Part shown: positions 1-54,668 of the stretch, one piece after another
Layout: every line of letters begins with the position of its first letter
Numbering within the stretch: position 1 is the stretch's first letter
Source: a virus
DNA length: 54,668 nt
Virus record (IMG/VR): IMGVR_UViG_3300008450_000051
Span: 1 to 54,668 of that record
Strand: one strand, 5' to 3'
Notes under the pieces: model-generated
The model's database searches: none
What the model was told of the DNA's origin: nothing
The model's input: only the letters and a program-made list of their open reading frames with translations
Position numbers and translations under genes: made by a program

Positions 1-2
1 AC

Positions 3-98
3 ATTGAAGATCAGATCACTCCCCCTGTGATTAATCTTCCTCTTCCTTGGGCTCCTCCTACCCCTCCTCCAACACCTAACACACAGGAAAACAATTAA
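3..98 (+). CDS. C-terminal end of a proline-rich protein (partial)
   Basis: An open frame enters from the left edge and stops at a TAA at 96-98. The visible 31 residues are rich in proline (PPTPPPTP) and end in NTQENN. Nothing about function can be read from this tail. It lies 2 bases upstream of the next start, so it is probably the preceding gene of the same + strand operon. Proline-rich tails are common at the ends of phage structural proteins, but that is only a guess here. Confidence 0.5.
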   Translation: MEDQITPPVINLPLPWAPPTPPPTPNTQENN

Positions 99-100
99 TT

Positions 101-373
101 ATGAAAACAATTCAACCTGTAAGTATCTGGTTTAACGGCGAGGTAAAGCAGGCCACTATCCTAGATGCCTATGTTGTTAACCTACAACTAGGGAGCTCTG
201 CAACTTTTTTGTATACGTTAGCAGCGGTAGGTATAGGGCCTATAGCTACTGGTAACATCGTTATGACTGGTACAGACTATCAGAATTGGGATCAGGACTC
301 CTTTGCTTGGGATTGGGTTGCCAATAAGTTAGGGCTCGTCATCACAGGTGATGTGCAAAACCAAGGGGCATAA
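101..373 (+). CDS. Hypothetical 90-aa phage protein
   Basis: Small acidic protein with no signal peptide and no domain I recognise. It starts with MKTIQPVSIWFNGEVKQA and has a Trp/Asp-rich C-terminal half (DYQNWDQDSFAWDW). Mixed beta-like composition suggests a small globular domain. The ATG follows an A-rich leader (GGAAAACAATTAATT), the usual kind of start in this genome. It sits 2 bases after the end of the truncated upstream gene and upstream of a candidate promoter at about 400, so it probably ends a transcription unit from the left. Function unknown. Confidence 0.7.
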   Translation: MKTIQPVSIWFNGEVKQATILDAYVVNLQLGSSATFLYTLAAVGIGPIATGNIVMTGTDYQNWDQDSFAWDWVANKLGLVITGDVQNQGA

Positions 374-377
374 ATTT

Positions 378-407
378 TCTTAAATAGGATTGTGTTACAT
401 ATCTTTG
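378..407 (+). promoter_or_regulatory. Candidate Bacteroidota-type promoter for the lysis/tail block
   Basis: A perfect TATCTTTG box lies at 400-407, matching the Bacteroidota -7 consensus TANNTTTG. The -33 region 19 bases upstream is T-rich but lacks a clean TTG. Transcription would start near 413, about 10 bases before the ATG at 424. The 50-base gap is one of few non-coding gaps in this block, which supports a promoter. Confidence 0.45.
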
Positions 408-423
408 TGTAAAATCAATATCT

Positions 424-702
424 ATGTTAGATTTCAACCAAGCATTGAAGGGGTTAGACGGAACAGAAGTAAAGGACATGGACGGATCGTCCATCACCCT
501 TGGTAAGCTTTTGTCTTCCCAGCTCGCTTCTGCAAACAAAGGAGATGCACTGAAAATGTTTACATGGGCACAGAAGTGCTACAGCGGAGAAGCTCTTGAC
601 CTCGATCCGAGTGATGAGTCTACCCTGAAGGACTTCATTAAAAGCAACGAGGCTTTGACCGTACTTGCTAAGGCTCAACTATTAAGTGTATTTAAGTCCT
701 AA
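424..702 (+). CDS. Hypothetical 92-aa phage protein
   Basis: A helical, acidic soluble protein with no recognised domain. The pattern (LDFNQALKGLDG..VKDMDGSSITLGKLL, later SDESTLKDFIKS) resembles small virion-associated or regulatory proteins seen in Bacteroidota phages, but I cannot name a family. It is the first gene after the candidate promoter and is followed 3 bases later by the TM/coiled-coil gene of the lysis group. Function unknown. Confidence 0.7.
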   Translation: MLDFNQALKGLDGTEVKDMDGSSITLGKLLSSQLASANKGDALKMFTWAQKCYSGEALDLDPSDESTLKDFIKSNEALTVLAKAQLLSVFKS

Positions 703-705
703 ACT

Positions 706-960
706 ATGGCGAACAGTCTGGAAAGGGTTAAGTCTTGGTTAAGCCCTATGATTATCTCCGGATTTGGATTTGTACTGTGGAGTCTTCTACAGGAAATTAG
801 ATCAGATGTAAAGTCGCTACTCCAAGCGGAGGCAGCCACCACAATCAAGATCGAGAATCTAGAACGAAGAGTTACGGCAACTGAAACTTTCCTAGCCCAG
901 AACAGACTGTTCGCTATTAAACCAGAAGAAATTGAACTACCTAACCCAACTAGCAAATAA
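706..960 (+). CDS. Single-TM coiled-coil protein, possible holin/lysis accessory
   Basis: The protein has a hydrophobic segment near residues 13-27 (MIISGFGFVLWSLL) followed by a heptad-like helix (EIRSDVKSLLQAEAATTIKIENLERRV). This layout, one N-terminal membrane anchor and a coiled coil, is common among holin-like or antiholin-like and spanin-like phage proteins. It lies directly before a two-TM holin-like gene and a lipoprotein spanin candidate, which supports a role in lysis. The exact role is inferred from position and topology only. Confidence 0.6.
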   Translation: MANSLERVKSWLSPMIISGFGFVLWSLLQEIRSDVKSLLQAEAATTIKIENLERRVTATETFLAQNRLFAIKPEEIELPNPTSK

Positions 961-1129
961 CGTAACTAAGGGGTGGAAATCATCCCTGATCGGTGTGGCG
1001 ATTATTATCGCTGCCCTCGTTAGTGTATTCGCTAAGGATGTGTCTTGGGTAGATGCGACAGTGGCTATCTCAGTTGGCATCGGGCTATTGTTTGCTCCTG
1101 ATGATGCCATCAAGAAAGCCAATAAATGA
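932..1129 (+). CDS. Holin-like protein, two TM segments, TTG start
   Basis: This 65-aa protein has two hydrophobic stretches (SSLIGVAIIIAALVSVF and ATVAISVGIGLLF) joined by a short polar loop, with a charged C-terminus (DDAIKKANK). That is the topology of small phage holins, which oligomerise in the inner membrane and release the endolysin or dissipate the membrane potential. No ATG is available upstream of the first TM, so the start is a TTG at 932 that overlaps the previous gene by 29 bases. The end overlaps the following spanin candidate by 4 bases (ATGA), indicating translational coupling. TTG starts occur elsewhere in this phage. Confidence 0.6.
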   Translation: MNYLTQLANNVTKGWKSSLIGVAIIIAALVSVFAKDVSWVDATVAISVGIGLLFAPDDAIKKANK

Positions 1130-1665
1130 AATACCTTGTACTGATAACTTGTCTTATAGTAGCCTGCAACCCAGTAAAAAGAGTCCTAAAAGACCCATTA
1201 AAACTGGACGAGGTTGCTCAGGAGGTTATCCGTCGGGGTTATTGTGTCAATGACACTACTGTAATTACAGAGACAAAGGATAGCGTTATCTACCGTGATT
1301 CTATTATAGAGAAGGTAGAGCGTATTCCATGTAAGGATTTTGATACAACCATTGGGCGTGCCCGAATTAAAGTTAGCTCGGGGGTACTAACATACAGCGC
1401 CAAGGATTCAATAGTATATAGAAATAAGGTTACTACTAATACGGTAAGGGATAGGGCATATGAGAGCATATTGCTATATGACGTCCGTATGCTCAAGGAT
1501 ACCCTAGCTAACGAGAGGGCTGCCATGACTACCCTGTCTGCTGAGTACAAAGCCTACAAGCTGGACTCAAGAATTGACCGGGCGAAATTGTGGCTATTGA
1601 TCGTAGCTATTGGGATATTTGCATTAAGAAAACAAATCTCTTCTGTATGGCGCTTTTTCATGTAA
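1126..1665 (+). CDS. Candidate unimolecular spanin (lipoprotein signal plus C-terminal TM)
   Basis: The N-terminus is a lipoprotein signal peptide with a lipobox-like LIVAC ending at about residue 14. The middle is a polar, repetitive periplasmic region (TKDSVIYRDSIIEKVE, AKDSIVYRNKV) with a coiled-coil stretch near residues 120-145. The C-terminus has one TM segment (LWLLIVAIGIFAL, about residues 155-168). An outer-membrane lipid anchor plus an inner-membrane TM in one chain is the defining layout of u-spanins such as T1 gp11, which disrupt or fuse the outer membrane in the last step of lysis. Coupling to the holin-like gene by a 4-base overlap fits. At 179 aa it is longer than T1 gp11. Family membership is inferred from topology. 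Confidence 0.6.
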   Translation: MKYLVLITCLIVACNPVKRVLKDPLKLDEVAQEVIRRGYCVNDTTVITETKDSVIYRDSIIEKVERIPCKDFDTTIGRARIKVSSGVLTYSAKDSIVYRNKVTTNTVRDRAYESILLYDVRMLKDTLANERAAMTTLSAEYKAYKLDSRIDRAKLWLLIVAIGIFALRKQISSVWRFFM

Positions 1666-1925
1666 TGGCTGCGAAGGATGGTAAGCACGCTTGGAAGGCT
1701 ACCGGCACCAACCCAAAGACTGGTCGTGAGATGACCTTGAAGGGTGGTGAGGCTAAGCACCGTGGCAAGTGGGGTACAAAGGGTGGTAAGAGCGAAGGTC
1801 AGGTTAAAAGTTTCTTTGCCCGCCACGCCAAGAATGATAGCCCAGTTGCATTTATCAATGCGCTTAATTGGAAGAGAGGAAGCCAGATTGGCAAGAAAGT
1901 TAATATCCCTAATAGTAAGTTCTGA
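1665..1925 (+). CDS. Small basic glycine/lysine-rich protein
   Basis: The 86-aa protein starts MAAKDGKHAWKATG and is rich in Lys, Gly and Thr through its first half (GGEAKHRGKWGTKGGKSEG). It ends in a more ordinary globular segment (FFARHAKNDSPVAFINALNW). I chose the ATG at 1665, overlapping the upstream stop by one base, over an upstream in-frame ATG inside the spanin gene. The basic composition suggests nucleic-acid or membrane-surface binding, but no family is recognised. It ends 1 base into the next start. Confidence 0.65.
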   Translation: MAAKDGKHAWKATGTNPKTGREMTLKGGEAKHRGKWGTKGGKSEGQVKSFFARHAKNDSPVAFINALNWKRGSQIGKKVNIPNSKF

Positions 1926-2617
1926 TGAATATCAATGATGTCCATAAAACAATTCTGTACTTTGTCAACAAGGAGCAGAATGCATTTATCACCCCAGCGG
2001 AGATAGATCTTGTATTGGACAAAGCTCAACTGGTGCTGTTCAATCAGTACCATACAAACCCAAAGTTGCCATCAAATGTGCAGGCTAAGAACTATGGGGA
2101 TTCTCAGCGTATTGATGACGCGCTAAGTGCGTTCAAATCTAAATACACATTCACTAGTTTAACTTCACCATCTGGTGTGGTTACTCTTCCTGCTGATTAT
2201 ATGCATTTGATTTCACTGTTCACTACGGTGTATAATGCGCAGCTCGGGAGAAATGTATACTCTTCTGTTCAGGTAATGAACGAGGAGGAGTTGATTGAGA
2301 GATTAGAGTCTCAGGTAATCCCTGTTACTGCTGATGATCCAATCGCAATTATGAATAGTCAGAATAGAATTCAGCTATTCCCAGAGGCGCCTGCTACTGG
2401 TGGTGTTTATTATTTTAAGAGACCTGCTGTTCCTGTTTTCGGATACACACAGTCTGGTCGTACGATCACATATAATCCTCTTACCTCTACTCAGCTTGAG
2501 TGGAGAGATGCTGACATTATGAATATCATTGTTATTGCACTCTCTTACTACGGGTTGAATATGTCTAGTGAGATGATTGCACAGTTTGCTAATGTTAAAG
2601 AAGTACAAGGTCAATGA
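1925..2617 (+). CDS. Ring/connector-like virion protein (230 aa)
   Basis: First of three overlapping genes directly before the large tail protein. The N-terminal half is helical (NINDVHKTILYFVNKEQNAFI..AEIDLVLDKAQLVLF) and the rest mixed beta (TLPADYMHLISLF). Paired helical adaptor and beta segments are typical of head-tail connector or tail-ring proteins. In crAss-like phages a run of ring proteins precedes the muzzle/stabilisation protein in the same way. Role assigned by gene order and general fold character. Overlaps the next gene by 4 bases. Confidence 0.55.
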   Translation: MNINDVHKTILYFVNKEQNAFITPAEIDLVLDKAQLVLFNQYHTNPKLPSNVQAKNYGDSQRIDDALSAFKSKYTFTSLTSPSGVVTLPADYMHLISLFTTVYNAQLGRNVYSSVQVMNEEELIERLESQVIPVTADDPIAIMNSQNRIQLFPEAPATGGVYYFKRPAVPVFGYTQSGRTITYNPLTSTQLEWRDADIMNIIVIALSYYGLNMSSEMIAQFANVKEVQGQ

Positions 2618-3234
2618 CAACTAAATATAAAATAGCGGAGCAGGTGCAGCGTTTGCTTAACGGCAATCCTGTTGTTAGTGGTCGTTTCAACCTACATGAA
2701 ATTAAACTTCTTGTAGCGCAGGTAGCGAATCAGTTGTTGAAGGCGGATCACTTCTCTGTTAACATGCCAGAGGGTGATACTATCCCCACTAACTGTATGG
2801 TATACACCTACGACAACGTGCCTGTTACTACATACAAAACTACATTCAGCAAGGCTACACTACCATCCATACCAATTGGTCTTCCAAGAAATATGGGTGT
2901 GCTACATGTATCTAAGATTGATGCAATCGAAGAACCTTTTATCCCGATCCCTACTAGCATGTATGGTATCATCAAGCCACAGGATTTGCTTGGCGAACTG
3001 TCTGGTCTTATTGGGTATGAGGTTGTTGGTAAGGATATCATCTTTACAAAGAATCTACCCGGCATGAGTGTTAACTCGGTATATATTAGATTGGTTGGTG
3101 TTGATCTTAGCACTGTATCTGATTATGAGACGCTGCCATTAACTGCTGATCTAGAGGGACAGATTGTTACGCAGGTATATAACATACTTGTTCAGACTCC
3201 ATCTGGAGAGAATAAATTAGATGAAAGAAAATGA
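2614..3234 (+). CDS. Ring/connector-like virion protein (206 aa)
   Basis: Starts MTTKYKIAEQVQRLLNG and shares with its neighbours a helical N-terminus followed by a beta-rich body with LPSIPIGLPRNMGVLHV and an acidic KIDAIEEPFIPIP segment. It is translationally coupled on both sides (4-base overlaps). I do not recognise a named domain. Context among tail-ring candidates and the 1102-aa tail protein suggests a tail connector subunit. Confidence 0.55.
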   Translation: MTTKYKIAEQVQRLLNGNPVVSGRFNLHEIKLLVAQVANQLLKADHFSVNMPEGDTIPTNCMVYTYDNVPVTTYKTTFSKATLPSIPIGLPRNMGVLHVSKIDAIEEPFIPIPTSMYGIIKPQDLLGELSGLIGYEVVGKDIIFTKNLPGMSVNSVYIRLVGVDLSTVSDYETLPLTADLEGQIVTQVYNILVQTPSGENKLDERK

Positions 3235-3992
3235 AAGTAAGTACACTAGATAAAATCGTAAGGGGCGCTCTCGCTGACAGGAATTACCCAATGCATTGGT
3301 ATTTACAGTTTATGACCTATGCGGTTTCTTGTCTGCGTGAGTTGAACTTTGATGTGCTTCAAAATATCAAGAGTGTTCGCTTACCAATCAATTCATATAA
3401 GGCTGCCACACTCCCTGTAGACTTCGTGGATTATATCAGGGTCGGTAATGAACTCGGCCAGTACATATATCCTTGGGGGGAGAAGAGAGATTCCTTTAAT
3501 CGTTTAAACAAGTTTGATTCACAAGGAAACAAAATCCCATATGGAGACATCGAAGCAGCCAATGGAATACTTCCTAATAACTGGGAAGGGTTCTGGTATA
3601 CGAATTATATTAACGACAAGGGTGAGCATCTGGGACGTATATTCAATAACATCCCGGGCTTTAGAGAATCCTTTGTTATCCTCAGAGAGCGTGGTGAGAT
3701 CCAACTAGATGTAAGCTACTCTGGGCAGTTTATCGTTATGGATTACATATCTGATGGTATGTTACTTAACGCTTCAAATTCGGTTCATCCTTATGCGATC
3801 GAGACGATCAAGGCATATATATTCTGGAAGATGAAAGAGCATGGTAGACAATTCAATCTTAGCGAAAGACAACTTGCTAAGGATGAGTTCTATAACCAGC
3901 TCCGCATCCTCAGAGCGAGAATGAATACTATTGACACACTGGATATCCGTCGTAGTCTACAAGCTTCGTACGGTCCTGTGATAAAGAATTAA
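3231..3992 (+). CDS. Ring/connector-like virion protein (253 aa)
   Basis: Third member of the presumed connector set. It has an N-terminal helix pair (TLDKIVRGALADRNYPMHWYLQFMTYAVSCLREL), a beta section (VRLPINSYKAATLPVDFVDYIRVG) and a long C-terminal helical part (FNLSERQLAKDEFYNQLRILRARM). The LPxDFVDYIRVG-type stretch resembles the LPADYMHLI stretch of the 230-aa protein two genes upstream, hinting at a shared fold. Its stop is 3 bases before the next start. Function inferred from position and resemblance. Confidence 0.6.
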   Translation: MKVSTLDKIVRGALADRNYPMHWYLQFMTYAVSCLRELNFDVLQNIKSVRLPINSYKAATLPVDFVDYIRVGNELGQYIYPWGEKRDSFNRLNKFDSQGNKIPYGDIEAANGILPNNWEGFWYTNYINDKGEHLGRIFNNIPGFRESFVILRERGEIQLDVSYSGQFIVMDYISDGMLLNASNSVHPYAIETIKAYIFWKMKEHGRQFNLSERQLAKDEFYNQLRILRARMNTIDTLDIRRSLQASYGPVIKN

Positions 3993-3994
3993 TA

Positions 3995-6900
3995 ATGCCT
4001 GTAGTTAAAAAAATATTTACCGGGGGAATCAATTCGGACGATGCCTCCTACTTGGTAGATCCTAAGGAATACCTTAACGCCGTCAACGCCAGATTTATTA
4101 CATCTGAAAGCGGAGAGGTGGGTAAGGTTATGCCTGTTGAGGGTACTACACTAAAGGCACAGACAATAAATTCTGTTGGTACTACTATACCATTTGTACT
4201 TCCAGCTGGTACTAATCAGGTGATTGGTGCTGTTGAGGATGCTACAAAAAGAAGAGTGGTATGGTTTGTTTGGAATAGCTTGGGTAGCCATGCTATCTAT
4301 TGCTATGATGCAGACACGGATCGTGTGTATAAGGTATTAGAAGATGTTGATGTAACTGGCGGGTTAAGCTTCCAGCAAACTAAGTTTATACACTCATGTT
4401 CTATTGCATATGGTGTGCTTTATTGGACAGATAATAACTCTCAGCCTAGAAAAATCAACATAGAGGCTGGGATTAAAACACATCATCCAACATTTGTAAC
4501 AATACAAGAACCTTATACAACTCCTTTAAAAGAAACAAATATAACTATAATTAGGCCACAGCCTACATACCCGATGAGCTTTGCTTATGTGGTAGACCTT
4601 AACGTGAATATAGTAACTGATGGGTTTCAGGCTGCATATAGATTTGGTTATAGGGATAAAGAGTATAGCACATTCTCTATGTTATCTAGGGCATCATTGC
4701 CAACTATCGGTCTTAGTGTATTTACTGGATATGTCACATTTACGATACCATTTGCGCAAAAGATAGATCAGGACGTTCAGGTTATAGAAGCAGCTGTAAA
4801 GTTCCCGGGAAGTAAAATGTTCATACAAAAAAAGTGGGATAAAAGTAACCCACTAGATGCAGCTGCTATATTATTACATAATGCTGGCACTACTGCCTTA
4901 TCGTTTAATTTTTATGGCGATTCGGTTGGTATTGCTGTAGATGATGCTACAGCATTTAAAGCATATGACGCAGTACCATTGCTTGCTGCCACAATGGAGG
5001 TAACAAAAGATAGATTATTTTTTGCTAATACAGTAACTGGCTACGATACACCATCGCCAGATTTAGCACCATGGGGATTTAGTGCACAGATAGGTTCGGC
5101 ATTACCAGTACCTATTGACGGTGCTAGGGTAATGAAGTCTGGCTCTACATATAAACTAGGTATAGTCTACTATGACGAATATGGTAGAAGTTCTGGAGTT
5201 GTGGCTGGTCCAACTTTAACTGTTCCTTTTCATGGGGATCAAGGTCCTTGGTATGGCAATTGTTCATGGGCTTTCTCAATAAACGTAGGTGCTGTTATCC
5301 CTTTATGGGCTAAGCAGTTTTCGATTGTTAGAACAAAATCTAAAAAGTGTACTACATTTTTACAATTTAGGCCTAGCGATTTTAAATATATAACAAAGGA
5401 TTCAAATGGAGCTTTTGTTTTTAATACCACTCCGCCTACCAATACAGCAGATGTTTATGGTATTGGATTAAAAGCGTCATCTCTATATAATACAGGGTAT
5501 GGGTATAGTTTTACGGAAGGTGATCTAGCGCAGGTTGCCGGCACTGGCGGCACATTCACACTTAATGTTCTTAATCAATATTCGGATTATATAATTGTAA
5601 AATACAATTCTAGCTTAGGTACTCCAATCCAAGCCGAAATATATACTCCGCTTCCATCAACATCTACTGAATATTATTATGAAGTTGGGCAAAAGTATGA
5701 TGTATTAAATCCGGGTACACCATCAAGAAGTTTTTCTGTTATTACGGGTCCTATATACGGCGATGTTTATTTAAAAAGTAGAACATACGTGTTTGGCGCT
5801 TCTGTTATTACTAAGTATTACGAGGTGATGAATATGTCAGATCAGGATTGGAAAAACTGGTATACTGATGCTGGTAGAGGTGTGACTGAATTGTTTGGCA
5901 AAGTTATAAGACAAAGTACAAACATTTGTTTTAGTGAGCCATATACTATTGGTGTTAACGGACTTAGTTCTTTTAATGCGCTAGATGCTAATATATTGCC
6001 TAATGAATTAGATTCTATACAAAAAATAATCTCTACCTCAAAGTCTGAATCGCAAGGCGGTGTGCTGCTTGTAATAGGAGAAAAAGAAACTGCGTCTCAG
6101 TATGTTGGTGAGACCCAATTATTTGATAATACTGGTTCATCATTCGTAGCCAAGAGTTCGGGGGTACTTGGGAATCTTAATGTGTTAAAGGGTTCGTACG
6201 GTACGCTACATCCAGAGAGTGTCTTTGGATTTGGTGAAGAGGTGGTATTCTTTGATGTTAATAAGGGTAGTGTTGTTAGATATAGCGTGAATGGATTAAC
6301 GCCAATCTCTGACAATAAGATGCGTAAGTACTGGAGAAAGGTAGGTCAGGATATTATGGGGTACTATAAAGACCCTACGGTGCACAACCAGATGAATCCT
6401 AATATGCCTATGAAGGTATTGGGTATGGTTGACCCATTCAATAATGAATACCTGATGTATACGCCTAATATGAGTACAACCTCTAAGGCTGGCTACATTC
6501 AGGATGTAAACAACATATGTACGTTGTATAATTATACCTTCCCAGTTGGCGCTACTAGTATGCTGTACACACTCCCTCTTGTACCCGGTACAATGTATTA
6601 CTTCGATACCCTTTGGAGAGAAACTACTGTAACATACAATGGGCAGGATCTTTTTACAAATCCATATTTCATCGCTGTACCCGGTGTTAATCAAATACTT
6701 ATATCATCGCCGACTCAGTTTAGTGGTGACTTTACCCTATGCGATGTAATGAAATCATATTACGATACCTATGATGGTAATGGCGGTATTGTAAGCTTTA
6801 GTGTTGACATAGACAAATGGGTAACCAAGTATAGCTATATACCAGAGTGGATGTGCAACATTGTAAACAGACTAGCTTCGTTTAAGAATGGTAATCTGTA

Positions 6901-7303
6901 CATACACAATGGCGCGTATAACTCGTTCTATGGTAGCGCTGCTGATACGATCATGGTTGGTATGCATAATGATAACGGCAACAGTATCAAGGTTTATGAT
7001 AGCGTGGCATTAGAGGGTGACTCTCCAAGAATGGTTCACTTCAGAACTGAAGATCCTAATGTGCAGAGTACCAATCTGTTATCTAGTGAACTAGTCGATA
7101 AGGAGGGTGTGAAATATTCGCCAATACTAAGAGACAGGCTTAGCCCTAATGTGACTGGCACTTACGATCAGAAGATGTGGAAGGGTGATAAGCTTCGTGG
7201 TGAGGTTTGTAAGTTCACGGTTATCTATAGTCCTGCTGGTAATGCCACAGAACTAGAGTTTGTGAACATAGGATTTAACAGTAGCAATGGACAAACTGTG
7301 TAA
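3995..7303 (+). CDS. Large tail protein, crAss-like stabilisation/muzzle type
   Basis: An 1102-aa beta-rich protein. Its N-terminus (KKIFTGGINSDDASYLVDP then EYLNAVNARF and SESGEVGKV) matches the characteristic GGxNxDD...Y..A.N.R...SE start of the large tail stabilisation or muzzle proteins of crAss-like and related Bacteroidota podophages. These proteins form the tail tube extension at the distal end of a short tail. The rest is long beta segments with many aromatic and Gly/Asn/Ser residues and no coiled coil, consistent with a propeller-like tail body. It follows three ring-like genes as expected and ends a tight run of overlapping genes. Identification is by remembered motif rather than a search. 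Confidence 0.65.
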   Translation: MPVVKKIFTGGINSDDASYLVDPKEYLNAVNARFITSESGEVGKVMPVEGTTLKAQTINSVGTTIPFVLPAGTNQVIGAVEDATKRRVVWFVWNSLGSHAIYCYDADTDRVYKVLEDVDVTGGLSFQQTKFIHSCSIAYGVLYWTDNNSQPRKINIEAGIKTHHPTFVTIQEPYTTPLKETNITIIRPQPTYPMSFAYVVDLNVNIVTDGFQAAYRFGYRDKEYSTFSMLSRASLPTIGLSVFTGYVTFTIPFAQKIDQDVQVIEAAVKFPGSKMFIQKKWDKSNPLDAAAILLHNAGTTALSFNFYGDSVGIAVDDATAFKAYDAVPLLAATMEVTKDRLFFANTVTGYDTPSPDLAPWGFSAQIGSALPVPIDGARVMKSGSTYKLGIVYYDEYGRSSGVVAGPTLTVPFHGDQGPWYGNCSWAFSINVGAVIPLWAKQFSIVRTKSKKCTTFLQFRPSDFKYITKDSNGAFVFNTTPPTNTADVYGIGLKASSLYNTGYGYSFTEGDLAQVAGTGGTFTLNVLNQYSDYIIVKYNSSLGTPIQAEIYTPLPSTSTEYYYEVGQKYDVLNPGTPSRSFSVITGPIYGDVYLKSRTYVFGASVITKYYEVMNMSDQDWKNWYTDAGRGVTELFGKVIRQSTNICFSEPYTIGVNGLSSFNALDANILPNELDSIQKIISTSKSESQGGVLLVIGEKETASQYVGETQLFDNTGSSFVAKSSGVLGNLNVLKGSYGTLHPESVFGFGEEVVFFDVNKGSVVRYSVNGLTPISDNKMRKYWRKVGQDIMGYYKDPTVHNQMNPNMPMKVLGMVDPFNNEYLMYTPNMSTTSKAGYIQDVNNICTLYNYTFPVGATSMLYTLPLVPGTMYYFDTLWRETTVTYNGQDLFTNPYFIAVPGVNQILISSPTQFSGDFTLCDVMKSYYDTYDGNGGIVSFSVDIDKWVTKYSYIPEWMCNIVNRLASFKNGNLYIHNGAYNSFYGSAADTIMVGMHNDNGNSIKVYDSVALEGDSPRMVHFRTEDPNVQSTNLLSSELVDKEGVKYSPILRDRLSPNVTGTYDQKMWKGDKLRGEVCKFTVIYSPAGNATELEFVNIGFNSSNGQTV

Positions 7304-7322
7304 AAATATATGCTGGTTTATC

Positions 7323-7352
7323 CATTAAAATACAATATATTAACGAAATTTG
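7323..7352 (+). promoter_or_regulatory. Weak candidate promoter before internal virion protein genes
   Basis: In the 63-base gap after the tail gene there is a GAAATTTG box at 7345-7352, seven of eight matches to TANNTTTG. The segment 19 bases upstream reads CAT rather than TTG. The A/T-rich leader continues to the ATG at 7367. Plausible but weak. Confidence 0.28.
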
Positions 7353-7366
7353 CAAATACTTAGATT

Positions 7367-8062
7367 ATGGGTTTAGAACAAATTTTAACTAAAGCGACTC
7401 CAGTAGGGCTTGGAGTTGGGTTAGCTTCAAATTTAGCTCAAGGGGTCTTTGGTATATTCCAAGGCGCCAAGATGTTAAAAGAGGCTAAGAAAATTAAACC
7501 CGTATGGGAGCAATATAAAACAAGCCCATACGCCTCCGCTGCTTTAGGATTAGCGCAGACAACTATGGGTGCTAGAAACCCAGCCAAAGCAGCACTTGAA
7601 AAACAAATGCTTGCAACTCAGGCTAACATTCTAGCCTCTGGTCAAAGAGCTGGTTTAACTCCAACTCAACAGGCACAGATGGCGCTTTCATCCCAAGGCC
7701 AGATGGAGCAGGGTATTGAGAAGCTCGGGGGGATGGATATGGCCTTTCAACAGCAGAACAGAGCTGACTTATATAGAGCATTGGATGCGATGACTGGTGA
7801 GGAAAGGATGAAGTTCCAGTCTATGGCCATGAAATTCGATAGAGATCAAGCACAGAGAAACGCTCTTAGAAGTGCTGGTCAGCAAAATATTACTGGGGCT
7901 ATAGGAAGAATTGGGGCTGCGGGATATGGAACAGCTAGATTAGGTAATCCAAATTTATTTGGTAGTGGTAATTCAGAAAAATCGAGTGGTTGGGGATTTT
8001 CTGATTTCATGAGTTCAGTGTTAGGAAGTGGCAGTCAAAGACCAAGCCCTTGGGGTGATTAA
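7367..8062 (+). CDS. Internal virion protein candidate (231 aa, Ala/Gln-rich)
   Basis: The N-terminus is amphipathic and glycine-rich (VGLGVGLASNLAQGVFGIF). A long helical region rich in Ala, Gln and Met follows (QKQMLATQANILASGQRAG, TPTQQAQMALSSQGQMEQG), then a Gly/Ser-rich C-terminal tail ending PSPWGD. The size, composition and place directly before two larger ejection-type proteins fit the smaller internal virion proteins that podoviruses inject with DNA. No homologous domain is recognised. Candidate member of the ejected cargo set. Confidence 0.55.
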   Translation: MGLEQILTKATPVGLGVGLASNLAQGVFGIFQGAKMLKEAKKIKPVWEQYKTSPYASAALGLAQTTMGARNPAKAALEKQMLATQANILASGQRAGLTPTQQAQMALSSQGQMEQGIEKLGGMDMAFQQQNRADLYRALDAMTGEERMKFQSMAMKFDRDQAQRNALRSAGQQNITGAIGRIGAAGYGTARLGNPNLFGSGNSEKSSGWGFSDFMSSVLGSGSQRPSPWGD

Positions 8063-8071
8063 ATAAAAGAA

Positions 8072-9433
8072 ATGGCAGAGATAAGACCCATACAATTCGA
8101 AACAGAATCACTCCAAATGCTATCAGCTCTTGGTGACATCCAAGAGAAGAGAGAGATTCTTGAGCGTCAAAGAATGCAGGAAGAGATCAAGCAGAAGCGT
8201 GAGCTAATGGATATGATCGATCCAATGACGCTTAGTAAGGATTTAGAATCAGAGGTGGTTAACGCAAGAATGGGTCAGCTTAAAGATGGTATTGCCTCTT
8301 TCATAAAGAACAATCCTAACCATAGCAGTGATGAACTTAGATATGAGATACAGAAAAACTTATCTGATTTAGCTCAATGGAATGCAAAGGTTAAAACAAT
8401 CAAGGCAAATATTGATAAAGCATTTCAAGCAATGCCACAGGATAAGACTGTTAACAAGTCTGCTTGGAGGAGCGCTGCTATATCAAGAGCTTTGTACAAT
8501 CCTAATACTCGTTCATTAAAGAACATTGATGAGCTTGATGATCAGTATGATTTTGTTTCTGATGTATGGAATAATAGAGGTGATGTTTTAATCAATATGG
8601 ATGAGGTTGGCGCTGAACTAAAGAAGAGAATTAAAGACCAGCCACTGGTAAAGATGGATGTCACAGTTACTAAGCCAGTTGGAAAGGTTAAAAAGACTGT
8701 ACAAGAAAGAATCGAAATCCCATCGTTTGCTACTTGGGATTCTGTTAAGAATAAGATTGTATTAAGGACTGATAAGAATGGTGATTTAGATCAGGATGTA
8801 TATACTGATTTTATTGGTCAGCCCGGGTCTGCCAATGATAAATTCGTTAGTAGAAAGGCAAAGGACTTGATCCTGTCAGGGAACGCTGGTGTTAAACCAG
8901 AGGATGTATTCAACCCAGATGGATCTGTTAAGGATGAAGATGCATACCTTAAAGCTAAGAAGAAATGGGCTGGTAGTTATCTATATAATAACTCTCCTAT
9001 CACACGTATAGAAAAAGATATTACTCAGCCAGCAAGAGTAACTGTAGTTACACCGGGTCAGGAAGCTGCTAAGTCTGGTTTAGATTGGATGAATAGAATG
9101 GATAAAGCTATTCAATCAAAAGATACTAATGAAGTAAAAGGCTTAATCCAGTCATTCTATGGTGGAAGCGGCAAGTCTGTACAAACTTCAGATGTTATTG
9201 GGAACAAAGTTGTAGTATCATACCAAGGTCCAAGGGATACAAGAGATTTAATAAAAGTAGGGGATAAGATGGTATGGAATCCAAATTATGGCAAGTCTTC
9301 AACTGAGAAAATTGAGATTGATATAAATGACCCTAATGCCATACGTAAAATGGCTGGACTATACCAAACTGTTATGGGTGCAGATAAGTTGGTTGAAGGA
9401 TTTGTTGTAAACAGAAAGACTAAATTACCATAA
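8072..9433 (+). CDS. Internal virion/cargo protein candidate (453 aa, coiled coil)
   Basis: Starts with strongly charged helices (EKREILERQRMQEEIKQKRE) that predict a coiled coil in residues 20-50, followed by mixed charged segments and a C-terminal domain ending NRKTKLP. It lacks signal peptide and membrane segments. It lies between the 231-aa and 2667-aa proteins with 9-10 base gaps, so all three probably assemble inside the capsid or tail channel and are ejected. Function inferred from location and composition. Confidence 0.55.
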   Translation: MAEIRPIQFETESLQMLSALGDIQEKREILERQRMQEEIKQKRELMDMIDPMTLSKDLESEVVNARMGQLKDGIASFIKNNPNHSSDELRYEIQKNLSDLAQWNAKVKTIKANIDKAFQAMPQDKTVNKSAWRSAAISRALYNPNTRSLKNIDELDDQYDFVSDVWNNRGDVLINMDEVGAELKKRIKDQPLVKMDVTVTKPVGKVKKTVQERIEIPSFATWDSVKNKIVLRTDKNGDLDQDVYTDFIGQPGSANDKFVSRKAKDLILSGNAGVKPEDVFNPDGSVKDEDAYLKAKKKWAGSYLYNNSPITRIEKDITQPARVTVVTPGQEAAKSGLDWMNRMDKAIQSKDTNEVKGLIQSFYGGSGKSVQTSDVIGNKVVVSYQGPRDTRDLIKVGDKMVWNPNYGKSSTEKIEIDINDPNAIRKMAGLYQTVMGADKLVEGFVVNRKTKLP

Positions 9434-9443
9434 ATAGATATTA

Positions 9444-12400
9444 ATGGCTATCAAATATTTATACTCAGGTGAAATTTTCAGCCCAGAAGAAGTAGAAGCT
9501 GCTGCGTCGAAAAGAAACATGAGCACGCAAGATTACGCTAAGCAGTTTAATATTGAAGGATATGAGGATATTTATGAAAAAGATGGTAATGATGTAGCTT
9601 TAGAGCAGATTATTAGTGACGCTAATAAGTCTAATTTAAAGGTCAGTGATTTTATCGCAGCTAATAATTTTAAAAAAAAAGCCTTATCGATACCACAAGA
9701 CCAGTCTCTATTAACTGGTACACCAAATGTTGGAGAAAATTTAAAGGCTGGTTCCCAATCACAATTACAATCAGGATCGGTAGTTGAGCCGATAGACCCA
9801 AAGAAATTATCTAGGGATAGGGTAAAGCTTTTGTCTGATCTTCAAAAGGTAAAAGATAGCCCATCACCTGATAAGTCTACAATGGATGAGTTTGGCGCAC
9901 AAATTATATATACGCCAAGGACTGATGAGATCAACTCTATACAAAAACAAATAGACGAATTAGACAGCAAGCTTACTGGTGCTGGGTATAGAATCGAGGA
10001 TTACCAGACATTAGCGAGTATCCCAGACTGGGTTAGCGCTGAAGGTGGTTGGTCAAGCCCAAAGAATATAGCTAAATATTCATCAGAGAACCCTGCTTGG
10101 GGTAATAGATTTAAATCAAAGGTTAGCGCAATGGATGCATTCATATCAATGAATGACTACCAAGGTGCAAAGCAGCTACAGGATTTGCTAGTAGCTAAAT
10201 ATGGGCAGCAAAGTAGTGTTGCAAACTTAGATGGCTCTATTAAGATGTTAGAAAGTCTTATTGATAGTAGAATCCCAGATAAGAAGCAGGAAGTAAAAAG
10301 CTATATCAATCAATATCTAAAGCCAGAGTTTAACAGATTCCTCCCTGATTTGAATAAGCAGAACATGGAGGCTTATAAACTTGATGAGGATCAAGAAGCA
10401 GCACTGCAGGAAATGAAGTTGCTAGATCCAGCTAAGTATGAAGATACTGTAAAGATGTTGGCTGTTCCTTATAAGCCTGTTACTGGTGAACTAAATAAGC
10501 CACTCTTACAGTGGGACCTTGATAAGCAAAGAGGACTCGAAAAGGTTAGATATGATCTAAAGGTAGCCGGTAGGAATAACGCAATAAACTACTCTTACAG
10601 CAGGCTATATGACTGGAGAGTTAAATACGACAAAGCCACTACCGATGAAGAAAGGTCAAATGCTGCTATACAAATGGAGCAGTGGCAGAATAGAATAAAT
10701 ACAATATCGGAAGAAGCCAAGAACGATAGTAAGAATTACCCATTATACTACGAGGATCAGAACAAGAGGGCTGCTACAGAACTATTAGATGACCCAGACT
10801 TTAATCCCTTTACATATGCTTGGAAGGCAGCAACTAAAAAGCTAAAGAATACGGCTGAGGGGATTGGAGAAGTAGCAATGTCTCCTATAAATGCTGTAGC
10901 ATCTATGCTAATAGGGCCAGAGTATAAGGGAGCTAAAATGGCTACCAAGATTGGTGAGGCGCAAGCTGAAGCTACAGAGGAGTACTTACCAGCTAGTCTA
11001 CAGTACGTTGATCCCGGAACTATTATAAGCCCTAACAAAGAACTTAAAGCTTTTGCAGATAAGGTTAAAAGCTCAGATAAAAGTGATGATGAGAAAAGAA
11101 GTGAGATTGAGACTTATCTAAAAAATAATCCAAACTCGTTCGAGCATATAGAGAATCCAAATGCAGGAGAAAGAAAAGGTATATTCTCGATGGCATCACT
11201 ATATGCAAACGTAAAAACAGTTGCAGATATATCAGCACTAGCTGGCATAGGCGCAACTGCTAGGGCGTACAATGTATTAGGGCCAACCATGTCTGCTACA
11301 TTGCCATTCTATATGGATGTGCAACAAGAAGCATATAAGCAAAGGATTGCAGCTGGTGAGAATTCATCTACAGCATACCAGAACTCTGTAAAGGATGGTA
11401 TGGTTGTAGCTGCCGCTACATTGATATCTCCAATACATAAGATTGCATCTGCAGCTTTAGGTAAAGCAGAAAGCTCTGCAATAAAAAATACTATTGGCGG
11501 ATTGACAGAAGCTGAATGGAATGCTATCACATCTAAGTATAATAGATATGTTGTTGCTGGTTCGAACTCTTTAAAAGCGATGGCTAAAGAGGGAGCAAAG
11601 ATGGGGTTAGTATATGGGGCTGGTACTACTATTGGTCAGGAGTTATTAGAGATAACGCCAGATAAGAAAGATATAAAAGAAGTAGTTCAGAATGGAGTGT
11701 ATTCAGCATATGATATGTTGACTAACTCAGCAATGCTACTTGGTATTACTGGTATAAATAACTTCAAATCTGTAAGCCCACAAGCTAAATCTAGCATATA
11801 TGCTATGGCTAATGACCATCTTGGTGCCAAGGCTTACTTTGACTTCTTACAAAAGAATGGAACAATAAGTGAAGAGTCTGCTACACAAAAGAAGGCTGTA
11901 GTAGATAAGCTTGTTAGCGTGTTAAGTCAAGTTCCAACGAGAGATAAGAATGGTAAAATATTAACTGAAGAGCAAAGAGCTGGTTATTTATACAGAGCTT
12001 ACCAGAAAAATCAGGCTGCTGAATTATCTAAGTCTATGCCAGATGAAACTAGAGTAGAGATGGAGGCCAAGGCTAAAGAGATGGACGCAGATAATGCAAA
12101 GATTATAAATGGAACTTTAGAGACTGATATTGCAGAGGCGCCAAAGCCACAAGTACTAGAGGTAGACAAGCCAGCAATTACAAGCAATACTGCTCAAGAA
12201 GTTTCAAGAGTTAAATCATTAACTACAGAGGCAGAGGATGGAGCGACGTTTAATTTAGATGGTAAGAAGTATGAAGGCAAGGGGTTAATCATCCCAGTGC
12301 TTTCAGAGAATACTACCATAGAAGAACTAACTCCACAAAAGGTAGCTGACTTTGTAGAGGCTAATAAGGCTAAGCTCGGGGGATCAACTAAAGCTGGTAT

Positions 12401-15400
12401 ATATAAGTTCCCTAATTCAAACAAAGTATCTATCGATTTAAATATCGTAGTAGATCCTAAGTATAGAGATATCGGATTAGAGTTCGGTAGAAAGGCTGGT
12501 CAGGAATCATTATTTGATTTGGATACATTTGAGAATGTAAAGACTGGTGCTGACGGTAAGAACCCAATGAAGTTTAGTGATGAGCAGTTTAGCGAAATCA
12601 GTAAGGCATTATCTGAGGGTAAGATGCCTAATGTGTTTGGTGAGATGGCTGAAGGAGTTACCGCTGAGACTGCCAAGGCAATAGATACCACTGGGATGAA
12701 TGATGTACAGAAAGGTGTTGTTGCTGATGCACCTAATGTGCTATCCGCTATTACTCCGGTAATGGGTGAGGCTGGCAAGAAGCCGCAATTATTTACATAT
12801 AAAACAGATGCTGAATATGGTAAGGCCGTAGAAGGTGCTGGCGGTAGTAAAGAAGATTCTACCACAAAAGGCTTCTATATGGATTCCGATGGTAGCATCC
12901 ACATAAATTTAAATAGGGCTACTCCTGAAACAATGATGCACGAAGGATTCCATCCGGTGCTAAATTTGCTTGCAGAGAATAAGCCAGAGATTGTAAAAGA
13001 GTTGTTTCGCCAGTTAGATACTATCCCTGTTGCTAAAGCCATGATCGATAAGGCTAGGGCTAACTACATGGGGGATGTAACACAAATGAAAGAAGCTATT
13101 ACAGACTTCAATGCTCGTGTTGCTAAAGGTGAGATTAAGTTAGATGCTACTACATTTGAGCAGATAAAACAATTCTTTATTGACTTGATGAATAAGCTAG
13201 GCTTCTCAATCGAAGGGCAGAAGATAGCTAATATGAAAAATGCAGCTGAGTTAAAGAATGTTGCTGAGTTAATACAAAAAGCATTTACTACTGGTGAGGC
13301 TATTAAAGGAACAGAGATCAAGGATATACAGTCTGCTATTGAAAAGGCTAATCAGAAAAGAGTTGAAACTGGGGAGATGTCGGCTGGTGAGAAGGAAGGT
13401 GGTTTAATGTTTAGCCGTACTGATTATGGTACATCTGGTATTACTAAGAAGCCGGCATTAGATAAGGATGAATACAAAGCGGAGGTTGCTTCAGGTCGCA
13501 TATCTGTAGTAGACCCATATAAGTCATTGGAAAACAAGAAGTTCGCAATGACATTCCCTGATGATTTCTTTACTGGTACTATAGAAGTTAACGGTGAGCC
13601 TATCGGGTATGGTAATGGCGGTGTATTCTATACTGCTAAGCATGGTAAGCGTGGTGATGCATGGGCATCCGTAAGTGAGGGATCTGCTTCTAACTTCGTA
13701 ACACAGGCTAATAAATCACTTGAAGCAAATAATGGAGAAGGGATTGTAACGATCGTGAAAGGTGATGATATGAAGCATAAGACATCACTTGAGTCTAAGG
13801 TGTCTTTTGTAAATACAATTCTAAAGTATGCTGAGAAGACTGGCGATACTACTGGAGTAGTAAAGGCTATTAAGAGTGCGTACAATTTAGGTAATGTAAA
13901 AGACCCTGCTAAGATTATTGAGTACTTTAACAACTACCTTGCATCTGGGCGGGCTGAATCTGGTCAGAGAATGGTTGATGCTGGTGTATCATTTGATACA
14001 TTTATGGCTTCAATGATTAAGGAAGCAAGACCAGTTGTCACTAAGATGATGCAGGATATGGGTTACAAGGGCGAGAATTTCTTTGATGGTACACAACTGA
14101 AGAAAGGTATAGAGCTTGCTACTACTAAGGGTTTAAAGAATGTATACTCTGATCTATTAAGAGAAGATTTCTTGAAGGATGTAAAACCCGGTTCTGCGTA
14201 TGCGGCTATTAAATTCACGAGCCCGCTGAAATTTGAAAAGGACCCAACCCATCCTTCGTACCCATATGTTATAAGAACTGTGGATGGATCGCCAGTTAAA
14301 CTAGAAGTATTTGATAAGACATTTAATACTTATGGTAAAGATGTAGCGATTACTGGTCGTAAAGGAGATGAGACAAAAGCGTTTGGTGTAGCTACAACTG
14401 TAAGTCCTGAGTTTAGTATTAAGCCAGAGTCTAAGGGTAGTGCATCTGAAGTGTCGCTTAGCGAATCTCTTACAGGATATGAGGCATTTAAAAAGCCAGA
14501 GTTTTCTAGAACCGGCCCACAAGCTATGGCTAATAAAATAATAGTTGGAGACGAGGATATATCATTTGTATTAGACTATGTATCTACCCCTGCTAACTTA
14601 CTTCGGACATTGCAGGGTGCAAATACATCTAACAAATTTTTTGACTTTAATAGAGATGTTAGAAAGCCAATTGCAGACCAAATACAAAACGATTTAGAGT
14701 TCTGGAAAAAAGAACTTTCTAGTATTAGCCCAATAAATAAAGAAGGAGATCTAAGCCCTATAAAAGTAAACAGAATTAATAAGGCGCAAGATAGAGTTGA
14801 TGCACTGCAGAATGCTCTTGATTCATGGAATAATAATGCCTTCTCTATTACAGATATATCATTAAATAATTATAAATTACAAACCTCACAGCCAGAATTC
14901 TCTAGAGAAGATAAGACTGCTAAAGATATTATATCTGAGAATATACAGATAGGAAAGCCTGAAAGAAAAGGTGCAGTAGCTAGATTTATTGAAACAGTTG
15001 GCGATAAGAACTTTGATGTTAACTGGATGGATAGAGTAAAGCGTGAAATGCTTGACTCATTATCAATATTTAATAAAGCTGCTGATCGCGCGAAAGGTAT
15101 AAGAGGACTTGATGAAGTGCTGCCTGCTAATGATCCAATGACATTGGTTAGATTGCTTAATGGTTTTGATGCATCATTTAACTCTGCAATGAATGAGGGA
15201 ATGTTTAATGCTAAGCTTGAGCGTATAAAATCTCAGGATGGTAGCAACATGAATATTGACTGGTTAATGGACCCAATAAGCAAAATGAGCAAAGGCTCAA
15301 AAGAGGGGTATAATCAGGCAGTTAAAGATGTAACTTCTTACATGGTTGCAAAAAGAACTGTTGAGCTTAGTAAGAGATTTGACAGGGAAGAGATGATTAG

Positions 15401-17447
15401 TGGTATAGGCAAAGACAATGTTACTGATCTTGAAATAGCAAAGAAAGCTTTAGAAGATTTTAATAATGATCCTAATAAAGCTGAGATAGAAGATGCTGCT
15501 AAAAGATACCAAGAGATGGCTGATGCTGGTCTCCGTTACATGGTTGATAAGGGTAGACTTGCAGAAGAGATTAGAGATAAAGATGGCAATCTAATTGGTG
15601 GCTATAAGTTCATTAAAGAAAACAACCTTGAGTATGTGGCTATGCAGAGATTGAATGAGACAGAGGTTGGGGAGCCTATTGAATTTAATATTAAAAAAGG
15701 TGGTCAGGTTGGTAGTGTATCAGAGCCAATTAAAAAGATTAAAGGATCTGAGAAAAAAATACAAGACCCATACGTATCTTTATTAGACAACACAAATAGA
15801 ATGATGAAAGAGGCTAATAGGAATGAAGTGCTTCTTTCATTTAGGAATCTAATTGAGAATGAGCAAGATCCACAATTAAGAAAAGATCTTGAAAGCATAG
15901 GTAAAAAAGTTGGTAGTAAAGACAAAGAAACTATTACGGTATTTGTAGACGGTAAACCAGAGTACTGGAAATTCCAGCAAGATATTTATACTGCCTTAAA
16001 GGGATTAGACAGTGAGGCGTATAAGCTACCTACATTTTTAACAGTGTTGCCTCAAGTTCTTAGATGGACTGTTACTAGATTCCCTACGTTTGCAGCTAGA
16101 AATATTGTCCGTGACTTTCAGTCAAGACTCATACTATCTAATGCTAATCCTTGGGAGTCTGTTAAAAGAAGTATTACTACTGCTGATAAGTGGGATGAGG
16201 CTGCTCGTACTGGCGCCCTTAATGCTGGTATGTATACACAAGGGAAAGAGATGTACTACGAGCTTATGAGGGATGCATCTAATAAGATTGTTAAGGAAGG
16301 TAGCTTTGTTGTAACGCCAGATAAATTAAAGTCTCTATGGAACACATATGAGAAAGCTTTATATAAATCAGAGACTACAGGGCGTGTGTCAGAATATGAG
16401 GCTTCGTTCAATGAGGCTAAGAAGAAGGGCATGGATGATTACAATGCCATGCTTTATGCAGGTTCAAGGGCACGCGGATTAATTGATTTTGCTGTGGCTG
16501 GTAATACAATGAAAGTAATCAACCAGTTAATCCCATTCAGTAATGCTGCTGTACAGGGTCTTCGTTCTGCAGCGATGAGAGCGAAAGAAAATCCATCTGG
16601 ATTTGCCATGCGTATTGCACTGTTCTCACTTATACCAGAGATTGCCGTATATAGTTTGTCTAGAGGAGATAAGGATAAAGAGAAAATGTATGAGTCACTA
16701 CCTGATTGGCAAAGAGATATGTTCTATAATATATACATGGGCAACAATAAGTGGCTAGCAGTACCAAAACCATTTGAGCTTAGTTTATTTGGTAGTGCAT
16801 TGAATAGGGGGATGAGTTACGCTGAAGGTAATAAGAAAGCATTTGATGGATTTGCTGGTACGACTTACAAATCACTCATGCCTATAGAGGGCACGGATAT
16901 CGCAGGACCTTGGCAGAAAATGTATGAGGTGAGCGCCAACTATGACTTCTTTAGAAGAAAAGAGATCATTCCTAGATCGCAGTCAGCTTTGGATATGTCA
17001 CTTCGTGATACAGAAAGTGCTTCTAGGATTGGTAAAGTTATTGGTGATCTAATGAAGGCAGACCCAAGAATGGTTGACCATTACATTAAAGGGCAGTTCT
17101 CTTACTTTGGTAAGGCTGCCTTGGAATTATCAAATATGGGTAGACCTAAAGGTGAGGCAAGCGATGAGTTTAAATTATCTGAGAAGTCTGGATTTGTAAA
17201 AGATAACTCAGCATACGTATCTAAGCCTGTACAAGAGCTTAGAGATTTCACAGATAAGTGGGGGTTAAATAGCCATAGATGGATGAAGTACTTTAGAATG
17301 TATCAGAATAATTACTTCAACGAAAAAGATCCAAAGGTTAAAGAGCAATTGGGTAATGAAATGATGGACTTTGCTGAACAACTTTTGAACCTGTATAAAG
17401 AGGTTGGTATAGAAGAACTACAGAAGCAAAAAAAAGGTAAAGACTAA
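9444..17447 (+). CDS. Giant internal virion protein, LPD38-like C-terminus, HExxH-like motif
   Basis: A 2667-aa polyvalent protein. The N-terminal 500 residues are helical and charged. Residues about 510-780 contain Ala/Gly-rich possibly membrane-active segments. Around residues 1100-1300 there is a domain with HEGFHPVL (His1166, Glu1167, His1170), a gluzincin-like zinc-protease signature. The segment near 1340-1700 has a FSRTDYG-type linker repeated later as FSRTGPQ and FSRED, suggesting linkers between modules. The last roughly 500 residues (LRWTVTRFPTFAARNIVRDFQSR, then VINQLIPFSNAAVQGLRS) resemble large polyvalent protein-associated domain LPD38 of phage internal proteins. Such giants are packaged and injected, acting in genome entry. 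The protease activity is a hypothesis. Confidence 0.65.
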   Translation: MAIKYLYSGEIFSPEEVEAAASKRNMSTQDYAKQFNIEGYEDIYEKDGNDVALEQIISDANKSNLKVSDFIAANNFKKKALSIPQDQSLLTGTPNVGENLKAGSQSQLQSGSVVEPIDPKKLSRDRVKLLSDLQKVKDSPSPDKSTMDEFGAQIIYTPRTDEINSIQKQIDELDSKLTGAGYRIEDYQTLASIPDWVSAEGGWSSPKNIAKYSSENPAWGNRFKSKVSAMDAFISMNDYQGAKQLQDLLVAKYGQQSSVANLDGSIKMLESLIDSRIPDKKQEVKSYINQYLKPEFNRFLPDLNKQNMEAYKLDEDQEAALQEMKLLDPAKYEDTVKMLAVPYKPVTGELNKPLLQWDLDKQRGLEKVRYDLKVAGRNNAINYSYSRLYDWRVKYDKATTDEERSNAAIQMEQWQNRINTISEEAKNDSKNYPLYYEDQNKRAATELLDDPDFNPFTYAWKAATKKLKNTAEGIGEVAMSPINAVASMLIGPEYKGAKMATKIGEAQAEATEEYLPASLQYVDPGTIISPNKELKAFADKVKSSDKSDDEKRSEIETYLKNNPNSFEHIENPNAGERKGIFSMASLYANVKTVADISALAGIGATARAYNVLGPTMSATLPFYMDVQQEAYKQRIAAGENSSTAYQNSVKDGMVVAAATLISPIHKIASAALGKAESSAIKNTIGGLTEAEWNAITSKYNRYVVAGSNSLKAMAKEGAKMGLVYGAGTTIGQELLEITPDKKDIKEVVQNGVYSAYDMLTNSAMLLGITGINNFKSVSPQAKSSIYAMANDHLGAKAYFDFLQKNGTISEESATQKKAVVDKLVSVLSQVPTRDKNGKILTEEQRAGYLYRAYQKNQAAELSKSMPDETRVEMEAKAKEMDADNAKIINGTLETDIAEAPKPQVLEVDKPAITSNTAQEVSRVKSLTTEAEDGATFNLDGKKYEGKGLIIPVLSENTTIEELTPQKVADFVEANKAKLGGSTKAGIYKFPNSNKVSIDLNIVVDPKYRDIGLEFGRKAGQESLFDLDTFENVKTGADGKNPMKFSDEQFSEISKALSEGKMPNVFGEMAEGVTAETAKAIDTTGMNDVQKGVVADAPNVLSAITPVMGEAGKKPQLFTYKTDAEYGKAVEGAGGSKEDSTTKGFYMDSDGSIHINLNRATPETMMHEGFHPVLNLLAENKPEIVKELFRQLDTIPVAKAMIDKARANYMGDVTQMKEAITDFNARVAKGEIKLDATTFEQIKQFFIDLMNKLGFSIEGQKIANMKNAAELKNVAELIQKAFTTGEAIKGTEIKDIQSAIEKANQKRVETGEMSAGEKEGGLMFSRTDYGTSGITKKPALDKDEYKAEVASGRISVVDPYKSLENKKFAMTFPDDFFTGTIEVNGEPIGYGNGGVFYTAKHGKRGDAWASVSEGSASNFVTQANKSLEANNGEGIVTIVKGDDMKHKTSLESKVSFVNTILKYAEKTGDTTGVVKAIKSAYNLGNVKDPAKIIEYFNNYLASGRAESGQRMVDAGVSFDTFMASMIKEARPVVTKMMQDMGYKGENFFDGTQLKKGIELATTKGLKNVYSDLLREDFLKDVKPGSAYAAIKFTSPLKFEKDPTHPSYPYVIRTVDGSPVKLEVFDKTFNTYGKDVAITGRKGDETKAFGVATTVSPEFSIKPESKGSASEVSLSESLTGYEAFKKPEFSRTGPQAMANKIIVGDEDISFVLDYVSTPANLLRTLQGANTSNKFFDFNRDVRKPIADQIQNDLEFWKKELSSISPINKEGDLSPIKVNRINKAQDRVDALQNALDSWNNNAFSITDISLNNYKLQTSQPEFSREDKTAKDIISENIQIGKPERKGAVARFIETVGDKNFDVNWMDRVKREMLDSLSIFNKAADRAKGIRGLDEVLPANDPMTLVRLLNGFDASFNSAMNEGMFNAKLERIKSQDGSNMNIDWLMDPISKMSKGSKEGYNQAVKDVTSYMVAKRTVELSKRFDREEMISGIGKDNVTDLEIAKKALEDFNNDPNKAEIEDAAKRYQEMADAGLRYMVDKGRLAEEIRDKDGNLIGGYKFIKENNLEYVAMQRLNETEVGEPIEFNIKKGGQVGSVSEPIKKIKGSEKKIQDPYVSLLDNTNRMMKEANRNEVLLSFRNLIENEQDPQLRKDLESIGKKVGSKDKETITVFVDGKPEYWKFQQDIYTALKGLDSEAYKLPTFLTVLPQVLRWTVTRFPTFAARNIVRDFQSRLILSNANPWESVKRSITTADKWDEAARTGALNAGMYTQGKEMYYELMRDASNKIVKEGSFVVTPDKLKSLWNTYEKALYKSETTGRVSEYEASFNEAKKKGMDDYNAMLYAGSRARGLIDFAVAGNTMKVINQLIPFSNAAVQGLRSAAMRAKENPSGFAMRIALFSLIPEIAVYSLSRGDKDKEKMYESLPDWQRDMFYNIYMGNNKWLAVPKPFELSLFGSALNRGMSYAEGNKKAFDGFAGTTYKSLMPIEGTDIAGPWQKMYEVSANYDFFRRKEIIPRSQSALDMSLRDTESASRIGKVIGDLMKADPRMVDHYIKGQFSYFGKAALELSNMGRPKGEASDEFKLSEKSGFVKDNSAYVSKPVQELRDFTDKWGLNSHRWMKYFRMYQNNYFNEKDPKVKEQLGNEMMDFAEQLLNLYKEVGIEELQKQKKGKD

Positions 17448-17911
17448 TGCAGATATCTAAACACTTATCACTGGCTGAGGTTAGCCGTAGTGAGACAGCA
17501 AAAAGAAAAGGGATTAATAACACCCCGAGCGGTGAGCATTTAGAAAACTTTAAGAAGCTGGCGGAGAATGTATTCGAGCCCATCCGTGAGCACTTCGGTG
17601 TACCTATCCATATTAGCTCTGGGTATAGAAGTAAGGAATTGAATGCAGCAATAGGTGGTTCAGCAACATCTCAGCACTGCAGTGGTGAGGCTATCGATAT
17701 TGATATGGATGGATCTGCTAGCGGGATTACTAATGCTCAGGTGTTTAATTTTATAAAAGATAATCTTAACTTTGATCAGCTTATCTGGGAGTTCGGGAGT
17801 AGCACTAACCCAGACTGGGTACATGTTAGTTACGAGACTACTGGTAAGCAGAGAAAACAAATATTAAAGGCTGTAAAGTCTGGATCAAAAACTACTTATG
17901 TCACTATTTGA
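17447..17911 (+). CDS. M15-family peptidoglycan peptidase (endolysin candidate)
   Basis: A 154-aa protein with peptidase M15A (D-Ala-D-Ala carboxypeptidase/VanX-like) motifs: the SGYRSKELN segment, SQHCSGEAIDIDMDG giving zinc ligands His (about residue 76) and Asp (about 83), and WVHVSY with the third zinc-ligand His near residue 125. It has no signal peptide, so release needs a holin or the protein is carried in the virion. Family members cleave peptide cross-links of peptidoglycan. It overlaps the giant virion protein by 1 base and the next lysozyme-like gene by 14, so it could be a lysis enzyme or a virion-associated wall hydrolase. Confidence 0.85.
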   Translation: MQISKHLSLAEVSRSETAKRKGINNTPSGEHLENFKKLAENVFEPIREHFGVPIHISSGYRSKELNAAIGGSATSQHCSGEAIDIDMDGSASGITNAQVFNFIKDNLNFDQLIWEFGSSTNPDWVHVSYETTGKQRKQILKAVKSGSKTTYVTI

Positions 17912-18749
17912 TGCCGTTAAACCCAACCCAGAGAAGGGGATGGTTAGAAAATATGCCACGAGCCCGCTGCCTAAGGGTAAGGGGAAGACGCTGACTGATC
18001 TATCAAAAGAGATTGGTAAGGAGCTTGGCATCAACCCTAACATGCTGGCTTCCAGTTCATTAGTAGAGGGCGCTAATATCCTATTCAACCCAAAGGCTGG
18101 TGGTGAATCCTCTGCCTATGAGATTGCTGCAGAGGGGGGCATGGTGGATCGTAGTAAATACCCAGTGGATGCATTCCTTCTTGCTGGTCTAGATAACTTT
18201 GGACCTATGGCTAACAAGCTAAAGAGCAAGGGGTATCTTCCAAAGGATGTAGACTTCCAAGTTTATCCTGCATGGAATGAGCAGACTGAGAAGAGCATCG
18301 CAAAGTTTGACAGATCGGGGAACATAACAGAATATATAATGCCTAAGGATCTAGTAGATAAGGCATACTTCGGCACTGGTAAGGAAAGACAAGCTGCCGT
18401 GCAGGGTATTAATAGCAGGCTAAAATCAAAAGGAATAGAGCCAGTCCAGACTGTAGCATTTGCTAACAGTGAGGATATGATCAAGGCAAAGGGCGCCTAT
18501 CTCAGAGAGCTGCAAGATGAAACACTAGCCTATGCAAAGAAGAAGGGACTGTCCCCGAAGGGTGAGGAGCTAGACTATCTTGTGATGTCTGCCTATAATG
18601 GTGGTGCCGGTGCAATGCAAGAGCTAGTGGATCAGATCAAGGCTGGCGAAAAAGAGATTACAAAGAAGGGTGGTAAGAGACAGCAAGTACACCAGAATGT
18701 AGCCAAGCGCTTAGGCTATATGGGTTACATGTCTGATCTATTCCAGTAA
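17898..18749 (+). CDS. Lytic-transglycosylase-like protein
   Basis: 283 aa. The C-terminal part contains YLVMSAYNGGAGAMQELV (about residues 230-247), the AYNxGxG signature of lysozyme-fold lytic transglycosylases. The upstream segment (LGINPNMLASSSLVEGANILF) contains a Glu in the usual catalytic position (SSLVEG, about residue 57). The segment between them is a large insertion. Such enzymes cleave the glycan strand. Pairing with an M15 peptidase gives complementary glycan and peptide cleavage, for local wall opening at entry or for lysis. Its stop codon abuts the stop of the convergent - strand gene without any gap. Confidence 0.7.
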   Translation: MSLFDAVKPNPEKGMVRKYATSPLPKGKGKTLTDLSKEIGKELGINPNMLASSSLVEGANILFNPKAGGESSAYEIAAEGGMVDRSKYPVDAFLLAGLDNFGPMANKLKSKGYLPKDVDFQVYPAWNEQTEKSIAKFDRSGNITEYIMPKDLVDKAYFGTGKERQAAVQGINSRLKSKGIEPVQTVAFANSEDMIKAKGAYLRELQDETLAYAKKKGLSPKGEELDYLVMSAYNGGAGAMQELVDQIKAGEKEITKKGGKRQQVHQNVAKRLGYMGYMSDLFQ

Positions 18750-19244
18750 TTATTCTGCAAACCATACGGTAGATACACCCCTGTATATACTAACGCCCAT
18801 GCGTTTAAATGGCTTAGGCCATCCGTTCTCTAATATTACATTCTTATGTGGCTTTGAGTTCACCCATAGGTCTAGCAATTCGTCTGGCGTCATCGGGAGT
18901 TTCTTATCCCAGTTCATCGCTGCTATCTCATAGGCATACACGTCCATCCCCAGTAGTTCTTTGGGTTTGTTGTACATGATTCCCCACTTATCGTTCTTCC
19001 CCTCTGGTATGCATCCTCCCGTCCATCTTGGATTGTACGACCAAGTGTGTAGACTACAGGGGTCCTTGATATTGAAGTGAAGGAATAGGTCTATGCTGTG
19101 CGTCTCTGCCACATATGATAGGGAGTCTGAGTACTCTAGTGCGGTCTTCCCGTTTCTAGTTCTGTATTCATTGATCTTGTTAAATAGCTGTACCTCCTCC
19201 AGCTCTCTGGTGTGGAGGAGTAGTAGTATTAATGGTAGGATCAT
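18750..19244 (-). CDS. CAP-domain (SCP/PR-1-like) secreted protein
   Basis: 164 aa with a short hydrophobic N-terminus (MILPLILLLLH) that looks like a signal peptide. The body has the CAP layout: FNKINEYRTRNGKTALEYSDSL, SYVAETHSIDLF, then LLDLWVNSKPHKNVILENGW and MGVSIYRG...TVWFAE near the end. CAP proteins are extracytoplasmic and of varied, often poorly known function. In this order, the last gene of a replication operon, it is unusual. It is coupled to the 42-aa gene upstream by a 4-base overlap and its stop meets the convergent transglycosylase gene with no gap. Confidence 0.7.
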   Translation of the reverse strand: MILPLILLLLHTRELEEVQLFNKINEYRTRNGKTALEYSDSLSYVAETHSIDLFLHFNIKDPCSLHTWSYNPRWTGGCIPEGKNDKWGIMYNKPKELLGMDVYAYEIAAMNWDKKLPMTPDELLDLWVNSKPHKNVILENGWPKPFKRMGVSIYRGVSTVWFAE

Positions 19245-19369
19245 TGTTGGTTGATTAGTTCTTCTAACTGTTTTAATGTCTGTCCTAAGACGATACCGAT
19301 CTTTAGGTTGTCGCCTTCTTCTATAGCCTTGGCTAGTGCTATGTAGATTTGTTTAAGACTTTCTTTCAT
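19241..19369 (-). CDS. 42-aa helical protein
   Basis: An ATG at 19369 opens a frame MKESLKQIYIALAKAIEEGD ending LEELINQQ. It overlaps the end of the upstream gene by 17 bases and the start of the CAP gene by 4 bases (ATGA), so it fits a coupled operon exactly. The sequence is one amphipathic helix pair with no recognised family. A similar MKEIEEAIQELIQLANEIE peptide occurs at 31165-31254. Function unknown. Confidence 0.6.
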   Translation of the reverse strand: MKESLKQIYIALAKAIEEGDNLKIGIVLGQTLKQLEELINQQ

Positions 19370-20012
19370 GTCTTTCTTCAATTTCGTTTATGTCATAATA
19401 ATAGCAGTCCCCATTTGCGCTCACCCATCTATCACTCTCAGACTCAACACATTCCAGTGTGGTGTCTACCTTGAACTCCTTAGGATCAACTGGGAACTGG
19501 TTGGTGATAAAGTTTGAATCCTTCCAGAATATTCTATTGTTTGGCTGGCACATTAGATAACCATCATCCGCCAGTAAGATATGCCCACACTTATAGTCGG
19601 TCGGCTCATCTGAGTATGAATTACTAAACCAGTCTACAGTAAATAGATAGGTCGCCCACACAGAAGTCTTATCCTTTAGTATAACCTTGCATCTCTTCTC
19701 GGCTAGATATAGATACTCAATGACACTAACATTCTCACTGAAGCAATCCCATAGCTGCTTGAAGTCGCTCTTTATATCCGTCACTGGTTCATGATAAAAC
19801 AATTCAGATATTGGGACACGGCTTCTGAGCATACCGTAGTCTGTCATAATATGGAATGTTAGAATCTTTCCCGCCACACTCTGTATTGCAAAGGCGTAAC
19901 AGCTGTCAAACGTGTTACTATCTGTATCCTTCTTTGTTAGCCAGCTTCTTCTAACCTTTAGCTTTAGGTTGGGGATGTTTGCGTTTAGTACATTCTGCTC
20001 TGAGGTTATCAT
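19353..20012 (-). CDS. Hypothetical 219-aa protein
   Basis: Soluble mixed alpha/beta protein with no recognised domain. Notable segments are AGKILTFHIMTDYGMLRSRVP, a Trp/Tyr-rich centre (LWDCFSENVSVIEYLYLAEKRC) and an acidic C-terminus rich in Glu and Tyr (CYYYDINEIEERHERKS). It overlaps the zinc-ribbon gene by 4 bases and so belongs to the replication operon. Function unknown. Confidence 0.65.
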   Translation of the reverse strand: MITSEQNVLNANIPNLKLKVRRSWLTKKDTDSNTFDSCYAFAIQSVAGKILTFHIMTDYGMLRSRVPISELFYHEPVTDIKSDFKQLWDCFSENVSVIEYLYLAEKRCKVILKDKTSVWATYLFTVDWFSNSYSDEPTDYKCGHILLADDGYLMCQPNNRIFWKDSNFITNQFPVDPKEFKVDTTLECVESESDRWVSANGDCYYYDINEIEERHERKS

Positions 20013-20203
20013 CTGTTTTTTGTTGGAGTCCTAATAGCGGTTACTGATCCTGTCTTTTCTATCTTAATGTTGTTGAATCCTAATTCCCCCGAGCATGCCG
20101 GACATTTGAACTTCTGCTTATGCACATCACTATCCCAGACATACTCTTTTAGAGTGGCGCCACACTTACACTTATATGTTCTCGGTACTAACTTGTTTGC
20201 CAT
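20009..20203 (-). CDS. Small zinc-ribbon protein
   Basis: 64 aa with two metal knuckles, CKCG near residues 12-15 and CPAC near residues 34-37, typical of a zinc ribbon. The spacing resembles FmdB-like or general DNA-binding ribbons. A basic C-terminus (IRTPTKNR) follows. Small zinc ribbons in phage operons are often transcription or host-takeover factors, but the specific role is unknown. It overlaps genes on both sides, so it is co-translated with the nucleotide kinase. Confidence 0.65.
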   Translation of the reverse strand: MANKLVPRTYKCKCGATLKEYVWDSDVHKQKFKCPACSGELGFNNIKIEKTGSVTAIRTPTKNR

Positions 20204-20901
20204 ATCTTATTCATTAGTAGTTGAACTGTATGCTTTAAAGATTCGAGGTCAGAAACATTTGCAATCTTATAGTCAAAGTCCCAGTTATCTAATGCGGTCT
20301 CAGACGGATGATCATTTACTGGCCCAACACCCGGTCTGTCTATTCTAATAATCACACCACCCTTATCCTTGATAGCTTGCGCTTCATTGGGGAAACGGCA
20401 GTCTGTAAATATCCAGTGCGGTAATTCAGCAACTGGAGAACCGTTGCCATCATATCCATAGATGGATGGTTTATAATTAGCCATAGCAGCATTAACCCAT
20501 GCGTTAGGATGCAGTCCATTACGAATAGCATCTGTCCCTAGCTTTTGTAGTAACTCCCGAACCGACATCATCTTCATGAACTTTACATCATTTGATACTA
20601 AATCCGTTGGCGTCTCTACTTCTAAATACCATTCAGGACCAAGATGAGAATCCTTAAACTCCTGATCCTCAAACTTATCAACCGATATGCCAGTAAGAAT
20701 ACTTGCCACTTTCTTTAATGCGCCTGAGAATTTTTTAATCCTCCATAGTGATTCTATATCCAGCATAAGTTCAAACGAGCTATCGTTTACTGCCTCTTCA
20801 AGAGAGTAGTCTATATTGATATTACGCCTGTTTATGTACTGAATGATTTTAGCTACTGTGTCTTTGCCAGATCTTGCATAACCAGAAAGTCCGATGATCA
20901 T
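20188..20901 (-). CDS. Deoxynucleoside monophosphate kinase
   Basis: 237 aa beginning MIIGLSGYARSGKDT, a P-loop (residues 7-15) of the GxxxSGKDT form found in phage dNMP kinases such as T4 gp1. Further fitting segments are VRELLQKLGTDAIR, WVNAAMAN and WIFTDCRFPNEAQAI with the RFPNE motif characteristic of this group, then VIIRIDRPG. The enzyme phosphorylates dNMPs to dNDPs, feeding precursor supply for replication. The gene sits among DNA-metabolism genes, overlapping the next by 4 bases. Confidence 0.85.
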   Translation of the reverse strand: MIIGLSGYARSGKDTVAKIIQYINRRNINIDYSLEEAVNDSSFELMLDIESLWRIKKFSGALKKVASILTGISVDKFEDQEFKDSHLGPEWYLEVETPTDLVSNDVKFMKMMSVRELLQKLGTDAIRNGLHPNAWVNAAMANYKPSIYGYDGNGSPVAELPHWIFTDCRFPNEAQAIKDKGGVIIRIDRPGVGPVNDHPSETALDNWDFDYKIANVSDLESLKHTVQLLMNKIWQTS

Positions 20902-21185
20902 ATTGCTTTGATTGTTTTTGTTTCTCTTAATTCGATCTTGTCTTCATGATGAAATATTAATAGCGACATTAGCTCCACGATCTCATGGTAGTCTAGCTTT
21001 ATTTTCTTACCACCTAATACAATCTTAACACCATTACCATCATCACTTAGAGTAGCAGCAAGAGCATTTGGGGTTGCCCATTCAGTTGTACTAGAGTAAC
21101 GAAGTTCAATGTCGTCATTAACAATGATATCATAGTCATAGCTATTTGCTTCGCCATGCCTATCTCTATTTGTCCATACTTGCAT
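20898..21185 (-). CDS. Hypothetical 95-aa acidic protein
   Basis: A small protein with a beta-rich first half (YDIIVNDDIELRYSSTTEW) and a helical second half (DYHEIVELMSLLIFHHEDK). No family recognised. Its start codon is 15 bases downstream, in transcript direction, of the branched RNA element at 21200-21270, so its translation may depend on that structure. It overlaps the kinase gene by 4 bases. Confidence 0.6.
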   Translation of the reverse strand: MQVWTNRDRHGEANSYDYDIIVNDDIELRYSSTTEWATPNALAATLSDDGNGVKIVLGGKKIKLDYHEIVELMSLLIFHHEDKIELRETKTIKAI

Positions 21186-21199
21186 AAGAAAAAAATTAA

Positions 21200-21270
21200 G
21201 GGAGGCATACGGCTATCTAACGCGAGATAGTATTCCTCTACTCCTGTAGAGTTAGTCCGACTCTCCTCCC
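21200..21270 (-). ncRNA. Branched intergenic RNA element with closing stem
   Basis: On the transcribed strand GGGAGG (21265-21270) pairs with CCTCCC (21200-21205), closing a 71-nt element. Inside are two perfect hairpins: CTCTAC with GTAGAG (loop AGGA) and CTATCT with AGATAG (loop CGCGTT). The closing stem is followed by TTAATTTTTTTC, so it could work as a terminator, an attenuator or a processing site in front of the 95-aa gene. The closed multi-branch shape resembles the elements at 33.0-34.8 kb, but the sequence differs. Confidence 0.5.
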
Positions 21271-21279
21271 AGTGGTTAA

Positions 21280-21510
21280 TTAAAAGGGTAGCTTCTCTTC
21301 TGCCTGAGCAGGTGCAGGTGTATACACTTGCAGATACGGCTTGCCCTCCTTGCTTTTACGCAGGGTTACATTAACCCAACCCTTCTCGTTTAGGTTGTCT
21401 GTCAGCTTCTGGATGTCATCAGCTGTAAATCCAATACGAGTTTCTAATTCACCGAATTTGTTTGTCGCTTCGGTGGTGCGACCTACGTAGACCTTCTCTG
21501 TGTTTGCCAT
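21280..21510 (-). CDS. SSB-like small protein with LPF tail
   Basis: 76 aa. It ends in AEEKLPF, similar to the acidic tail with a terminal hydrophobic Pro-Phe that SSB proteins use to bind partner proteins. The body (EKVYVGRTTEATNKFGELETRIGF, then WVNVTLRKSKEGKPYLQVYTP) is beta-rich with basic and aromatic residues that could form a minimal OB-like fold. It lies in the replication/recombination operon and no other SSB is visible. The SSB role is inference; the length is short for a full OB-fold SSB. Confidence 0.5.
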   Translation of the reverse strand: MANTEKVYVGRTTEATNKFGELETRIGFTADDIQKLTDNLNEKGWVNVTLRKSKEGKPYLQVYTPAPAQAEEKLPF

Positions 21511-21511
21511 G

Positions 21512-21664
21512 TTACTTGGTTTTAAAAGTGGTTAAAATTGTTAGTGTGTATTTGTAAATTCCTAGTTCAATGTAAAGCTCCTTCTCTTGTATGTGCCAGA
21601 CTATTGCAAAGACTGGGAAGATAAAGAACTCATTGTGTTTCTCTGTGGTTGCGGTGATGGTCAT
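21512..21664 (-). CDS. 50-aa hypothetical protein
   Basis: The start overlaps the stop of the nuclease gene by ATGA at 21661-21664 and the frame ends 1 base before the SSB-like gene, exactly filling the gap. It begins MTITATTEKHNEFFIFPVFA and has hydrophobic stretches (FFIFPVFAIVWHI, LYIELGIY) that may contact membrane or form a small beta domain. No family recognised. Confidence 0.5.
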   Translation of the reverse strand: MTITATTEKHNEFFIFPVFAIVWHIQEKELYIELGIYKYTLTILTTFKTK

Positions 21665-22005
21665 ATAATTTTATTTATTTTAAGCATGTCGATTAGTTCC
21701 TGAAAGTCATCCAGTGTCATCGCTACTATAGTCCCCTGTCTATTTTTTTTGTGGAATACCAAATTTATGTTAGAATCTTGTGGCATCTCTGTTAATACTC
21801 TATGAATACTCCCCAAGTTTTCCACAGCCTTACACTGGCAGGAGAATGGTGGTGTATTGGTGAGGTCTACCTTCTTGTCATCCAGCATTTTAGATTCGTA
21901 TCTGGATGTTTGGCATTTCTCCCACCCCCGATCCCTCCACCACTCAGCCATCTGTCTTTCAAACTGGTGCCCTTTTATGCGAGCACTCCGTCCTTTAGTC
22001 GCCAT
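21661..22005 (-). CDS. PDDEXK-fold resolvase-like nuclease
   Basis: 114 aa beginning MATKGRSARIKGHQFERQMA, like the KGxxFEr start of archaeal/phage Hjc-type Holliday-junction resolvases. It continues with TSRYESKMLDDKKVDL and PFSCQCKAVENLG, which fit the D...(E/Q)xK core of the PDDEXK fold, with Gln in place of the usual Glu. A role in resolving branched replication or recombination intermediates before packaging is likely from context with Rad52-type and exonuclease genes. It overlaps both flanking genes. Confidence 0.6.
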   Translation of the reverse strand: MATKGRSARIKGHQFERQMAEWWRDRGWEKCQTSRYESKMLDDKKVDLTNTPPFSCQCKAVENLGSIHRVLTEMPQDSNINLVFHKKNRQGTIVAMTLDDFQELIDMLKINKII

Positions 22006-22268
22006 ATGCGTTTGTATTTAATTAGTGTTTGAATCGTATCCCATTCTACCAGTGGTGAGAAGTGGCATTCATAGAATACAGTGGGTCTCATCGCGTTGAT
22101 CATGTAGTAATTGGTATCTGGTTTTATGTCATCCTCCGTACATTGTACTAGTATCTCATGACCTTCAGCAAGTAAACTCCACTTACCATTAAGACACCTA
22201 TATACTTCCTGCGTTGATAAGCTTTTCGTACGGCTGCTTGACGAACTTTTCTTTGTCCGAGCCATCAT
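21975..22268 (-). CDS. Hypothetical 97-aa protein
   Basis: The N-terminus is Ser/Lys-rich (ARTKKSSSSSRTKS) and overlaps the end of the primase-helicase gene by 71 bases, so a later start is possible although no ATG is near. The body has beta character (VYRCLNGKWSLLAEGHEILV and YYMINAMRPTVFYECHFSPL) and one helix at the end. No domain recognised. Position suggests a replication accessory. Confidence 0.5.
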   Translation of the reverse strand: MMARTKKSSSSSRTKSLSTQEVYRCLNGKWSLLAEGHEILVQCTEDDIKPDTNYYMINAMRPTVFYECHFSPLVEWDTIQTLIKYKRIWRLKDGVLA

Positions 22269-23919
22269 TTATTTTTTGAGTGGGTGAGTAAATAGAATTA
22301 GCTATATCAAACCTGAAGTAGTCGGTCTCTTCCTTACCACTGAAACGGAACCTTATCTTCCAGAAGTGAATCTCAGTCTGGTTGGTTTCTCTGTTACGAT
22401 ACACAGTGATGCCGTTATCGGGGGCATTATAATAGTGAGAGCTATCTCCTACATCATATCCAGTTGGTACTTCATAGGCACCCTGCTTAATCTTGGTTAA
22501 CTTCTTTGGGTGTGCTACTAGCCAGATATGAATGCCATGCTCCCGAGCAAACGCCCTTAGGTCTCGCATCATGTTACCGATCTGGTTATGGCGGTTGTCT
22601 GAGTTGCTCCCGAACTGACGCTCTACCGTACTCATGTTATCTATCACCAGACCTCTGATCCCCAGTCTCTTCACCATCTCCTCTGCCTTACTCATAATCG
22701 CTTCAACAGTGGACTCGTTCTCATTTAACTTGTAGTACTTGAAGTGATCGTTTAAGAACGGTGTACACTCTACAACCTCCTCTCTCGTAATACGTTGACA
22801 GTTTGGTGCATTGAAGAATGACTTACCAGTCTTGATAGATAATAGGTCTGTCATAGCAAAGGTTGCATTAGCTTCCTCAGCAGAGTAGAGTAGGTAGGAC
22901 CAGTCATGTCTATCCGCCAGTCTAACCAGTAGATTCTTTAGCCATGTGGTTTTACCGTGCCCGGGGATTCCGGTGATGAGGGTGACCATTCCGGGGTGCC
23001 AGACGAAGTGGTCGTCCATGTTCTCCCATCCTGTGTCAAATCCCTTTGGATATCCCTCTTCCCACAGTCCGAGTAGGTCATTGTCTGTGACGACATCGAT
23101 CCCGTCCACTGGGTATGGTTCTGCGTTCTGGTAGCACTCCACCAGCTTTTCTTTCCCGTGCTTGAGAAGAGTTTCATTGGCGTCCTTTTCTGGTAGATTA
23201 ATGATAAAGCAGTTAGTCTTACCCAATCTGCGAGCAAGCTCAGTGCGAAGACCAATGCCTGCATCATCATTGTCAGTAGCAAGATATATCTTCTTACCCT
23301 CGATGTATGGTAGCATCTCTTCAAGCCACTCCAATTTCTGATTACCCTTGCTTGCTCCGTTTGGTACACTGACTGCTGTTTTGATTCCGGCTTCATAGAA
23401 TGATAGTGTGTCGATCTCACCTTCGGTTATAATAATTTCAGTATCAGAGTTATCCATGGAAACATCAATGCCATAAAGACTAAGCATAGCGCCACTAACC
23501 AGTTTGAAATTCTTTTGGCTATCTCGATACTTGATATTAACAACTTCGCCATGTAGATAATAATTAAAGTTTATACATAATGATTCACTGCCAGTTTGTG
23601 GCATGTACTCAGAAGACTCGGTGACCTTGTATCTAAGAAGTGTTTGGTTGGTTATCCCCCGACCTGCGAACCAGTTGATTACCTTATCAGATAATACTCT
23701 GTGTTCACTAACAGGCTTTGTGTACTCCTTCTTTTGTTTTACAACACCACCTTTCCAGCCACAGTTATGGCAGTTCCACACACCATCTGTTACATTAACA
23801 GAAAGGCATGGATCACTCTTGTGCTTACGTGTGTCAGAACACTTTGGACATGTGGTCTTCACATCTCCTCGTGATCCGGCACGCACATTGATGCCATATC
23901 TTTTTAGCTGTTCTATCAT
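22198..23919 (-). CDS. Primase-helicase (T7 gp4/Twinkle-like)
   Basis: 573 aa with three domains. The N-terminal zinc-binding primase domain has CPKC (C24, C27) and CHNC (C50, C53). A TOPRIM domain has TEGEID (Glu166) and ATDNDD (216-218 DND). The C-terminal RecA-like hexameric helicase has Walker A GIPGHGKTT (317-325) and a Walker B-type VIDNMSTVE, followed by a segment with WLVAHPKK typical of DnaB-family motif H3. The protein should unwind the fork and synthesise RNA primers. It is the only replisome enzyme in the window. Its gene overlaps its neighbours by 4 and 71 bases. Confidence 0.92.
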   Translation of the reverse strand: MIEQLKRYGINVRAGSRGDVKTTCPKCSDTRKHKSDPCLSVNVTDGVWNCHNCGWKGGVVKQKKEYTKPVSEHRVLSDKVINWFAGRGITNQTLLRYKVTESSEYMPQTGSESLCINFNYYLHGEVVNIKYRDSQKNFKLVSGAMLSLYGIDVSMDNSDTEIIITEGEIDTLSFYEAGIKTAVSVPNGASKGNQKLEWLEEMLPYIEGKKIYLATDNDDAGIGLRTELARRLGKTNCFIINLPEKDANETLLKHGKEKLVECYQNAEPYPVDGIDVVTDNDLLGLWEEGYPKGFDTGWENMDDHFVWHPGMVTLITGIPGHGKTTWLKNLLVRLADRHDWSYLLYSAEEANATFAMTDLLSIKTGKSFFNAPNCQRITREEVVECTPFLNDHFKYYKLNENESTVEAIMSKAEEMVKRLGIRGLVIDNMSTVERQFGSNSDNRHNQIGNMMRDLRAFAREHGIHIWLVAHPKKLTKIKQGAYEVPTGYDVGDSSHYYNAPDNGITVYRNRETNQTEIHFWKIRFRFSGKEETDYFRFDIANSIYSPTQKINDGSDKEKFVKQPYEKLINAGSI

Positions 23920-24110
23920 TTCTTTAATTCTTTAGCTACTACTCTAATCTTTTGTTCCAGTTCGTATATCTTTTTCTTTAGAGCATCTGCTCTGTCATAG
24001 CATCTAGTCAACTTGCTAACTAGTTCTTCTCGCTGATCTTCTAGCTGGTCATACTTGGTGTACAACTCTTTTCTTTTATCTGTCATATCTGTTTGTGTTT
24101 TTGAATCCAA
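23916..24110 (-). CDS. 64-aa coiled-coil protein
   Basis: Almost entirely heptad-like charged helix (KRKELYTKYDQLEDQREEL, then ALKKKIYELEQKIRVVAKEL). It would form a short coiled coil. It overlaps the primase-helicase start by 4 bases. It could be a loader or regulator of the helicase, but nothing in the sequence proves this. Confidence 0.6.
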   Translation of the reverse strand: MDSKTQTDMTDKRKELYTKYDQLEDQREELVSKLTRCYDRADALKKKIYELEQKIRVVAKELKK

Positions 24111-24490
24111 TAATTAGTTGCGTCGTCTAGGTACTGAAGGAACTTGTTCTTAGAACCGAAGAGTGTGGCTGGGCGAATATAATCCTTCATCTTGATATCC
24201 TTACCCCACGTTTCTTTTTTGTGTAGAATTACTGACTGGAACTGGTCGAACCCGACCTTTGGTATCTGTCTAATAACAGAGCGTATCTTGTCAGCGTTTC
24301 TATAGTGGGTGTCGTTTATCTCGTTGAAGTAGTCCATTACCTTTTGCGCTAGGTCATCGTCTTGATGGCTGTCGATCTCTTGCCATATCGATTGATAGTT
24401 GCTATCATATCTGATCAGCATATCAAGAGCAACCAGTGCATCCTTCTTGGTGCTAAACTTCTTCAGGAAATTCTGTGCGTCCGTATTCAT
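24083..24490 (-). CDS. Hypothetical 135-aa helical protein
   Basis: Helix-rich protein (MNTDAQNFLKKFSTKKDAL..LDMLIRYD) with a central DDDLAQKVMDYFNEIND and a C-terminal stretch KMKDYIRPATLFGSKNKFLQYLDD, which resembles the conserved R-P-x-T-L-F end seen in DnaD-like/replisome loader proteins of phages (WIRPxTLF). A helicase-loader or replisome organiser role next to the primase-helicase gene is therefore plausible but unproven. It overlaps neighbours on both sides. Confidence 0.55.
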   Translation of the reverse strand: MNTDAQNFLKKFSTKKDALVALDMLIRYDSNYQSIWQEIDSHQDDDLAQKVMDYFNEINDTHYRNADKIRSVIRQIPKVGFDQFQSVILHKKETWGKDIKMKDYIRPATLFGSKNKFLQYLDDATNYWIQKHKQI

Positions 24491-24674
24491 ACATGGTGTC
24501 TTTAATAGTTTGTTCCATCCATCCGCCTGCTACTAGTAGCGCAGCAAACTTTTCTACTATGTCTTCAATAGAAGTCTCATCTATTTTATTATCTCCCATG
24601 AATGCAACACCGTGCGTACCGTAGTCATTCTCCCAGACAATCTTGTTGCCATAATACTCGATTGTTATCTTCAT
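24453..24674 (-). CDS. Hypothetical 73-aa protein
   Basis: I use the ATG at 24674 (MKITIEYYGNKIVWEND), which removes an overlap with the upstream gene that a longer version would need. The protein is acidic with a beta hairpin start and a helical end (IVEKFAALLVAGGWMEQTI). No family recognised. It overlaps the downstream 135-aa gene by 38 bases. Confidence 0.55.
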   Translation of the reverse strand: MKITIEYYGNKIVWENDYGTHGVAFMGDNKIDETSIEDIVEKFAALLVAGGWMEQTIKDTMYEYGRTEFPEEV

Positions 24675-24675
24675 A

Positions 24676-25062
24676 TTATTCGTATTTAATTGTACTGAAA
24701 GATAGATAACTCCCGCCATACATATACTTGATGGCGTTTAAAGTTAGGTTAACTTTAAGATAAAACTTCTTGATGCTATCATCTACTTCATATATGTTAC
24801 CTTCATTCTCTCTACGTCTGCACTCCTTGATGTTCTCTCTGAATGTGGATAGCTTGTTGCGGTATGAATCGAATCGCATGTCAAGATAGTTCTGCACTTC
24901 CTCGCTCTTGAATCCGTGCATGTCTGCGATGCCTACGAATATCATACGTGCGATATCCTTTGCACCTTCTTGTGTTTCAAGTGTTTGAAGTGGTTTCGCT
25001 GGGTTCTTTTCCCATACGAATTGTGGGCGCATTGCCTTTTCTAGTTGTGTTAACTTGTTCAT
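24676..25062 (-). CDS. Hypothetical 128-aa helical protein
   Basis: Soluble helical protein (MNKLTQLEKAMRPQFVWEK, then DMRFDSYRNKLSTFRENIKE by pattern). No motif recognised. It ends 1 base before the preferred start of the next gene and begins after a 108-base gap that holds a hairpin. Likely a replication operon accessory. Confidence 0.6.
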   Translation of the reverse strand: MNKLTQLEKAMRPQFVWEKNPAKPLQTLETQEGAKDIARMIFVGIADMHGFKSEEVQNYLDMRFDSYRNKLSTFRENIKECRRRENEGNIYEVDDSIKKFYLKVNLTLNAIKYMYGGSYLSFSTIKYE

Positions 25063-25091
25063 ATTGTTGTTTTAGGTGATTGAAATATTAA

Positions 25092-25117
25092 AGACCAGCC
25101 TGAGAACAAGCTGGTCT
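25092..25117 (-). terminator. Hairpin between exonuclease gene and downstream genes
   Basis: On the - strand AGACCAGC pairs perfectly with GCTGGTCT (8 bp, 10-nt loop) and is followed by TTAATATTTC. The T tract is imperfect, so it may be a weak terminator, an attenuator or a transcript-stabilising stem that lowers expression of genes after the exonuclease. Confidence 0.4.
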
Positions 25118-25170
25118 ACTGCTGGAGTTTACCAAACCAAAACCCCTTTTGTTAATAATTAAACCAGCAA

Positions 25171-26166
25171 TTATGTTAAGCGCACATTGAATTGTTTGCG
25201 CCATGTTATCTTACCATTCGGTAGCTCCATGATCTGAGCGCCACCGTTCTGCTCCATGTACTGCTTGAGCTTGTTACCATAGAGTAGCTTCTCTGATTCC
25301 TTCTCCTTTAGTATCTCATTGATGCGTACGTATTCGTGCGCCCATAGGACCTGATCTTGACCACCCTGAATCGTGATATCATTCTCCCGATCCTTGTGCT
25401 TAACGGATATGAAGGCGCTGAAGTCTTCAGAATTATCAGCCGGTGGTTCGTACTTAGCAGCGATGCCATAGAACTCTTCCTTATCAAATGGATCTCTCTC
25501 TATTAGCTCAGCCCTTGCAGCCATCACTCTCTGCTGATGTTCTGTTGCCTTATCAAGAATAGCCTGCTGGATATCAGGATCAGCCTCAAATGTTTTTACC
25601 AGCATGTCCTGACCATCTACCTGCATGCATATCTCTGCATAGTTAAGCCCAGTTACTAGCATGTAGTGATTCATCTGAGCGATATAGTTCGGGGGTACGC
25701 CATCAATATAAGAATCAACAGTCATCTTACCCACGTTCTTAATCTCCAGTATCCCTTTCTTCTTACCATATACTGGATGCTGTGTTACCATACCATCTAG
25801 GTTGGCGAATAGCATAGGGTACTTAGGATTCTCGATGATTGCCTTGACCTTTTTGAACTTACGGACCTTGTTCTTGTAGATCACATTCTTAATGAAGTTC
25901 TCTTCCCCATCCCAGTACTGCCACATCTCTGCGATGGTATCCTCCAGCATCTTACCGAAGGCCATCTGCCTGTTCATCTTTGTGGGCAGTAGGTCCATAC
26001 CAATTGACTGGTAGAATAGATTGATTGGGGACTTCCATTTGTTCCATCCCAGTAGCGTACCGGCATCCGATCCGCCCACCATACCCCGAGATGAAAACGA
26101 CTGGCGTAATCTTTGCCAGTCGATCTCGGATAGGTTCTTCGTGCTTGTCTGTTTAAGCTTTGGCAT
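25171..26166 (-). CDS. YqaJ/lambda-exonuclease-type recombination nuclease
   Basis: 331 aa with the YqaJ exonuclease pattern: GGSDAGTLLGWNKWKSPINLF near the N-terminus, AFGKMLEDTIAEMW, the catalytic Asp in FANLDGMV, ILEIKNVG giving the ExK pair, and PPNYIAQMNHYMLVTG. This fold chews the 5' strand of dsDNA ends and works with a single-strand annealing protein. The Rad52-type annealing gene directly upstream (14-base overlap) supplies that partner, forming a two-component SynExo module. Expected role: recombination-dependent replication and end repair. Confidence 0.85.
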   Translation of the reverse strand: MPKLKQTSTKNLSEIDWQRLRQSFSSRGMVGGSDAGTLLGWNKWKSPINLFYQSIGMDLLPTKMNRQMAFGKMLEDTIAEMWQYWDGEENFIKNVIYKNKVRKFKKVKAIIENPKYPMLFANLDGMVTQHPVYGKKKGILEIKNVGKMTVDSYIDGVPPNYIAQMNHYMLVTGLNYAEICMQVDGQDMLVKTFEADPDIQQAILDKATEHQQRVMAARAELIERDPFDKEEFYGIAAKYEPPADNSEDFSAFISVKHKDRENDITIQGGQDQVLWAHEYVRINEILKEKESEKLLYGNKLKQYMEQNGGAQIMELPNGKITWRKQFNVRLT

Positions 26167-26845
26167 CCTTGATTAGTTTGGTTAAGGTTGTCTTCTGTGC
26201 TAGGTTCAACTTGTACTTTGGTAGTGCTGCTTCAACGTCTGCAATCTTGCCTTCGCTGATAGCCTTTACCATTGCATCAAATTGCTTTGGTGACAATGCC
26301 GTTAGCTCGGGGGATTCAGGAACCTCAGGACTGGGATTCGGCTTGGGAGCCTCCTGAGGAACCTTAGCTTGCGTCTTCCCCTTCGTGTTTATATGTTTGG
26401 TTAAATCCCATATACGCTCTCCTCTGTCATCTACTGGGTTGCCATACTGGTCGCATTTTATTGTGACCATCTCTAGGTCGTAGAGGAATCTCCCGATCCC
26501 CCACTGAACAGCAGCACGCTTGAATGCATCGGAGGCAGCAGACTTACCAGCCTGCTCGTACATCTGGTCCTTCTCATCGTTCTCTACTCTAGCTCCGCAG
26601 TCCCATCTCCAGACCACAGAACCATCGTCTTTGGTTATACCAATACCAGCAAAAATGAAGCCATTGATATCCTTAAAGTCTGATTGCCAGCCATTTCGGC
26701 AGTGCTTGTCTAGAGTGTCCATCACTTGGCGTGCGTCAATGTATGCCGAACAGAACGCCTTTGTCTTGTCTTTGTTACGGCTTTGTACCCTCCATTGATA
26801 AGGGATCGGTTGCTTCAGTTGAGCAACTAAGTCAGTTATGTTCAT
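26153..26845 (-). CDS. Rad52-family single-strand annealing protein
   Basis: 230 aa. The N-terminal 140 residues show the Rad52/22 (Sak-like) pattern: WRVQSRNKDKTKAFCSAYID, WQSDFKDINGF, then GKSAASDAFKRAAVQWGIGR followed by FLYDLE, the hallmark helix of the family. The C-terminal third is Pro-rich and then helical (LTALSPKQFDAMVKAISEG). It should coat ssDNA and anneal complementary strands with the neighbouring YqaJ exonuclease. Second or third gene of the operon after the promoter near 27.55 kb. Confidence 0.85.
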   Translation of the reverse strand: MNITDLVAQLKQPIPYQWRVQSRNKDKTKAFCSAYIDARQVMDTLDKHCRNGWQSDFKDINGFIFAGIGITKDDGSVVWRWDCGARVENDEKDQMYEQAGKSAASDAFKRAAVQWGIGRFLYDLEMVTIKCDQYGNPVDDRGERIWDLTKHINTKGKTQAKVPQEAPKPNPSPEVPESPELTALSPKQFDAMVKAISEGKIADVEAALPKYKLNLAQKTTLTKLIKDAKA

Positions 26846-26854
26846 ATGATAATT

Positions 26855-27079
26855 TTAAAGTGAATTGAGATACGTCTGCAGGAATCCATACTCGCTGGCT
26901 AGGAAATAGATAGTCTGCCAGTCATAGTAGAACTTGGTCTCCTTGCCTATCTGTATCGCCTTGACAAAGTGACCAACGACCAGCGACTCATGGTTAGCCA
27001 TAAGCCACTTGCGGTAGGGCTTCAGATCGTAATCCTGCCCATCTAGAATCATAATGTCCTTGGAATAATCGTACTTCAT
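26855..27079 (-). CDS. Hypothetical 74-aa protein
   Basis: Acidic/aromatic small protein (MKYDYSKDIMILDGQDYDL, then FYYDWQTIYFLASEYGFLQ). No family recognised. It lies 9 bases before the Rad52-type gene and 5 bases after the end of a 46-aa gene, so it is an early member of the recombination/replication operon. Confidence 0.6.
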   Translation of the reverse strand: MKYDYSKDIMILDGQDYDLKPYRKWLMANHESLVVGHFVKAIQIGKETKFYYDWQTIYFLASEYGFLQTYLNSL

Positions 27080-27084
27080 TTAGA

Positions 27085-27225
27085 CTAAGGTAGGAATAAT
27101 ACATACACATTGTTAAAAAGTTTTCCAAATGTTTTACACATAGCAAGGTCTATATCCCTGAGACTGGGATAGTCCGCTACTTTGTTTACGATTCGTAGCA
27201 TCATAGCCCAATCATGCATCCCCAT
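27085..27225 (-). CDS. 46-aa hypothetical protein, first gene of the operon
   Basis: An ATG at 27225 opens a frame beginning MGMHDWAMMLRIVNKVADYP that contains SLRDIDLAMCKTFGKLF and ends YVLFLP. The residue pattern is that of a compact helical protein and not of random translation. It ends 5 bases before the next start. I am moderately sure it is real. No function is visible. Confidence 0.45.
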   Translation of the reverse strand: MGMHDWAMMLRIVNKVADYPSLRDIDLAMCKTFGKLFNNVYVLFLP

Positions 27226-27317
27226 ATCCAAGGGGGAGTGGTCTTCTTACGAAGTCTCAGGTCACTGGTTGTCACCTTTAAAACATTGCCAGCTCTTTTA
27301 ACCACTCCTATCATCTC

Positions 27318-27340
27318 CCGACCGGCGACTAACTGGTCGG
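27318..27340 (-). other. Leader hairpin
   Basis: CCGACC pairs with GGTCGG over an 11-base loop in the roughly 300-nt leader between the promoter at 27536-27565 and the first small gene. It is not followed by a T tract, so it is more likely a structural or regulatory stem than a terminator. The rest of 27226-27406 holds only short ATG-initiated frames of under 40 codons that I cannot support. Confidence 0.35.
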
Positions 27341-27406
27341 TTAAGCATGAAGGACAATTAACTTTCTTTGGGTAGCCATCGTACTACCATTGGAAGAAAC
27401 CTGTTA

Positions 27407-27441
27407 AAACCAAAAAGCCCCCGATCCGAAGACCGAGGGCT
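27407..27441 (-). terminator. Rho-independent terminator/attenuator 2
   Basis: On the - strand AGCCCTCGG and the complementary arm ending GGGGGCT form an imperfect 9-10 bp GC-rich stem, followed directly by TTTTTGGTTTT. It lies downstream of the promoter at 27536-27565 and upstream of the recombination operon, so it should reduce read-through unless antiterminated. Confidence 0.6.
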
Positions 27442-27443
27442 AT

Positions 27444-27475
27444 AAAAAAACCCCAAGTGGTAAGAGCAAATGGGG
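27444..27475 (-). terminator. Rho-independent terminator/attenuator 1
   Basis: CCCCA (27471-27475) can pair with TGGGG (27451-27455) and is followed by seven T residues (27444-27450, read on the - strand). It would give a short RNA of about 85 nt from the promoter just upstream. The 15-nt loop contains CTCTTAC, which can pair elsewhere, so this hairpin competes with an alternative structure. Confidence 0.5.
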
Positions 27476-27519
27476 AGCAGTTAAAATAGAATTAGTATGT
27501 CCCCGATTTCGCCTCTTAC
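27460..27519 (-). promoter_or_regulatory. Alternative (antiterminator-like) stem in the operon leader
   Basis: GTAAGAG (27513-27519) can pair with CTCTTAC (27460-27466), and inside it GGGGA (27500-27504) with TCCCC (27472-27476). The inner stem uses the same C run needed by terminator 1, so the two folds are mutually exclusive. That is the logic of an attenuator or riboswitch-like leader. No known ligand-binding motif is recognised. Confidence 0.4.
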
Positions 27520-27535
27520 ACGTCATCGGAAGCCC

Positions 27536-27565
27536 CAAATATATAAATACTTTTTAAATAAACAA
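27536..27565 (-). promoter_or_regulatory. Bacteroidota-type promoter for recombination/replication operon
   Basis: On the - strand TTG (27563-27565) is followed by exactly 19 bases and a perfect TATATTTG box (27536-27543). This fits the Bacteroidota -33/-7 consensus (TTG, TANNTTTG). Transcription would start near 27529 and proceed into the leader with tandem terminators. It is the best promoter match in the window. Confidence 0.7.
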
Positions 27566-27634
27566 GGAATTACTGGGGTAATCTTTTGCACAAGGTAGTG
27601 AATATCACTACTTATCGCTCATTATTACTCCAGT

Positions 27635-27770
27635 TATAGCTCATTTGTACAGTTTTTTGCACAATAAACTGGATATTACTTGTAACATTTTTATGTACGA
27701 AAAAGTGTACATTATAACACTTTTATGTACATAATGTGTGATAAAAGCGACATATTACCACCTTTTGTAC
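27635..27770 (+). repeat. Iteron-like 16-bp repeats (four copies)
   Basis: Four direct 16-bp sites end in TGTAC and share TAACA/C..TTT.TGTAC: 27635-27650, 27683-27698, 27715-27730 and 27755-27770. The middle two are TAACATTTTTATGTAC and TAACACTTTTATGTAC. Related inverted TGTAC words lie between them. The stretch is very AT-rich and non-coding. It lies 70 bases upstream of the best promoter. Such arrays serve as replication iterons or as cooperative repressor sites. Confidence 0.55.
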
Positions 27771-27874
27771 CATTTTACTACACTTTATTGTGACAAAAAT
27801 TAAGCGCTGAGTTTAAATTATAGGCGCAAGTTGTACTAATAGTATAAAAATCTGCATTAAATTTTCCGGATTCT
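27771..27874. other. AT-rich non-coding remainder of the 27.23-27.87 kb intergenic region
   Basis: After the last 16-bp repeat the sequence stays AT-rich (for example CTACACTTTATTGTGAC and ATAGTATAAAAATC) up to the stop of the small gene at 27875. I see no convincing open frame, hairpin terminator or promoter box here. Together with the repeats it looks like an origin or operator region. Confidence 0.4.
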
Positions 27875-28090
27875 TCATGCATACTCAGATGATACGCCAT
27901 GCCCAGCCAGTGCTTGGTCTAGGTCTAACCTCCTGACATCGAACTCGTTAAGGTCAGGATTGCGCTCCAGTTTCCGGAAGTCTCGGGGGCTTAACACCTT
28001 GAGGCAGAACACCTCATAGCTAACCGATCCCAGTCTCTCCTCATCGTGGTAGATTATAACTGGATCTTGGAGTGCTATTCTTATCTTCAT
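27875..28090 (-). CDS. Hypothetical 71-aa protein
   Basis: Small soluble protein (MKIRIALQDPVIIYHDEERLG, then SPRDFRKLERNPDLNEFDV) with beta then helical pattern. It is the last gene of the operon coming from the right, overlapping its neighbour by 4 bases. No family recognised. Confidence 0.6.
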   Translation of the reverse strand: MKIRIALQDPVIIYHDEERLGSVSYEVFCLKVLSPRDFRKLERNPDLNEFDVRRLDLDQALAGHGVSSEYA

Positions 28091-28320
28091 AGGATTTTAT
28101 TTATGTTGGCGTACTCTTCGTGTACTGGCCCCGATAGGCAGGAGCCTACCACCCTTTGGTTGAGTGTGAACTCCACCCACGTTTCATCTTTTAGTGTCGG
28201 TTCGGGGGAATCAATCGGAACCCAAGTAGTACGGCTAACTACTCTATTACCACCATAGGGTACGTCCTTATTAAATCTAACCCACCATCTGTTCTCTAGT
28301 CTGAATGTTTGTCCTTGCAT
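28087..28320 (-). CDS. Hypothetical 77-aa protein
   Basis: Beta-rich small protein (QTFRLENRWWVRFNKDVPYG, then RVVSRTTWVPIDSPEPTL). It lies 2 bases after the recombinase stop and overlaps the next gene by 4 bases. The composition suggests a small barrel, but no family is recognised. Confidence 0.6.
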   Translation of the reverse strand: MQGQTFRLENRWWVRFNKDVPYGGNRVVSRTTWVPIDSPEPTLKDETWVEFTLNQRVVGSCLSGPVHEEYANINKIL

Positions 28321-28322
28321 AG

Positions 28323-29330
28323 TTAAGCATTTAAGAATTCTTTATAGTAGTTGTTTATCTCACTCTTATGTACACTATCCACCCAGCCTTGATACCTCTT
28401 GATGGCATCCGACTTATGGCCGGAGGCAAACCTTACGTGGTCCAGTGACACACCACCAGCCAGCATCGTTGTGATGGCGGTCTTGCGTAGCATATGTGGG
28501 TGTACGATATCGCAGAACTTACTTGACTGGAGCGACTTATCACCAGTGTGGTCCGCCTTCTTGTACGTGGTCTCCTCGTGCATCTCAGGGTAGGTAGCAA
28601 AGAATGGCTTGAGATTCTTGTTGATGAAGGTATCCTTACATCCGAAGCGAATGGGTGTGTATACCGATCCGTAGTTCTCTAGATTATAGAGATATCTTTT
28701 GTATAAAGATTCCGGCAGTGGTAGTGTGGTCATCGCCCCAGTCTTCTGATTCTCCTTCATAAGATATACGGAGCCGTTCATTACGATATCAGACTTGCTC
28801 AGGTTGATAGCATCGCCAACACGAAGAGAGGTGACCAGCATCGTTGCGCTTAGTTCCCAAAGATACTTATGCTCGGGGGACATAGAGTCATAGCGGTTAG
28901 CGGTATCGTTTATAAAGTCCTTAACGAACTGAATGGGTAGTGTTACAATGGGTACGTCAACTCCAATGGCGCGTCTTACTTTGGGTAGTGTGAGGAAGTA
29001 CTGCTCGGCCCAGTAGTCTGTCACTATTTTTAGAATATTGGTGACATCACGTCTTGTGTTAGCGGAGAATTTCTGACGAGTCATCCAGTCAATGAAGAGG
29101 TCGATGTGTCTATTGAACTTGTCTGCAACGGCGCGCTTCTCCTCCAGTGATAGGCTCGTGAGGTTGAACTCTTCTAGGTTGATACCACTCTTGGCGTATC
29201 GTTGGTAGGTCTTGAAGGCAAAGTTGTATGACTTGATAGACATCGGTTTGTAGTTGGTGCCGGATCGTGTGCGTAGTTCCCCAGTCCTCATCATCGTTAC
29301 ATACTTCTCCAGTAATGGTGTTAGCTTCAT
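28323..29330 (-). CDS. Tyrosine recombinase (integrase family)
   Basis: 335 aa with an N-terminal core-binding domain and a C-terminal catalytic domain. Catalytic residues can be placed as Arg170 (TSLRVGDA), Lys196 (ENQKTGAM), His279 and Arg282 (HPHMLRKTA), His305 (SGHKSD) and Tyr313 (IKRYQGW). These enzymes carry out site-specific recombination such as prophage integration or resolution of multimers. No att site or repressor/lysogeny module is evident nearby, so a role other than integration is possible. The start overlaps the DnaA-like gene by 4 bases. Confidence 0.88.
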   Translation of the reverse strand: MKLTPLLEKYVTMMRTGELRTRSGTNYKPMSIKSYNFAFKTYQRYAKSGINLEEFNLTSLSLEEKRAVADKFNRHIDLFIDWMTRQKFSANTRRDVTNILKIVTDYWAEQYFLTLPKVRRAIGVDVPIVTLPIQFVKDFINDTANRYDSMSPEHKYLWELSATMLVTSLRVGDAINLSKSDIVMNGSVYLMKENQKTGAMTTLPLPESLYKRYLYNLENYGSVYTPIRFGCKDTFINKNLKPFFATYPEMHEETTYKKADHTGDKSLQSSKFCDIVHPHMLRKTAITTMLAGGVSLDHVRFASGHKSDAIKRYQGWVDSVHKSEINNYYKEFLNA

Positions 29331-29653
29331 GCGATTAATCTTATGTGTTCTAGTATAGCGTTTAATGATTCATCGGTAGGTGACTTGTATGCCTCCAGTT
29401 CATCGTGGACTTTTGCATACGCTTGGTCAGACCTATACCTTGAGGAGTGCAGAGAACGGCAGTAGACAATCACAGTGTGGTCAACACCCATCTGCTTACC
29501 AATCTCGGTTAGTGTGTATCCTAGATTCACGCTGAGGATTTTACCTATTGCGTGGCGGATTCTAACTGCACCCGCTTTTCGGGAGCGGTCTTTTCTGATA
29601 TCAATTCCGTACTTGTTCTTGGCAAATTCACAGAGGTCGTGGTACTCTTGCAT
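29327..29653 (-). CDS. DnaA domain IV-like DNA-binding protein
   Basis: 108 aa. The segment VRIRHAIGKILSVNLGYTLT followed by EIGKQMGVDHTVIVYCRSLH matches the helix-turn-helix and signature (LxEIGxxxG-DHTTV) of DnaA domain IV, which binds DnaA boxes. The AAA+ ATPase part of DnaA is absent. Two perfect TTATCCACA boxes lie at 35940-36001, which this protein could bind to help host DnaA start replication or to control the adjacent promoter. The HTH identity is fairly secure; the box binding is inferred. Confidence 0.7.
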   Translation of the reverse strand: MQEYHDLCEFAKNKYGIDIRKDRSRKAGAVRIRHAIGKILSVNLGYTLTEIGKQMGVDHTVIVYCRSLHSSRYRSDQAYAKVHDELEAYKSPTDESLNAILEHIRLIA

Positions 29654-29805
29654 TGTTCGTATTTTTTAATTAGTTGAATAACTGCATCTGCTAACTCTTC
29701 GTTGATAGTGCGTAGCTTATGCACCACCAGTGCGTTTCTTTCTATCTTGTCTAGCTCTTGGTTGATAGCGAAGAACACCTTCTTTGCTGATTCTAATCGT
29801 CCCAT
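29545..29805 (-). CDS. Hypothetical 86-aa protein, long overlap with DnaA-like gene
   Basis: The first 55 residues form a plausible helical protein (ESAKKVFFAINQELDKIERN, RTINEELADAVIQLIKKYE). The last 30 residues (TSVNLPRTSTELISEKTAPE) are Thr/Ser/Glu-rich and overlap the DnaA-like gene by 109 bases. Either the two genes truly overlap or only the N-terminal part matters. Moderate support. No family recognised. Confidence 0.45.
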   Translation of the reverse strand: MGRLESAKKVFFAINQELDKIERNALVVHKLRTINEELADAVIQLIKKYEQCKSTTTSVNLPRTSTELISEKTAPEKRVQLESATQ

Positions 29806-29947
29806 ATTGTTTGTTTAACTGGTTAAAAATGTTGGCAGATATCTCGTTGTAGGAAAGCCTCTCGCTAGGGTAGGTACTCTTAAACGTAGGCCGATAAATA
29901 ACTGGGGGCTTCTCATCAAAGAAGAAGCGTTTAATCATCTGAAACAT
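29717..29947 (-). CDS. Hypothetical 76-aa protein
   Basis: I take the ATG at 29947 (MFQMIKRFFFDEKPPVIYRP) over an upstream one inside the previous gene. The N-terminal 55 residues look protein-like; the basic tail (QPRARQDRKKRTGG) lies in the 89-base overlap with the next gene. No family recognised. This pair and the next two genes are unusually dense. Confidence 0.45.
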   Translation of the reverse strand: MFQMIKRFFFDEKPPVIYRPTFKSTYPSERLSYNEISANIFNQLNKQYGTIRISKEGVLRYQPRARQDRKKRTGGA

Positions 29948-30234
29948 ATGCGTTTGTTTAGTTTGTTTGATGAACAAATAGTTCTGTCTCTTACGTAGTC
30001 GGTAACTCTAGACGCTGGTAGTCCGGTGAATTGTCCGGCAGCCGACCTAGAAGGGAACACTCCCAGTAATTCTTTTTTGTCGACATCAAATACCTTTGTC
30101 TTGATACCCTCTACGTGCAGTCCGATTTTCTCTAACCTCATAGGCTTAGTAAAGTAAGAATGGTTACGATTAACAATATGATTGGCAGTGTGAAGTCCTT
30201 TTTCATTCAATCTTTTTTGAGATGATGATACCAT
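29935..30234 (-). CDS. NUMOD1-like DNA-binding protein (99 aa)
   Basis: The centre reads KVFDVDKKELLGVFPSRSAAG then QFTGLPASRVTDYVRDR, which has the layout of the NUMOD1 domain (a beta hairpin plus helix-turn-helix) usually found at the C-terminus of homing endonucleases as a DNA-recognition module. No GIY-YIG or HNH nuclease domain is attached here, so it may be a free DNA-binding protein. It overlaps neighbours by 13 and 32 bases. Confidence 0.5.
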   Translation of the reverse strand: MVSSSQKRLNEKGLHTANHIVNRNHSYFTKPMRLEKIGLHVEGIKTKVFDVDKKELLGVFPSRSAAGQFTGLPASRVTDYVRDRTICSSNKLNKRICFR

Positions 30235-30403
30235 TGGGTGTACGCTCTACGATTAACCCATTCTTTTCCATCTCTGCCAGTTGCTCATCCAGTGGCATAA
30301 TCGGGCCGTCAGTTCGGGAGAATCCTACGTTGTCAGGAATCTTACCACTGGCGGTCTTCTTTACTTTGATTGTTGACTTCTTGTTGAATGCGTTGTCATT
30401 CAT
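30203..30403 (-). CDS. Hypothetical 66-aa protein
   Basis: Basic N-terminus (NDNAFNKKSTIKVKKTASGK) followed by a short helix and beta hairpin (PLDEQLAEMEKNGLIVERTP). Overlaps both neighbours (32 and 4 bases). No family recognised. Confidence 0.5.
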   Translation of the reverse strand: MNDNAFNKKSTIKVKKTASGKIPDNVGFSRTDGPIMPLDEQLAEMEKNGLIVERTPNGIIISKKIE

Positions 30404-30600
30404 AGGGTTTTGTTTTTGTGTAAGTTAATAATGTTTTTCTTTAGCTCATCAAGGTAGATAATAATTTTATCCACATCGTGCTTGTTGACTTCATCTCGTA
30501 ACTGGCTTTCCGTTTGCAGTCCTCTGTCATACCACCTAGAATCATCACTCATTTGGTAGTAGAAATCGTGGTCAATAACTCTTTTCAGTAACTCTTTCAT
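30400..30600 (-). CDS. Hypothetical 66-aa helical protein
   Basis: The ATG at 30600 (MKELLKRVIDHDFYYQMSDD) is chosen because an upstream start would overlap the next gene by about 100 bases. Charged and helical (DVDKIIIYLDELKKNIINLH). It contains an incidental TTATCCACA word at 30467-30475 within its coding sequence. No family recognised. Confidence 0.5.
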   Translation of the reverse strand: MKELLKRVIDHDFYYQMSDDSRWYDRGLQTESQLRDEVNKHDVDKIIIYLDELKKNIINLHKNKTL

Positions 30601-30865
30601 TTGCAAATAGTTGTTTAAATCCTCTATAGATTCCCCTCTTGTACGCATCCGTCTCGTGGTTGAATGCACCGGCCAGTATCAGAGAGGTGACTGATACATA
30701 CTTCGTTTCAATGTAGTGGAGGAGGTTGGAGAATGTCTTACCCTCTCTCAGCCTATCCAGTAGTTCTTCGGGAGACGTAACTGGGGTGTCATCGAACTGA
30801 TTGATTCGCTTTGCGTTAATGTGCGCATCAGCGATTGCTTTGATTTCTGGGGTGATACGTTTCAT
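30572..30865 (-). CDS. Hypothetical 97-aa protein
   Basis: Helical protein (MKRITPEIKAIADAHINAKR, then LLDRLREGKTFSNLLHYIET and AYKRGIYRGFKQLFANE). No domain recognised. Overlaps the next gene by 29 bases and follows a 54-aa gene by 3 bases. Early small-gene operon. Confidence 0.55.
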   Translation of the reverse strand: MKRITPEIKAIADAHINAKRINQFDDTPVTSPEELLDRLREGKTFSNLLHYIETKYVSVTSLILAGAFNHETDAYKRGIYRGFKQLFANERVTEKSY

Positions 30866-30868
30866 AGA

Positions 30869-31033
30869 TTATTGTTTGGTTACTAATCCTAACTGGACAG
30901 CGGTCTCGGCATCGGCTTCGCTACCGAATTCAATCTCGGCGGGATACTCTCCTTCGGGGGAGGTGATTTCAAAGTCGAGGTCTTCATCCATTAGATACAT
31001 AATGTCGGATCGGGAGTGTGCTAGGTACTTCAT
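30869..31033 (-). CDS. 54-aa acidic protein
   Basis: Frame from ATG at 31033 begins MKYLAHSRSDIMYLMDEDLD and is very acidic (FEITSPEGEYPAEIEFGSEA). It is flanked by 3- and 4-base gaps, so it fits the operon exactly. Such small acidic early proteins can mimic DNA or bind host proteins, but there is no direct evidence. Confidence 0.5.
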   Translation of the reverse strand: MKYLAHSRSDIMYLMDEDLDFEITSPEGEYPAEIEFGSEADAETAVQLGLVTKQ

Positions 31034-31037
31034 ATAT

Positions 31038-31208
31038 TTATAGTTTTTGATAACGCTTCCAACCTACTTGCTTCTCATCCTCAGAGGCGAGTCTTCTATA
31101 CTCCTCGCGTAACTGGGACTTTAGCTTTCGGTCTTTTGTTTTGTGATACTCTTCCCACACCTTGTCAATCTCTGACTGGTGTGTCGGCTGATAGATTTTC
31201 GATTTCAT
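31038..31208 (-). CDS. 56-aa charged helical protein
   Basis: From ATG at 31208 (MKSKIYQPTHQSEIDKVWEE) through a Lys/Arg/Glu-rich helix (KDRKLKSQLREEYRRLASED) to GWKRYQKL. It fills the gap between two genes and overlaps the 29-aa frame. No family recognised. Confidence 0.45.
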   Translation of the reverse strand: MKSKIYQPTHQSEIDKVWEEYHKTKDRKLKSQLREEYRRLASEDEKQVGWKRYQKL

Positions 31209-31254
31209 TGGCTAATTGGATTAGTTCTTGAATTGCTTCTTCTATTTCTTTCAT
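31165..31254 (-). CDS. 29-aa helical peptide
   Basis: ATG at 31254 opens MKEIEEAIQELIQLANEIEN ending DTPVRD, overlapping the start of the 56-aa gene by 44 bases. It resembles the 42-aa protein at 19241-19369. Because it is tiny and overlapping, support is weak. Confidence 0.3.
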   Translation of the reverse strand: MKEIEEAIQELIQLANEIENLSADTPVRD

Positions 31255-31281
31255 TTATAATTTGTTTTTTTCATTATCTTT

Positions 31282-31572
31282 TTACCAACTTGTCATAGCT
31301 CGTTGATAATTAGGATTACTTTTTAATGCTTCATCACAAGCAGTTTCAATATCCTTATCTATAATTGTTCTAAATCCTTTGTATTGACCATATGCGCCCC
31401 CGTATGTTTGCAACTGCAATATCTCTTTATTTTCATCTAAGTATTCTTTTACTTCTTTGGTGTCATTTTTAAATACTTCATATAAAGTAAGAGTCCCAAC
31501 TTGACCATAGCGGTCTACTCCACATTCAGAATAAAATGCTACTAATTTTTCTTTAATAAATTCTTTTTTCAT
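31282..31572 (-). CDS. Hypothetical 96-aa protein
   Basis: Soluble protein with a helical start (MKKEFIKEKLVAFYSECGVD), an aromatic Gly-rich centre (LQLQTYGGAYGQYKGF) and a helical end ending MTSW. It is preceded by an A/T-rich leader in a 59-base gap. More AT-rich than neighbouring genes. No family recognised. Confidence 0.55.
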   Translation of the reverse strand: MKKEFIKEKLVAFYSECGVDRYGQVGTLTLYEVFKNDTKEVKEYLDENKEILQLQTYGGAYGQYKGFRTIIDKDIETACDEALKSNPNYQRAMTSW

Positions 31573-31631
31573 AATTTTTTAAATTAGATTTTACCAACTT
31601 GTTTGATAATAAAATTGTTGTATCTCTTCCA

Positions 31632-31898
31632 TTACCATTGATTTTCGGTGAAGAATTTGTATGAATTTTGTAGGCTACCAGTTGTGCCTTTCTTTACCTC
31701 ATCGCGACTGGGGATGCGGTTGCCGTAGTAGTCTCGGTGGGACTCTTTGGGTAGGAAACAAGCGCCTGCTCTTAGTAAGTCCATTGCAGAGCGACCGATT
31801 GCTCCTTCCATTTTCCACGCCAGTCCAGTTTCAATTAGGTGTTGCATCTCTTCGTAGCCTTGCTCACGCTGATGCTTGCGGATAGTTTGAATGTGCAT
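31632..31898 (-). CDS. Hypothetical 88-aa protein
   Basis: Start at ATG 31898 (MHIQTIRKHQREQGYEEMQH), directly behind a TTAACCAAACCC leader. Contains TGLAWKMEGAIGRSAMDLLR and a conserved-looking ESHRDYYGNRIPSRDEVK. The sequence is typical of small phage proteins of unknown function carried in many copies by Bacteroidota phages. Overlaps the next gene by 35 bases. Confidence 0.55.
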   Translation of the reverse strand: MHIQTIRKHQREQGYEEMQHLIETGLAWKMEGAIGRSAMDLLRAGACFLPKESHRDYYGNRIPSRDEVKKGTTGSLQNSYKFFTENQW

Positions 31899-32064
31899 AA
31901 CATAGGGTTTGGTTAATAATTTCAACGATAGTATCTTGGACTTCAAACTCATCATAAAGGTCTGTGTTTGTGCAGTCCTTTACATATCCTAGTTCAACTA
32001 GCTTGTCAGTAATTCGAATAGCGATGTCTCTTACATCATCTTCCGATAAGAATTTGCTTGTCAT
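31864..32064 (-). CDS. Hypothetical 66-aa acidic protein
   Basis: Begins MTSKFLSEDDVRDIAIRITD and ends YAHSNYPQASA. Acidic helix (DLYDEFEVQDTIVEIINQT). Preceded by a CTAACCAAACCC leader 14 bases before the ATG. No family recognised. Confidence 0.55.
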   Translation of the reverse strand: MTSKFLSEDDVRDIAIRITDKLVELGYVKDCTNTDLYDEFEVQDTIVEIINQTLCYAHSNYPQASA

Positions 32065-32079
32065 AAAATTAGGGTTTGG

Positions 32080-32343
32080 TTAGGAACTGGGAGTGGAGTC
32101 GGAATGGTTAAACTCCGTTAAAATACATAAGCCTCTATCTGCACAATCTTTTACTATCTTTTTATCATTATGCTTTAGGAAGGCTACTATGCATTCATAT
32201 TCGGGCTTGTATCGGTCATTAAATGATGATAACTGGTAATCATAGAATAATTTTTTAATGTCTTCGTATAGTAGGTCGTACTCGTATTGAATGCCTATGA
32301 TTTCGTTATACAACTGGGTGAATAAAAAGAAAGAATAGTTCAT
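32080..32343 (-). CDS. Hypothetical 87-aa protein
   Basis: Aromatic-rich protein (NYSFFLFTQLYNEIIGIQYE, YDLLYEDIKKLFYDYQLSSF) with Cys in CADRGLC near the end. Its stop codon TAA lies inside the CTAACCAAAC leader of the next gene. The start leader differs from the AACCAAA type (AACTAAAAAAAATAAA). No family recognised. Confidence 0.55.
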   Translation of the reverse strand: MNYSFFLFTQLYNEIIGIQYEYDLLYEDIKKLFYDYQLSSFNDRYKPEYECIVAFLKHNDKKIVKDCADRGLCILTEFNHSDSTPSS

Positions 32344-32360
32344 AAATTTATTTTTTTTAG

Positions 32361-32621
32361 TTAATCAATCTCAATAAGTTTTCCGTCAACCAATTCGTAC
32401 TGATAGTCATCCTCCTCCCAATCCGTCCAGTAAGAATCGGTATCGGGAATCAGTTCGCCTTCACTATCAGTAGCGCCACTATACACCATATCGTGCCATT
32501 CAGCATCGGTGTATACTTGGTTAAGGCATTTATCGGAGCAGTAGTATGCCTCTCCTCCTCCAACTACATAGCCTTCGTTCATTCCGCACTCACATTGAGT
32601 GCATTGTCTTGCGTATTTCAT
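32361..32621 (-). CDS. Small Cys-rich (zinc-binding) acidic protein
   Basis: 86 aa. Four or more cysteines near the N-terminus (CTQCECG at residues 8-14, then CSDKC near 28-32) form a zinc knuckle/ribbon of the FCS or MYM type. The remainder is strongly acidic with many Asp, Glu, Tyr and Trp residues (DSYWTDWEEDDYQYELVDG). It could be a zinc-stabilised DNA-mimic or host interactor. Leader TTAACCAAACC. Confidence 0.6.
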   Translation of the reverse strand: MKYARQCTQCECGMNEGYVVGGGEAYYCSDKCLNQVYTDAEWHDMVYSGATDSEGELIPDTDSYWTDWEEDDYQYELVDGKLIEID

Positions 32622-32637
32622 ATGAGTGGTGGTTTGG

Positions 32638-32841
32638 TTAAAAATTTAGCATTTCTATTTGTGATTTCAAGTACTCTTCAGCTTGATACCTTTTTTCTTC
32701 ATCACTTATTGTAATATTCTTGCCGTTGGCAAATTCAATATGTACTTTGCCATTATTTTGATGTGGTTTAAATCCACATTCCTTACCGATTAGTTCAAGT
32801 TGAAGCATCGCGTAACGAGTAGTTAAACTTATTGTGTTCAT
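32638..32841 (-). CDS. Hypothetical 67-aa protein
   Basis: ATG at 32841 (MNTISLTTRYAMLQLELIGK) follows a TTAACCAAACCCCC leader. Contains ECGFKPHQNNGKVHIEFANG and a helix at the end (EKRYQAEEYLKSQIEML). No family recognised. Confidence 0.55.
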   Translation of the reverse strand: MNTISLTTRYAMLQLELIGKECGFKPHQNNGKVHIEFANGKNITISDEEKRYQAEEYLKSQIEMLNF

Positions 32842-32857
32842 ATGACTGGGGGTTTGG

Positions 32858-33010
32858 TTAATCATTTAAAGAATTAAGATGCTCTATCTCTGATTCATCA
32901 AGGTAGATGCGTAGACCATTATCTAACTTTATGTAGTTCACTCCTACATCAATAATCTTTTTGCCTACAATCCATTCCTTTGCTTCTTGCGTGAGGGTTA
33001 AGGTTGTCAT
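32858..33010 (-). CDS. 50-aa hypothetical protein
   Basis: ATG at 33010 (MTTLTLTQEAKEWIVGKKII) to NSLND at 32858. Helix, beta hairpin (DVGVNYIKLDNGLRIYLDE), helix pattern. Leader CTCATCAAAACCCC precedes it, and the three-way-junction element E1 lies just upstream at 33031-33078. No family recognised. Confidence 0.55.
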   Translation of the reverse strand: MTTLTLTQEAKEWIVGKKIIDVGVNYIKLDNGLRIYLDESEIEHLNSLND

Positions 33011-33030
33011 ATTTTATGGGGTTTTGATGA

Positions 33031-33078
33031 GGAACTGGGGGTGGTATCGCTCCACCTTCGCACTCTGCTCCCAGTTGT
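33031..33078 (-). ncRNA. Intergenic RNA element E1 (three-way junction)
   Basis: On the - strand AACTGGG (33070-33076) pairs with CCCAGTT (33033-33039). Inside are a short hairpin GCA/TGC (loop GAG) and a hairpin GGTGG/CCACC with the 7-nt loop AGCGATA. The element overlaps neither flanking stop nor start and is followed by the leader CCTCATCAAAACC and the ATG at 33010. First of a family E1-E6. Confidence 0.6.
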
Positions 33079-33084
33079 TGGTGA

Positions 33085-33315
33085 TTAGCACCACGCTTGC
33101 GAACTGCTGATAGCCACCATAAACAATTGCTCAAACTCTCCCTTTGTTATCGTGGTGAAATCATCCCATCCGCAGTAAGCATCAAGAAGGTCAAGCGGTG
33201 ATGACTTGCCATACTCCCATTTATATACACCGAATGGTATTTCTTTTAGTCCATTTACTCCTTCCCTTTGGTAGGTAATTATTGCTTGGAAACCGAATAA
33301 AAAATATTGATTCAT
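33085..33315 (-). CDS. Hypothetical 76-aa protein
   Basis: ATG at 33315 (MNQYFLFGFQAIITYQREGV). Contains LKEIPFGVYKWEYGKSSPLD and ends SSSQAWC. Lies between RNA elements E1 and E2 and has the CTCACCAAAACCC leader. No family recognised. Confidence 0.55.
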   Translation of the reverse strand: MNQYFLFGFQAIITYQREGVNGLKEIPFGVYKWEYGKSSPLDLLDAYCGWDDFTTITKGEFEQLFMVAISSSQAWC

Positions 33316-33334
33316 TGTATTGGGTTTTGGTGAG

Positions 33335-33381
33335 GAACTGGTCGGATAGCGAGTCCGATTGATGCCGAGCATCGCCAGTTC
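33335..33381 (-). ncRNA. Intergenic RNA element E2 (three-way junction)
   Basis: GAACTGG (33375-33381, - strand) pairs with CCAGTTC (33335-33341). Inside: hairpin GATGC/GCATC (loop TCG) and hairpin TCGGA/TCCGA with the 7-nt loop CTCGCTA. All three stems are perfect. It lies 6 bases after the stop of the gene at 33388 and 19 bases before the ATG at 33315. Confidence 0.65.
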
Positions 33382-33387
33382 GTGTGT

Positions 33388-33567
33388 TTACTCGTTGTCG
33401 TATTCGTTTTTATACCAATGTGAGATGTGAATTAACCTATCAATTAACTGAGAATCTGACTCTTTGGCGAGGTCAATAAAATCTTTGTGAGTAAATAAAT
33501 CTAATTCGCTTCCAGTCAGTTCAACAATGGCATCGACTAGTTTTTGTCTAATTGTGTTTGGAGTCAT
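33388..33567 (-). CDS. 59-aa hypothetical protein
   Basis: ATG at 33567 (MTPNTIRQKLVDAIVELTGS) to NEYDNE at 33388. Acidic helical protein (DFIDLAKESDSQLIDRLIHI). Leader GCTAACCAAACCTCC. Lies between elements E2 and E3. No family recognised. Confidence 0.55.
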   Translation of the reverse strand: MTPNTIRQKLVDAIVELTGSELDLFTHKDFIDLAKESDSQLIDRLIHISHWYKNEYDNE

Positions 33568-33588
33568 AGTATTGGAGGTTTGGTTAGC

Positions 33589-33630
33589 AACCGAGGGCAG
33601 TATCGCTCTGCCTTAACCACTCTCTCGGTT
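33589..33630 (-). ncRNA. Intergenic RNA element E3
   Basis: AACCGAG (33624-33630, - strand) pairs with CTCGGTT (33589-33595) and encloses hairpin GGCAG/CTGCC with the 7-nt loop AGCGATA. The second internal hairpin of E1, E2 and E4 is missing or very weak. Note that the outer stem sequence differs from the GAACTGC/GCAGTTC type yet still pairs, which is covariation-like support. Confidence 0.6.
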
Positions 33631-33638
33631 TGGGTACG

Positions 33639-33899
33639 TCAGCTATTTACTCGTTCTGCAAATTCCTTTAACGTATGGTAGCTATATGAATCCGACTCGT
33701 ATAAATCATAGAGAAATTCTTTTGCGCAGTAGAATCTTTCTACCTCTTCGCCGAAATACACTTGCTTGATAAGGTCGTTAATGGTTGGGAAAATGACCGC
33801 CGTAGTTCTTGTAATTACAATGTGAACTGCATTGCCATTGCCATCGTGACGGCATTCGTAAGTTTCATCCGCTTTGCGGAGATGTTCGCTATGCAACAT
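33639..33899 (-). CDS. Hypothetical 86-aa protein
   Basis: Starts MLHSEHLRKADETYECRHDG and contains HIVITRTTAVIFPTINDLIK and a C-terminal helix. Leader CCTAACCAAAACTCC. It sits between E3 and E4. No family recognised. Confidence 0.55.
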   Translation of the reverse strand: MLHSEHLRKADETYECRHDGNGNAVHIVITRTTAVIFPTINDLIKQVYFGEEVERFYCAKEFLYDLYESDSYSYHTLKEFAERVNS

Positions 33900-33919
33900 A
33901 TTACTGGAGTTTTGGTTAG

Positions 33920-33966
33920 GAACTGCTCCGGTATCGCTCCGGTATGACCGCTGAGGTCGGCAGTTC
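33920..33966 (-). ncRNA. Intergenic RNA element E4 (three-way junction)
   Basis: GAACTGC (33960-33966, - strand) pairs with GCAGTTC (33920-33926). Inside: hairpin GACC/GGTC (loop TCAGC) and hairpin CCGG/CCGG with the 7-nt loop AGCGATA. It follows the stop of the gene at 33973 by 6 bases, and the leader CCTAACCAAAAC begins immediately after the closing stem. Confidence 0.65.
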
Positions 33967-33972
33967 GGGGGA

Positions 33973-34317
33973 TTATTTACCTATCAAATCAAGAAAATCC
34001 ATACAAGTGTATTTACCTTCTAATGGCTCCCATACTGAAACCCCTTCTATATTATCTATATATTCATTTTTGTCTTCACTATTTTCTATTCTCCTTACTT
34101 GCTCCTCTATCTCTTCTCCGTCCCAATTACTTAAATAATATGATGCATTTGTTACATAATCTTCTGGAATGGCATTCAGAATACTCTCAGATTCCGCTTT
34201 TAAATGAAGGATAAGACCTTCGGTTACTACGCAATTGATATCGTTATTGGTAGTTGGGTTGTAATTTTCAACTGCTTGAGTTATAGCTTCTATTGCTTTT
34301 CTTACTTGAGTTTTCAT
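33973..34317 (-). CDS. Hypothetical 114-aa acidic protein
   Basis: ATG at 34317 (MKTQVRKAIEAITQAVENYN) behind leader TTAACCAAACTC. Helical and acidic with clusters such as WDGEEIEEQVRRIENSEDKN. Similar in pattern to small antirestriction or DNA-mimic proteins by charge only. No family recognised. Confidence 0.55.
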   Translation of the reverse strand: MKTQVRKAIEAITQAVENYNPTTNNDINCVVTEGLILHLKAESESILNAIPEDYVTNASYYLSNWDGEEIEEQVRRIENSEDKNEYIDNIEGVSVWEPLEGKYTCMDFLDLIGK

Positions 34318-34333
34318 AATGTTTTGAGTTTGG

Positions 34334-34492
34334 TTAATGCTTAAAAAATACACTTAAAGATTTTGTATGCTTATTTGCTTGGTAGTATAATGGCTTTTCG
34401 TTTTTGCCTGCCATTGATAGCCATAAATTCAAATGTTGAGTAGATTTGAATGTTCGGCAATAAGTTTTTGACTGATGTTGAATCTTATTCAT
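34334..34492 (-). CDS. 52-aa basic protein
   Basis: ATG at 34492 (MNKIQHQSKTYCRTFKSTQH) to SVFFKH. Basic, His/Lys/Gln-rich, with a central LNLWLSMAGKNEKPLYYQAN. Leader CTCATCAAAACCC. No family recognised, but it fits the operon spacing (16 bases before the next start). Confidence 0.5.
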   Translation of the reverse strand: MNKIQHQSKTYCRTFKSTQHLNLWLSMAGKNEKPLYYQANKHTKSLSVFFKH

Positions 34493-34511
34493 TTTATAGG
34501 GTTTTGATGAG

Positions 34512-34557
34512 GAACTGCGGTCGGTTTCGCTCCGACTTCGGTCTTACCTCGCAGTTC
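34512..34557 (-). ncRNA. Intergenic RNA element E5
   Basis: GAACTGCG (34550-34557, - strand) pairs with CGCAGTTC (34512-34519), 8 bp. Inside is hairpin GTCGG/CCGAC with the 7-nt loop AGCGAAA. The linker AGGTAAGACCGAA has no clear second stem. Same leader CCTCATCAAAACCC follows. Confidence 0.6.
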
Positions 34558-34562
34558 GGCCG

Positions 34563-34772
34563 CTACTTGAAATACTCTTCCACTAATTCAGTATAATCAT
34601 CATTTTTACCATACCCTCTAAATACTTGTAAATATTTAGAATCATACCCATTCATTAGCTTATCTATATCACTTAATGAAGGGATTTTACTTCTTGTTTC
34701 ACTACCTTGTATAGATGGGTATGGGGAATTGAAATCCCTTTCTGATGTGTGAAATAATAATTGGTAATCCAT
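34563..34772 (-). CDS. Hypothetical 69-aa protein
   Basis: ATG at 34772 (MDYQLLFHTSERDFNSPYPS) with leader CTCATCAAAACTAAATAAA. Contains IPSLSDIDKLMNGYDSKYLQ and ends LVEEYFK. Lies between E5 and E6. No family recognised. Confidence 0.55.
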   Translation of the reverse strand: MDYQLLFHTSERDFNSPYPSIQGSETRSKIPSLSDIDKLMNGYDSKYLQVFRGYGKNDDYTELVEEYFK

Positions 34773-34791
34773 TTTATTTAGTTTTGATGAG

Positions 34792-34834
34792 GAACTGCAC
34801 ACCATTGAAGGTCACGGCCAAACCGATGCAGTTC
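34792..34834 (-). ncRNA. Intergenic RNA element E6 (divergent member)
   Basis: GAACTGC (34828-34834, - strand) pairs with GCAGTTC (34792-34798) as in E4. The interior can form short stems CGG/CCG and ACC/GGT but lacks the conserved 7-nt loop. It is the most divergent member and could be degenerate. Confidence 0.5.
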
Positions 34835-34841
34835 GGGGGAC

Positions 34842-34925
34842 TTATCTACAAATTTGGTCTTGCAGTAAACCTACTACATACCCTACTACCAGTAGGACAA
34901 GTAATAACTGAATAACTTGCTTCAT
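34842..34925 (-). CDS. 27-aa single-TM peptide
   Basis: ATG at 34925 overlaps the stop of the upstream gene (ATGA) and opens MKQVIQLLLVLLVVGYVVGL ending LQDQICR. The core is one transmembrane helix. Tiny membrane peptides are common among early phage proteins that alter the envelope. Supported by coupling, composition and position before E6. Confidence 0.5.
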   Translation of the reverse strand: MKQVIQLLLVLLVVGYVVGLLQDQICR

Positions 34926-35116
34926 AGAGGTGACAATTTAGTTTGACGGCATACACGCTCCCATTTTAAGTCGCGTAGGATTTGCTTAGAATCCCCACCT
35001 AACTCGGCAAGGATTTGCTTTACCCGATTGTGGGTAGAGATAACGGCTTCCGCTCTGCGGATAACTTGCCCATTGGCTTTTGCCGTGAATAGGGGGGACT
35101 TAATTCTTTTGCGCAT
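34922..35116 (-). CDS. 64-aa basic protein
   Basis: Starts MRKRIKSPLFTAKANGQVIR and is Lys/Arg-rich with a helix AVISTHNRVKQILAELGGDS. Possibly nucleic-acid-binding by charge. Overlaps neighbours by 4 and 17 bases, indicating coupling. No family recognised. Confidence 0.55.
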   Translation of the reverse strand: MRKRIKSPLFTAKANGQVIRRAEAVISTHNRVKQILAELGGDSKQILRDLKWERVCRQTKLSPL

Positions 35117-35234
35117 AACTGGGAGATTGAAGGGTTATAAAATCGGTTTGGAAGGTCACAATCTGCCAACCCTCATAGAGGAATTTACTGGCTATTTGCT
35201 GACCTCTTAGGGTGGTGATGTTAATGGTTATCAT
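35100..35234 (-). CDS. 44-aa hypothetical protein
   Basis: ATG at 35234 opens MITINITTLRGQQIASKFLY, continues EGWQIVTFQTDFITLQSPS and ends YAQKN. It overlaps the membrane-protein stop by ATGA (35231-35234) and the next start by 17 bases. Beta-rich small protein. No family recognised. Confidence 0.5.
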   Translation of the reverse strand: MITINITTLRGQQIASKFLYEGWQIVTFQTDFITLQSPSYAQKN

Positions 35235-35410
35235 AGTTTTTCAATTGCTTTATTTGAAAGTCCTAGTGTTAATACGGTAACTCCCATTATTGAAGTAATT
35301 GCGCCAAACATCATAAAGCCTTTATCTAGGTAAGGAAGTCCCGCTAGAAAGAAAGGGTTTAAAATGATTGCTGGGATTACTAATTTTAATAAGAATACTA
35401 GTTTTTTCAT
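35231..35410 (-). CDS. 59-aa two-TM membrane protein
   Basis: ATG at 35410 (MKKLVFLLKLVIPAIILNPF) lies 13 bases after the hammerhead ribozyme and after leader AACCAAAAACCCCAGTT. Two hydrophobic stretches (FLLKLVIPAIIL and MMFGAITSIMGVTVLTLGL) predict a small membrane protein with a short loop. It is the first gene of the small-gene operon. A longer frame to 35608 exists but would run through the ribozyme and structured leader, so I reject it. Confidence 0.6.
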   Translation of the reverse strand: MKKLVFLLKLVIPAIILNPFFLAGLPYLDKGFMMFGAITSIMGVTVLTLGLSNKAIEKL

Positions 35411-35423
35411 AACTGGGGTTTTT

Positions 35424-35472
35424 GGTTTCGCCTTGCTTAGGCTCATCAGTACGGATAGCGTATCCGTAGACC
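35424..35472 (-). ncRNA. Type III hammerhead ribozyme
   Basis: Read on the - strand the 49 bases contain every core element in order. Stem III 5' arm GGU and cleavage-site C (35472-35469), stem I hairpin (35468-35450) with 8 perfect pairs UACGGAUA/UAUCCGUA around CGC, the invariant CUGAUGA (35449-35443), stem II GCC/GGC with loop UAAGCAA (35442-35430), the invariant GAA, then ACC closing stem III (35429-35424). The triplet before the cut is GUC, the standard one. Cleavage would fall between 35469 and 35468, about 60 nt upstream of the ATG at 35410. All invariant positions match. Short stem III is usual for natural type III hammerheads, and loop I-loop II contacts could stabilise the fold. Confidence 0.88.
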
Positions 35473-35905
35473 TTATCCAATCTGTCGGAGGATGAACTGC
35501 CGATGCGACACCGCATCCGTTTACACCCTCATTCCGACTCCGAAAGAGCGCTACGATAATCACGGTCACACCGCTTGGGGTTTTCTCTCCCCGACTATCC
35601 CTCATCAATGCACCGACAAGGTAGTGGTTTCCTAAAAGTTAGCCATTAGGTATGGGCTGACTGGTTTGGGGCTGATAGCCTTAGGTCGGAGGTCATCCGA
35701 GCATCATAACTGGTACTAACGGAGGAGAGGGCGGTAGGTGACTACTGATGCCTTCGCTCGTTTCCCGATGCCGTAAGAGGTTTGGTGTTCCGTCCATCAT
35801 ACTCACCTATACGGGTGGATGGGTGGGAGTGCGTTACCCTAACTCAAAACCTTAAAAGAACTTCGGACTCACTAACGAATCCGAGGCAAACATACATCGG
35901 CAGGG
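35473..35905 (-). ncRNA. Long structured non-coding leader upstream of the ribozyme
   Basis: About 430 nt between the presumed transcription start near 35909 and the ribozyme contain no convincing gene. They show local stems on the - strand: GATGCG/CGCATC (loop GTGT, 35502-35517) and CGGATT/AGTCCG near 35862-35882. There are also a C/G-rich CCCACCC region and several GGxxCC-type arms. GC content is clearly higher than the flanking AT-rich DNA. It may be a large structured RNA processed at its 3' end by the hammerhead. I do not match it to a known class. Confidence 0.45.
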
Positions 35906-35915
35906 TAACTACTTC

Positions 35916-35923
35916 CAAATTTA
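35916..35923 (-). promoter_or_regulatory. Promoter -7 box for small-gene operon
   Basis: TAAATTTG on the - strand matches TANNTTTG exactly. The -33 position 19 bases upstream lacks a TTG. A DnaA box (35940-35948) covers that region instead, so the promoter may be activated or repressed by a DnaA-type protein. Transcription would start near 35909 and go leftwards through the structured leader. Confidence 0.45.
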
Positions 35924-35939
35924 TTTTTTTAAATTGCAG

Positions 35940-36001
35940 TTATCCACATAAAAAATAGCTTGTAAGTTATTGAAAATCACAGCGTAGAAAAGTTATCCAC
36001 A
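35940..36001 (+). promoter_or_regulatory. Two perfect DnaA boxes in AT-rich DNA (candidate origin)
   Basis: TTATCCACA occurs at 35940-35948 and 35993-36001, 53 bases apart and in the same orientation, each matching the DnaA box consensus TTATNCACA. The surrounding DNA is AT-rich (ATTTATTTTTTTAAATTG and ATAAAAAATAG). Together with the phage DnaA-domain-IV-like protein this suggests a replication origin or a DnaA-controlled promoter. Confidence 0.6.
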
Positions 36002-36156
36002 TTTCAAAAAAAGTTTTGACTGGATGGGTAACTGGGGGTAAAAAAGGGGGTATCGGCTACTAATATTTTTAGTATGCGATGCTAAAGAATTTAGTCGATC
36101 CTCTATGAAACGAAATTGCTAAAGAGATTAGCAAAAGGGGGGAGTTCGGGGGTATA
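36002..36156. other. Non-coding spacer right of the DnaA boxes
   Basis: The segment alternates AT-rich parts with G-rich runs (GGGGGTAAAAAAGGGGGTATC and AAAAGGGGGGAG). It contains inverted-repeat words such as CTAATATTTTTAG and GCTAAAGAGATTAGC. No gene is visible. The G runs and the AT-rich flanks could be part of an origin. Confidence 0.35.
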
Positions 36157-36489
36157 CTAAAGCCGTTTGTTAAGTAAGTAGTTACGTATATAGGATAGAT
36201 ATTCTCTCCCTAAAGGAGTAATAGAGTAACGCTTGTGCGTCTCCCTAATGGCAAGGCCAAGAAGACAAAGAGAATTCAAGTAGTTCCAAGAGGAGCGATT
36301 GTCAGCCCTCTTAACGTGTGGACGATGCAAGAAGACAAAGTCAGCCAAGGCCGTTTGACTGGTAGCACCAAGACGCTTGAGGCCATACAAGAATCGTAAC
36401 TGGGTGTAGTTTAACTGGGGAATCCCAGTACGCTGAGAGGCTCGGTAAATAGCCGTATCAACACACAAAAAAAACTTCTCTATCTTCAC
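36157..36489 (-). CDS. Winged-helix DNA-binding protein candidate
   Basis: 110 aa with a helical N-terminal half (LNYTQLRFLYGLKRLGATSQ, TALADFVFLHRPHVKRA) and NYLNSLCLLGLAIRETHKRY followed by SITPLGREYLSYI, which resembles the recognition helix plus wing and the TPLGREYL end seen in MarR/PadR-type regulators. It sits between the early promoters, a good position for a phage transcriptional regulator. DNA binding is inferred from pattern only. Confidence 0.5.
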   Translation of the reverse strand: MKIEKFFLCVDTAIYRASQRTGIPQLNYTQLRFLYGLKRLGATSQTALADFVFLHRPHVKRADNRSSWNYLNSLCLLGLAIRETHKRYSITPLGREYLSYIRNYLLNKRL

Positions 36490-36851
36490 GGGTGCAAGGT
36501 TTTTTGTAAAGGAGGGAGGGGGGCTATTGTATCTTCAAACACACACGCATAATCGCCACATTCCCAATAAGTTACAAGCTTTTTCTCCAGTTCCGTTTCC
36601 CCCTTCATTTCATCCTTATTGGATTCGCGACCAGTACATTTATAACCTAAGCGTATGTGTGTCAGCCAGTTAGGTATTCTATGGGGGTTATATGGTATTA
36701 CCCGTTCGAGCCTAAAATCGATTTTGGAATGCCAAAAAATACCCCCACCCAGTGCGCGATTTCGGGTTCGCAACTGGTCGCGTACCCACCCAAATATATG
36801 TATTACCCCCACTCTTTTCCCACACACATCTGATCTATAAACCCTTGGCAT
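36486..36851 (-). CDS. Hypothetical 121-aa protein
   Basis: Coupled to the winged-helix candidate by a 4-base overlap. Sequence (MPRVYRSDVCGKRVGVIHIF, WVRDQLRTRNRALGGGIFWH, LTHIRLGYKCTGRESNKDEM) has Cys, Arg and Trp scattered and no recognised domain. GC content is higher than neighbouring genes. The start may be further in. A perfect -7 box lies 23 bases upstream of the chosen ATG. Confidence 0.45.
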   Translation of the reverse strand: MPRVYRSDVCGKRVGVIHIFGWVRDQLRTRNRALGGGIFWHSKIDFRLERVIPYNPHRIPNWLTHIRLGYKCTGRESNKDEMKGETELEKKLVTYWECGDYACVFEDTIAPLPPLQKTLHP

Positions 36852-36873
36852 AAACTCTCGATTTTTTGTAGTT

Positions 36874-36881
36874 CAAAAATA
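36874..36881 (-). promoter_or_regulatory. Promoter -7 box for regulator genes
   Basis: TATTTTTG on the - strand matches TANNTTTG, with transcription expected to start near 36867, 16 bases before the ATG at 36851. No TTG is present 19 bases upstream, so the promoter may need an activator. Confidence 0.4.
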
Positions 36882-36949
36882 GGGTATATTTTGTTGTTAT
36901 ATACGGCTGTGAATAATTTGTATTTTGGCGGTTCGGGGTTCTCTTTGTA

Positions 36950-37140
36950 TGTTTGTCTGGCTACGTTATCCGGGTGCATGGAGATAGTATCAAGGGGGCC
37001 CCGTAGCTGTGTGAAGGGCGAGACTTCGGCGAGGATTTGATAGGACAGGTCAACACGCGTAAACTGGCGGAAGACCCTCCAAAGGCGATGCCACCAAATA
37101 GGATGGACGGCCTTAACAACCCATAGGGGGGAAGGGGGGT
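36950..37140. other. GC-rich intergenic island between divergent gene blocks
   Basis: Between the divergent operons (36852-37219 holds no gene) about 190 bases are GC-rich. They contain the palindrome GGGGCCCC and a hairpin GAAG/CTTC whose 7-nt loop GGCGAGA resembles the AGCGATA loop of elements E1-E5, here on the + strand. I found no tRNA fold. A structured RNA or a packaging/regulatory site is possible. The AT-rich rest of the gap would hold promoters. Confidence 0.35.
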
Positions 37141-37219
37141 GTGCTCAGGACTTTCTTGGCTTAGATTTAATATCTTCTTTATCTCTTGTTTCTCAGTATC
37201 CTAATTTAATTTGCACTGT

Positions 37220-37381
37220 ATGGAAATGCTATTACGCAAAGATGGTTCTTACTCACGTCGTGGTTTATGGGATAACATCCGTGCCAAGGCTGGTAGTGGT
37301 AAGAAGCCAACCAAGCAAATGTTAAAACAAGAAGCTAAAATTAAAAAAGATGCCTCTAAAAAAAGCAAAGGGAAAAAGTGA
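37220..37381 (+). CDS. 53-aa basic protein
   Basis: ATG at 37220 opens MEMLLRKDGSYSRRGLWDNI then RAKAGSGKKPTKQMLKQEAK and a Lys-rich tail. First gene of the + strand packaging block. Its end overlaps the next gene by 32 bases. Basic small proteins of this type (RRGLWDNIRAKAGSGKKPT) occur widely in phages but their function is not known to me. Confidence 0.6.
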   Translation: MEMLLRKDGSYSRRGLWDNIRAKAGSGKKPTKQMLKQEAKIKKDASKKSKGKK

Positions 37382-37523
37382 GCTCCAGTCAGCCATCTCG
37401 GCTAATATCCGTGAATTGATGGCGGATAACAAGAAGAAGGGTAAGGAGAAGGGGGCTGGTGGTAAAGCCAGATCCAAGAAGCAGATCCTTGCTATTGCTA
37501 TATCAGCTGCCAAAGGTAAATGA
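37350..37523 (+). CDS. 57-aa basic protein, DUF6496-like
   Basis: ATG at 37350 opens MPLKKAKGKSELQSAISANI, then RELMADNKKKGKEKGAGGKA and RSKKQILAIAISAAKGK. The (R/K)SxKQxxAIAxSxA ending resembles DUF6496-type small phage proteins. It overlaps the HNH gene by ATGA at 37520. Function unknown. Confidence 0.55.
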   Translation: MPLKKAKGKSELQSAISANIRELMADNKKKGKEKGAGGKARSKKQILAIAISAAKGK

Positions 37524-37789
37524 GGAAGCACACTAAGGTATACTTAGACTTCTTTGGTTACGGGATGGATAGCTGGATGCCCTGCGAGATGTGCGGATCT
37601 ACGGCTGTGGATGTGCATCATATCGAGGCTCGGGGTATGGGTGGGTCTAAGACAAAGGACGAGATAGATAATCTGATGGGTCTTTGCCGTACATGCCATG
37701 TTGAGTATGGCGACAAGAGGAAGTACATGGACATGCTCCGTGAGGCGCACATGCGTTTTATGGATAAGTATAGTAATTCACATTTGTAG
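37520..37789 (+). CDS. HNH endonuclease
   Basis: 89 aa with zinc cysteines CEMC (residues 22-25) and CRTC (57-60), and the HNH core VDVHHIEARGMGGS with NLMGLCRTCH downstream. HNH proteins next to the terminase are often needed for packaging or act as homing nucleases. Its place at the head of the packaging block, some 4 kb before the terminase, fits a packaging nuclease. Coupled to the previous gene. Confidence 0.85.
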   Translation: MRKHTKVYLDFFGYGMDSWMPCEMCGSTAVDVHHIEARGMGGSKTKDEIDNLMGLCRTCHVEYGDKRKYMDMLREAHMRFMDKYSNSHL

Positions 37790-37836
37790 ATAAGTAATAT
37801 GGCTGAGATATCCACAAGTTATTGTAATTTAGTCAT

Positions 37837-38406
37837 ATGCAGCCGATCTATAAAATCTTCGTCAAGATTGATAAACGGTTTCAAAACGAAATAGAAACCG
37901 AGTCTGGCTTAAAGCTATACAAGGATACTTCGTTTAGACCTGAGGAGAACTCCACTATCGTTGGTGATGTCGTTGCTGTGCCTGATAAGTATGACAGGGC
38001 TATGGGCTCTGATCAGTTTAAGGCCAATGTCATTGCTGGCGATAAACTATATTTTAATTTCTTGGTGACGGTAGATGAGGAGAATAGAATTGAGGTAGAT
38101 GGTGAGGAGTACTGGATGGTAGATTATTTTAATGCGATCGCGCTGGTGCGTGATGGTGAGCTAATACCAGTTGGAGATTATATTCTTATTGAGCCAATAG
38201 ATGAGAAGATAGAGAGCACGCTAATTATCCCAGAAACTGTAGATAGGGAGGGCAACCGTGGCCGTGTGGTGGCAAGCAACGATGAATCTATTCCAAACGG
38301 ATCGCTGGTGGAGTATGAGGAGGTGGGTAAGTTTTGGAACATCATTGAAGGCAAGAGGGTTTACTGTATGTATAACCAGAACATTTTATTTTTATATAAT
38401 GACTAA
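37837..38406 (+). CDS. Tandem GroES-like (Cpn10-fold) protein
   Basis: 189 aa. The C-terminal half (VGDYILIEPIDEKIESTLII, GRVVASND, NIIEGKRVYCMYNQNILF) has the Cpn10 layout. The N-terminal half (IYKIFVKIDKRFQNEIETES, GDVVAVP, VIAGDKLYFNF, YWMVDYFNAIALV) repeats it in outline, so the protein seems to be two GroES-like domains in tandem. Phage co-chaperonins such as T4 gp31 adapt host GroEL to fold the capsid protein. The gene lies in the head operon, consistent with this. The duplicated arrangement is unusual. Confidence 0.6.
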   Translation: MQPIYKIFVKIDKRFQNEIETESGLKLYKDTSFRPEENSTIVGDVVAVPDKYDRAMGSDQFKANVIAGDKLYFNFLVTVDEENRIEVDGEEYWMVDYFNAIALVRDGELIPVGDYILIEPIDEKIESTLIIPETVDREGNRGRVVASNDESIPNGSLVEYEEVGKFWNIIEGKRVYCMYNQNILFLYND

Positions 38407-38722
38407 GCAACAGATGAAACAGATACGGGAGATCGCCAACCGGTTGCCGGTGGTTTATGAGCAGTGTGCCTCTGGAGGTGAGGTGATTGATAATGGGTTT
38501 ATGCCACATGTTTATAATCACCCTGTCAATCATGTCCGTAGGATGAGGAAGGCGTATGAACAGCTTGGGATGGATGGTATTAGAAAGTATTTAGAAAGTA
38601 TTCACCAACTTCAATTAAAGAGAAATGAAACTCTCAAAGAAGACATCGCAAGTGGTAAGTTCGCACCCCAAGGGGATAGTGTACCAGAAGGTGTGGAGTC
38701 TGTTCCTGAAGATAGGAAGTAG
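38399..38722 (+). CDS. Hypothetical 107-aa protein
   Basis: ATG at 38399 (MTKQQMKQIREIANRLPVVY) overlaps the GroES-like gene by 8 bases. Helical with a conserved-looking PHVYNHPVNHVRRMRKAYEQ and a low-complexity tail (PQGDSVPEGVESVPEDRK). Common in Bacteroidota phages by pattern, but I cannot name it. Function unknown. Confidence 0.6.
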   Translation: MTKQQMKQIREIANRLPVVYEQCASGGEVIDNGFMPHVYNHPVNHVRRMRKAYEQLGMDGIRKYLESIHQLQLKRNETLKEDIASGKFAPQGDSVPEGVESVPEDRK

Positions 38723-38813
38723 GACCTACTCTTTCCACTTTAGTTATCCCGGGTTAGTAAAGACGTGGGAGGAATGGCAGCATGAGATAGATCTAAACTT
38801 CTACGAATGCTAG
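38691..38813 (+). CDS. Possible 40-aa protein with GTG start
   Basis: A frame from GTG 38691 runs to a stop at 38811-38813, ending TWEEWQHEIDLNFYEC. It overlaps the previous gene by 32 bases and the next start by ATGCTAG. The C-terminal half looks protein-like, but no ATG is available in a good place. A CTG or TTG start is also possible. Weak to moderate support. Confidence 0.35.
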   Translation: MWSLFLKIGSRTYSFHFSYPGLVKTWEEWQHEIDLNFYEC

Positions 38814-39304
38814 ACTGCCAGACAGAGCTGGGTGAGTTCTTTATGCAGGAGCAGTACCGGGTACAGGGTGTGCTCGAGACTAGGGGATATACGGTTATTA
38901 ACACCAGTGGTCTGGAGAATAATAGTGATGTGATACTGGCAAAACCAGTTGATGGTAGGTTGACGATTGTTGGTCTTGCTGAGATCAAGTGTAGGAAGAG
39001 TGCAGGTGGTGTGCCACTGACTAGGGAATACTTGAGTAACAATGGCGGTTATCTTATAACCAACCAGAAGCTGAAGTATGGCGGGTTTGCTAGCTCTTTA
39101 TATAGAGTGCCGTTCTTTGTTATTGTATCACTGATGGAAGAAAGTGTGATACTGGTTTGGCAGATAACGGATAGTAAGGGCAACTTCGTGGAGAAGTATG
39201 AGATTAAGAAAACGGTTACTAGGAAGACGGTGAACGGTGGTGAGATTGCTAGAGAGAATGCCTTCCTTCCTATTAACTCAAAATATTTGACAACCATTGA
39301 GTAA
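38807..39304 (+). CDS. PDDEXK-like nuclease candidate (165 aa)
   Basis: Starts MLDCQTELGEFFMQEQYRVQ, then a GYTVINTSGLENNSDVILAK segment and LTIVGLAEIKCRKSAGGVPL, which gives the Asp...ExK pattern (D near residue 43, E and K in AEIKCR) of PD-(D/E)XK nucleases. It is followed by another such gene. A role in recombination/packaging or in host DNA degradation is inferred. Confidence 0.55.
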   Translation: MLDCQTELGEFFMQEQYRVQGVLETRGYTVINTSGLENNSDVILAKPVDGRLTIVGLAEIKCRKSAGGVPLTREYLSNNGGYLITNQKLKYGGFASSLYRVPFFVIVSLMEESVILVWQITDSKGNFVEKYEIKKTVTRKTVNGGEIARENAFLPINSKYLTTIE

Positions 39305-39662
39305 GGGAGTAGCCGCCGAGGTTTTGTTTGATTACCATATTATTGAACGTGGTATGATGACAGCTCGCCCAATATATGATTCTGGTTATGATCGCATTGT
39401 TGATCATAAAGGGAATCTAACACGGGTGCAGATCAAGATGACGACCTATAAACAAAGTGGTTCCTTCTGGGTATCTACTAGTGGTGTAAAGAGGAGAAGG
39501 TATGTTAATGAGTTTGATGTACTGGCTGTTTATATAAAGCCAGAGTGCGCTTGGTTATTAATGCCATTCTCTGAAATAACTGGTAGCGCAATGCGGGTAA
39601 GGGTTGATCGTAGGTTTGAAAAGTATGTAAACAATTGGGGAATATTCTATGCGAAGAACTAA
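39297..39662 (+). CDS. PDDEXK-like nuclease (121 aa), TTG start
   Basis: SKGVAAEVLFDYHIIERGMM then SGYDRIVDHKGNLTRVQIKM fits the PDDEXK core: conserved Glu in GVAAE, Asp in YDRIVD and QIK. Similar single-domain proteins include group I intron-type homing nucleases and resolvases. The start is a TTG at 39297 overlapping the previous stop by 8 bases, since no ATG is nearby and residues before the next Met carry the motif. Confidence 0.65.
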   Translation: MSKGVAAEVLFDYHIIERGMMTARPIYDSGYDRIVDHKGNLTRVQIKMTTYKQSGSFWVSTSGVKRRRYVNEFDVLAVYIKPECAWLLMPFSEITGSAMRVRVDRRFEKYVNNWGIFYAKN

Positions 39663-40095
39663 AAATATAAAGATAAACATGTACCAGTGTGCGGTGCATT
39701 TTATCCTTACCGATGATCTCGCTAAGGAATATAACCGCATTTATCGTAAGCATAAGGAGCTACCCGTGTATCCAGCTGAGGATGGGGAGGCATGGACGCT
39801 TACCTTTGATATATCTGATTATTATATACTAGTATCGGAGAAACACAAGTTTGTTAATACAATAGCGCACGAGGTCTATCATGTCGTCTATAGCATACTA
39901 AATGATAGAGATATCGATGATGAGGAAAATGGTGCTTGGCTATGTGGTATGCTTATTGATGAGGCATTTAAATTTTATTTTAAAACTAAGGATAATGGCA
40001 TTCATAGACCGGTTCGTAAGACTGAAGGTGATGTTGGAGGGGCCGTCGGGGTCAGCTCTGATAACACACGTCTACATAAATCCAATGACAATTGA
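39649..40095 (+). CDS. HEXXH metallopeptidase-like protein
   Basis: 148 aa with VNTIAHEVYHVVYSIL, an HEVYH zinc-protease signature around residue 75, then ENGAWLCGMLIDEAF, where a downstream Glu (E near 98 or 107) could serve as the third ligand as in ImmA/IrrE-type gluzincins. Such phage proteins may cleave a repressor or a virion precursor. No prohead protease of the usual Ser type is seen in the window, so maturation is one possible role. The assignment to a family is tentative. Confidence 0.5.
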   Translation: MRRTKNIKINMYQCAVHFILTDDLAKEYNRIYRKHKELPVYPAEDGEAWTLTFDISDYYILVSEKHKFVNTIAHEVYHVVYSILNDRDIDDEENGAWLCGMLIDEAFKFYFKTKDNGIHRPVRKTEGDVGGAVGVSSDNTRLHKSNDN

Positions 40096-40243
40096 CGCCT
40101 TCACGGAGGAGCTTGTAACCTATGACCTAGAGTATGAGAAGGGAGTAGAGCAAGACGCAGTTCGTGTTTGGACAAAGCATGATATACATCTTGTACTCAT
40201 GCATATAGATGATTTTATGGAGATGCTAAATAAAAAATATTGA
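40031..40243 (+). CDS. Hypothetical 70-aa protein
   Basis: I choose ATG at 40031 (MLEGPSGSALITHVYINPMT) over a much longer version that would overlap the peptidase-like gene by nearly 200 bases. A start at 40085 (MTIDAFTEELVTYDLEYEKG) is also possible. The protein is acidic with alternating strands and helices. It ends in TGA overlapping the TTG of the glycosyltransferase. Confidence 0.45.
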   Translation: MLEGPSGSALITHVYINPMTIDAFTEELVTYDLEYEKGVEQDAVRVWTKHDIHLVLMHIDDFMEMLNKKY

Positions 40244-41226
40244 AGGTACTATCTTGGATAAAAGCGTTAGATGGTTGTTCATACCATAGAGTGTTTATGC
40301 CTAACAATAGTATAGACGCTGAGGTGAGGACTGTATCTAATCTAAAAGAAGAGGATCTTAAATGGTGTGATATACTGCACTATTCTAGGCATGTAATGAT
40401 ATCGCCTGTGTTCTTATCTCAGCAGGCTAAGAAATATAATGTTAAGGTGGTGGTGGATACGGATGACTGGTGGGAGGTTGGCAAGGATCATCCAAAGTAT
40501 CACATGTGGAAGAAGAGCGATGTTGGATTACAGATCAGACAACATATAATGTATGCAAGTGCTGTTACTACTATTCACGATAGACTGGCGGTTATTATAC
40601 CAAATGACAAAGTATTCGTACTACCGAATGCGCTTAATTATGGCGTCGGTCAGTTTAGAGAACACGAGCTGCCGAAATCTGAGAAGGTAAGATTGCTGTA
40701 CGCTAGCTCTGCTATGAACTACGCTAATACCTTTTTAATTGCAGAGGCTATGAAATCTCTCACGCACCTACCTATTGAGTGGGTGATAGCTGGATATGTA
40801 GAGGGAGATGTGTACGATGTGATTATAAAAAATCTTACGGCAGATGGTAAGATCCCATACTCTACTGTTGAGTGGACGGACACGGAGAATTATATGAGCA
40901 GCTATAAGGGTGACATCCTTGTTGTTCCCAGTAAGGATAGTTTATTTAATTCTTACAAGAGTAATATTAAAGTGCTAGAAGCAGCTGCTCTAAATATCCC
41001 GGTGCTTGTTAGTAGGGCTGAACCATACTTATGGATGAAGGCTAATTACTTCTCTGGTGATAAGGAGTTCGTATCTGAATTAACCAGACTAGTAAACTCC
41101 GAGGAATACAGAAAAACATCTGCACAGCGTAACCGTGAGTTCTGTTTAGAGAATTATAGTTTAGATAATTGGGCGGATAAAAGATTAAAGATATACGAAC
41201 AAATACTGAATGATACCAGAAGTTGA
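40240..41226 (+). CDS. GT-B glycosyltransferase (GT4-like), TTG start
   Basis: 328 aa. N-terminal Rossmann half starts KVLSWIKALDGCSYHRVFMP and contains VVVDTDDWW. The C-terminal half begins VRLLYASSAMNYANTFLIAE and includes IKVLEAAALNIPVLVSRAE, the ExA/P-type donor-binding segment of GT4/GT1 transferases (glutamate before AAALNIPV). Such phage enzymes can modify virion, DNA or host glycans. TTG at 40240 overlaps the previous stop and must be right because the conserved GCSYHR segment precedes any ATG. The gene lies in the packaging block, an unusual place. Confidence 0.7.
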   Translation: MKVLSWIKALDGCSYHRVFMPNNSIDAEVRTVSNLKEEDLKWCDILHYSRHVMISPVFLSQQAKKYNVKVVVDTDDWWEVGKDHPKYHMWKKSDVGLQIRQHIMYASAVTTIHDRLAVIIPNDKVFVLPNALNYGVGQFREHELPKSEKVRLLYASSAMNYANTFLIAEAMKSLTHLPIEWVIAGYVEGDVYDVIIKNLTADGKIPYSTVEWTDTENYMSSYKGDILVVPSKDSLFNSYKSNIKVLEAAALNIPVLVSRAEPYLWMKANYFSGDKEFVSELTRLVNSEEYRKTSAQRNREFCLENYSLDNWADKRLKIYEQILNDTRS

Positions 41227-41815
41227 TTATAAAAAGATGGAGTTTAACCCCACGGTTAAAAAACCTTTGTTTTCGTCGTACCCTAAATTAGTCCAAATTT
41301 TAGGCAAAGCAGACGACAAGCTAACGCGTTATGTATTACTCATGTATGATATGAATTCGCCCCTTCGTGAGTACTATCCAGAAATATCGAAGCGTAAGCA
41401 ATTCGCTGCTTCTATCGCTGGATTTGATTTAGATACAGAAGATGTTACTGGGTTGTTTGACTTTAAAGTAAAGGTGGATGATGAAGAGGTGCCATATGAG
41501 GAGCTTCTTAATTTGATCGTTAAATACTTGAAGTATCAGAATAACTATGTATGGTCTATGATCGTAAGTAACGAACAGGCATTCTATGAGTTTAACAAAA
41601 GAGTGATGCTGCCAGTTGATGGCAATAGGGATAAAGATATCCTACAGGCCATTACTATTAAGACGCAGATCATGACGGCTCAGGATGAGATTGTTCAGAG
41701 ACTACAAAGATATCTACGTCAGTTAACTGGTGAGGATGATCAGTTAGAAGAGGCAATGACTAAACGTAAACGAATTCGACCAGAAGATATCGCCAATGTT
41801 CAAAGCAATAAGTAA
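41210..41815 (+). CDS. Hypothetical 201-aa protein upstream of terminase
   Basis: Helical acidic protein (PKLVQILGKADDKLTRYVLL, MYDMNSPLREYYPEISKRKQ) overlapping the terminase gene by 20 bases and the glycosyltransferase by 17. Position immediately before TerL is that of small terminase subunits or TerL partners, but no HTH is clear. In crAss-like phages a gene of this sort also precedes TerL. Role inferred from position. Confidence 0.55.
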   Translation: MIPEVDYKKMEFNPTVKKPLFSSYPKLVQILGKADDKLTRYVLLMYDMNSPLREYYPEISKRKQFAASIAGFDLDTEDVTGLFDFKVKVDDEEVPYEELLNLIVKYLKYQNNYVWSMIVSNEQAFYEFNKRVMLPVDGNRDKDILQAITIKTQIMTAQDEIVQRLQRYLRQLTGEDDQLEEAMTKRKRIRPEDIANVQSNK

Positions 41816-43799
41816 CGGTTCTAAAGAAAATATACAGGGGTTGGTGTGCCACATACCCCCACCCGGTTTTGTATTTAATATACTAAATGGGGAATTAGAG
41901 GAGCGATCTGTATACGCTAGGTCCCCAAAGAAAGCAGAACAGTACTTTGAGAATACGCCACTGCCAAAGGATTATGCAAAGCTTAGAGCAAAGGAGCAGC
42001 AAAGACAGAATGAGGACCCAGAGTATTTTGATCCTAAGCTAGAGCAGTTCCGTCAGCAGGAATGGGATCGTAGGCTTAATGGTTACTGGTTTTATAATAA
42101 CGGCGCTCCTACCTACATTACAGGTCTGCACTACTTCTATTTAAATTACTGGAATCTAGATACCGGTCTGCCAAAGTATAGGGATACTGATAGAAAGTAT
42201 TTCTACTTCATGCAGTACTGCATTGAAGACCCAGAGTGTATGGGCATGGTTGAGATTACGAAGCGTCGTCAGGGTAAGACATTCCGTGGAGGTGTGTTCT
42301 TGTATGAGTATCCTTCTAGAACTAATAATGCAAAGTCTGGTATCCAGTCTAAGACTGGTGCCGATGCTAAGGAAGTATTTCGTAAGGCTGTGATCCAGCC
42401 ATTTAAAAAGCTTCCCGACTTCTTCGTACCCATCTTTGATACCTCTAAGGGTTTAACCCCGACCTCGGAACTTCGATTCTATCAAACCACTGTTAAGGGT
42501 AGAAGGGCTAATACGATTAAGGATGAGCATGAGCTGGAGTCGGCAATCGACTGGAAGACGTCTGAGGCAATATCTTATGACGGTCAGAAGCTGCACAGGT
42601 ATTTAGGTGATGAGGTTGGTAAGACGATGGAGGTGGATGTGTGGAATAGGTGGCTGGTTACAAAGTACTGTCATCTAGATGATGAAGGTAGGATTATTGG
42701 TAAGGCTTTATTAACCACTACGGTTGAGGATATGGATCAGGGTGGTGCTCCTTTTAAGAAGATATGGGAGAACTCCGATCAGAATAATAAACAGGGAAAG
42801 AGAACTGCATCTGGGCTTTATCGTTACTTCTGTAGTGCAGCAGAGACTAGGTATTATAATCAGTATGGTATAGCGGATAGGATTAGGGCTGAGCAGGAGA
42901 TTAGGGATGAGAGGAAGCTGTTAGCGCATGACCCCCGAGCCCTCAGCTCGATTATCCGAAAGGAACCAATTGAGTGGGAGGAAGCCTTCAGGATCGACGG
43001 AAGTAAGTGCCTATATAACCCTGAGCTGCTGAATGAAAGAATGGATAGGCTAAGTTGGAAGGATAATTTGACAACAAGAGGTAACTTTGTCTGGCTGAAT
43101 GGTGACCGCGATTCTCGGGTTGTTTTTGAACCATCAAAGACAGGCCGGTGGGAGGTCACGAAGCTATTTGAAAAGGAAGAGGAGAGCAACAATGTTAGAA
43201 AGAATGGCGGTTTATTCTACCCGTCTAACGGTCTGAACTTTGTTATTGGTGTGGACCCTGTGGACCACAACGTAACCGAGGATGGACGGAGATCTAATGG
43301 GGCTGGCATGGTACTACAGAAGTATAGCGCGGCTCGGGAGAACGACATCTATAACTATGCATTCGTTGCTAAGTACGCCTACCGTCCAGAATCAGTCCAG
43401 ATATTCTATGAGGATATGATTAAGATGGCAGTGTACTATGGTGCCCCAGTTTTGTTTGAGAACCAGAAAATCGGTCTCATGCACTACTTCGACGATAGGG
43501 GGTATGCGCCATTCCTGATGTGGTTGCCGGAGAGGAACCAGCCGGGTATTGCAGCCAGTGCTAAGACGCACCAGCAGATAGCCGAGCTGACGGAGGATTA
43601 TATCAACAAGATGCATGATCGGGTTTATTTTAAGGACCTGATCCAAGACTGGCTAGAGTTTGATATATCCAAGACAACCAAGTTTGACTTGGCCATGGCA
43701 GCGGGGTACGCCCTAATTGCAGACCAAGTTAAAGTGAATGTGAAAGGAACTGGTCAGATACGAGACGTGTCTGATTATTTTAGGAAGAATAAAATATAA
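41796..43799 (+). CDS. Terminase large subunit
   Basis: 667 aa. N-terminal segment YWFYNNGAPTYITGLHYFYL (residues 97-116) is characteristic of crAss-like and related terminases. The Walker A variant is TKRRQGKT (residues 155-162), followed by the ATPase domain. The nuclease domain has FVIGVDPVDHN (first Asp), ENQKIGLMHYF and a final KTTKFDLAMAAGYAL (acid near the end). TerL cuts concatemers and pumps DNA into the prohead. The next gene is the portal, the usual order. Confidence 0.88.
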   Translation: MFKAISNGSKENIQGLVCHIPPPGFVFNILNGELEERSVYARSPKKAEQYFENTPLPKDYAKLRAKEQQRQNEDPEYFDPKLEQFRQQEWDRRLNGYWFYNNGAPTYITGLHYFYLNYWNLDTGLPKYRDTDRKYFYFMQYCIEDPECMGMVEITKRRQGKTFRGGVFLYEYPSRTNNAKSGIQSKTGADAKEVFRKAVIQPFKKLPDFFVPIFDTSKGLTPTSELRFYQTTVKGRRANTIKDEHELESAIDWKTSEAISYDGQKLHRYLGDEVGKTMEVDVWNRWLVTKYCHLDDEGRIIGKALLTTTVEDMDQGGAPFKKIWENSDQNNKQGKRTASGLYRYFCSAAETRYYNQYGIADRIRAEQEIRDERKLLAHDPRALSSIIRKEPIEWEEAFRIDGSKCLYNPELLNERMDRLSWKDNLTTRGNFVWLNGDRDSRVVFEPSKTGRWEVTKLFEKEEESNNVRKNGGLFYPSNGLNFVIGVDPVDHNVTEDGRRSNGAGMVLQKYSAARENDIYNYAFVAKYAYRPESVQIFYEDMIKMAVYYGAPVLFENQKIGLMHYFDDRGYAPFLMWLPERNQPGIAASAKTHQQIAELTEDYINKMHDRVYFKDLIQDWLEFDISKTTKFDLAMAAGYALIADQVKVNVKGTGQIRDVSDYFRKNKI

Positions 43800-43801
43800 A
43801 A

Positions 43802-46306
43802 ATGGACAAACTCCAGAAGACTGATTTTCCAAGTCACCTCATCGATCCAAGAGAAAAGGGTCGCGACTGGGTTCTTCAGTATTGTAAAGCAGCGTGGAGC
43901 TCTTTCGAGAACGATCTACCGCGCGAGATCTTTTACCATGCCCGCTACCGTTATGAGGTAATCATGCAGTATGCTGTTGGTAATCAATCAATTAACAAGT
44001 ATAAGCCGTTGATGCAAGTTGATGATGCATCTAACGAAGATTGGCTAAACATCGACTGGTCAGTCCTACCAATCGTTCCAAAGTTTAGAAGAATAGCTTT
44101 AGGTAAATTAAACAAAGTTGGATATAATATTGTCGCTACTCCGGTTGACTCCTTGGCTAATGAAGAGATTCAGGATTACTTTGCTAATCTTAAAGCTAAG
44201 ATTCAGCTTCGTGAAGAGGCGGCTAAGCTTGACCCTTCCTTGGTGGATTCGCCAGCGCTTCAGCTGTTGCCTAACGAGGCAAAGGATATGGAGGAGCTAG
44301 AGATGCAGATGAACTACACGTTCAAGCATCAGATGGCTATCGAGGCCGAGCAGGGTATCAAACTTGTTCTTGAGCAGAACCAAATCGAGAAGCTTCGTGA
44401 AGGTGTGCGTCAGGATTTGTTTGACTACGGAGTTGCTGGTTATAAAGAATATATTGATAGCAATGGCGCTATTAAAGTAAGAAAGGTTAACCCTAGAAAT
44501 ATTCTTATCAATAACTGTAAGAATAAAGATTTCTCTGATGCCTCTTATATCGGTGAGATTACCGAGATGACAATCTCTGATTTAAAGCAGATGGCTGGTA
44601 ATCAGTTTACCGAAGAGGAGTATGAGCAGATCGCCAAGAAACATATCGGCTATTTAGGTAATCCATCTGAATGGCCTTCTTCATTATCTATATATAATAA
44701 AGGCTATGATAGATTTAGGATTCGTATTCTTGACTTGGAGTTCTTTTCTGTTAATGAAATGGTCTTTGAAAGCCGTGTTGACAGGAGGGGTAACAAAGTT
44801 TATGCTCGTGGTAAATATGATGATAAGAATAAAAGAAAAGATAAGTTTGAACGCGTAGCATACAAGGTGGTATATAAAGGTAAATGGATTATTGGTACAG
44901 ACTATCTATTTGATTTTGGTTTGTGTACTAATATGAAGCGTGCCAAATCATCTCTGATGGATACTCAGCTCAGCTATCATTTGATTGCTCCTGAGTTCTG
45001 GGATATGAAGGCGTATGGTATTATGCAGCACTTAATCCCAATGGCTGATGCTATTCAGATTGCCTTCTATCGTTTACAAAATGCAATCAATCAAGCTAGA
45101 CCTAAGGGTATCATGATTGAGATGGGGGCGCTAGAGGATATCCCACTTGGTGCTGGAGGAAAGAGATTGACTCCAATGAAGGTGTTGGATCTATATAATA
45201 AAACTGGTACGCTTGTATATCGTAAGAGCGACCAGCAGGGACGTATGACCAACTATAAGCCAATTGAAGAATTGGAGAATGGTATCGGTCGTGATGTTAT
45301 GAATTACTGGCAGATCATTCAAAATAATATCCAGCTCATCCGTGATGTAACTGGTATGAATGAAATGACTGATGGTTCTACCCCCGATCCTCGCACACTT
45401 ACTACAGTTGCTAAGTTAGCATATGAAGGAACTAATAACGCATTAACTAGTATTGTACATGGTGAAAAGCAATTACTAGAATCACTTGCAAACTCTGTTA
45501 TCCTTAGACTACAGGATGTGTCTTCTAGTGGAGAAGTTAAGGGTTATGTTCGTGCGCTTGGTTCTAATACTATGAAGTTCTTTAAGACTTCTCCGCACTT
45601 AGCTCTTTACGAGTTTGGTATCTTCTTAGAAGATAAGCCAACTGATGATGAGCGTGCTATGTTGCAACAACAAGTAATGGCTGGGCAGGCTAATGGACTA
45701 CTTGATATAGAAGATGCTATTATTATTCAGAACACTGATAACCTAAAGGTTGCTCAGCAGTTACTGGCATATAAGATTAAGAAGCGTCGTCAAGAAGAGG
45801 AAGATAAGGCTATGCGCCAGCAGCAGATGAATGCTCAAGTACAACAGCAGTCAGCTATGGTTGCCGAGCAGGCTAAGCAGCAGACTATTCAAACTGAAGG
45901 TCAGGTTAAGAGTCAGCTTATCCAATTAGAGAAGGAGTATGATGCTAAGATCCTAGAGATGAAATATCAATATGAAATGAAGCTCGAGGAGATGCGCATG
46001 AAGGGTAAGGTTGAAACAAAGAAGGTTGAGAACAAGGGTAAGAAGAGTGTGACAAAGATTAAGATGGGTCAACCAGATACGGATACTGAAGAGCCTGTAG
46101 AGGCAATGGCTGTTGAAGAGGAGATGTTAATGGTACCTGAACAGGCAATGCCACAAGAACAGATGCCACAACAGATGACGCAACAGGCGATGCCAGAGGA
46201 GGAAGAAGAAGCTGGAGAGGAAGAAGAGAACGAGGTAGAAAATGAAGAGGGAGGAGAAGAGAATGAGATGGAAGGTGGAGAAGAAATGGAAGGGGAAGAA
46301 AAATAA
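43802..46306 (+). CDS. Portal protein
   Basis: 834 aa. The body matches portal proteins by size and context (following TerL) and by segments such as GVRQDLFDYGVAGYKEYIDS and LIRDVTGMNEMTDGSTPDPR with TLTTVAKLAYEGTNNALTSI, the helical clip/stem region typical of portal proteins. The last 120 residues are Gln/Met/Lys-rich, then extremely acidic (GGEENEMEGGEEMEGEEK), probably a disordered C-terminal tail inside the head. The long tail is similar to crAss-like portals. Confidence 0.85.
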   Translation: MDKLQKTDFPSHLIDPREKGRDWVLQYCKAAWSSFENDLPREIFYHARYRYEVIMQYAVGNQSINKYKPLMQVDDASNEDWLNIDWSVLPIVPKFRRIALGKLNKVGYNIVATPVDSLANEEIQDYFANLKAKIQLREEAAKLDPSLVDSPALQLLPNEAKDMEELEMQMNYTFKHQMAIEAEQGIKLVLEQNQIEKLREGVRQDLFDYGVAGYKEYIDSNGAIKVRKVNPRNILINNCKNKDFSDASYIGEITEMTISDLKQMAGNQFTEEEYEQIAKKHIGYLGNPSEWPSSLSIYNKGYDRFRIRILDLEFFSVNEMVFESRVDRRGNKVYARGKYDDKNKRKDKFERVAYKVVYKGKWIIGTDYLFDFGLCTNMKRAKSSLMDTQLSYHLIAPEFWDMKAYGIMQHLIPMADAIQIAFYRLQNAINQARPKGIMIEMGALEDIPLGAGGKRLTPMKVLDLYNKTGTLVYRKSDQQGRMTNYKPIEELENGIGRDVMNYWQIIQNNIQLIRDVTGMNEMTDGSTPDPRTLTTVAKLAYEGTNNALTSIVHGEKQLLESLANSVILRLQDVSSSGEVKGYVRALGSNTMKFFKTSPHLALYEFGIFLEDKPTDDERAMLQQQVMAGQANGLLDIEDAIIIQNTDNLKVAQQLLAYKIKKRRQEEEDKAMRQQQMNAQVQQQSAMVAEQAKQQTIQTEGQVKSQLIQLEKEYDAKILEMKYQYEMKLEEMRMKGKVETKKVENKGKKSVTKIKMGQPDTDTEEPVEAMAVEEEMLMVPEQAMPQEQMPQQMTQQAMPEEEEEAGEEEENEVENEEGGEENEMEGGEEMEGEEK

Positions 46307-46324
46307 TTCTACCCCCATAATCCA

Positions 46325-46354
46325 TTGTTATTCAAAACCTTTGGTAAAACTTTG
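46325..46354 (+). promoter_or_regulatory. Promoter for head genes
   Basis: TTG (46325-46327), exactly 19 bases, then AAACTTTG (46347-46354), seven of eight matches to TANNTTTG. Transcription would start near 46360 and read into the scaffold-like gene 15 bases later. The 68-base gap after the portal has no other role visible. Confidence 0.55.
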
Positions 46355-46374
46355 CATAACCAAATAATATAAAT

Positions 46375-47373
46375 ATGAGTGATGAACTGAATTTCAACGA
46401 GTTGTCATTAAATGATATTACCGTTGGAGGAAAACCTATAGTAGAAGCTGCGCCAGAACAGGCACCAGAAGAAACTAAAACAGAACCTACCCAAGAACAA
46501 CAGGCTCCCGTAGAGACTGAGCAGAAGGTAGAAGCCCCTGCCGAAGAAGAGGTTGTCGGCAAGGCAAGACAAGTGGCCCCCAGTTATGAATTCAAAGATG
46601 ACTTCATTAAGGGTGCCGTTGAGTATTATGAGAAGACAGGTGATTTGACACCATATCTTCAAGCTAAAACTGTAGATTTTTCTACTATGGATGATGCGGC
46701 GATTATGAGACGTAATCTCCGCGAACAGTATCCAGATGTTTCTGAAAAGGCGTTTGATCGTCTTTTCCAGCAGCAGGTAGTTGATAAGTTTAAGCTTGAC
46801 CCAGAGCAGTGGGGAGAAGATGACGTAGAGCTTGGGAAAGAACTCCTAAGATCTGAAGCTCATAAACTCCGCACACAGTACATGGACTGGCAGAAAAAAT
46901 TTGTGGCTCCGGAACCACAAGCTGATCCAGAAGCTGAAGCTCAAGAATCTGCAATGCAGGAAGCGCTAGCTCAATTTGAGAAAGCGGTAACTGAGAATTC
47001 TCTAACCAAGTCTATACTAGAAGCTAAGAGACTTAGCATAAAGACTGGCGATGATGAGTTCAATTATGAGTTGCAGAGTCCTCAAGATATGGTTGAGATG
47101 ACACTGGATAATAACAAGTTCTTTCAACAGTTCGCGTCTGGTGAAGGCCAATTAGATTATAGTAAATGGTATAAGACCGTCGCCTATAGTCAGAATCCTG
47201 AGCAATTTGAACGTGCCTTGATTAATTTTGGTAAGACACTTGGTAGGTCTGAAGTGACGAAAGAAATTAAGAACCCATCTACTACCCCTGTAGGTGATGT
47301 TCCAACAGAAAGTTCGGGAGACTTTACAACAGGTCTTCTTCAAGCTTTCGCAAGTAGGGGGATTTCAAAATAA
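46375..47373 (+). CDS. Scaffold-like head protein
   Basis: 332 aa, acidic, with an N-terminal Glu/Pro/Gln-rich low-complexity part (EEAPEQAPEETKTEPTQEQQ-like) and a helical rest (QQVVDKFKLDPEQWGEDDVE, then ESAMQEALAQFEKAVTE). It lies between portal and major capsid genes, the classical place of the scaffolding protein, which directs prohead assembly and is lost later. Function inferred from position and composition; no sequence signature identifies it. Confidence 0.65.
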   Translation: MSDELNFNELSLNDITVGGKPIVEAAPEQAPEETKTEPTQEQQAPVETEQKVEAPAEEEVVGKARQVAPSYEFKDDFIKGAVEYYEKTGDLTPYLQAKTVDFSTMDDAAIMRRNLREQYPDVSEKAFDRLFQQQVVDKFKLDPEQWGEDDVELGKELLRSEAHKLRTQYMDWQKKFVAPEPQADPEAEAQESAMQEALAQFEKAVTENSLTKSILEAKRLSIKTGDDEFNYELQSPQDMVEMTLDNNKFFQQFASGEGQLDYSKWYKTVAYSQNPEQFERALINFGKTLGRSEVTKEIKNPSTTPVGDVPTESSGDFTTGLLQAFASRGISK

Positions 47374-47398
47374 TTTATAACAAAAAAAATAATTAATC

Positions 47399-48727
47399 AT
47401 GGCGGGTGTTTTAGGAAACATTAACAAAAGTTATGTTTCATCAATCAACTTCCTCGATCAGCGTGAGATCCTGAACAAAGTTCTGGACGTAACTAACGAG
47501 GAAATCTCTTTCTTGGATATCATGGAATTGACGAATCGTTCTACTCCGACTTCAGTTCCTGTTTACAATCACTTCGTAAACGAAGAGCTTTATGTTCTCG
47601 GTACTGTTAGTGCTGTAACTGGTTCTGGTGTAACTGGTACAACTTCTGCTCCTCCTTCTGTAACTGCTACAATCGACGCTACTGCTTTTGCTTATGTAAA
47701 CGTAGGTGAGTTGGTTATGTTCCCTGATGGGAAAGTAGGTTACATTACTGGTAAGGCTGCTACTACTAACATCGTTATCAAGTCTGTAGATGGTGCTACA
47801 TTGACTTTGGCTAGCGGTGACAAGATCTCTTTCTTCTCTAATGCTGCTGGTGAAGGTTCTCTTTCTCCTGATGCTAAGAAGTGGGGAGTAACTAAGTACG
47901 ACAACCAAGTGCAAATCTTCAAAGGAAAGTTCAGCATCACTGACATCCAGAAGGCTTCTAAGGTTGAAGTTGAGTTCCAAGGTAAACCTTTCTATATGTA
48001 CAAAGGTCAGCACGAGAGCTTAATGAAGTTCCGTGGTGATATCTCTACTGCTTTGATGTTCGGACGTAAGAGCTCTACTCTGTTCGCAGATTCTGCTCCT
48101 GCTCTAACTGATGCTGATGGTAAGCCTGTACAAACTACAGGTGGTATGGATCAGATCGTTACATCTCGTGGTATCAACCAATCTTTGTTGACTGCAGGTA
48201 CTGCAACTCTTGCTGACATTCAAGCTCTTACTCAGACTTTGAACAAAGCTCGTTGCCCTCAAGAGTACTTCTTGTTTGTAGGTACAACTATGAACATTGC
48301 TCTTGACAACTTGTTCAACAACTTAGGTAACAGTGCATTGCTTTCTCAAGGTGCTCGTTTCCAGATCGCTGGTAAAACTTTGGATCTTGGAATTGACACT
48401 GTTAAGATCTACGGACGTACTTACCACAAGAAGTATTTACCTCTGTTAGACCACCAGAACATCGTAAACTACACTGGTTCTCCAAACTTTAAGAACAGTG
48501 CTTACGGTGCTCCTGCTGGAAAGATTAAGACTAACGACGGTCAAATGTTGGATCGCTTTGGCGTTCGCTACATGGCTGGTGACGGAACTGACCTGAAGTA
48601 TCGTGAGATCCTTTTAGGTGGTTTGGCTCCTGTTCCAACTAACGAGCGTTCTGTATTGGAGATCCACTACGAGAGCGTACAAGGTCTGGAGATCCTCGGT
48701 GCAAACCAGTTCTTCAAGCTTTCCTAA
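47399..48727 (+). CDS. Major capsid protein
   Basis: 442 aa. Starts MAGVLGNINKSYVSSINFLD, then EEISFLDIMELTNRSTPTSV. Beta/alpha mix with AASFLDNLTKA-like spine helices and long strands, positioned directly after the scaffold-like gene. Codon use is strongly biased to U/A-ending and AAC codons (GCT, TCT, GTA, AAC) compared with neighbours, as expected for the most abundant protein. A strong terminator follows. HK97-like fold inferred; similar in length to Bacteroidota phage capsids. Confidence 0.8.
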   Translation: MAGVLGNINKSYVSSINFLDQREILNKVLDVTNEEISFLDIMELTNRSTPTSVPVYNHFVNEELYVLGTVSAVTGSGVTGTTSAPPSVTATIDATAFAYVNVGELVMFPDGKVGYITGKAATTNIVIKSVDGATLTLASGDKISFFSNAAGEGSLSPDAKKWGVTKYDNQVQIFKGKFSITDIQKASKVEVEFQGKPFYMYKGQHESLMKFRGDISTALMFGRKSSTLFADSAPALTDADGKPVQTTGGMDQIVTSRGINQSLLTAGTATLADIQALTQTLNKARCPQEYFLFVGTTMNIALDNLFNNLGNSALLSQGARFQIAGKTLDLGIDTVKIYGRTYHKKYLPLLDHQNIVNYTGSPNFKNSAYGAPAGKIKTNDGQMLDRFGVRYMAGDGTDLKYREILLGGLAPVPTNERSVLEIHYESVQGLEILGANQFFKLS

Positions 48728-48758
48728 GCTGATTATCAATCAATTAGCTATAGCATAC

Positions 48759-48792
48759 GGTAAGGGGATAAAACCCCTTACCTTTGCTTTTT
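48759..48792 (+). terminator. Rho-independent terminator after capsid gene
   Basis: Perfect 9-bp stem GGTAAGGGG/CCCCTTACC with a 6-nt loop (ATAAAA), followed by TTTGCTTTTT. Positioned 32 bases after the capsid stop. The clearest terminator in the window. Confidence 0.85.
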
Positions 48793-48815
48793 ATCAATAA
48801 CCAAAAACACACCAG

Positions 48816-49646
48816 ATGAAAAAAACAGAAATGTACAATCAGCTATCTGATAAGCTGATTAAATCAACCATGTTGAAGCCCGGTCAATCTGTAACCTATC
48901 GGCTACACAACATTCAGAAAGATCCATTCGATCCAAACAGATTAGCTATCCCAGCTGTAAAGGGAGTCCCAGTTATCGATACAATTTATGATGAGGAGAA
49001 GGGTGAGTATGTAGATATTGCTGCTGTTCGTTCTGTCGATGGTCAGGGTAATCACATCTTCCACGAAATTAATTTTTACTCAAATATGGCTGGCCACATG
49101 ATATTGTCTGGTGGCCGTGCACTTGATCAGGAGATCCATAGTTACTTGGCGCTCTGTGATTATAATGCATCAAAACCTAATAGAGATACAACCAAAGAGG
49201 CTATCTTTGAACTTCTTGATGAGAATGCTTCTGCGGAAAAGGATAGTAGAACAAGAAACCAGCGCCGTGAGGCATTGAATGCTGCAGCTGATCTAAGCCA
49301 AGAAGAGGTTAAGAATCTTGCTGCTGCTTTAGGTAAGGATGACTCGAAGTCTGTAACAGTTCTTCGTAATGAATTAGAGGAGCTTGCCGATAATGATCCC
49401 AAGGCTTTCTTAGATCTAATCAGCAATAAGCAGGTTATTGTTACCGCCACTGTTAACCGTGCCATTAAAAAGGGCGTGATTATCTTTAACCAAGAGCAGT
49501 CACGATTCGAGTGGCCAAATGCTGAGGTTATCTTAGTGGTGGCTAGAACCGGTAGCGATGCTGTTGATGAGTTCGTAAGCTTCTGCACCAGCTCGGCTAA
49601 GGGCGAGAAGGTGTTTCAAACCATTCAGAGTAAGGCCAAAAAGTGA
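48816..49646 (+). CDS. Head-associated protein candidate (276 aa)
   Basis: Begins MKKTEMYNQLSDKLIKSTML and has a beta segment QSVTYRLHNIQKDPFDPNRL, an alpha segment rich in Glu/Lys (RRREALNAAADLSQEEVKNL) and a C-terminal beta domain (QVIVTATVNRAIKKGVIIFN) ending KAKK. In this gene order the protein after MCP is usually a head completion or decoration protein. No motif is recognised, so the role is inferred from position. Confidence 0.55.
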   Translation: MKKTEMYNQLSDKLIKSTMLKPGQSVTYRLHNIQKDPFDPNRLAIPAVKGVPVIDTIYDEEKGEYVDIAAVRSVDGQGNHIFHEINFYSNMAGHMILSGGRALDQEIHSYLALCDYNASKPNRDTTKEAIFELLDENASAEKDSRTRNQRREALNAAADLSQEEVKNLAAALGKDDSKSVTVLRNELEELADNDPKAFLDLISNKQVIVTATVNRAIKKGVIIFNQEQSRFEWPNAEVILVVARTGSDAVDEFVSFCTSSAKGEKVFQTIQSKAKK

Positions 49647-49697
49647 TCCTTAGTTCACAACTGAGCTGAGGTTCATCTCGTGTTTGGTTGTTTGGTG

Positions 49698-49727
49698 AAA
49701 GCCTCCTGTTTCTACAGGGGGCTTTTT
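49698..49727 (+). terminator. Rho-independent terminator before the fibre genes
   Basis: GCCTCCTGT (49701-49709) pairs with ACAGGGGGC (49714-49722) over loop TTCT, including one G-U pair. It is preceded by AAA and followed by TTTTT. It separates head and fibre transcription units. Confidence 0.8.
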
Positions 49728-49730
49728 GTG

Positions 49731-49760
49731 TTGTTTTTGCATGATTAATAGCGATCTTTG
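49731..49760 (+). promoter_or_regulatory. Promoter for fibre genes
   Basis: TTG (49731-49733), 19 bases, then GATCTTTG (49753-49760), seven of eight matches to TANNTTTG. Directly after the terminator and 15 bases before the ATG at 49776. A nearby TAATTTTG at 49764-49771 would start transcription inside the start codon, so I favour the first. Confidence 0.5.
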
Positions 49761-49775
49761 GCTTAATTTTGTGGC

Positions 49776-50948
49776 ATGCCTGTAATCCCTAATATATCCT
49801 TCAATGTAAGGTTTGACCTTACTGGGGTGCCTACGCTCGTCTTAACGGATACTTCTACGATCCCAGTTGGCGGTGTTGGTATCTTTAATGTTACAACGCC
49901 TGACGGGTACACTAGGACTGGTAACTTTGCTACCCCCGATATTACGGCTTCTGGCCAATCATTCTCGCTGGCTCTTTTCTTGAGTTCAGCTGGTAGTATA
50001 CAGAATGGGCAGTACAATATTGAGTATAAGATTAAGACAACAGATAACGTCATAAGTACATTTACAAGAAACTGGCAGATGGCTTATGAGGTTCCTGTTA
50101 TTAACTTGCGTAACGACTTTGATGTATTTACGCCTAGACTAAGATACTACGATGATACTAACTATCAGGTATCTAACTTTAACAATGGAGCTGTAACTCG
50201 TACATGGGCATGGAGCAGTGTTCCTTCTGGGAACCAGAGTGGATCGGGGGCGTATATCCAACTGCAGTATAACAATGCTTACTACGATGCCTACTATACA
50301 ATTACACTTACAGCATCTACTCTATACACACATCAGGTCTACACATGGTTGACCGTGAACGAGACTGTTGCTAAAACAGTTAACACGTATGCAGCTACGC
50401 CTCCAACCCCACTCCAATTTGTTACATTAATTAGTGCTCTAAAAACAGAGCTTGATAGAAGAGTTGACGAGGTATTAGATCTTCAGAATACAAAGAATGA
50501 CTTTGAATATGCTGAGGGTTTATTCATGCATATCATAGACAAGCTTCGTGTACAAGATCTAGCTAGCGTATACCGTGATTTGAATGATCTGATTGCTGTA
50601 CTTCACAACTATCAGATACCAACATATGTACCAACAAACTTACCTATACAACCATATAACCTAAGCGCATACAATACTGTGGCTTGGGGTAGTATAACTG
50701 GTAATATACAAAACCAAACCGATCTATGGACTATTCTTCAGACGCTAACAATACAGACTAATTATGTACACGATCAGCAAGTAGCAAGTGCTGCTTGGGT
50801 TGTAGTACATAATATGGGGAAGAAGCCAAGTGTGAGTATAGTTGACACGGCGGATGATGAAGTAATCGGTAGTGTAACATATAATTCTAATAATCAATTA
50901 ACAATTTCATTCTCTTCTCCAACTAGCGGGAAGGCGTATCTAAACTAA
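49776..50948 (+). CDS. Tail/head fibre protein (390 aa)
   Basis: Beta-rich protein with Ig-like strands near the N-terminus (MPVIPNISFNVRFDLTGVPT, GGVGIFNVTTPDGYTRTGNF), a helical trimerisation-like middle (LDRRVDEVLDLQNTKNDFEY) and a C-terminal domain ending VVHNMGKKPSVSIVDTADDE...SPTSGKAYLN. The same C-terminal layout recurs in the 364-aa protein next door. Likely an accessory fibre or head fibre. Function inferred from domain similarity and cluster position. Confidence 0.6.
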   Translation: MPVIPNISFNVRFDLTGVPTLVLTDTSTIPVGGVGIFNVTTPDGYTRTGNFATPDITASGQSFSLALFLSSAGSIQNGQYNIEYKIKTTDNVISTFTRNWQMAYEVPVINLRNDFDVFTPRLRYYDDTNYQVSNFNNGAVTRTWAWSSVPSGNQSGSGAYIQLQYNNAYYDAYYTITLTASTLYTHQVYTWLTVNETVAKTVNTYAATPPTPLQFVTLISALKTELDRRVDEVLDLQNTKNDFEYAEGLFMHIIDKLRVQDLASVYRDLNDLIAVLHNYQIPTYVPTNLPIQPYNLSAYNTVAWGSITGNIQNQTDLWTILQTLTIQTNYVHDQQVASAAWVVVHNMGKKPSVSIVDTADDEVIGSVTYNSNNQLTISFSSPTSGKAYLN

Positions 50949-50953
50949 TTACT

Positions 50954-52048
50954 ATGGCAAAAAAGATGCTGGTCAATCTTGACCTAACCAAAAACCAGAT
51001 ACTCAACGTAGCGTTGCAGAATCTTTCGGGCCCTCCCGGTTCACCTGTTGCTGGTCAGGTGTATTACAATACCTCAGATGGTAATGTATACTATTGGGAC
51101 GGCACAACTTGGAGAAGCGTATCAGGTGATATCACCGAGGTAATCGCTGGTTCTGGTCTTACTGGTGGCGGTTCTAGTGGAGCTGTTACATTAGACTTAA
51201 ACCCTGATAATACAACGATCGAGGTAAATGCCGATATCGTTCGTATTAAAGACTTAGGAGTAAGTACTGGTAAGCTTGCAGATGGTGCTGTAACTACAAT
51301 CAAGGTTACAGATTCTAACATCACATTCTCTAAGATCCAGAACATTGCTACGATGACCGTGATGGGTCGTGTGGCTGCTGGAACTGGTGTAGCTAGTGAG
51401 ATTACAATCTTGGATAGCAACACAATGACTGGAGCCTCTTCTTCTAACTTGGCTACTGCTGGTTCAATCAAGGCATATGTAGATAATACAGTTGCTGGAC
51501 TGGGTAACCTAGAAGGTGGTTTCGCTGCAGGTTCTGCTGTAAACTTCCCTACTGCTTCTGGTGGAACTAAGAAGGGTGACTACTGGTATGTGACTAGCGC
51601 TGGTACTGTACAGGGTGTTATTCTAAATATTGGAGATGTATTGATTGCTAACATCGATAATGCTTCTCCTACATCAAGCTCAGATTGGACTTTCTTAGAG
51701 TCTAACCGTGATCAGGCTACTGAATCTGTTCTTGGTGTTGTAAGACTTGCTACTCAAGCAGAAGCTAATACGGGTACAAACGATACCGCTGTAATCACTC
51801 CATTAAAACTAAAAACAGTTCTTGATAACCGTGTTGGTGGATATGCTGCTAACGTCGGTAACGGAGCTGCTACATCTTATGCTGTTACTCACTCACTAAA
51901 TACTGTTGACGTTATCGTGATGATTAAAGACAACACAACACTTGAAGAAGTGTTCGCTGATGTTGTTATCACAGATGTTAATACAGTAACCGTGAGTTTT
52001 GCTACTGCTCCTGCGAGCAATGCATACCGAGTAATAATTAAGAAGTAA
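50954..52048 (+). CDS. Tail fibre protein with phage fibre repeat (364 aa)
   Basis: N-terminal segment KMLVNLDLTKNQILNVALQN and GQVYYNTSDGNVYYWDGTTW are typical of the virion-attachment part of Bacteroidota phage fibres. Near residues 255-290 the sequence ATESVLGVVRLATQAEANTG TNDTAV matches the phage tail fibre repeat consensus. The C-terminal domain (HSLNTVDVIVMIKDNTTLEE..NAYRVIIKK) is shared with the upstream gene. The stop overlaps the next ATG by one base. Host attachment role inferred. Confidence 0.7.
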   Translation: MAKKMLVNLDLTKNQILNVALQNLSGPPGSPVAGQVYYNTSDGNVYYWDGTTWRSVSGDITEVIAGSGLTGGGSSGAVTLDLNPDNTTIEVNADIVRIKDLGVSTGKLADGAVTTIKVTDSNITFSKIQNIATMTVMGRVAAGTGVASEITILDSNTMTGASSSNLATAGSIKAYVDNTVAGLGNLEGGFAAGSAVNFPTASGGTKKGDYWYVTSAGTVQGVILNIGDVLIANIDNASPTSSSDWTFLESNRDQATESVLGVVRLATQAEANTGTNDTAVITPLKLKTVLDNRVGGYAANVGNGAATSYAVTHSLNTVDVIVMIKDNTTLEEVFADVVITDVNTVTVSFATAPASNAYRVIIKK

Positions 52049-54668
52049 TGAGATTCTTACATAACATATTAGCTAAGGCTGGCCTTATCGTAGATGGCGT
52101 TACGCAGTTAAATACAATTGCAAACGCCACTATTGATACGGACAAGTTCTTAGTATCTGATGGTGGTGTTATTAAATATAGAACTGGGGCGCAACTTGGT
52201 TCTGATATAGGCGCAGCTAATCTAGCGGCATCTACTTTAAAGCATCAAGTAAAGCTTGGTGAAGCTATAAATAAGGGACAAGCCGTGTATGTGTCATCTG
52301 CCGATGGTACAAACATGATTGTCTCCAAGGCTTCAAATGCTTCAGAGCCTACATCATCTAAGACGTTAGGATTAATAGAAACTTCTGGTGTTTTAAATGA
52401 TCAGGTAAATGTTGTAACAGAAGGATTGCTTGCTGGCTTGGATACCTCAACCGCAGCTGCTGGAGATCCAGTTTGGCTAGGTACTGGTGGAAACTTAATA
52501 TTTGGTTTAGCTAATAAACCATACGCTCCAGCACACTTAGTGTTCATTGGTATTGTAACTAGAGTACAACAAAACAATGGCGAGATATTTGTAAAAGTGC
52601 AGAATGGGTTTGAATTAAAAGAGATCCATGATGTACAGATAACTACAACTCCATCTGATAATACAGTGCTTGCATATGAAAGTGCAACCAGTCTGTATAA
52701 GATGAAGTCTATCGCCACACTTCTTGGTTATACACCAGCTAATGCAGCTAGACAATTAACTATCAATGGAACAACCTATGACTTAACCGCAGACAGAACA
52801 TGGTCTGTAGGTACTGTTACAAGCATAGCTACAACTGGGCCTATCACTGGTGGTACCATTACTGGATCTGGAACAATAGGTATTACACAGGCCACTACTT
52901 CAAGTAATGGTTATCTTTCCAGTACAGATTGGAATACATTTAATAATAAGCAAAACGCTTTAACTCTTACAACTACTGGGAGCTCGGGGGCATCTACATT
53001 AGTCGGCGCTACATTAAATATACCTACTTATTCATTAAGTGGGTTAGGTGGTGTCCCGTCCAGTCGTCAATTAACAATTAATGGTACTGCATATGATTTA
53101 TCTGCTGATAGATCTTGGAGTGTAGGTACTGTTACATCTGTTGGGGTGTCTGTTCCAACTGGACTTTCTGTATCGAATACTCCAGTTACAGGATCGGGTA
53201 CTATTGCAATCAGCTTTACTGCTGGTTATTCAATACCAACAACAGCATCTCAGACAAACTGGGATACTGCTTATAATAATCGAATTACATCTCTGACTAC
53301 TACTGGTACTAGTGGTGCTGCTACTTTAACTAGTAACACGCTTAACATCCCACAGTATCAAGCTCAGGGTAGCTATATAACTTCACTTACGGGGGAAGCT
53401 ACTGCTTCTGGCCCCGGAGCCGCCAGCGTAACACTTACTAACTCTGCCGTAATAGGTAAAGTTCTTACAGGGTTAAACGTGACCGGTGGTAGTATATCTG
53501 CCACAGATTCTATTCTTACTGCGTTTGGTAAGCTTCAGAATCAGGTTAACGGTCTTGCTGGTGGTGTAACTTATCAAGGTACTTGGAACGCCTCTACTAA
53601 CTCTCCATCTCTAACAAGTTCAGTTGGAACTAAGGGGTATTACTATGTGGTATCTGTTGCTGGTTCTACAAACTTGAACGGGATCACAGATTGGAAACTT
53701 GGTGACTGGGCGATCTTTAATGGTACATCATGGGAAAAGGTAGATAACACAGATGCCGTTGTGTCCGTTAATGGGTTCACTGGTGCTGTAAGTTTAACTA
53801 CATCAAATATATCTGAAGGCACTAATCTTTACTATACTGATGCTCGTGCTCGTGCTGCTATCAGTTTAACTACAACGGGTTCATCTGGTGCAGCTACTTA
53901 TACAGGTGGGGTATTAAATATTCCTCAGTATAGTTTGTCCGGGCTCGGAGGAGTTCCTACATCTAGACAATTAACAATAAACGGAACAGCATACGACCTA
54001 TCTGCAGATAGAACATGGACAATTACAAACATATCGGGTAACTCTGCTACTACATCTCAGACAAACTTCTCAAGTTTAACAGTTAATAGTAACACTGTAT
54101 TACATGCTGGAAACTATAACAGCTATGCTCCTACATTAACTGGAACTGGTGCGAGTGGAACTTGGGGTATCAATATAACAGGATCTGCTACTACATGGAA
54201 TGGTCTTAATTTTAATGGTGTTTCTTCAAGATTTACAGGTGATTTAAATACTCTTGGTCTATCAGGCACATCTGGAATTTATAATATTGGTACTGGATAT
54301 ACTAATGGCCCATCTTCGGGTTTATACGGTACATTATTTGGAATATGGAATGCCGATATATCGGTTCAGTTTTGGGCCTCATATAATGGTAATTTTTACT
54401 GGAGAAAATCAGTTGGCAATACTTACACAGGCTCCACTTGGCTTACACTATTAGATAGCAGTAATTATAATTCATACAGCCCAACTCTAACTGGCGGAGG
54501 AGCAAGCGGTACTTGGGGAATAAGTATTACAGGTAACGCTGCTACTGCTACAAGTGCAACAAATTTATATGGTGCAGGTGGTTCATACATTCAAAGCACT
54601 TCTTCAGGAACTTCATATACTGCTAATTATCAAGTAAGAGAAAATTCTGGAGGTGGTAGTAATACGAA
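52048..54668 (+). CDS. Long tail fibre (truncated at window end)
   Basis: At least 873 codons remain open to the end. N-terminus MRFLHNILAKAGLIVDGVTQ, followed by a domain ALKHQVKLGEAINKGQAVYV-like, then repeated Gly/Ser/Thr-rich modules with SSRQLTINGTAYDLSADR and LTTTGSSGAATYTGGVLNIP. Near the end ATNLYGAGGSYIQSTSSGTS leads into a part typical of the C-terminal distal fibre domain. Sequence diversity between repeats suggests recombination-driven host-range change. Start overlaps the previous stop (TAATG). The missing C-terminus probably binds the receptor. Confidence 0.8.
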   Translation, partial: MRFLHNILAKAGLIVDGVTQLNTIANATIDTDKFLVSDGGVIKYRTGAQLGSDIGAANLAASTLKHQVKLGEAINKGQAVYVSSADGTNMIVSKASNASEPTSSKTLGLIETSGVLNDQVNVVTEGLLAGLDTSTAAAGDPVWLGTGGNLIFGLANKPYAPAHLVFIGIVTRVQQNNGEIFVKVQNGFELKEIHDVQITTTPSDNTVLAYESATSLYKMKSIATLLGYTPANAARQLTINGTTYDLTADRTWSVGTVTSIATTGPITGGTITGSGTIGITQATTSSNGYLSSTDWNTFNNKQNALTLTTTGSSGASTLVGATLNIPTYSLSGLGGVPSSRQLTINGTAYDLSADRSWSVGTVTSVGVSVPTGLSVSNTPVTGSGTIAISFTAGYSIPTTASQTNWDTAYNNRITSLTTTGTSGAATLTSNTLNIPQYQAQGSYITSLTGEATASGPGAASVTLTNSAVIGKVLTGLNVTGGSISATDSILTAFGKLQNQVNGLAGGVTYQGTWNASTNSPSLTSSVGTKGYYYVVSVAGSTNLNGITDWKLGDWAIFNGTSWEKVDNTDAVVSVNGFTGAVSLTTSNISEGTNLYYTDARARAAISLTTTGSSGAATYTGGVLNIPQYSLSGLGGVPTSRQLTINGTAYDLSADRTWTITNISGNSATTSQTNFSSLTVNSNTVLHAGNYNSYAPTLTGTGASGTWGINITGSATTWNGLNFNGVSSRFTGDLNTLGLSGTSGIYNIGTGYTNGPSSGLYGTLFGIWNADISVQFWASYNGNFYWRKSVGNTYTGSTWLTLLDSSNYNSYSPTLTGGGASGTWGISITGNAATATSATNLYGAGGSYIQSTSSGTSYTANYQVRENSGGGSNT
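52750..54020 (+). repeat. Three-fold protein repeat RQLTINGTxYDLxADR in fibre gene
   Basis: The encoded motif occurs at about 52750, 53065 and 53965, each near 54 bases long at protein level, with preceding SGLGGVPxS in the second and third copies. DNA identity is lower than protein identity, so the duplication is old or recombines between diverged copies. Confidence 0.75.
52969..53945 (+). repeat. Three-fold protein repeat LTTTGxSGAxTxxxxxLNIPxY in fibre gene
   Basis: Copies start near 52969, 53295 and 53868 with LTTTG(S/T)SGA(S/A)T and end LNIP(T/Q)YSLSGLGG (two copies) or LNIPQYQ. A further pair of modules TLTG(T/G)GASGTWGI(N/S)ITG lies near 54130 and 54485. Confidence 0.7.

Follow-up and report, generated by a model that had tools for sequence, protein, structure and literature searches.

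What does a self-cleaving ribozyme do at the head of a phage operon? The window analysed here, the whole 54,668-base stretch of an IMG/VR virus record, contains exactly one hammerhead, and downstream of it on the same strand lies an operon that begins with small genes. At a probability of roughly 0.68, we read it as an authentic type III hammerhead whose role is to separate a leader RNA from the early mRNA. The features on which this reading turns are the following:

35887 to 35919, minus strand: presumed Bacteroidota-type promoter TTTG-N21-TATGTTTG, a motif found at the same place in relatives
35469 to 35880, minus strand: non-coding leader RNA of ~415 nt with a putative start, recognised by conservation and GC content; its release by the hammerhead is predicted
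35852 to 35862, minus strand: boxA-like motif AGTTCTTTTAA, from leader comparison and Bacteroidota rRNA loci
35424 to 35472, minus strand: type III hammerhead ribozyme, from direct reading of the core, an RF00008 match and covariation in relatives
35231 to 35410, minus strand: first operon gene, 59 aa, no family match
18750 to 35410, minus strand: downstream operon region, small genes first

Read directly on the minus strand from 35472 to 35424, the element is GGUC-UACGGAUA-CGC-UAUCCGUA-CUGAUGA-GCCU-AAGCA-AGGC-GAA-ACC. It holds the hammerhead core, CUGANGA ... GAA (here CUGAUGA at 35449-35443 and GAA at 35429-35427), and an N-U-H cleavage site, with G35472-G35471-U35470-C35469 as the strand 5′ of the predicted cut. 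Three helices surround this core and covary: an 8-bp stem I at 35468-35450 (UACGGAUA-CGC-UAUCCGUA), a 4-bp stem II at 35442-35430 (GCCU-AAGCA-AGGC), and a stem III (GGU/ACC) that is short in the window, at 3 bp, and is closed by ACC at 35426-35424. Stem III is open and loops close stems I and II, which is the topology of type III. An earlier note, made from the letters alone, had placed the complete core on this strand correctly to the base, and its 8-bp stem I and ACC-closed stem III stand; it had given stem II 3 bp, where there are 4. Hammerheads cleave themselves 3′ of H17, giving a 2′,3′-cyclic phosphate and a 5′-hydroxyl. Here the predicted cut falls at 35469|35468, 58 nt upstream of the ATG at 35410, in agreement with the previously proposed distance of about 60 nt.

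The type III covariance search that the note had suggested does return the element: RF00008 (Hammerhead_3) matches it at 33.4 bits (E 1e-4 in 2.6 kb, 5e-7 per genome), and at E<=1e-3 none of 14 control genomes gives a match. All core positions and the topology are common to family and element, which departs from RF00008 in its short stem III and short stem II loop, and its score falls below the curated gathering score of 48.5, above which the note had wanted the match to lie. This threshold is a curation cut-off and not a biochemical feature; no relative tested passes it either, and nothing was listed when the window and six relatives were put through Rfam at default settings, as the window's score lies below it. 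In a fold of the full leader, stem III forms rarely (pair probability ~0.06), and with only 3 bp in this stem cleavage may therefore be slow or need loop-loop contact. Complementarity between loop I and loop II exceeds that of shuffles (0.0005) in a comparison of related sequences, and a contact of this kind was described for hammerheads by Perreault et al. (PMC3088659).

All loci compared carry L numbers; relatives were retrieved from viral contigs by terminase (TerL) similarity, and ~120 of the loci with the hammerhead core pattern. In the terminase relatives the core stands at the same place and on the same strand. Junction hammerheads occur in 17 records including the window. The standard core is present in 13 (the window, L003, L004, L006, L007, L011-L015, L083, L144 and L388), three (L005, L009 and L023) have one extra U after CUGAYGA, and one (L089) has a U-to-C change within the core. 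Over 17 aligned hammerheads, 93.6% of helix cells are paired against 65.4% when shuffled (0/500 shuffles), and 72 double changes affect 13 of the 16 pairs. Most rows of this alignment were picked by place and core only, with pairing not used, and L165, L169, L171, L261 and L388 had been picked up by searching with DNA patterns. When 3.1 Mb of loci were scanned by strict structural rules, there were 180 hammerhead-like matches, a total inflated by the ~120 loci that were fetched with the core pattern, against 1 in a Markov control. As judged from aligned sequences, the sub-threshold Rfam score is outweighed by this comparative evidence for hammerhead identity.

What lies upstream of the cut had been missed. 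More than the trimming of a short leader is involved: comparison of the loci places the hammerhead at the 3′ boundary of a non-coding leader RNA of ~415 nt, which has a promoter of its own. Promoter and leader lie within a gap of ~680 nt that follows a MarR-like gene, a weak match that is conserved in relatives. TTTG-N21-TATGTTTG, which we take to be a promoter on the established Bacteroidota promoter consensus, is shared in position by L003, L004, L005, L011, L012, L013, L169 and L388. The leader is relatively GC-rich (GC 0.50-0.54), and over ~300 nt it is highly conserved in L006, with 54 consecutive nt identical; the neighbouring protein has only ~34% identity between the two. The L006 leader carries a 23-nt hairpin insert, which argues against a coding role. 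The leader part before the hammerhead covaries in nine relatives of another leader subclass, where the 3′ domain is 97.7% paired and 10 of 19 pairs show double changes. The folding energy of the leader is no better than that of shuffles (z 0.47), and the argument that it is structured is therefore drawn from its conservation and from the covariation in those relatives of another subclass. Covariance models of curated large RNAs in Rfam gave no match to the leader in the window or the relatives scanned. As a large non-coding phage RNA it resembles GOLLD, ROOL and others, from which it differs in having no Rfam match, in being shorter, in standing at an operon head and in ending at a hammerhead.

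Two observations concern other leaders and promoters. In L174, L197 and L199, phages with Shine-Dalgarno sites, the sequence running up to a type III hammerhead is a conserved leader of another kind (ACCCACA...CGCAYCAGCGGGCTTTTAGCTGTTACGGRTGC), perhaps an independent pairing of leader and hammerhead. L013 has a second promoter at 4294 on the minus strand, distant from the hammerhead leader, with a boxA-like motif 54 nt downstream.

Just 3′ of the promoter, most leaders carry the motif AGTTCTTT(G)AAA. Of 18 leaders, 15 have GTTCYYT within their first 110 nt, where 0.35 would be expected, and a clear boxA-like motif is absent from the remaining three. When bacterial genomes were scanned with the longer form AGTTCTTTGAMATATTGG, the matches listed were mostly from Bacteroidota, and 92 of 124 among the matches listed fall in loci that also hold rRNA sequence. 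The motif near the 5′ end of the leader corresponds to the boxA of host rRNA operons; the window's version, AGTTCTTTTAAGG, matches more weakly than those of L165 or L169. The arrangement recalls rRNA leaders (boxA, NusB/S10), lambda nut and HK022 put, in which a boxA-like motif likewise lies a short way past the promoter that serves a long operon, and rRNA leaders are also later cut from their product, as we propose here. The cut is made by RNase III in rRNA leaders and by a predicted built-in ribozyme in the phage, and the phage leader has no recognised boxB and a large conserved body, unlike rRNA leaders, nut or put.

The phage motif may accordingly act in antitermination, the leader being a cis-acting RNA of the nut, put or rrn kind that stays on the polymerase through boxA while the hammerhead cuts the mRNA loose from it, in a manner comparable to the cutting of rRNA precursors by RNase III. 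This is a specific form of the separator reading, and the two are not exclusive. In its favour are the frequency of the motif and its match to Bacteroidota rRNA loci, the length of the operon, and the finding that in E. coli boxA alone suffices for assembly of the antitermination complex of rRNA operons (PMC10250234). The leaders without a clear motif, and a conserved 3′ domain that boxA alone leaves unexplained, weigh on the other side, and we hold the proposal tentatively, at somewhat less than even odds.

Downstream of its small genes the operon continues with integrase, Rad52-like, RecE-like exonuclease, primase/helicase and dNMP kinase genes, and the earlier view that the hammerhead heads an operon of small genes is borne out, the operon being one of the replication region. 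Elsewhere in the neighbourhood, a GroES-like co-chaperonin gene (37837-38406, plus strand) and a small HNH endonuclease gene (37520-37789, plus strand) are kept beside the leader in much of the group.

The fetched loci contain 170 distinct hammerheads, a count that does not measure prevalence because some loci were selected by core pattern. An ATG-started frame lies within 150 nt of 161 of them, mostly 12-25 nt downstream, and for type III elements the ATG is 8-32 nt downstream in 31 of 37 cases. The hammerhead could therefore be thought to serve the mRNA only, its 5′-hydroxyl and hairpin protecting the early mRNA or exposing the start codon and the leader being a by-product: the start codons stand at a narrow distance after the element, type III topology keeps the hairpins on the mRNA, and in the Proteobacteria-like L158, L208, L217 and L227 type III hammerheads are intergenic and have no leader. 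We regard this as unlikely, given that ~300 nt of the leader are so highly conserved, that a leader domain covaries in nine relatives, and that the types nearly always follow one order along the strand. Hammerheads share one strand in every multi-hammerhead locus. Fifteen loci combine type III with another type on a strand, and in 14 of them type III leads (L011, L015, L083, L171, L174, L191, L193, L197, L199, L207, L261, L403, L404 and L405; the exception is L212). This count leaves aside L267, where a type III was called weakly in AT-rich sequence. Among these loci, L404 is elemoC_14-1A, a cultured phage of Flavobacterium (MT497067), with its type III at 6908-6962 and a type I at 8997-9054; L405 is the Pelagibacter phage HTVC019P.

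Some details of these other hammerheads are worth recording. L267 has about ten type I hammerheads in a 6-kb stretch (2291-8607, plus strand), nearly one per gene. In L404 an annotated hypothetical protein lies opposite a type I hammerhead (8962-9069, minus strand) and is probably not a gene. The idea that type I hammerheads cut UUAACC strands in trans was dropped, because UUAACCAAA is what normally precedes a start codon in these operons.

The earlier note had also pointed to a family of repeated RNA elements nearby. Such a family exists: six stem-closed intergenic elements lie in the window between 33033 and 34834, and four of them are a perfect 7+5-bp minihelix:

34792 to 34834, minus strand: stem-closed intergenic element GAACTGC...GCAGTTC, upstream of a gene that starts near 34771 (by eye)
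34513 to 34556, minus strand: 7+5-bp minihelix, loop AGCGAAA, ATG 20 nt downstream
33920 to 33966, minus strand: stem-closed intergenic element, loop AGCGATA (by eye)
33589 to 33630, minus strand: minihelix, loop AGCGATA, ATG 21 nt downstream
33335 to 33381, minus strand: minihelix with an extra spacer hairpin, loop CTCGCTA, ATG 19 nt downstream
33033 to 33076, minus strand: minihelix, loop AGCGATA, ATG 22 nt downstream

To the note's observation we can add that minihelices precede start codons as hammerheads do, and that they replace the junction hammerhead in three relatives. In L008, L082 and L010 the leader ends in a tRNA-like minihelix with a 7-bp acceptor-like stem, a UGG-bearing spacer and a T-arm with loop UUCGAUU, and no hammerhead stands at the junction; the same elements occur between downstream genes in relatives. 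Along the relatives' operons, type I hammerheads and minihelices recur typically 10-25 nt upstream of a start codon. A minihelix covariance model gave 48 matches, spread over 19 of 30 records, and within a record nearly all lie on the same strand. The first search demanded a T-loop and pairing, which makes its covariation count partly circular, and it was rerun without the loop rule: this loop-blind scan gave 50 matches against 4.4 in the control, with an ATG 10-24 nt downstream of 42 of the 50 and the loop TTCRA in 26 of the 50. The relatives' minihelices are tRNA-like, with a 7-bp acceptor stem stacked on a T-arm with a TTCRANN loop. In the window, the minihelix loops (AGCGAWA or CTCGCTA) depart from the T-loop consensus and the T-loop covariance model R1 has no match, so that tRNA-likeness is unsupported for the window's own elements.

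The window minihelices belong with L082 810-853 and 1306-1349 and L089 1365-1408 and 2969-3012 to a second class, with 7-nt NNCGNNA loops and a spacer in which a 3-bp hairpin is often present; the stems and 3′ flank (CAGTTCCTCATCAAAAC) of this class are those of the T-loop class as well. The junction minihelix of L010 (3844-3900, minus strand) has an extra spacer hairpin and is nearer a whole tRNA.

Model RNAs made of an acceptor stem and T-arm are RNase P substrates (reviewed in PMC11143913), and the relatives' acceptor/T-arm minihelices are probably substrates as well. Mitochondrial tRNA punctuation, the RNase P model minihelices and the phage C4 and M3 RNAs, which RNase P cuts, offer parallels, in that tRNA-like folds between genes are likely cut sites; the present elements are distinguished as 40-46-nt acceptor/T-arm units that have no anticodon arm, lie in phage operons and are exchangeable with hammerheads. 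The retention of a cutter at the junction, in most relatives a hammerhead and in some a tRNA-like hairpin, points to a long early transcript that the phage divides into separate pieces. Two relatives, L084 and L392, have the leader and neither hammerhead nor minihelix at the junction, and cutting is thus not indispensable.

For the separator reading, we infer the following course of events. RNA polymerase would start at the promoter at 35919-35887, make the ~415-nt leader with its early boxA-like site and enter the operon, and the hammerhead would cut itself at 35469|35468 while emerging. The released leader would have a near-clean 3′ end, retaining just the GGUC strand of stem III, and the early mRNA would begin with a 5′-hydroxyl, the hairpins of stems I and II forming a cap; the placement suits the earlier prediction that the 3′ product has a defined 5′ end and starts with a hairpin. 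In relatives, type I hammerheads and tRNA-like minihelices would do the same cutting between genes further downstream. Because type III hairpins stay on the downstream product, a type III element at the junction would free the leader almost clean and cap the mRNA; type I hairpins stay on the upstream product, so the next mRNA would get a short clean 5′ end. The order of types, III first and then I, fits this division of products. A broader scheme, to which we give a little under an even chance, is an RNA punctuation of Bacteroidota phages, with a new-class boxA leader freed by a type III hammerhead or minihelix, operons cut gene by gene at type I hammerheads and minimal tRNA-like elements that stand 10-25 nt ahead of start codons, and topology deciding which product keeps the ribozyme.

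One could also argue, from the score below the Rfam cut-off, the short stem III and the core change in L089, that the sequence resembles a hammerhead by chance, or is a relic or otherwise inactive; this is very improbable in view of the covariation, the conserved place and the blank control genomes. Least probable is a retrozyme-like role, in which the RNA between two hammerheads is released and perhaps circularised: in several loci a single strand bears more than one hammerhead, but the window has one, the intervals are ordinary genes of variable length, and Perreault et al. sought circular or spliced products and detected none (PMC3088659).

The window terminase is a distant relative (~30% identity) of Flavobacterium phage terminases. 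As a prophage search of genomes with the TerL profile found no relative, promoter, boxA and TerL relatives are all that point to a Bacteroidota-type host. Megablast and distant blastn against known phages gave no match to the locus.

Perreault et al. (2011) report clustered hammerheads that flank prophage genes, propose cutting into single-gene mRNAs, and show that some arrays cleave in vitro and in E. coli (PMC3088659). Hammerheads that flank phage genes, with a likely role in cutting transcripts, are on this account already known, and the earlier remark that such a use was not a recognised one goes too far, since the cutting of polycistronic phage RNA had been proposed and partly tested there. 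The prophage hammerheads are like the present ones in flanking genes of phage transcripts; in the parts of that paper covered here, their description differs from the present loci in having no promoter/boxA leader, type-III-first rule or tRNA-like exchange. In the literature searched, which was covered in part, we found neither the leader nor the order of types described, nor the replacement of a hammerhead by a minihelix.

What hammerheads do in phages has been a question since 2011, and the place and order of those described here, together with their replacement by tRNA-like elements, provide an answer that is specific and can be tested: they would separate a leader RNA and then cut mRNAs. 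Close arrangements are present in cultured Flavobacterium and Pelagibacter phages, and the leader and the 40-46-nt minihelices are candidates for new RNA families.
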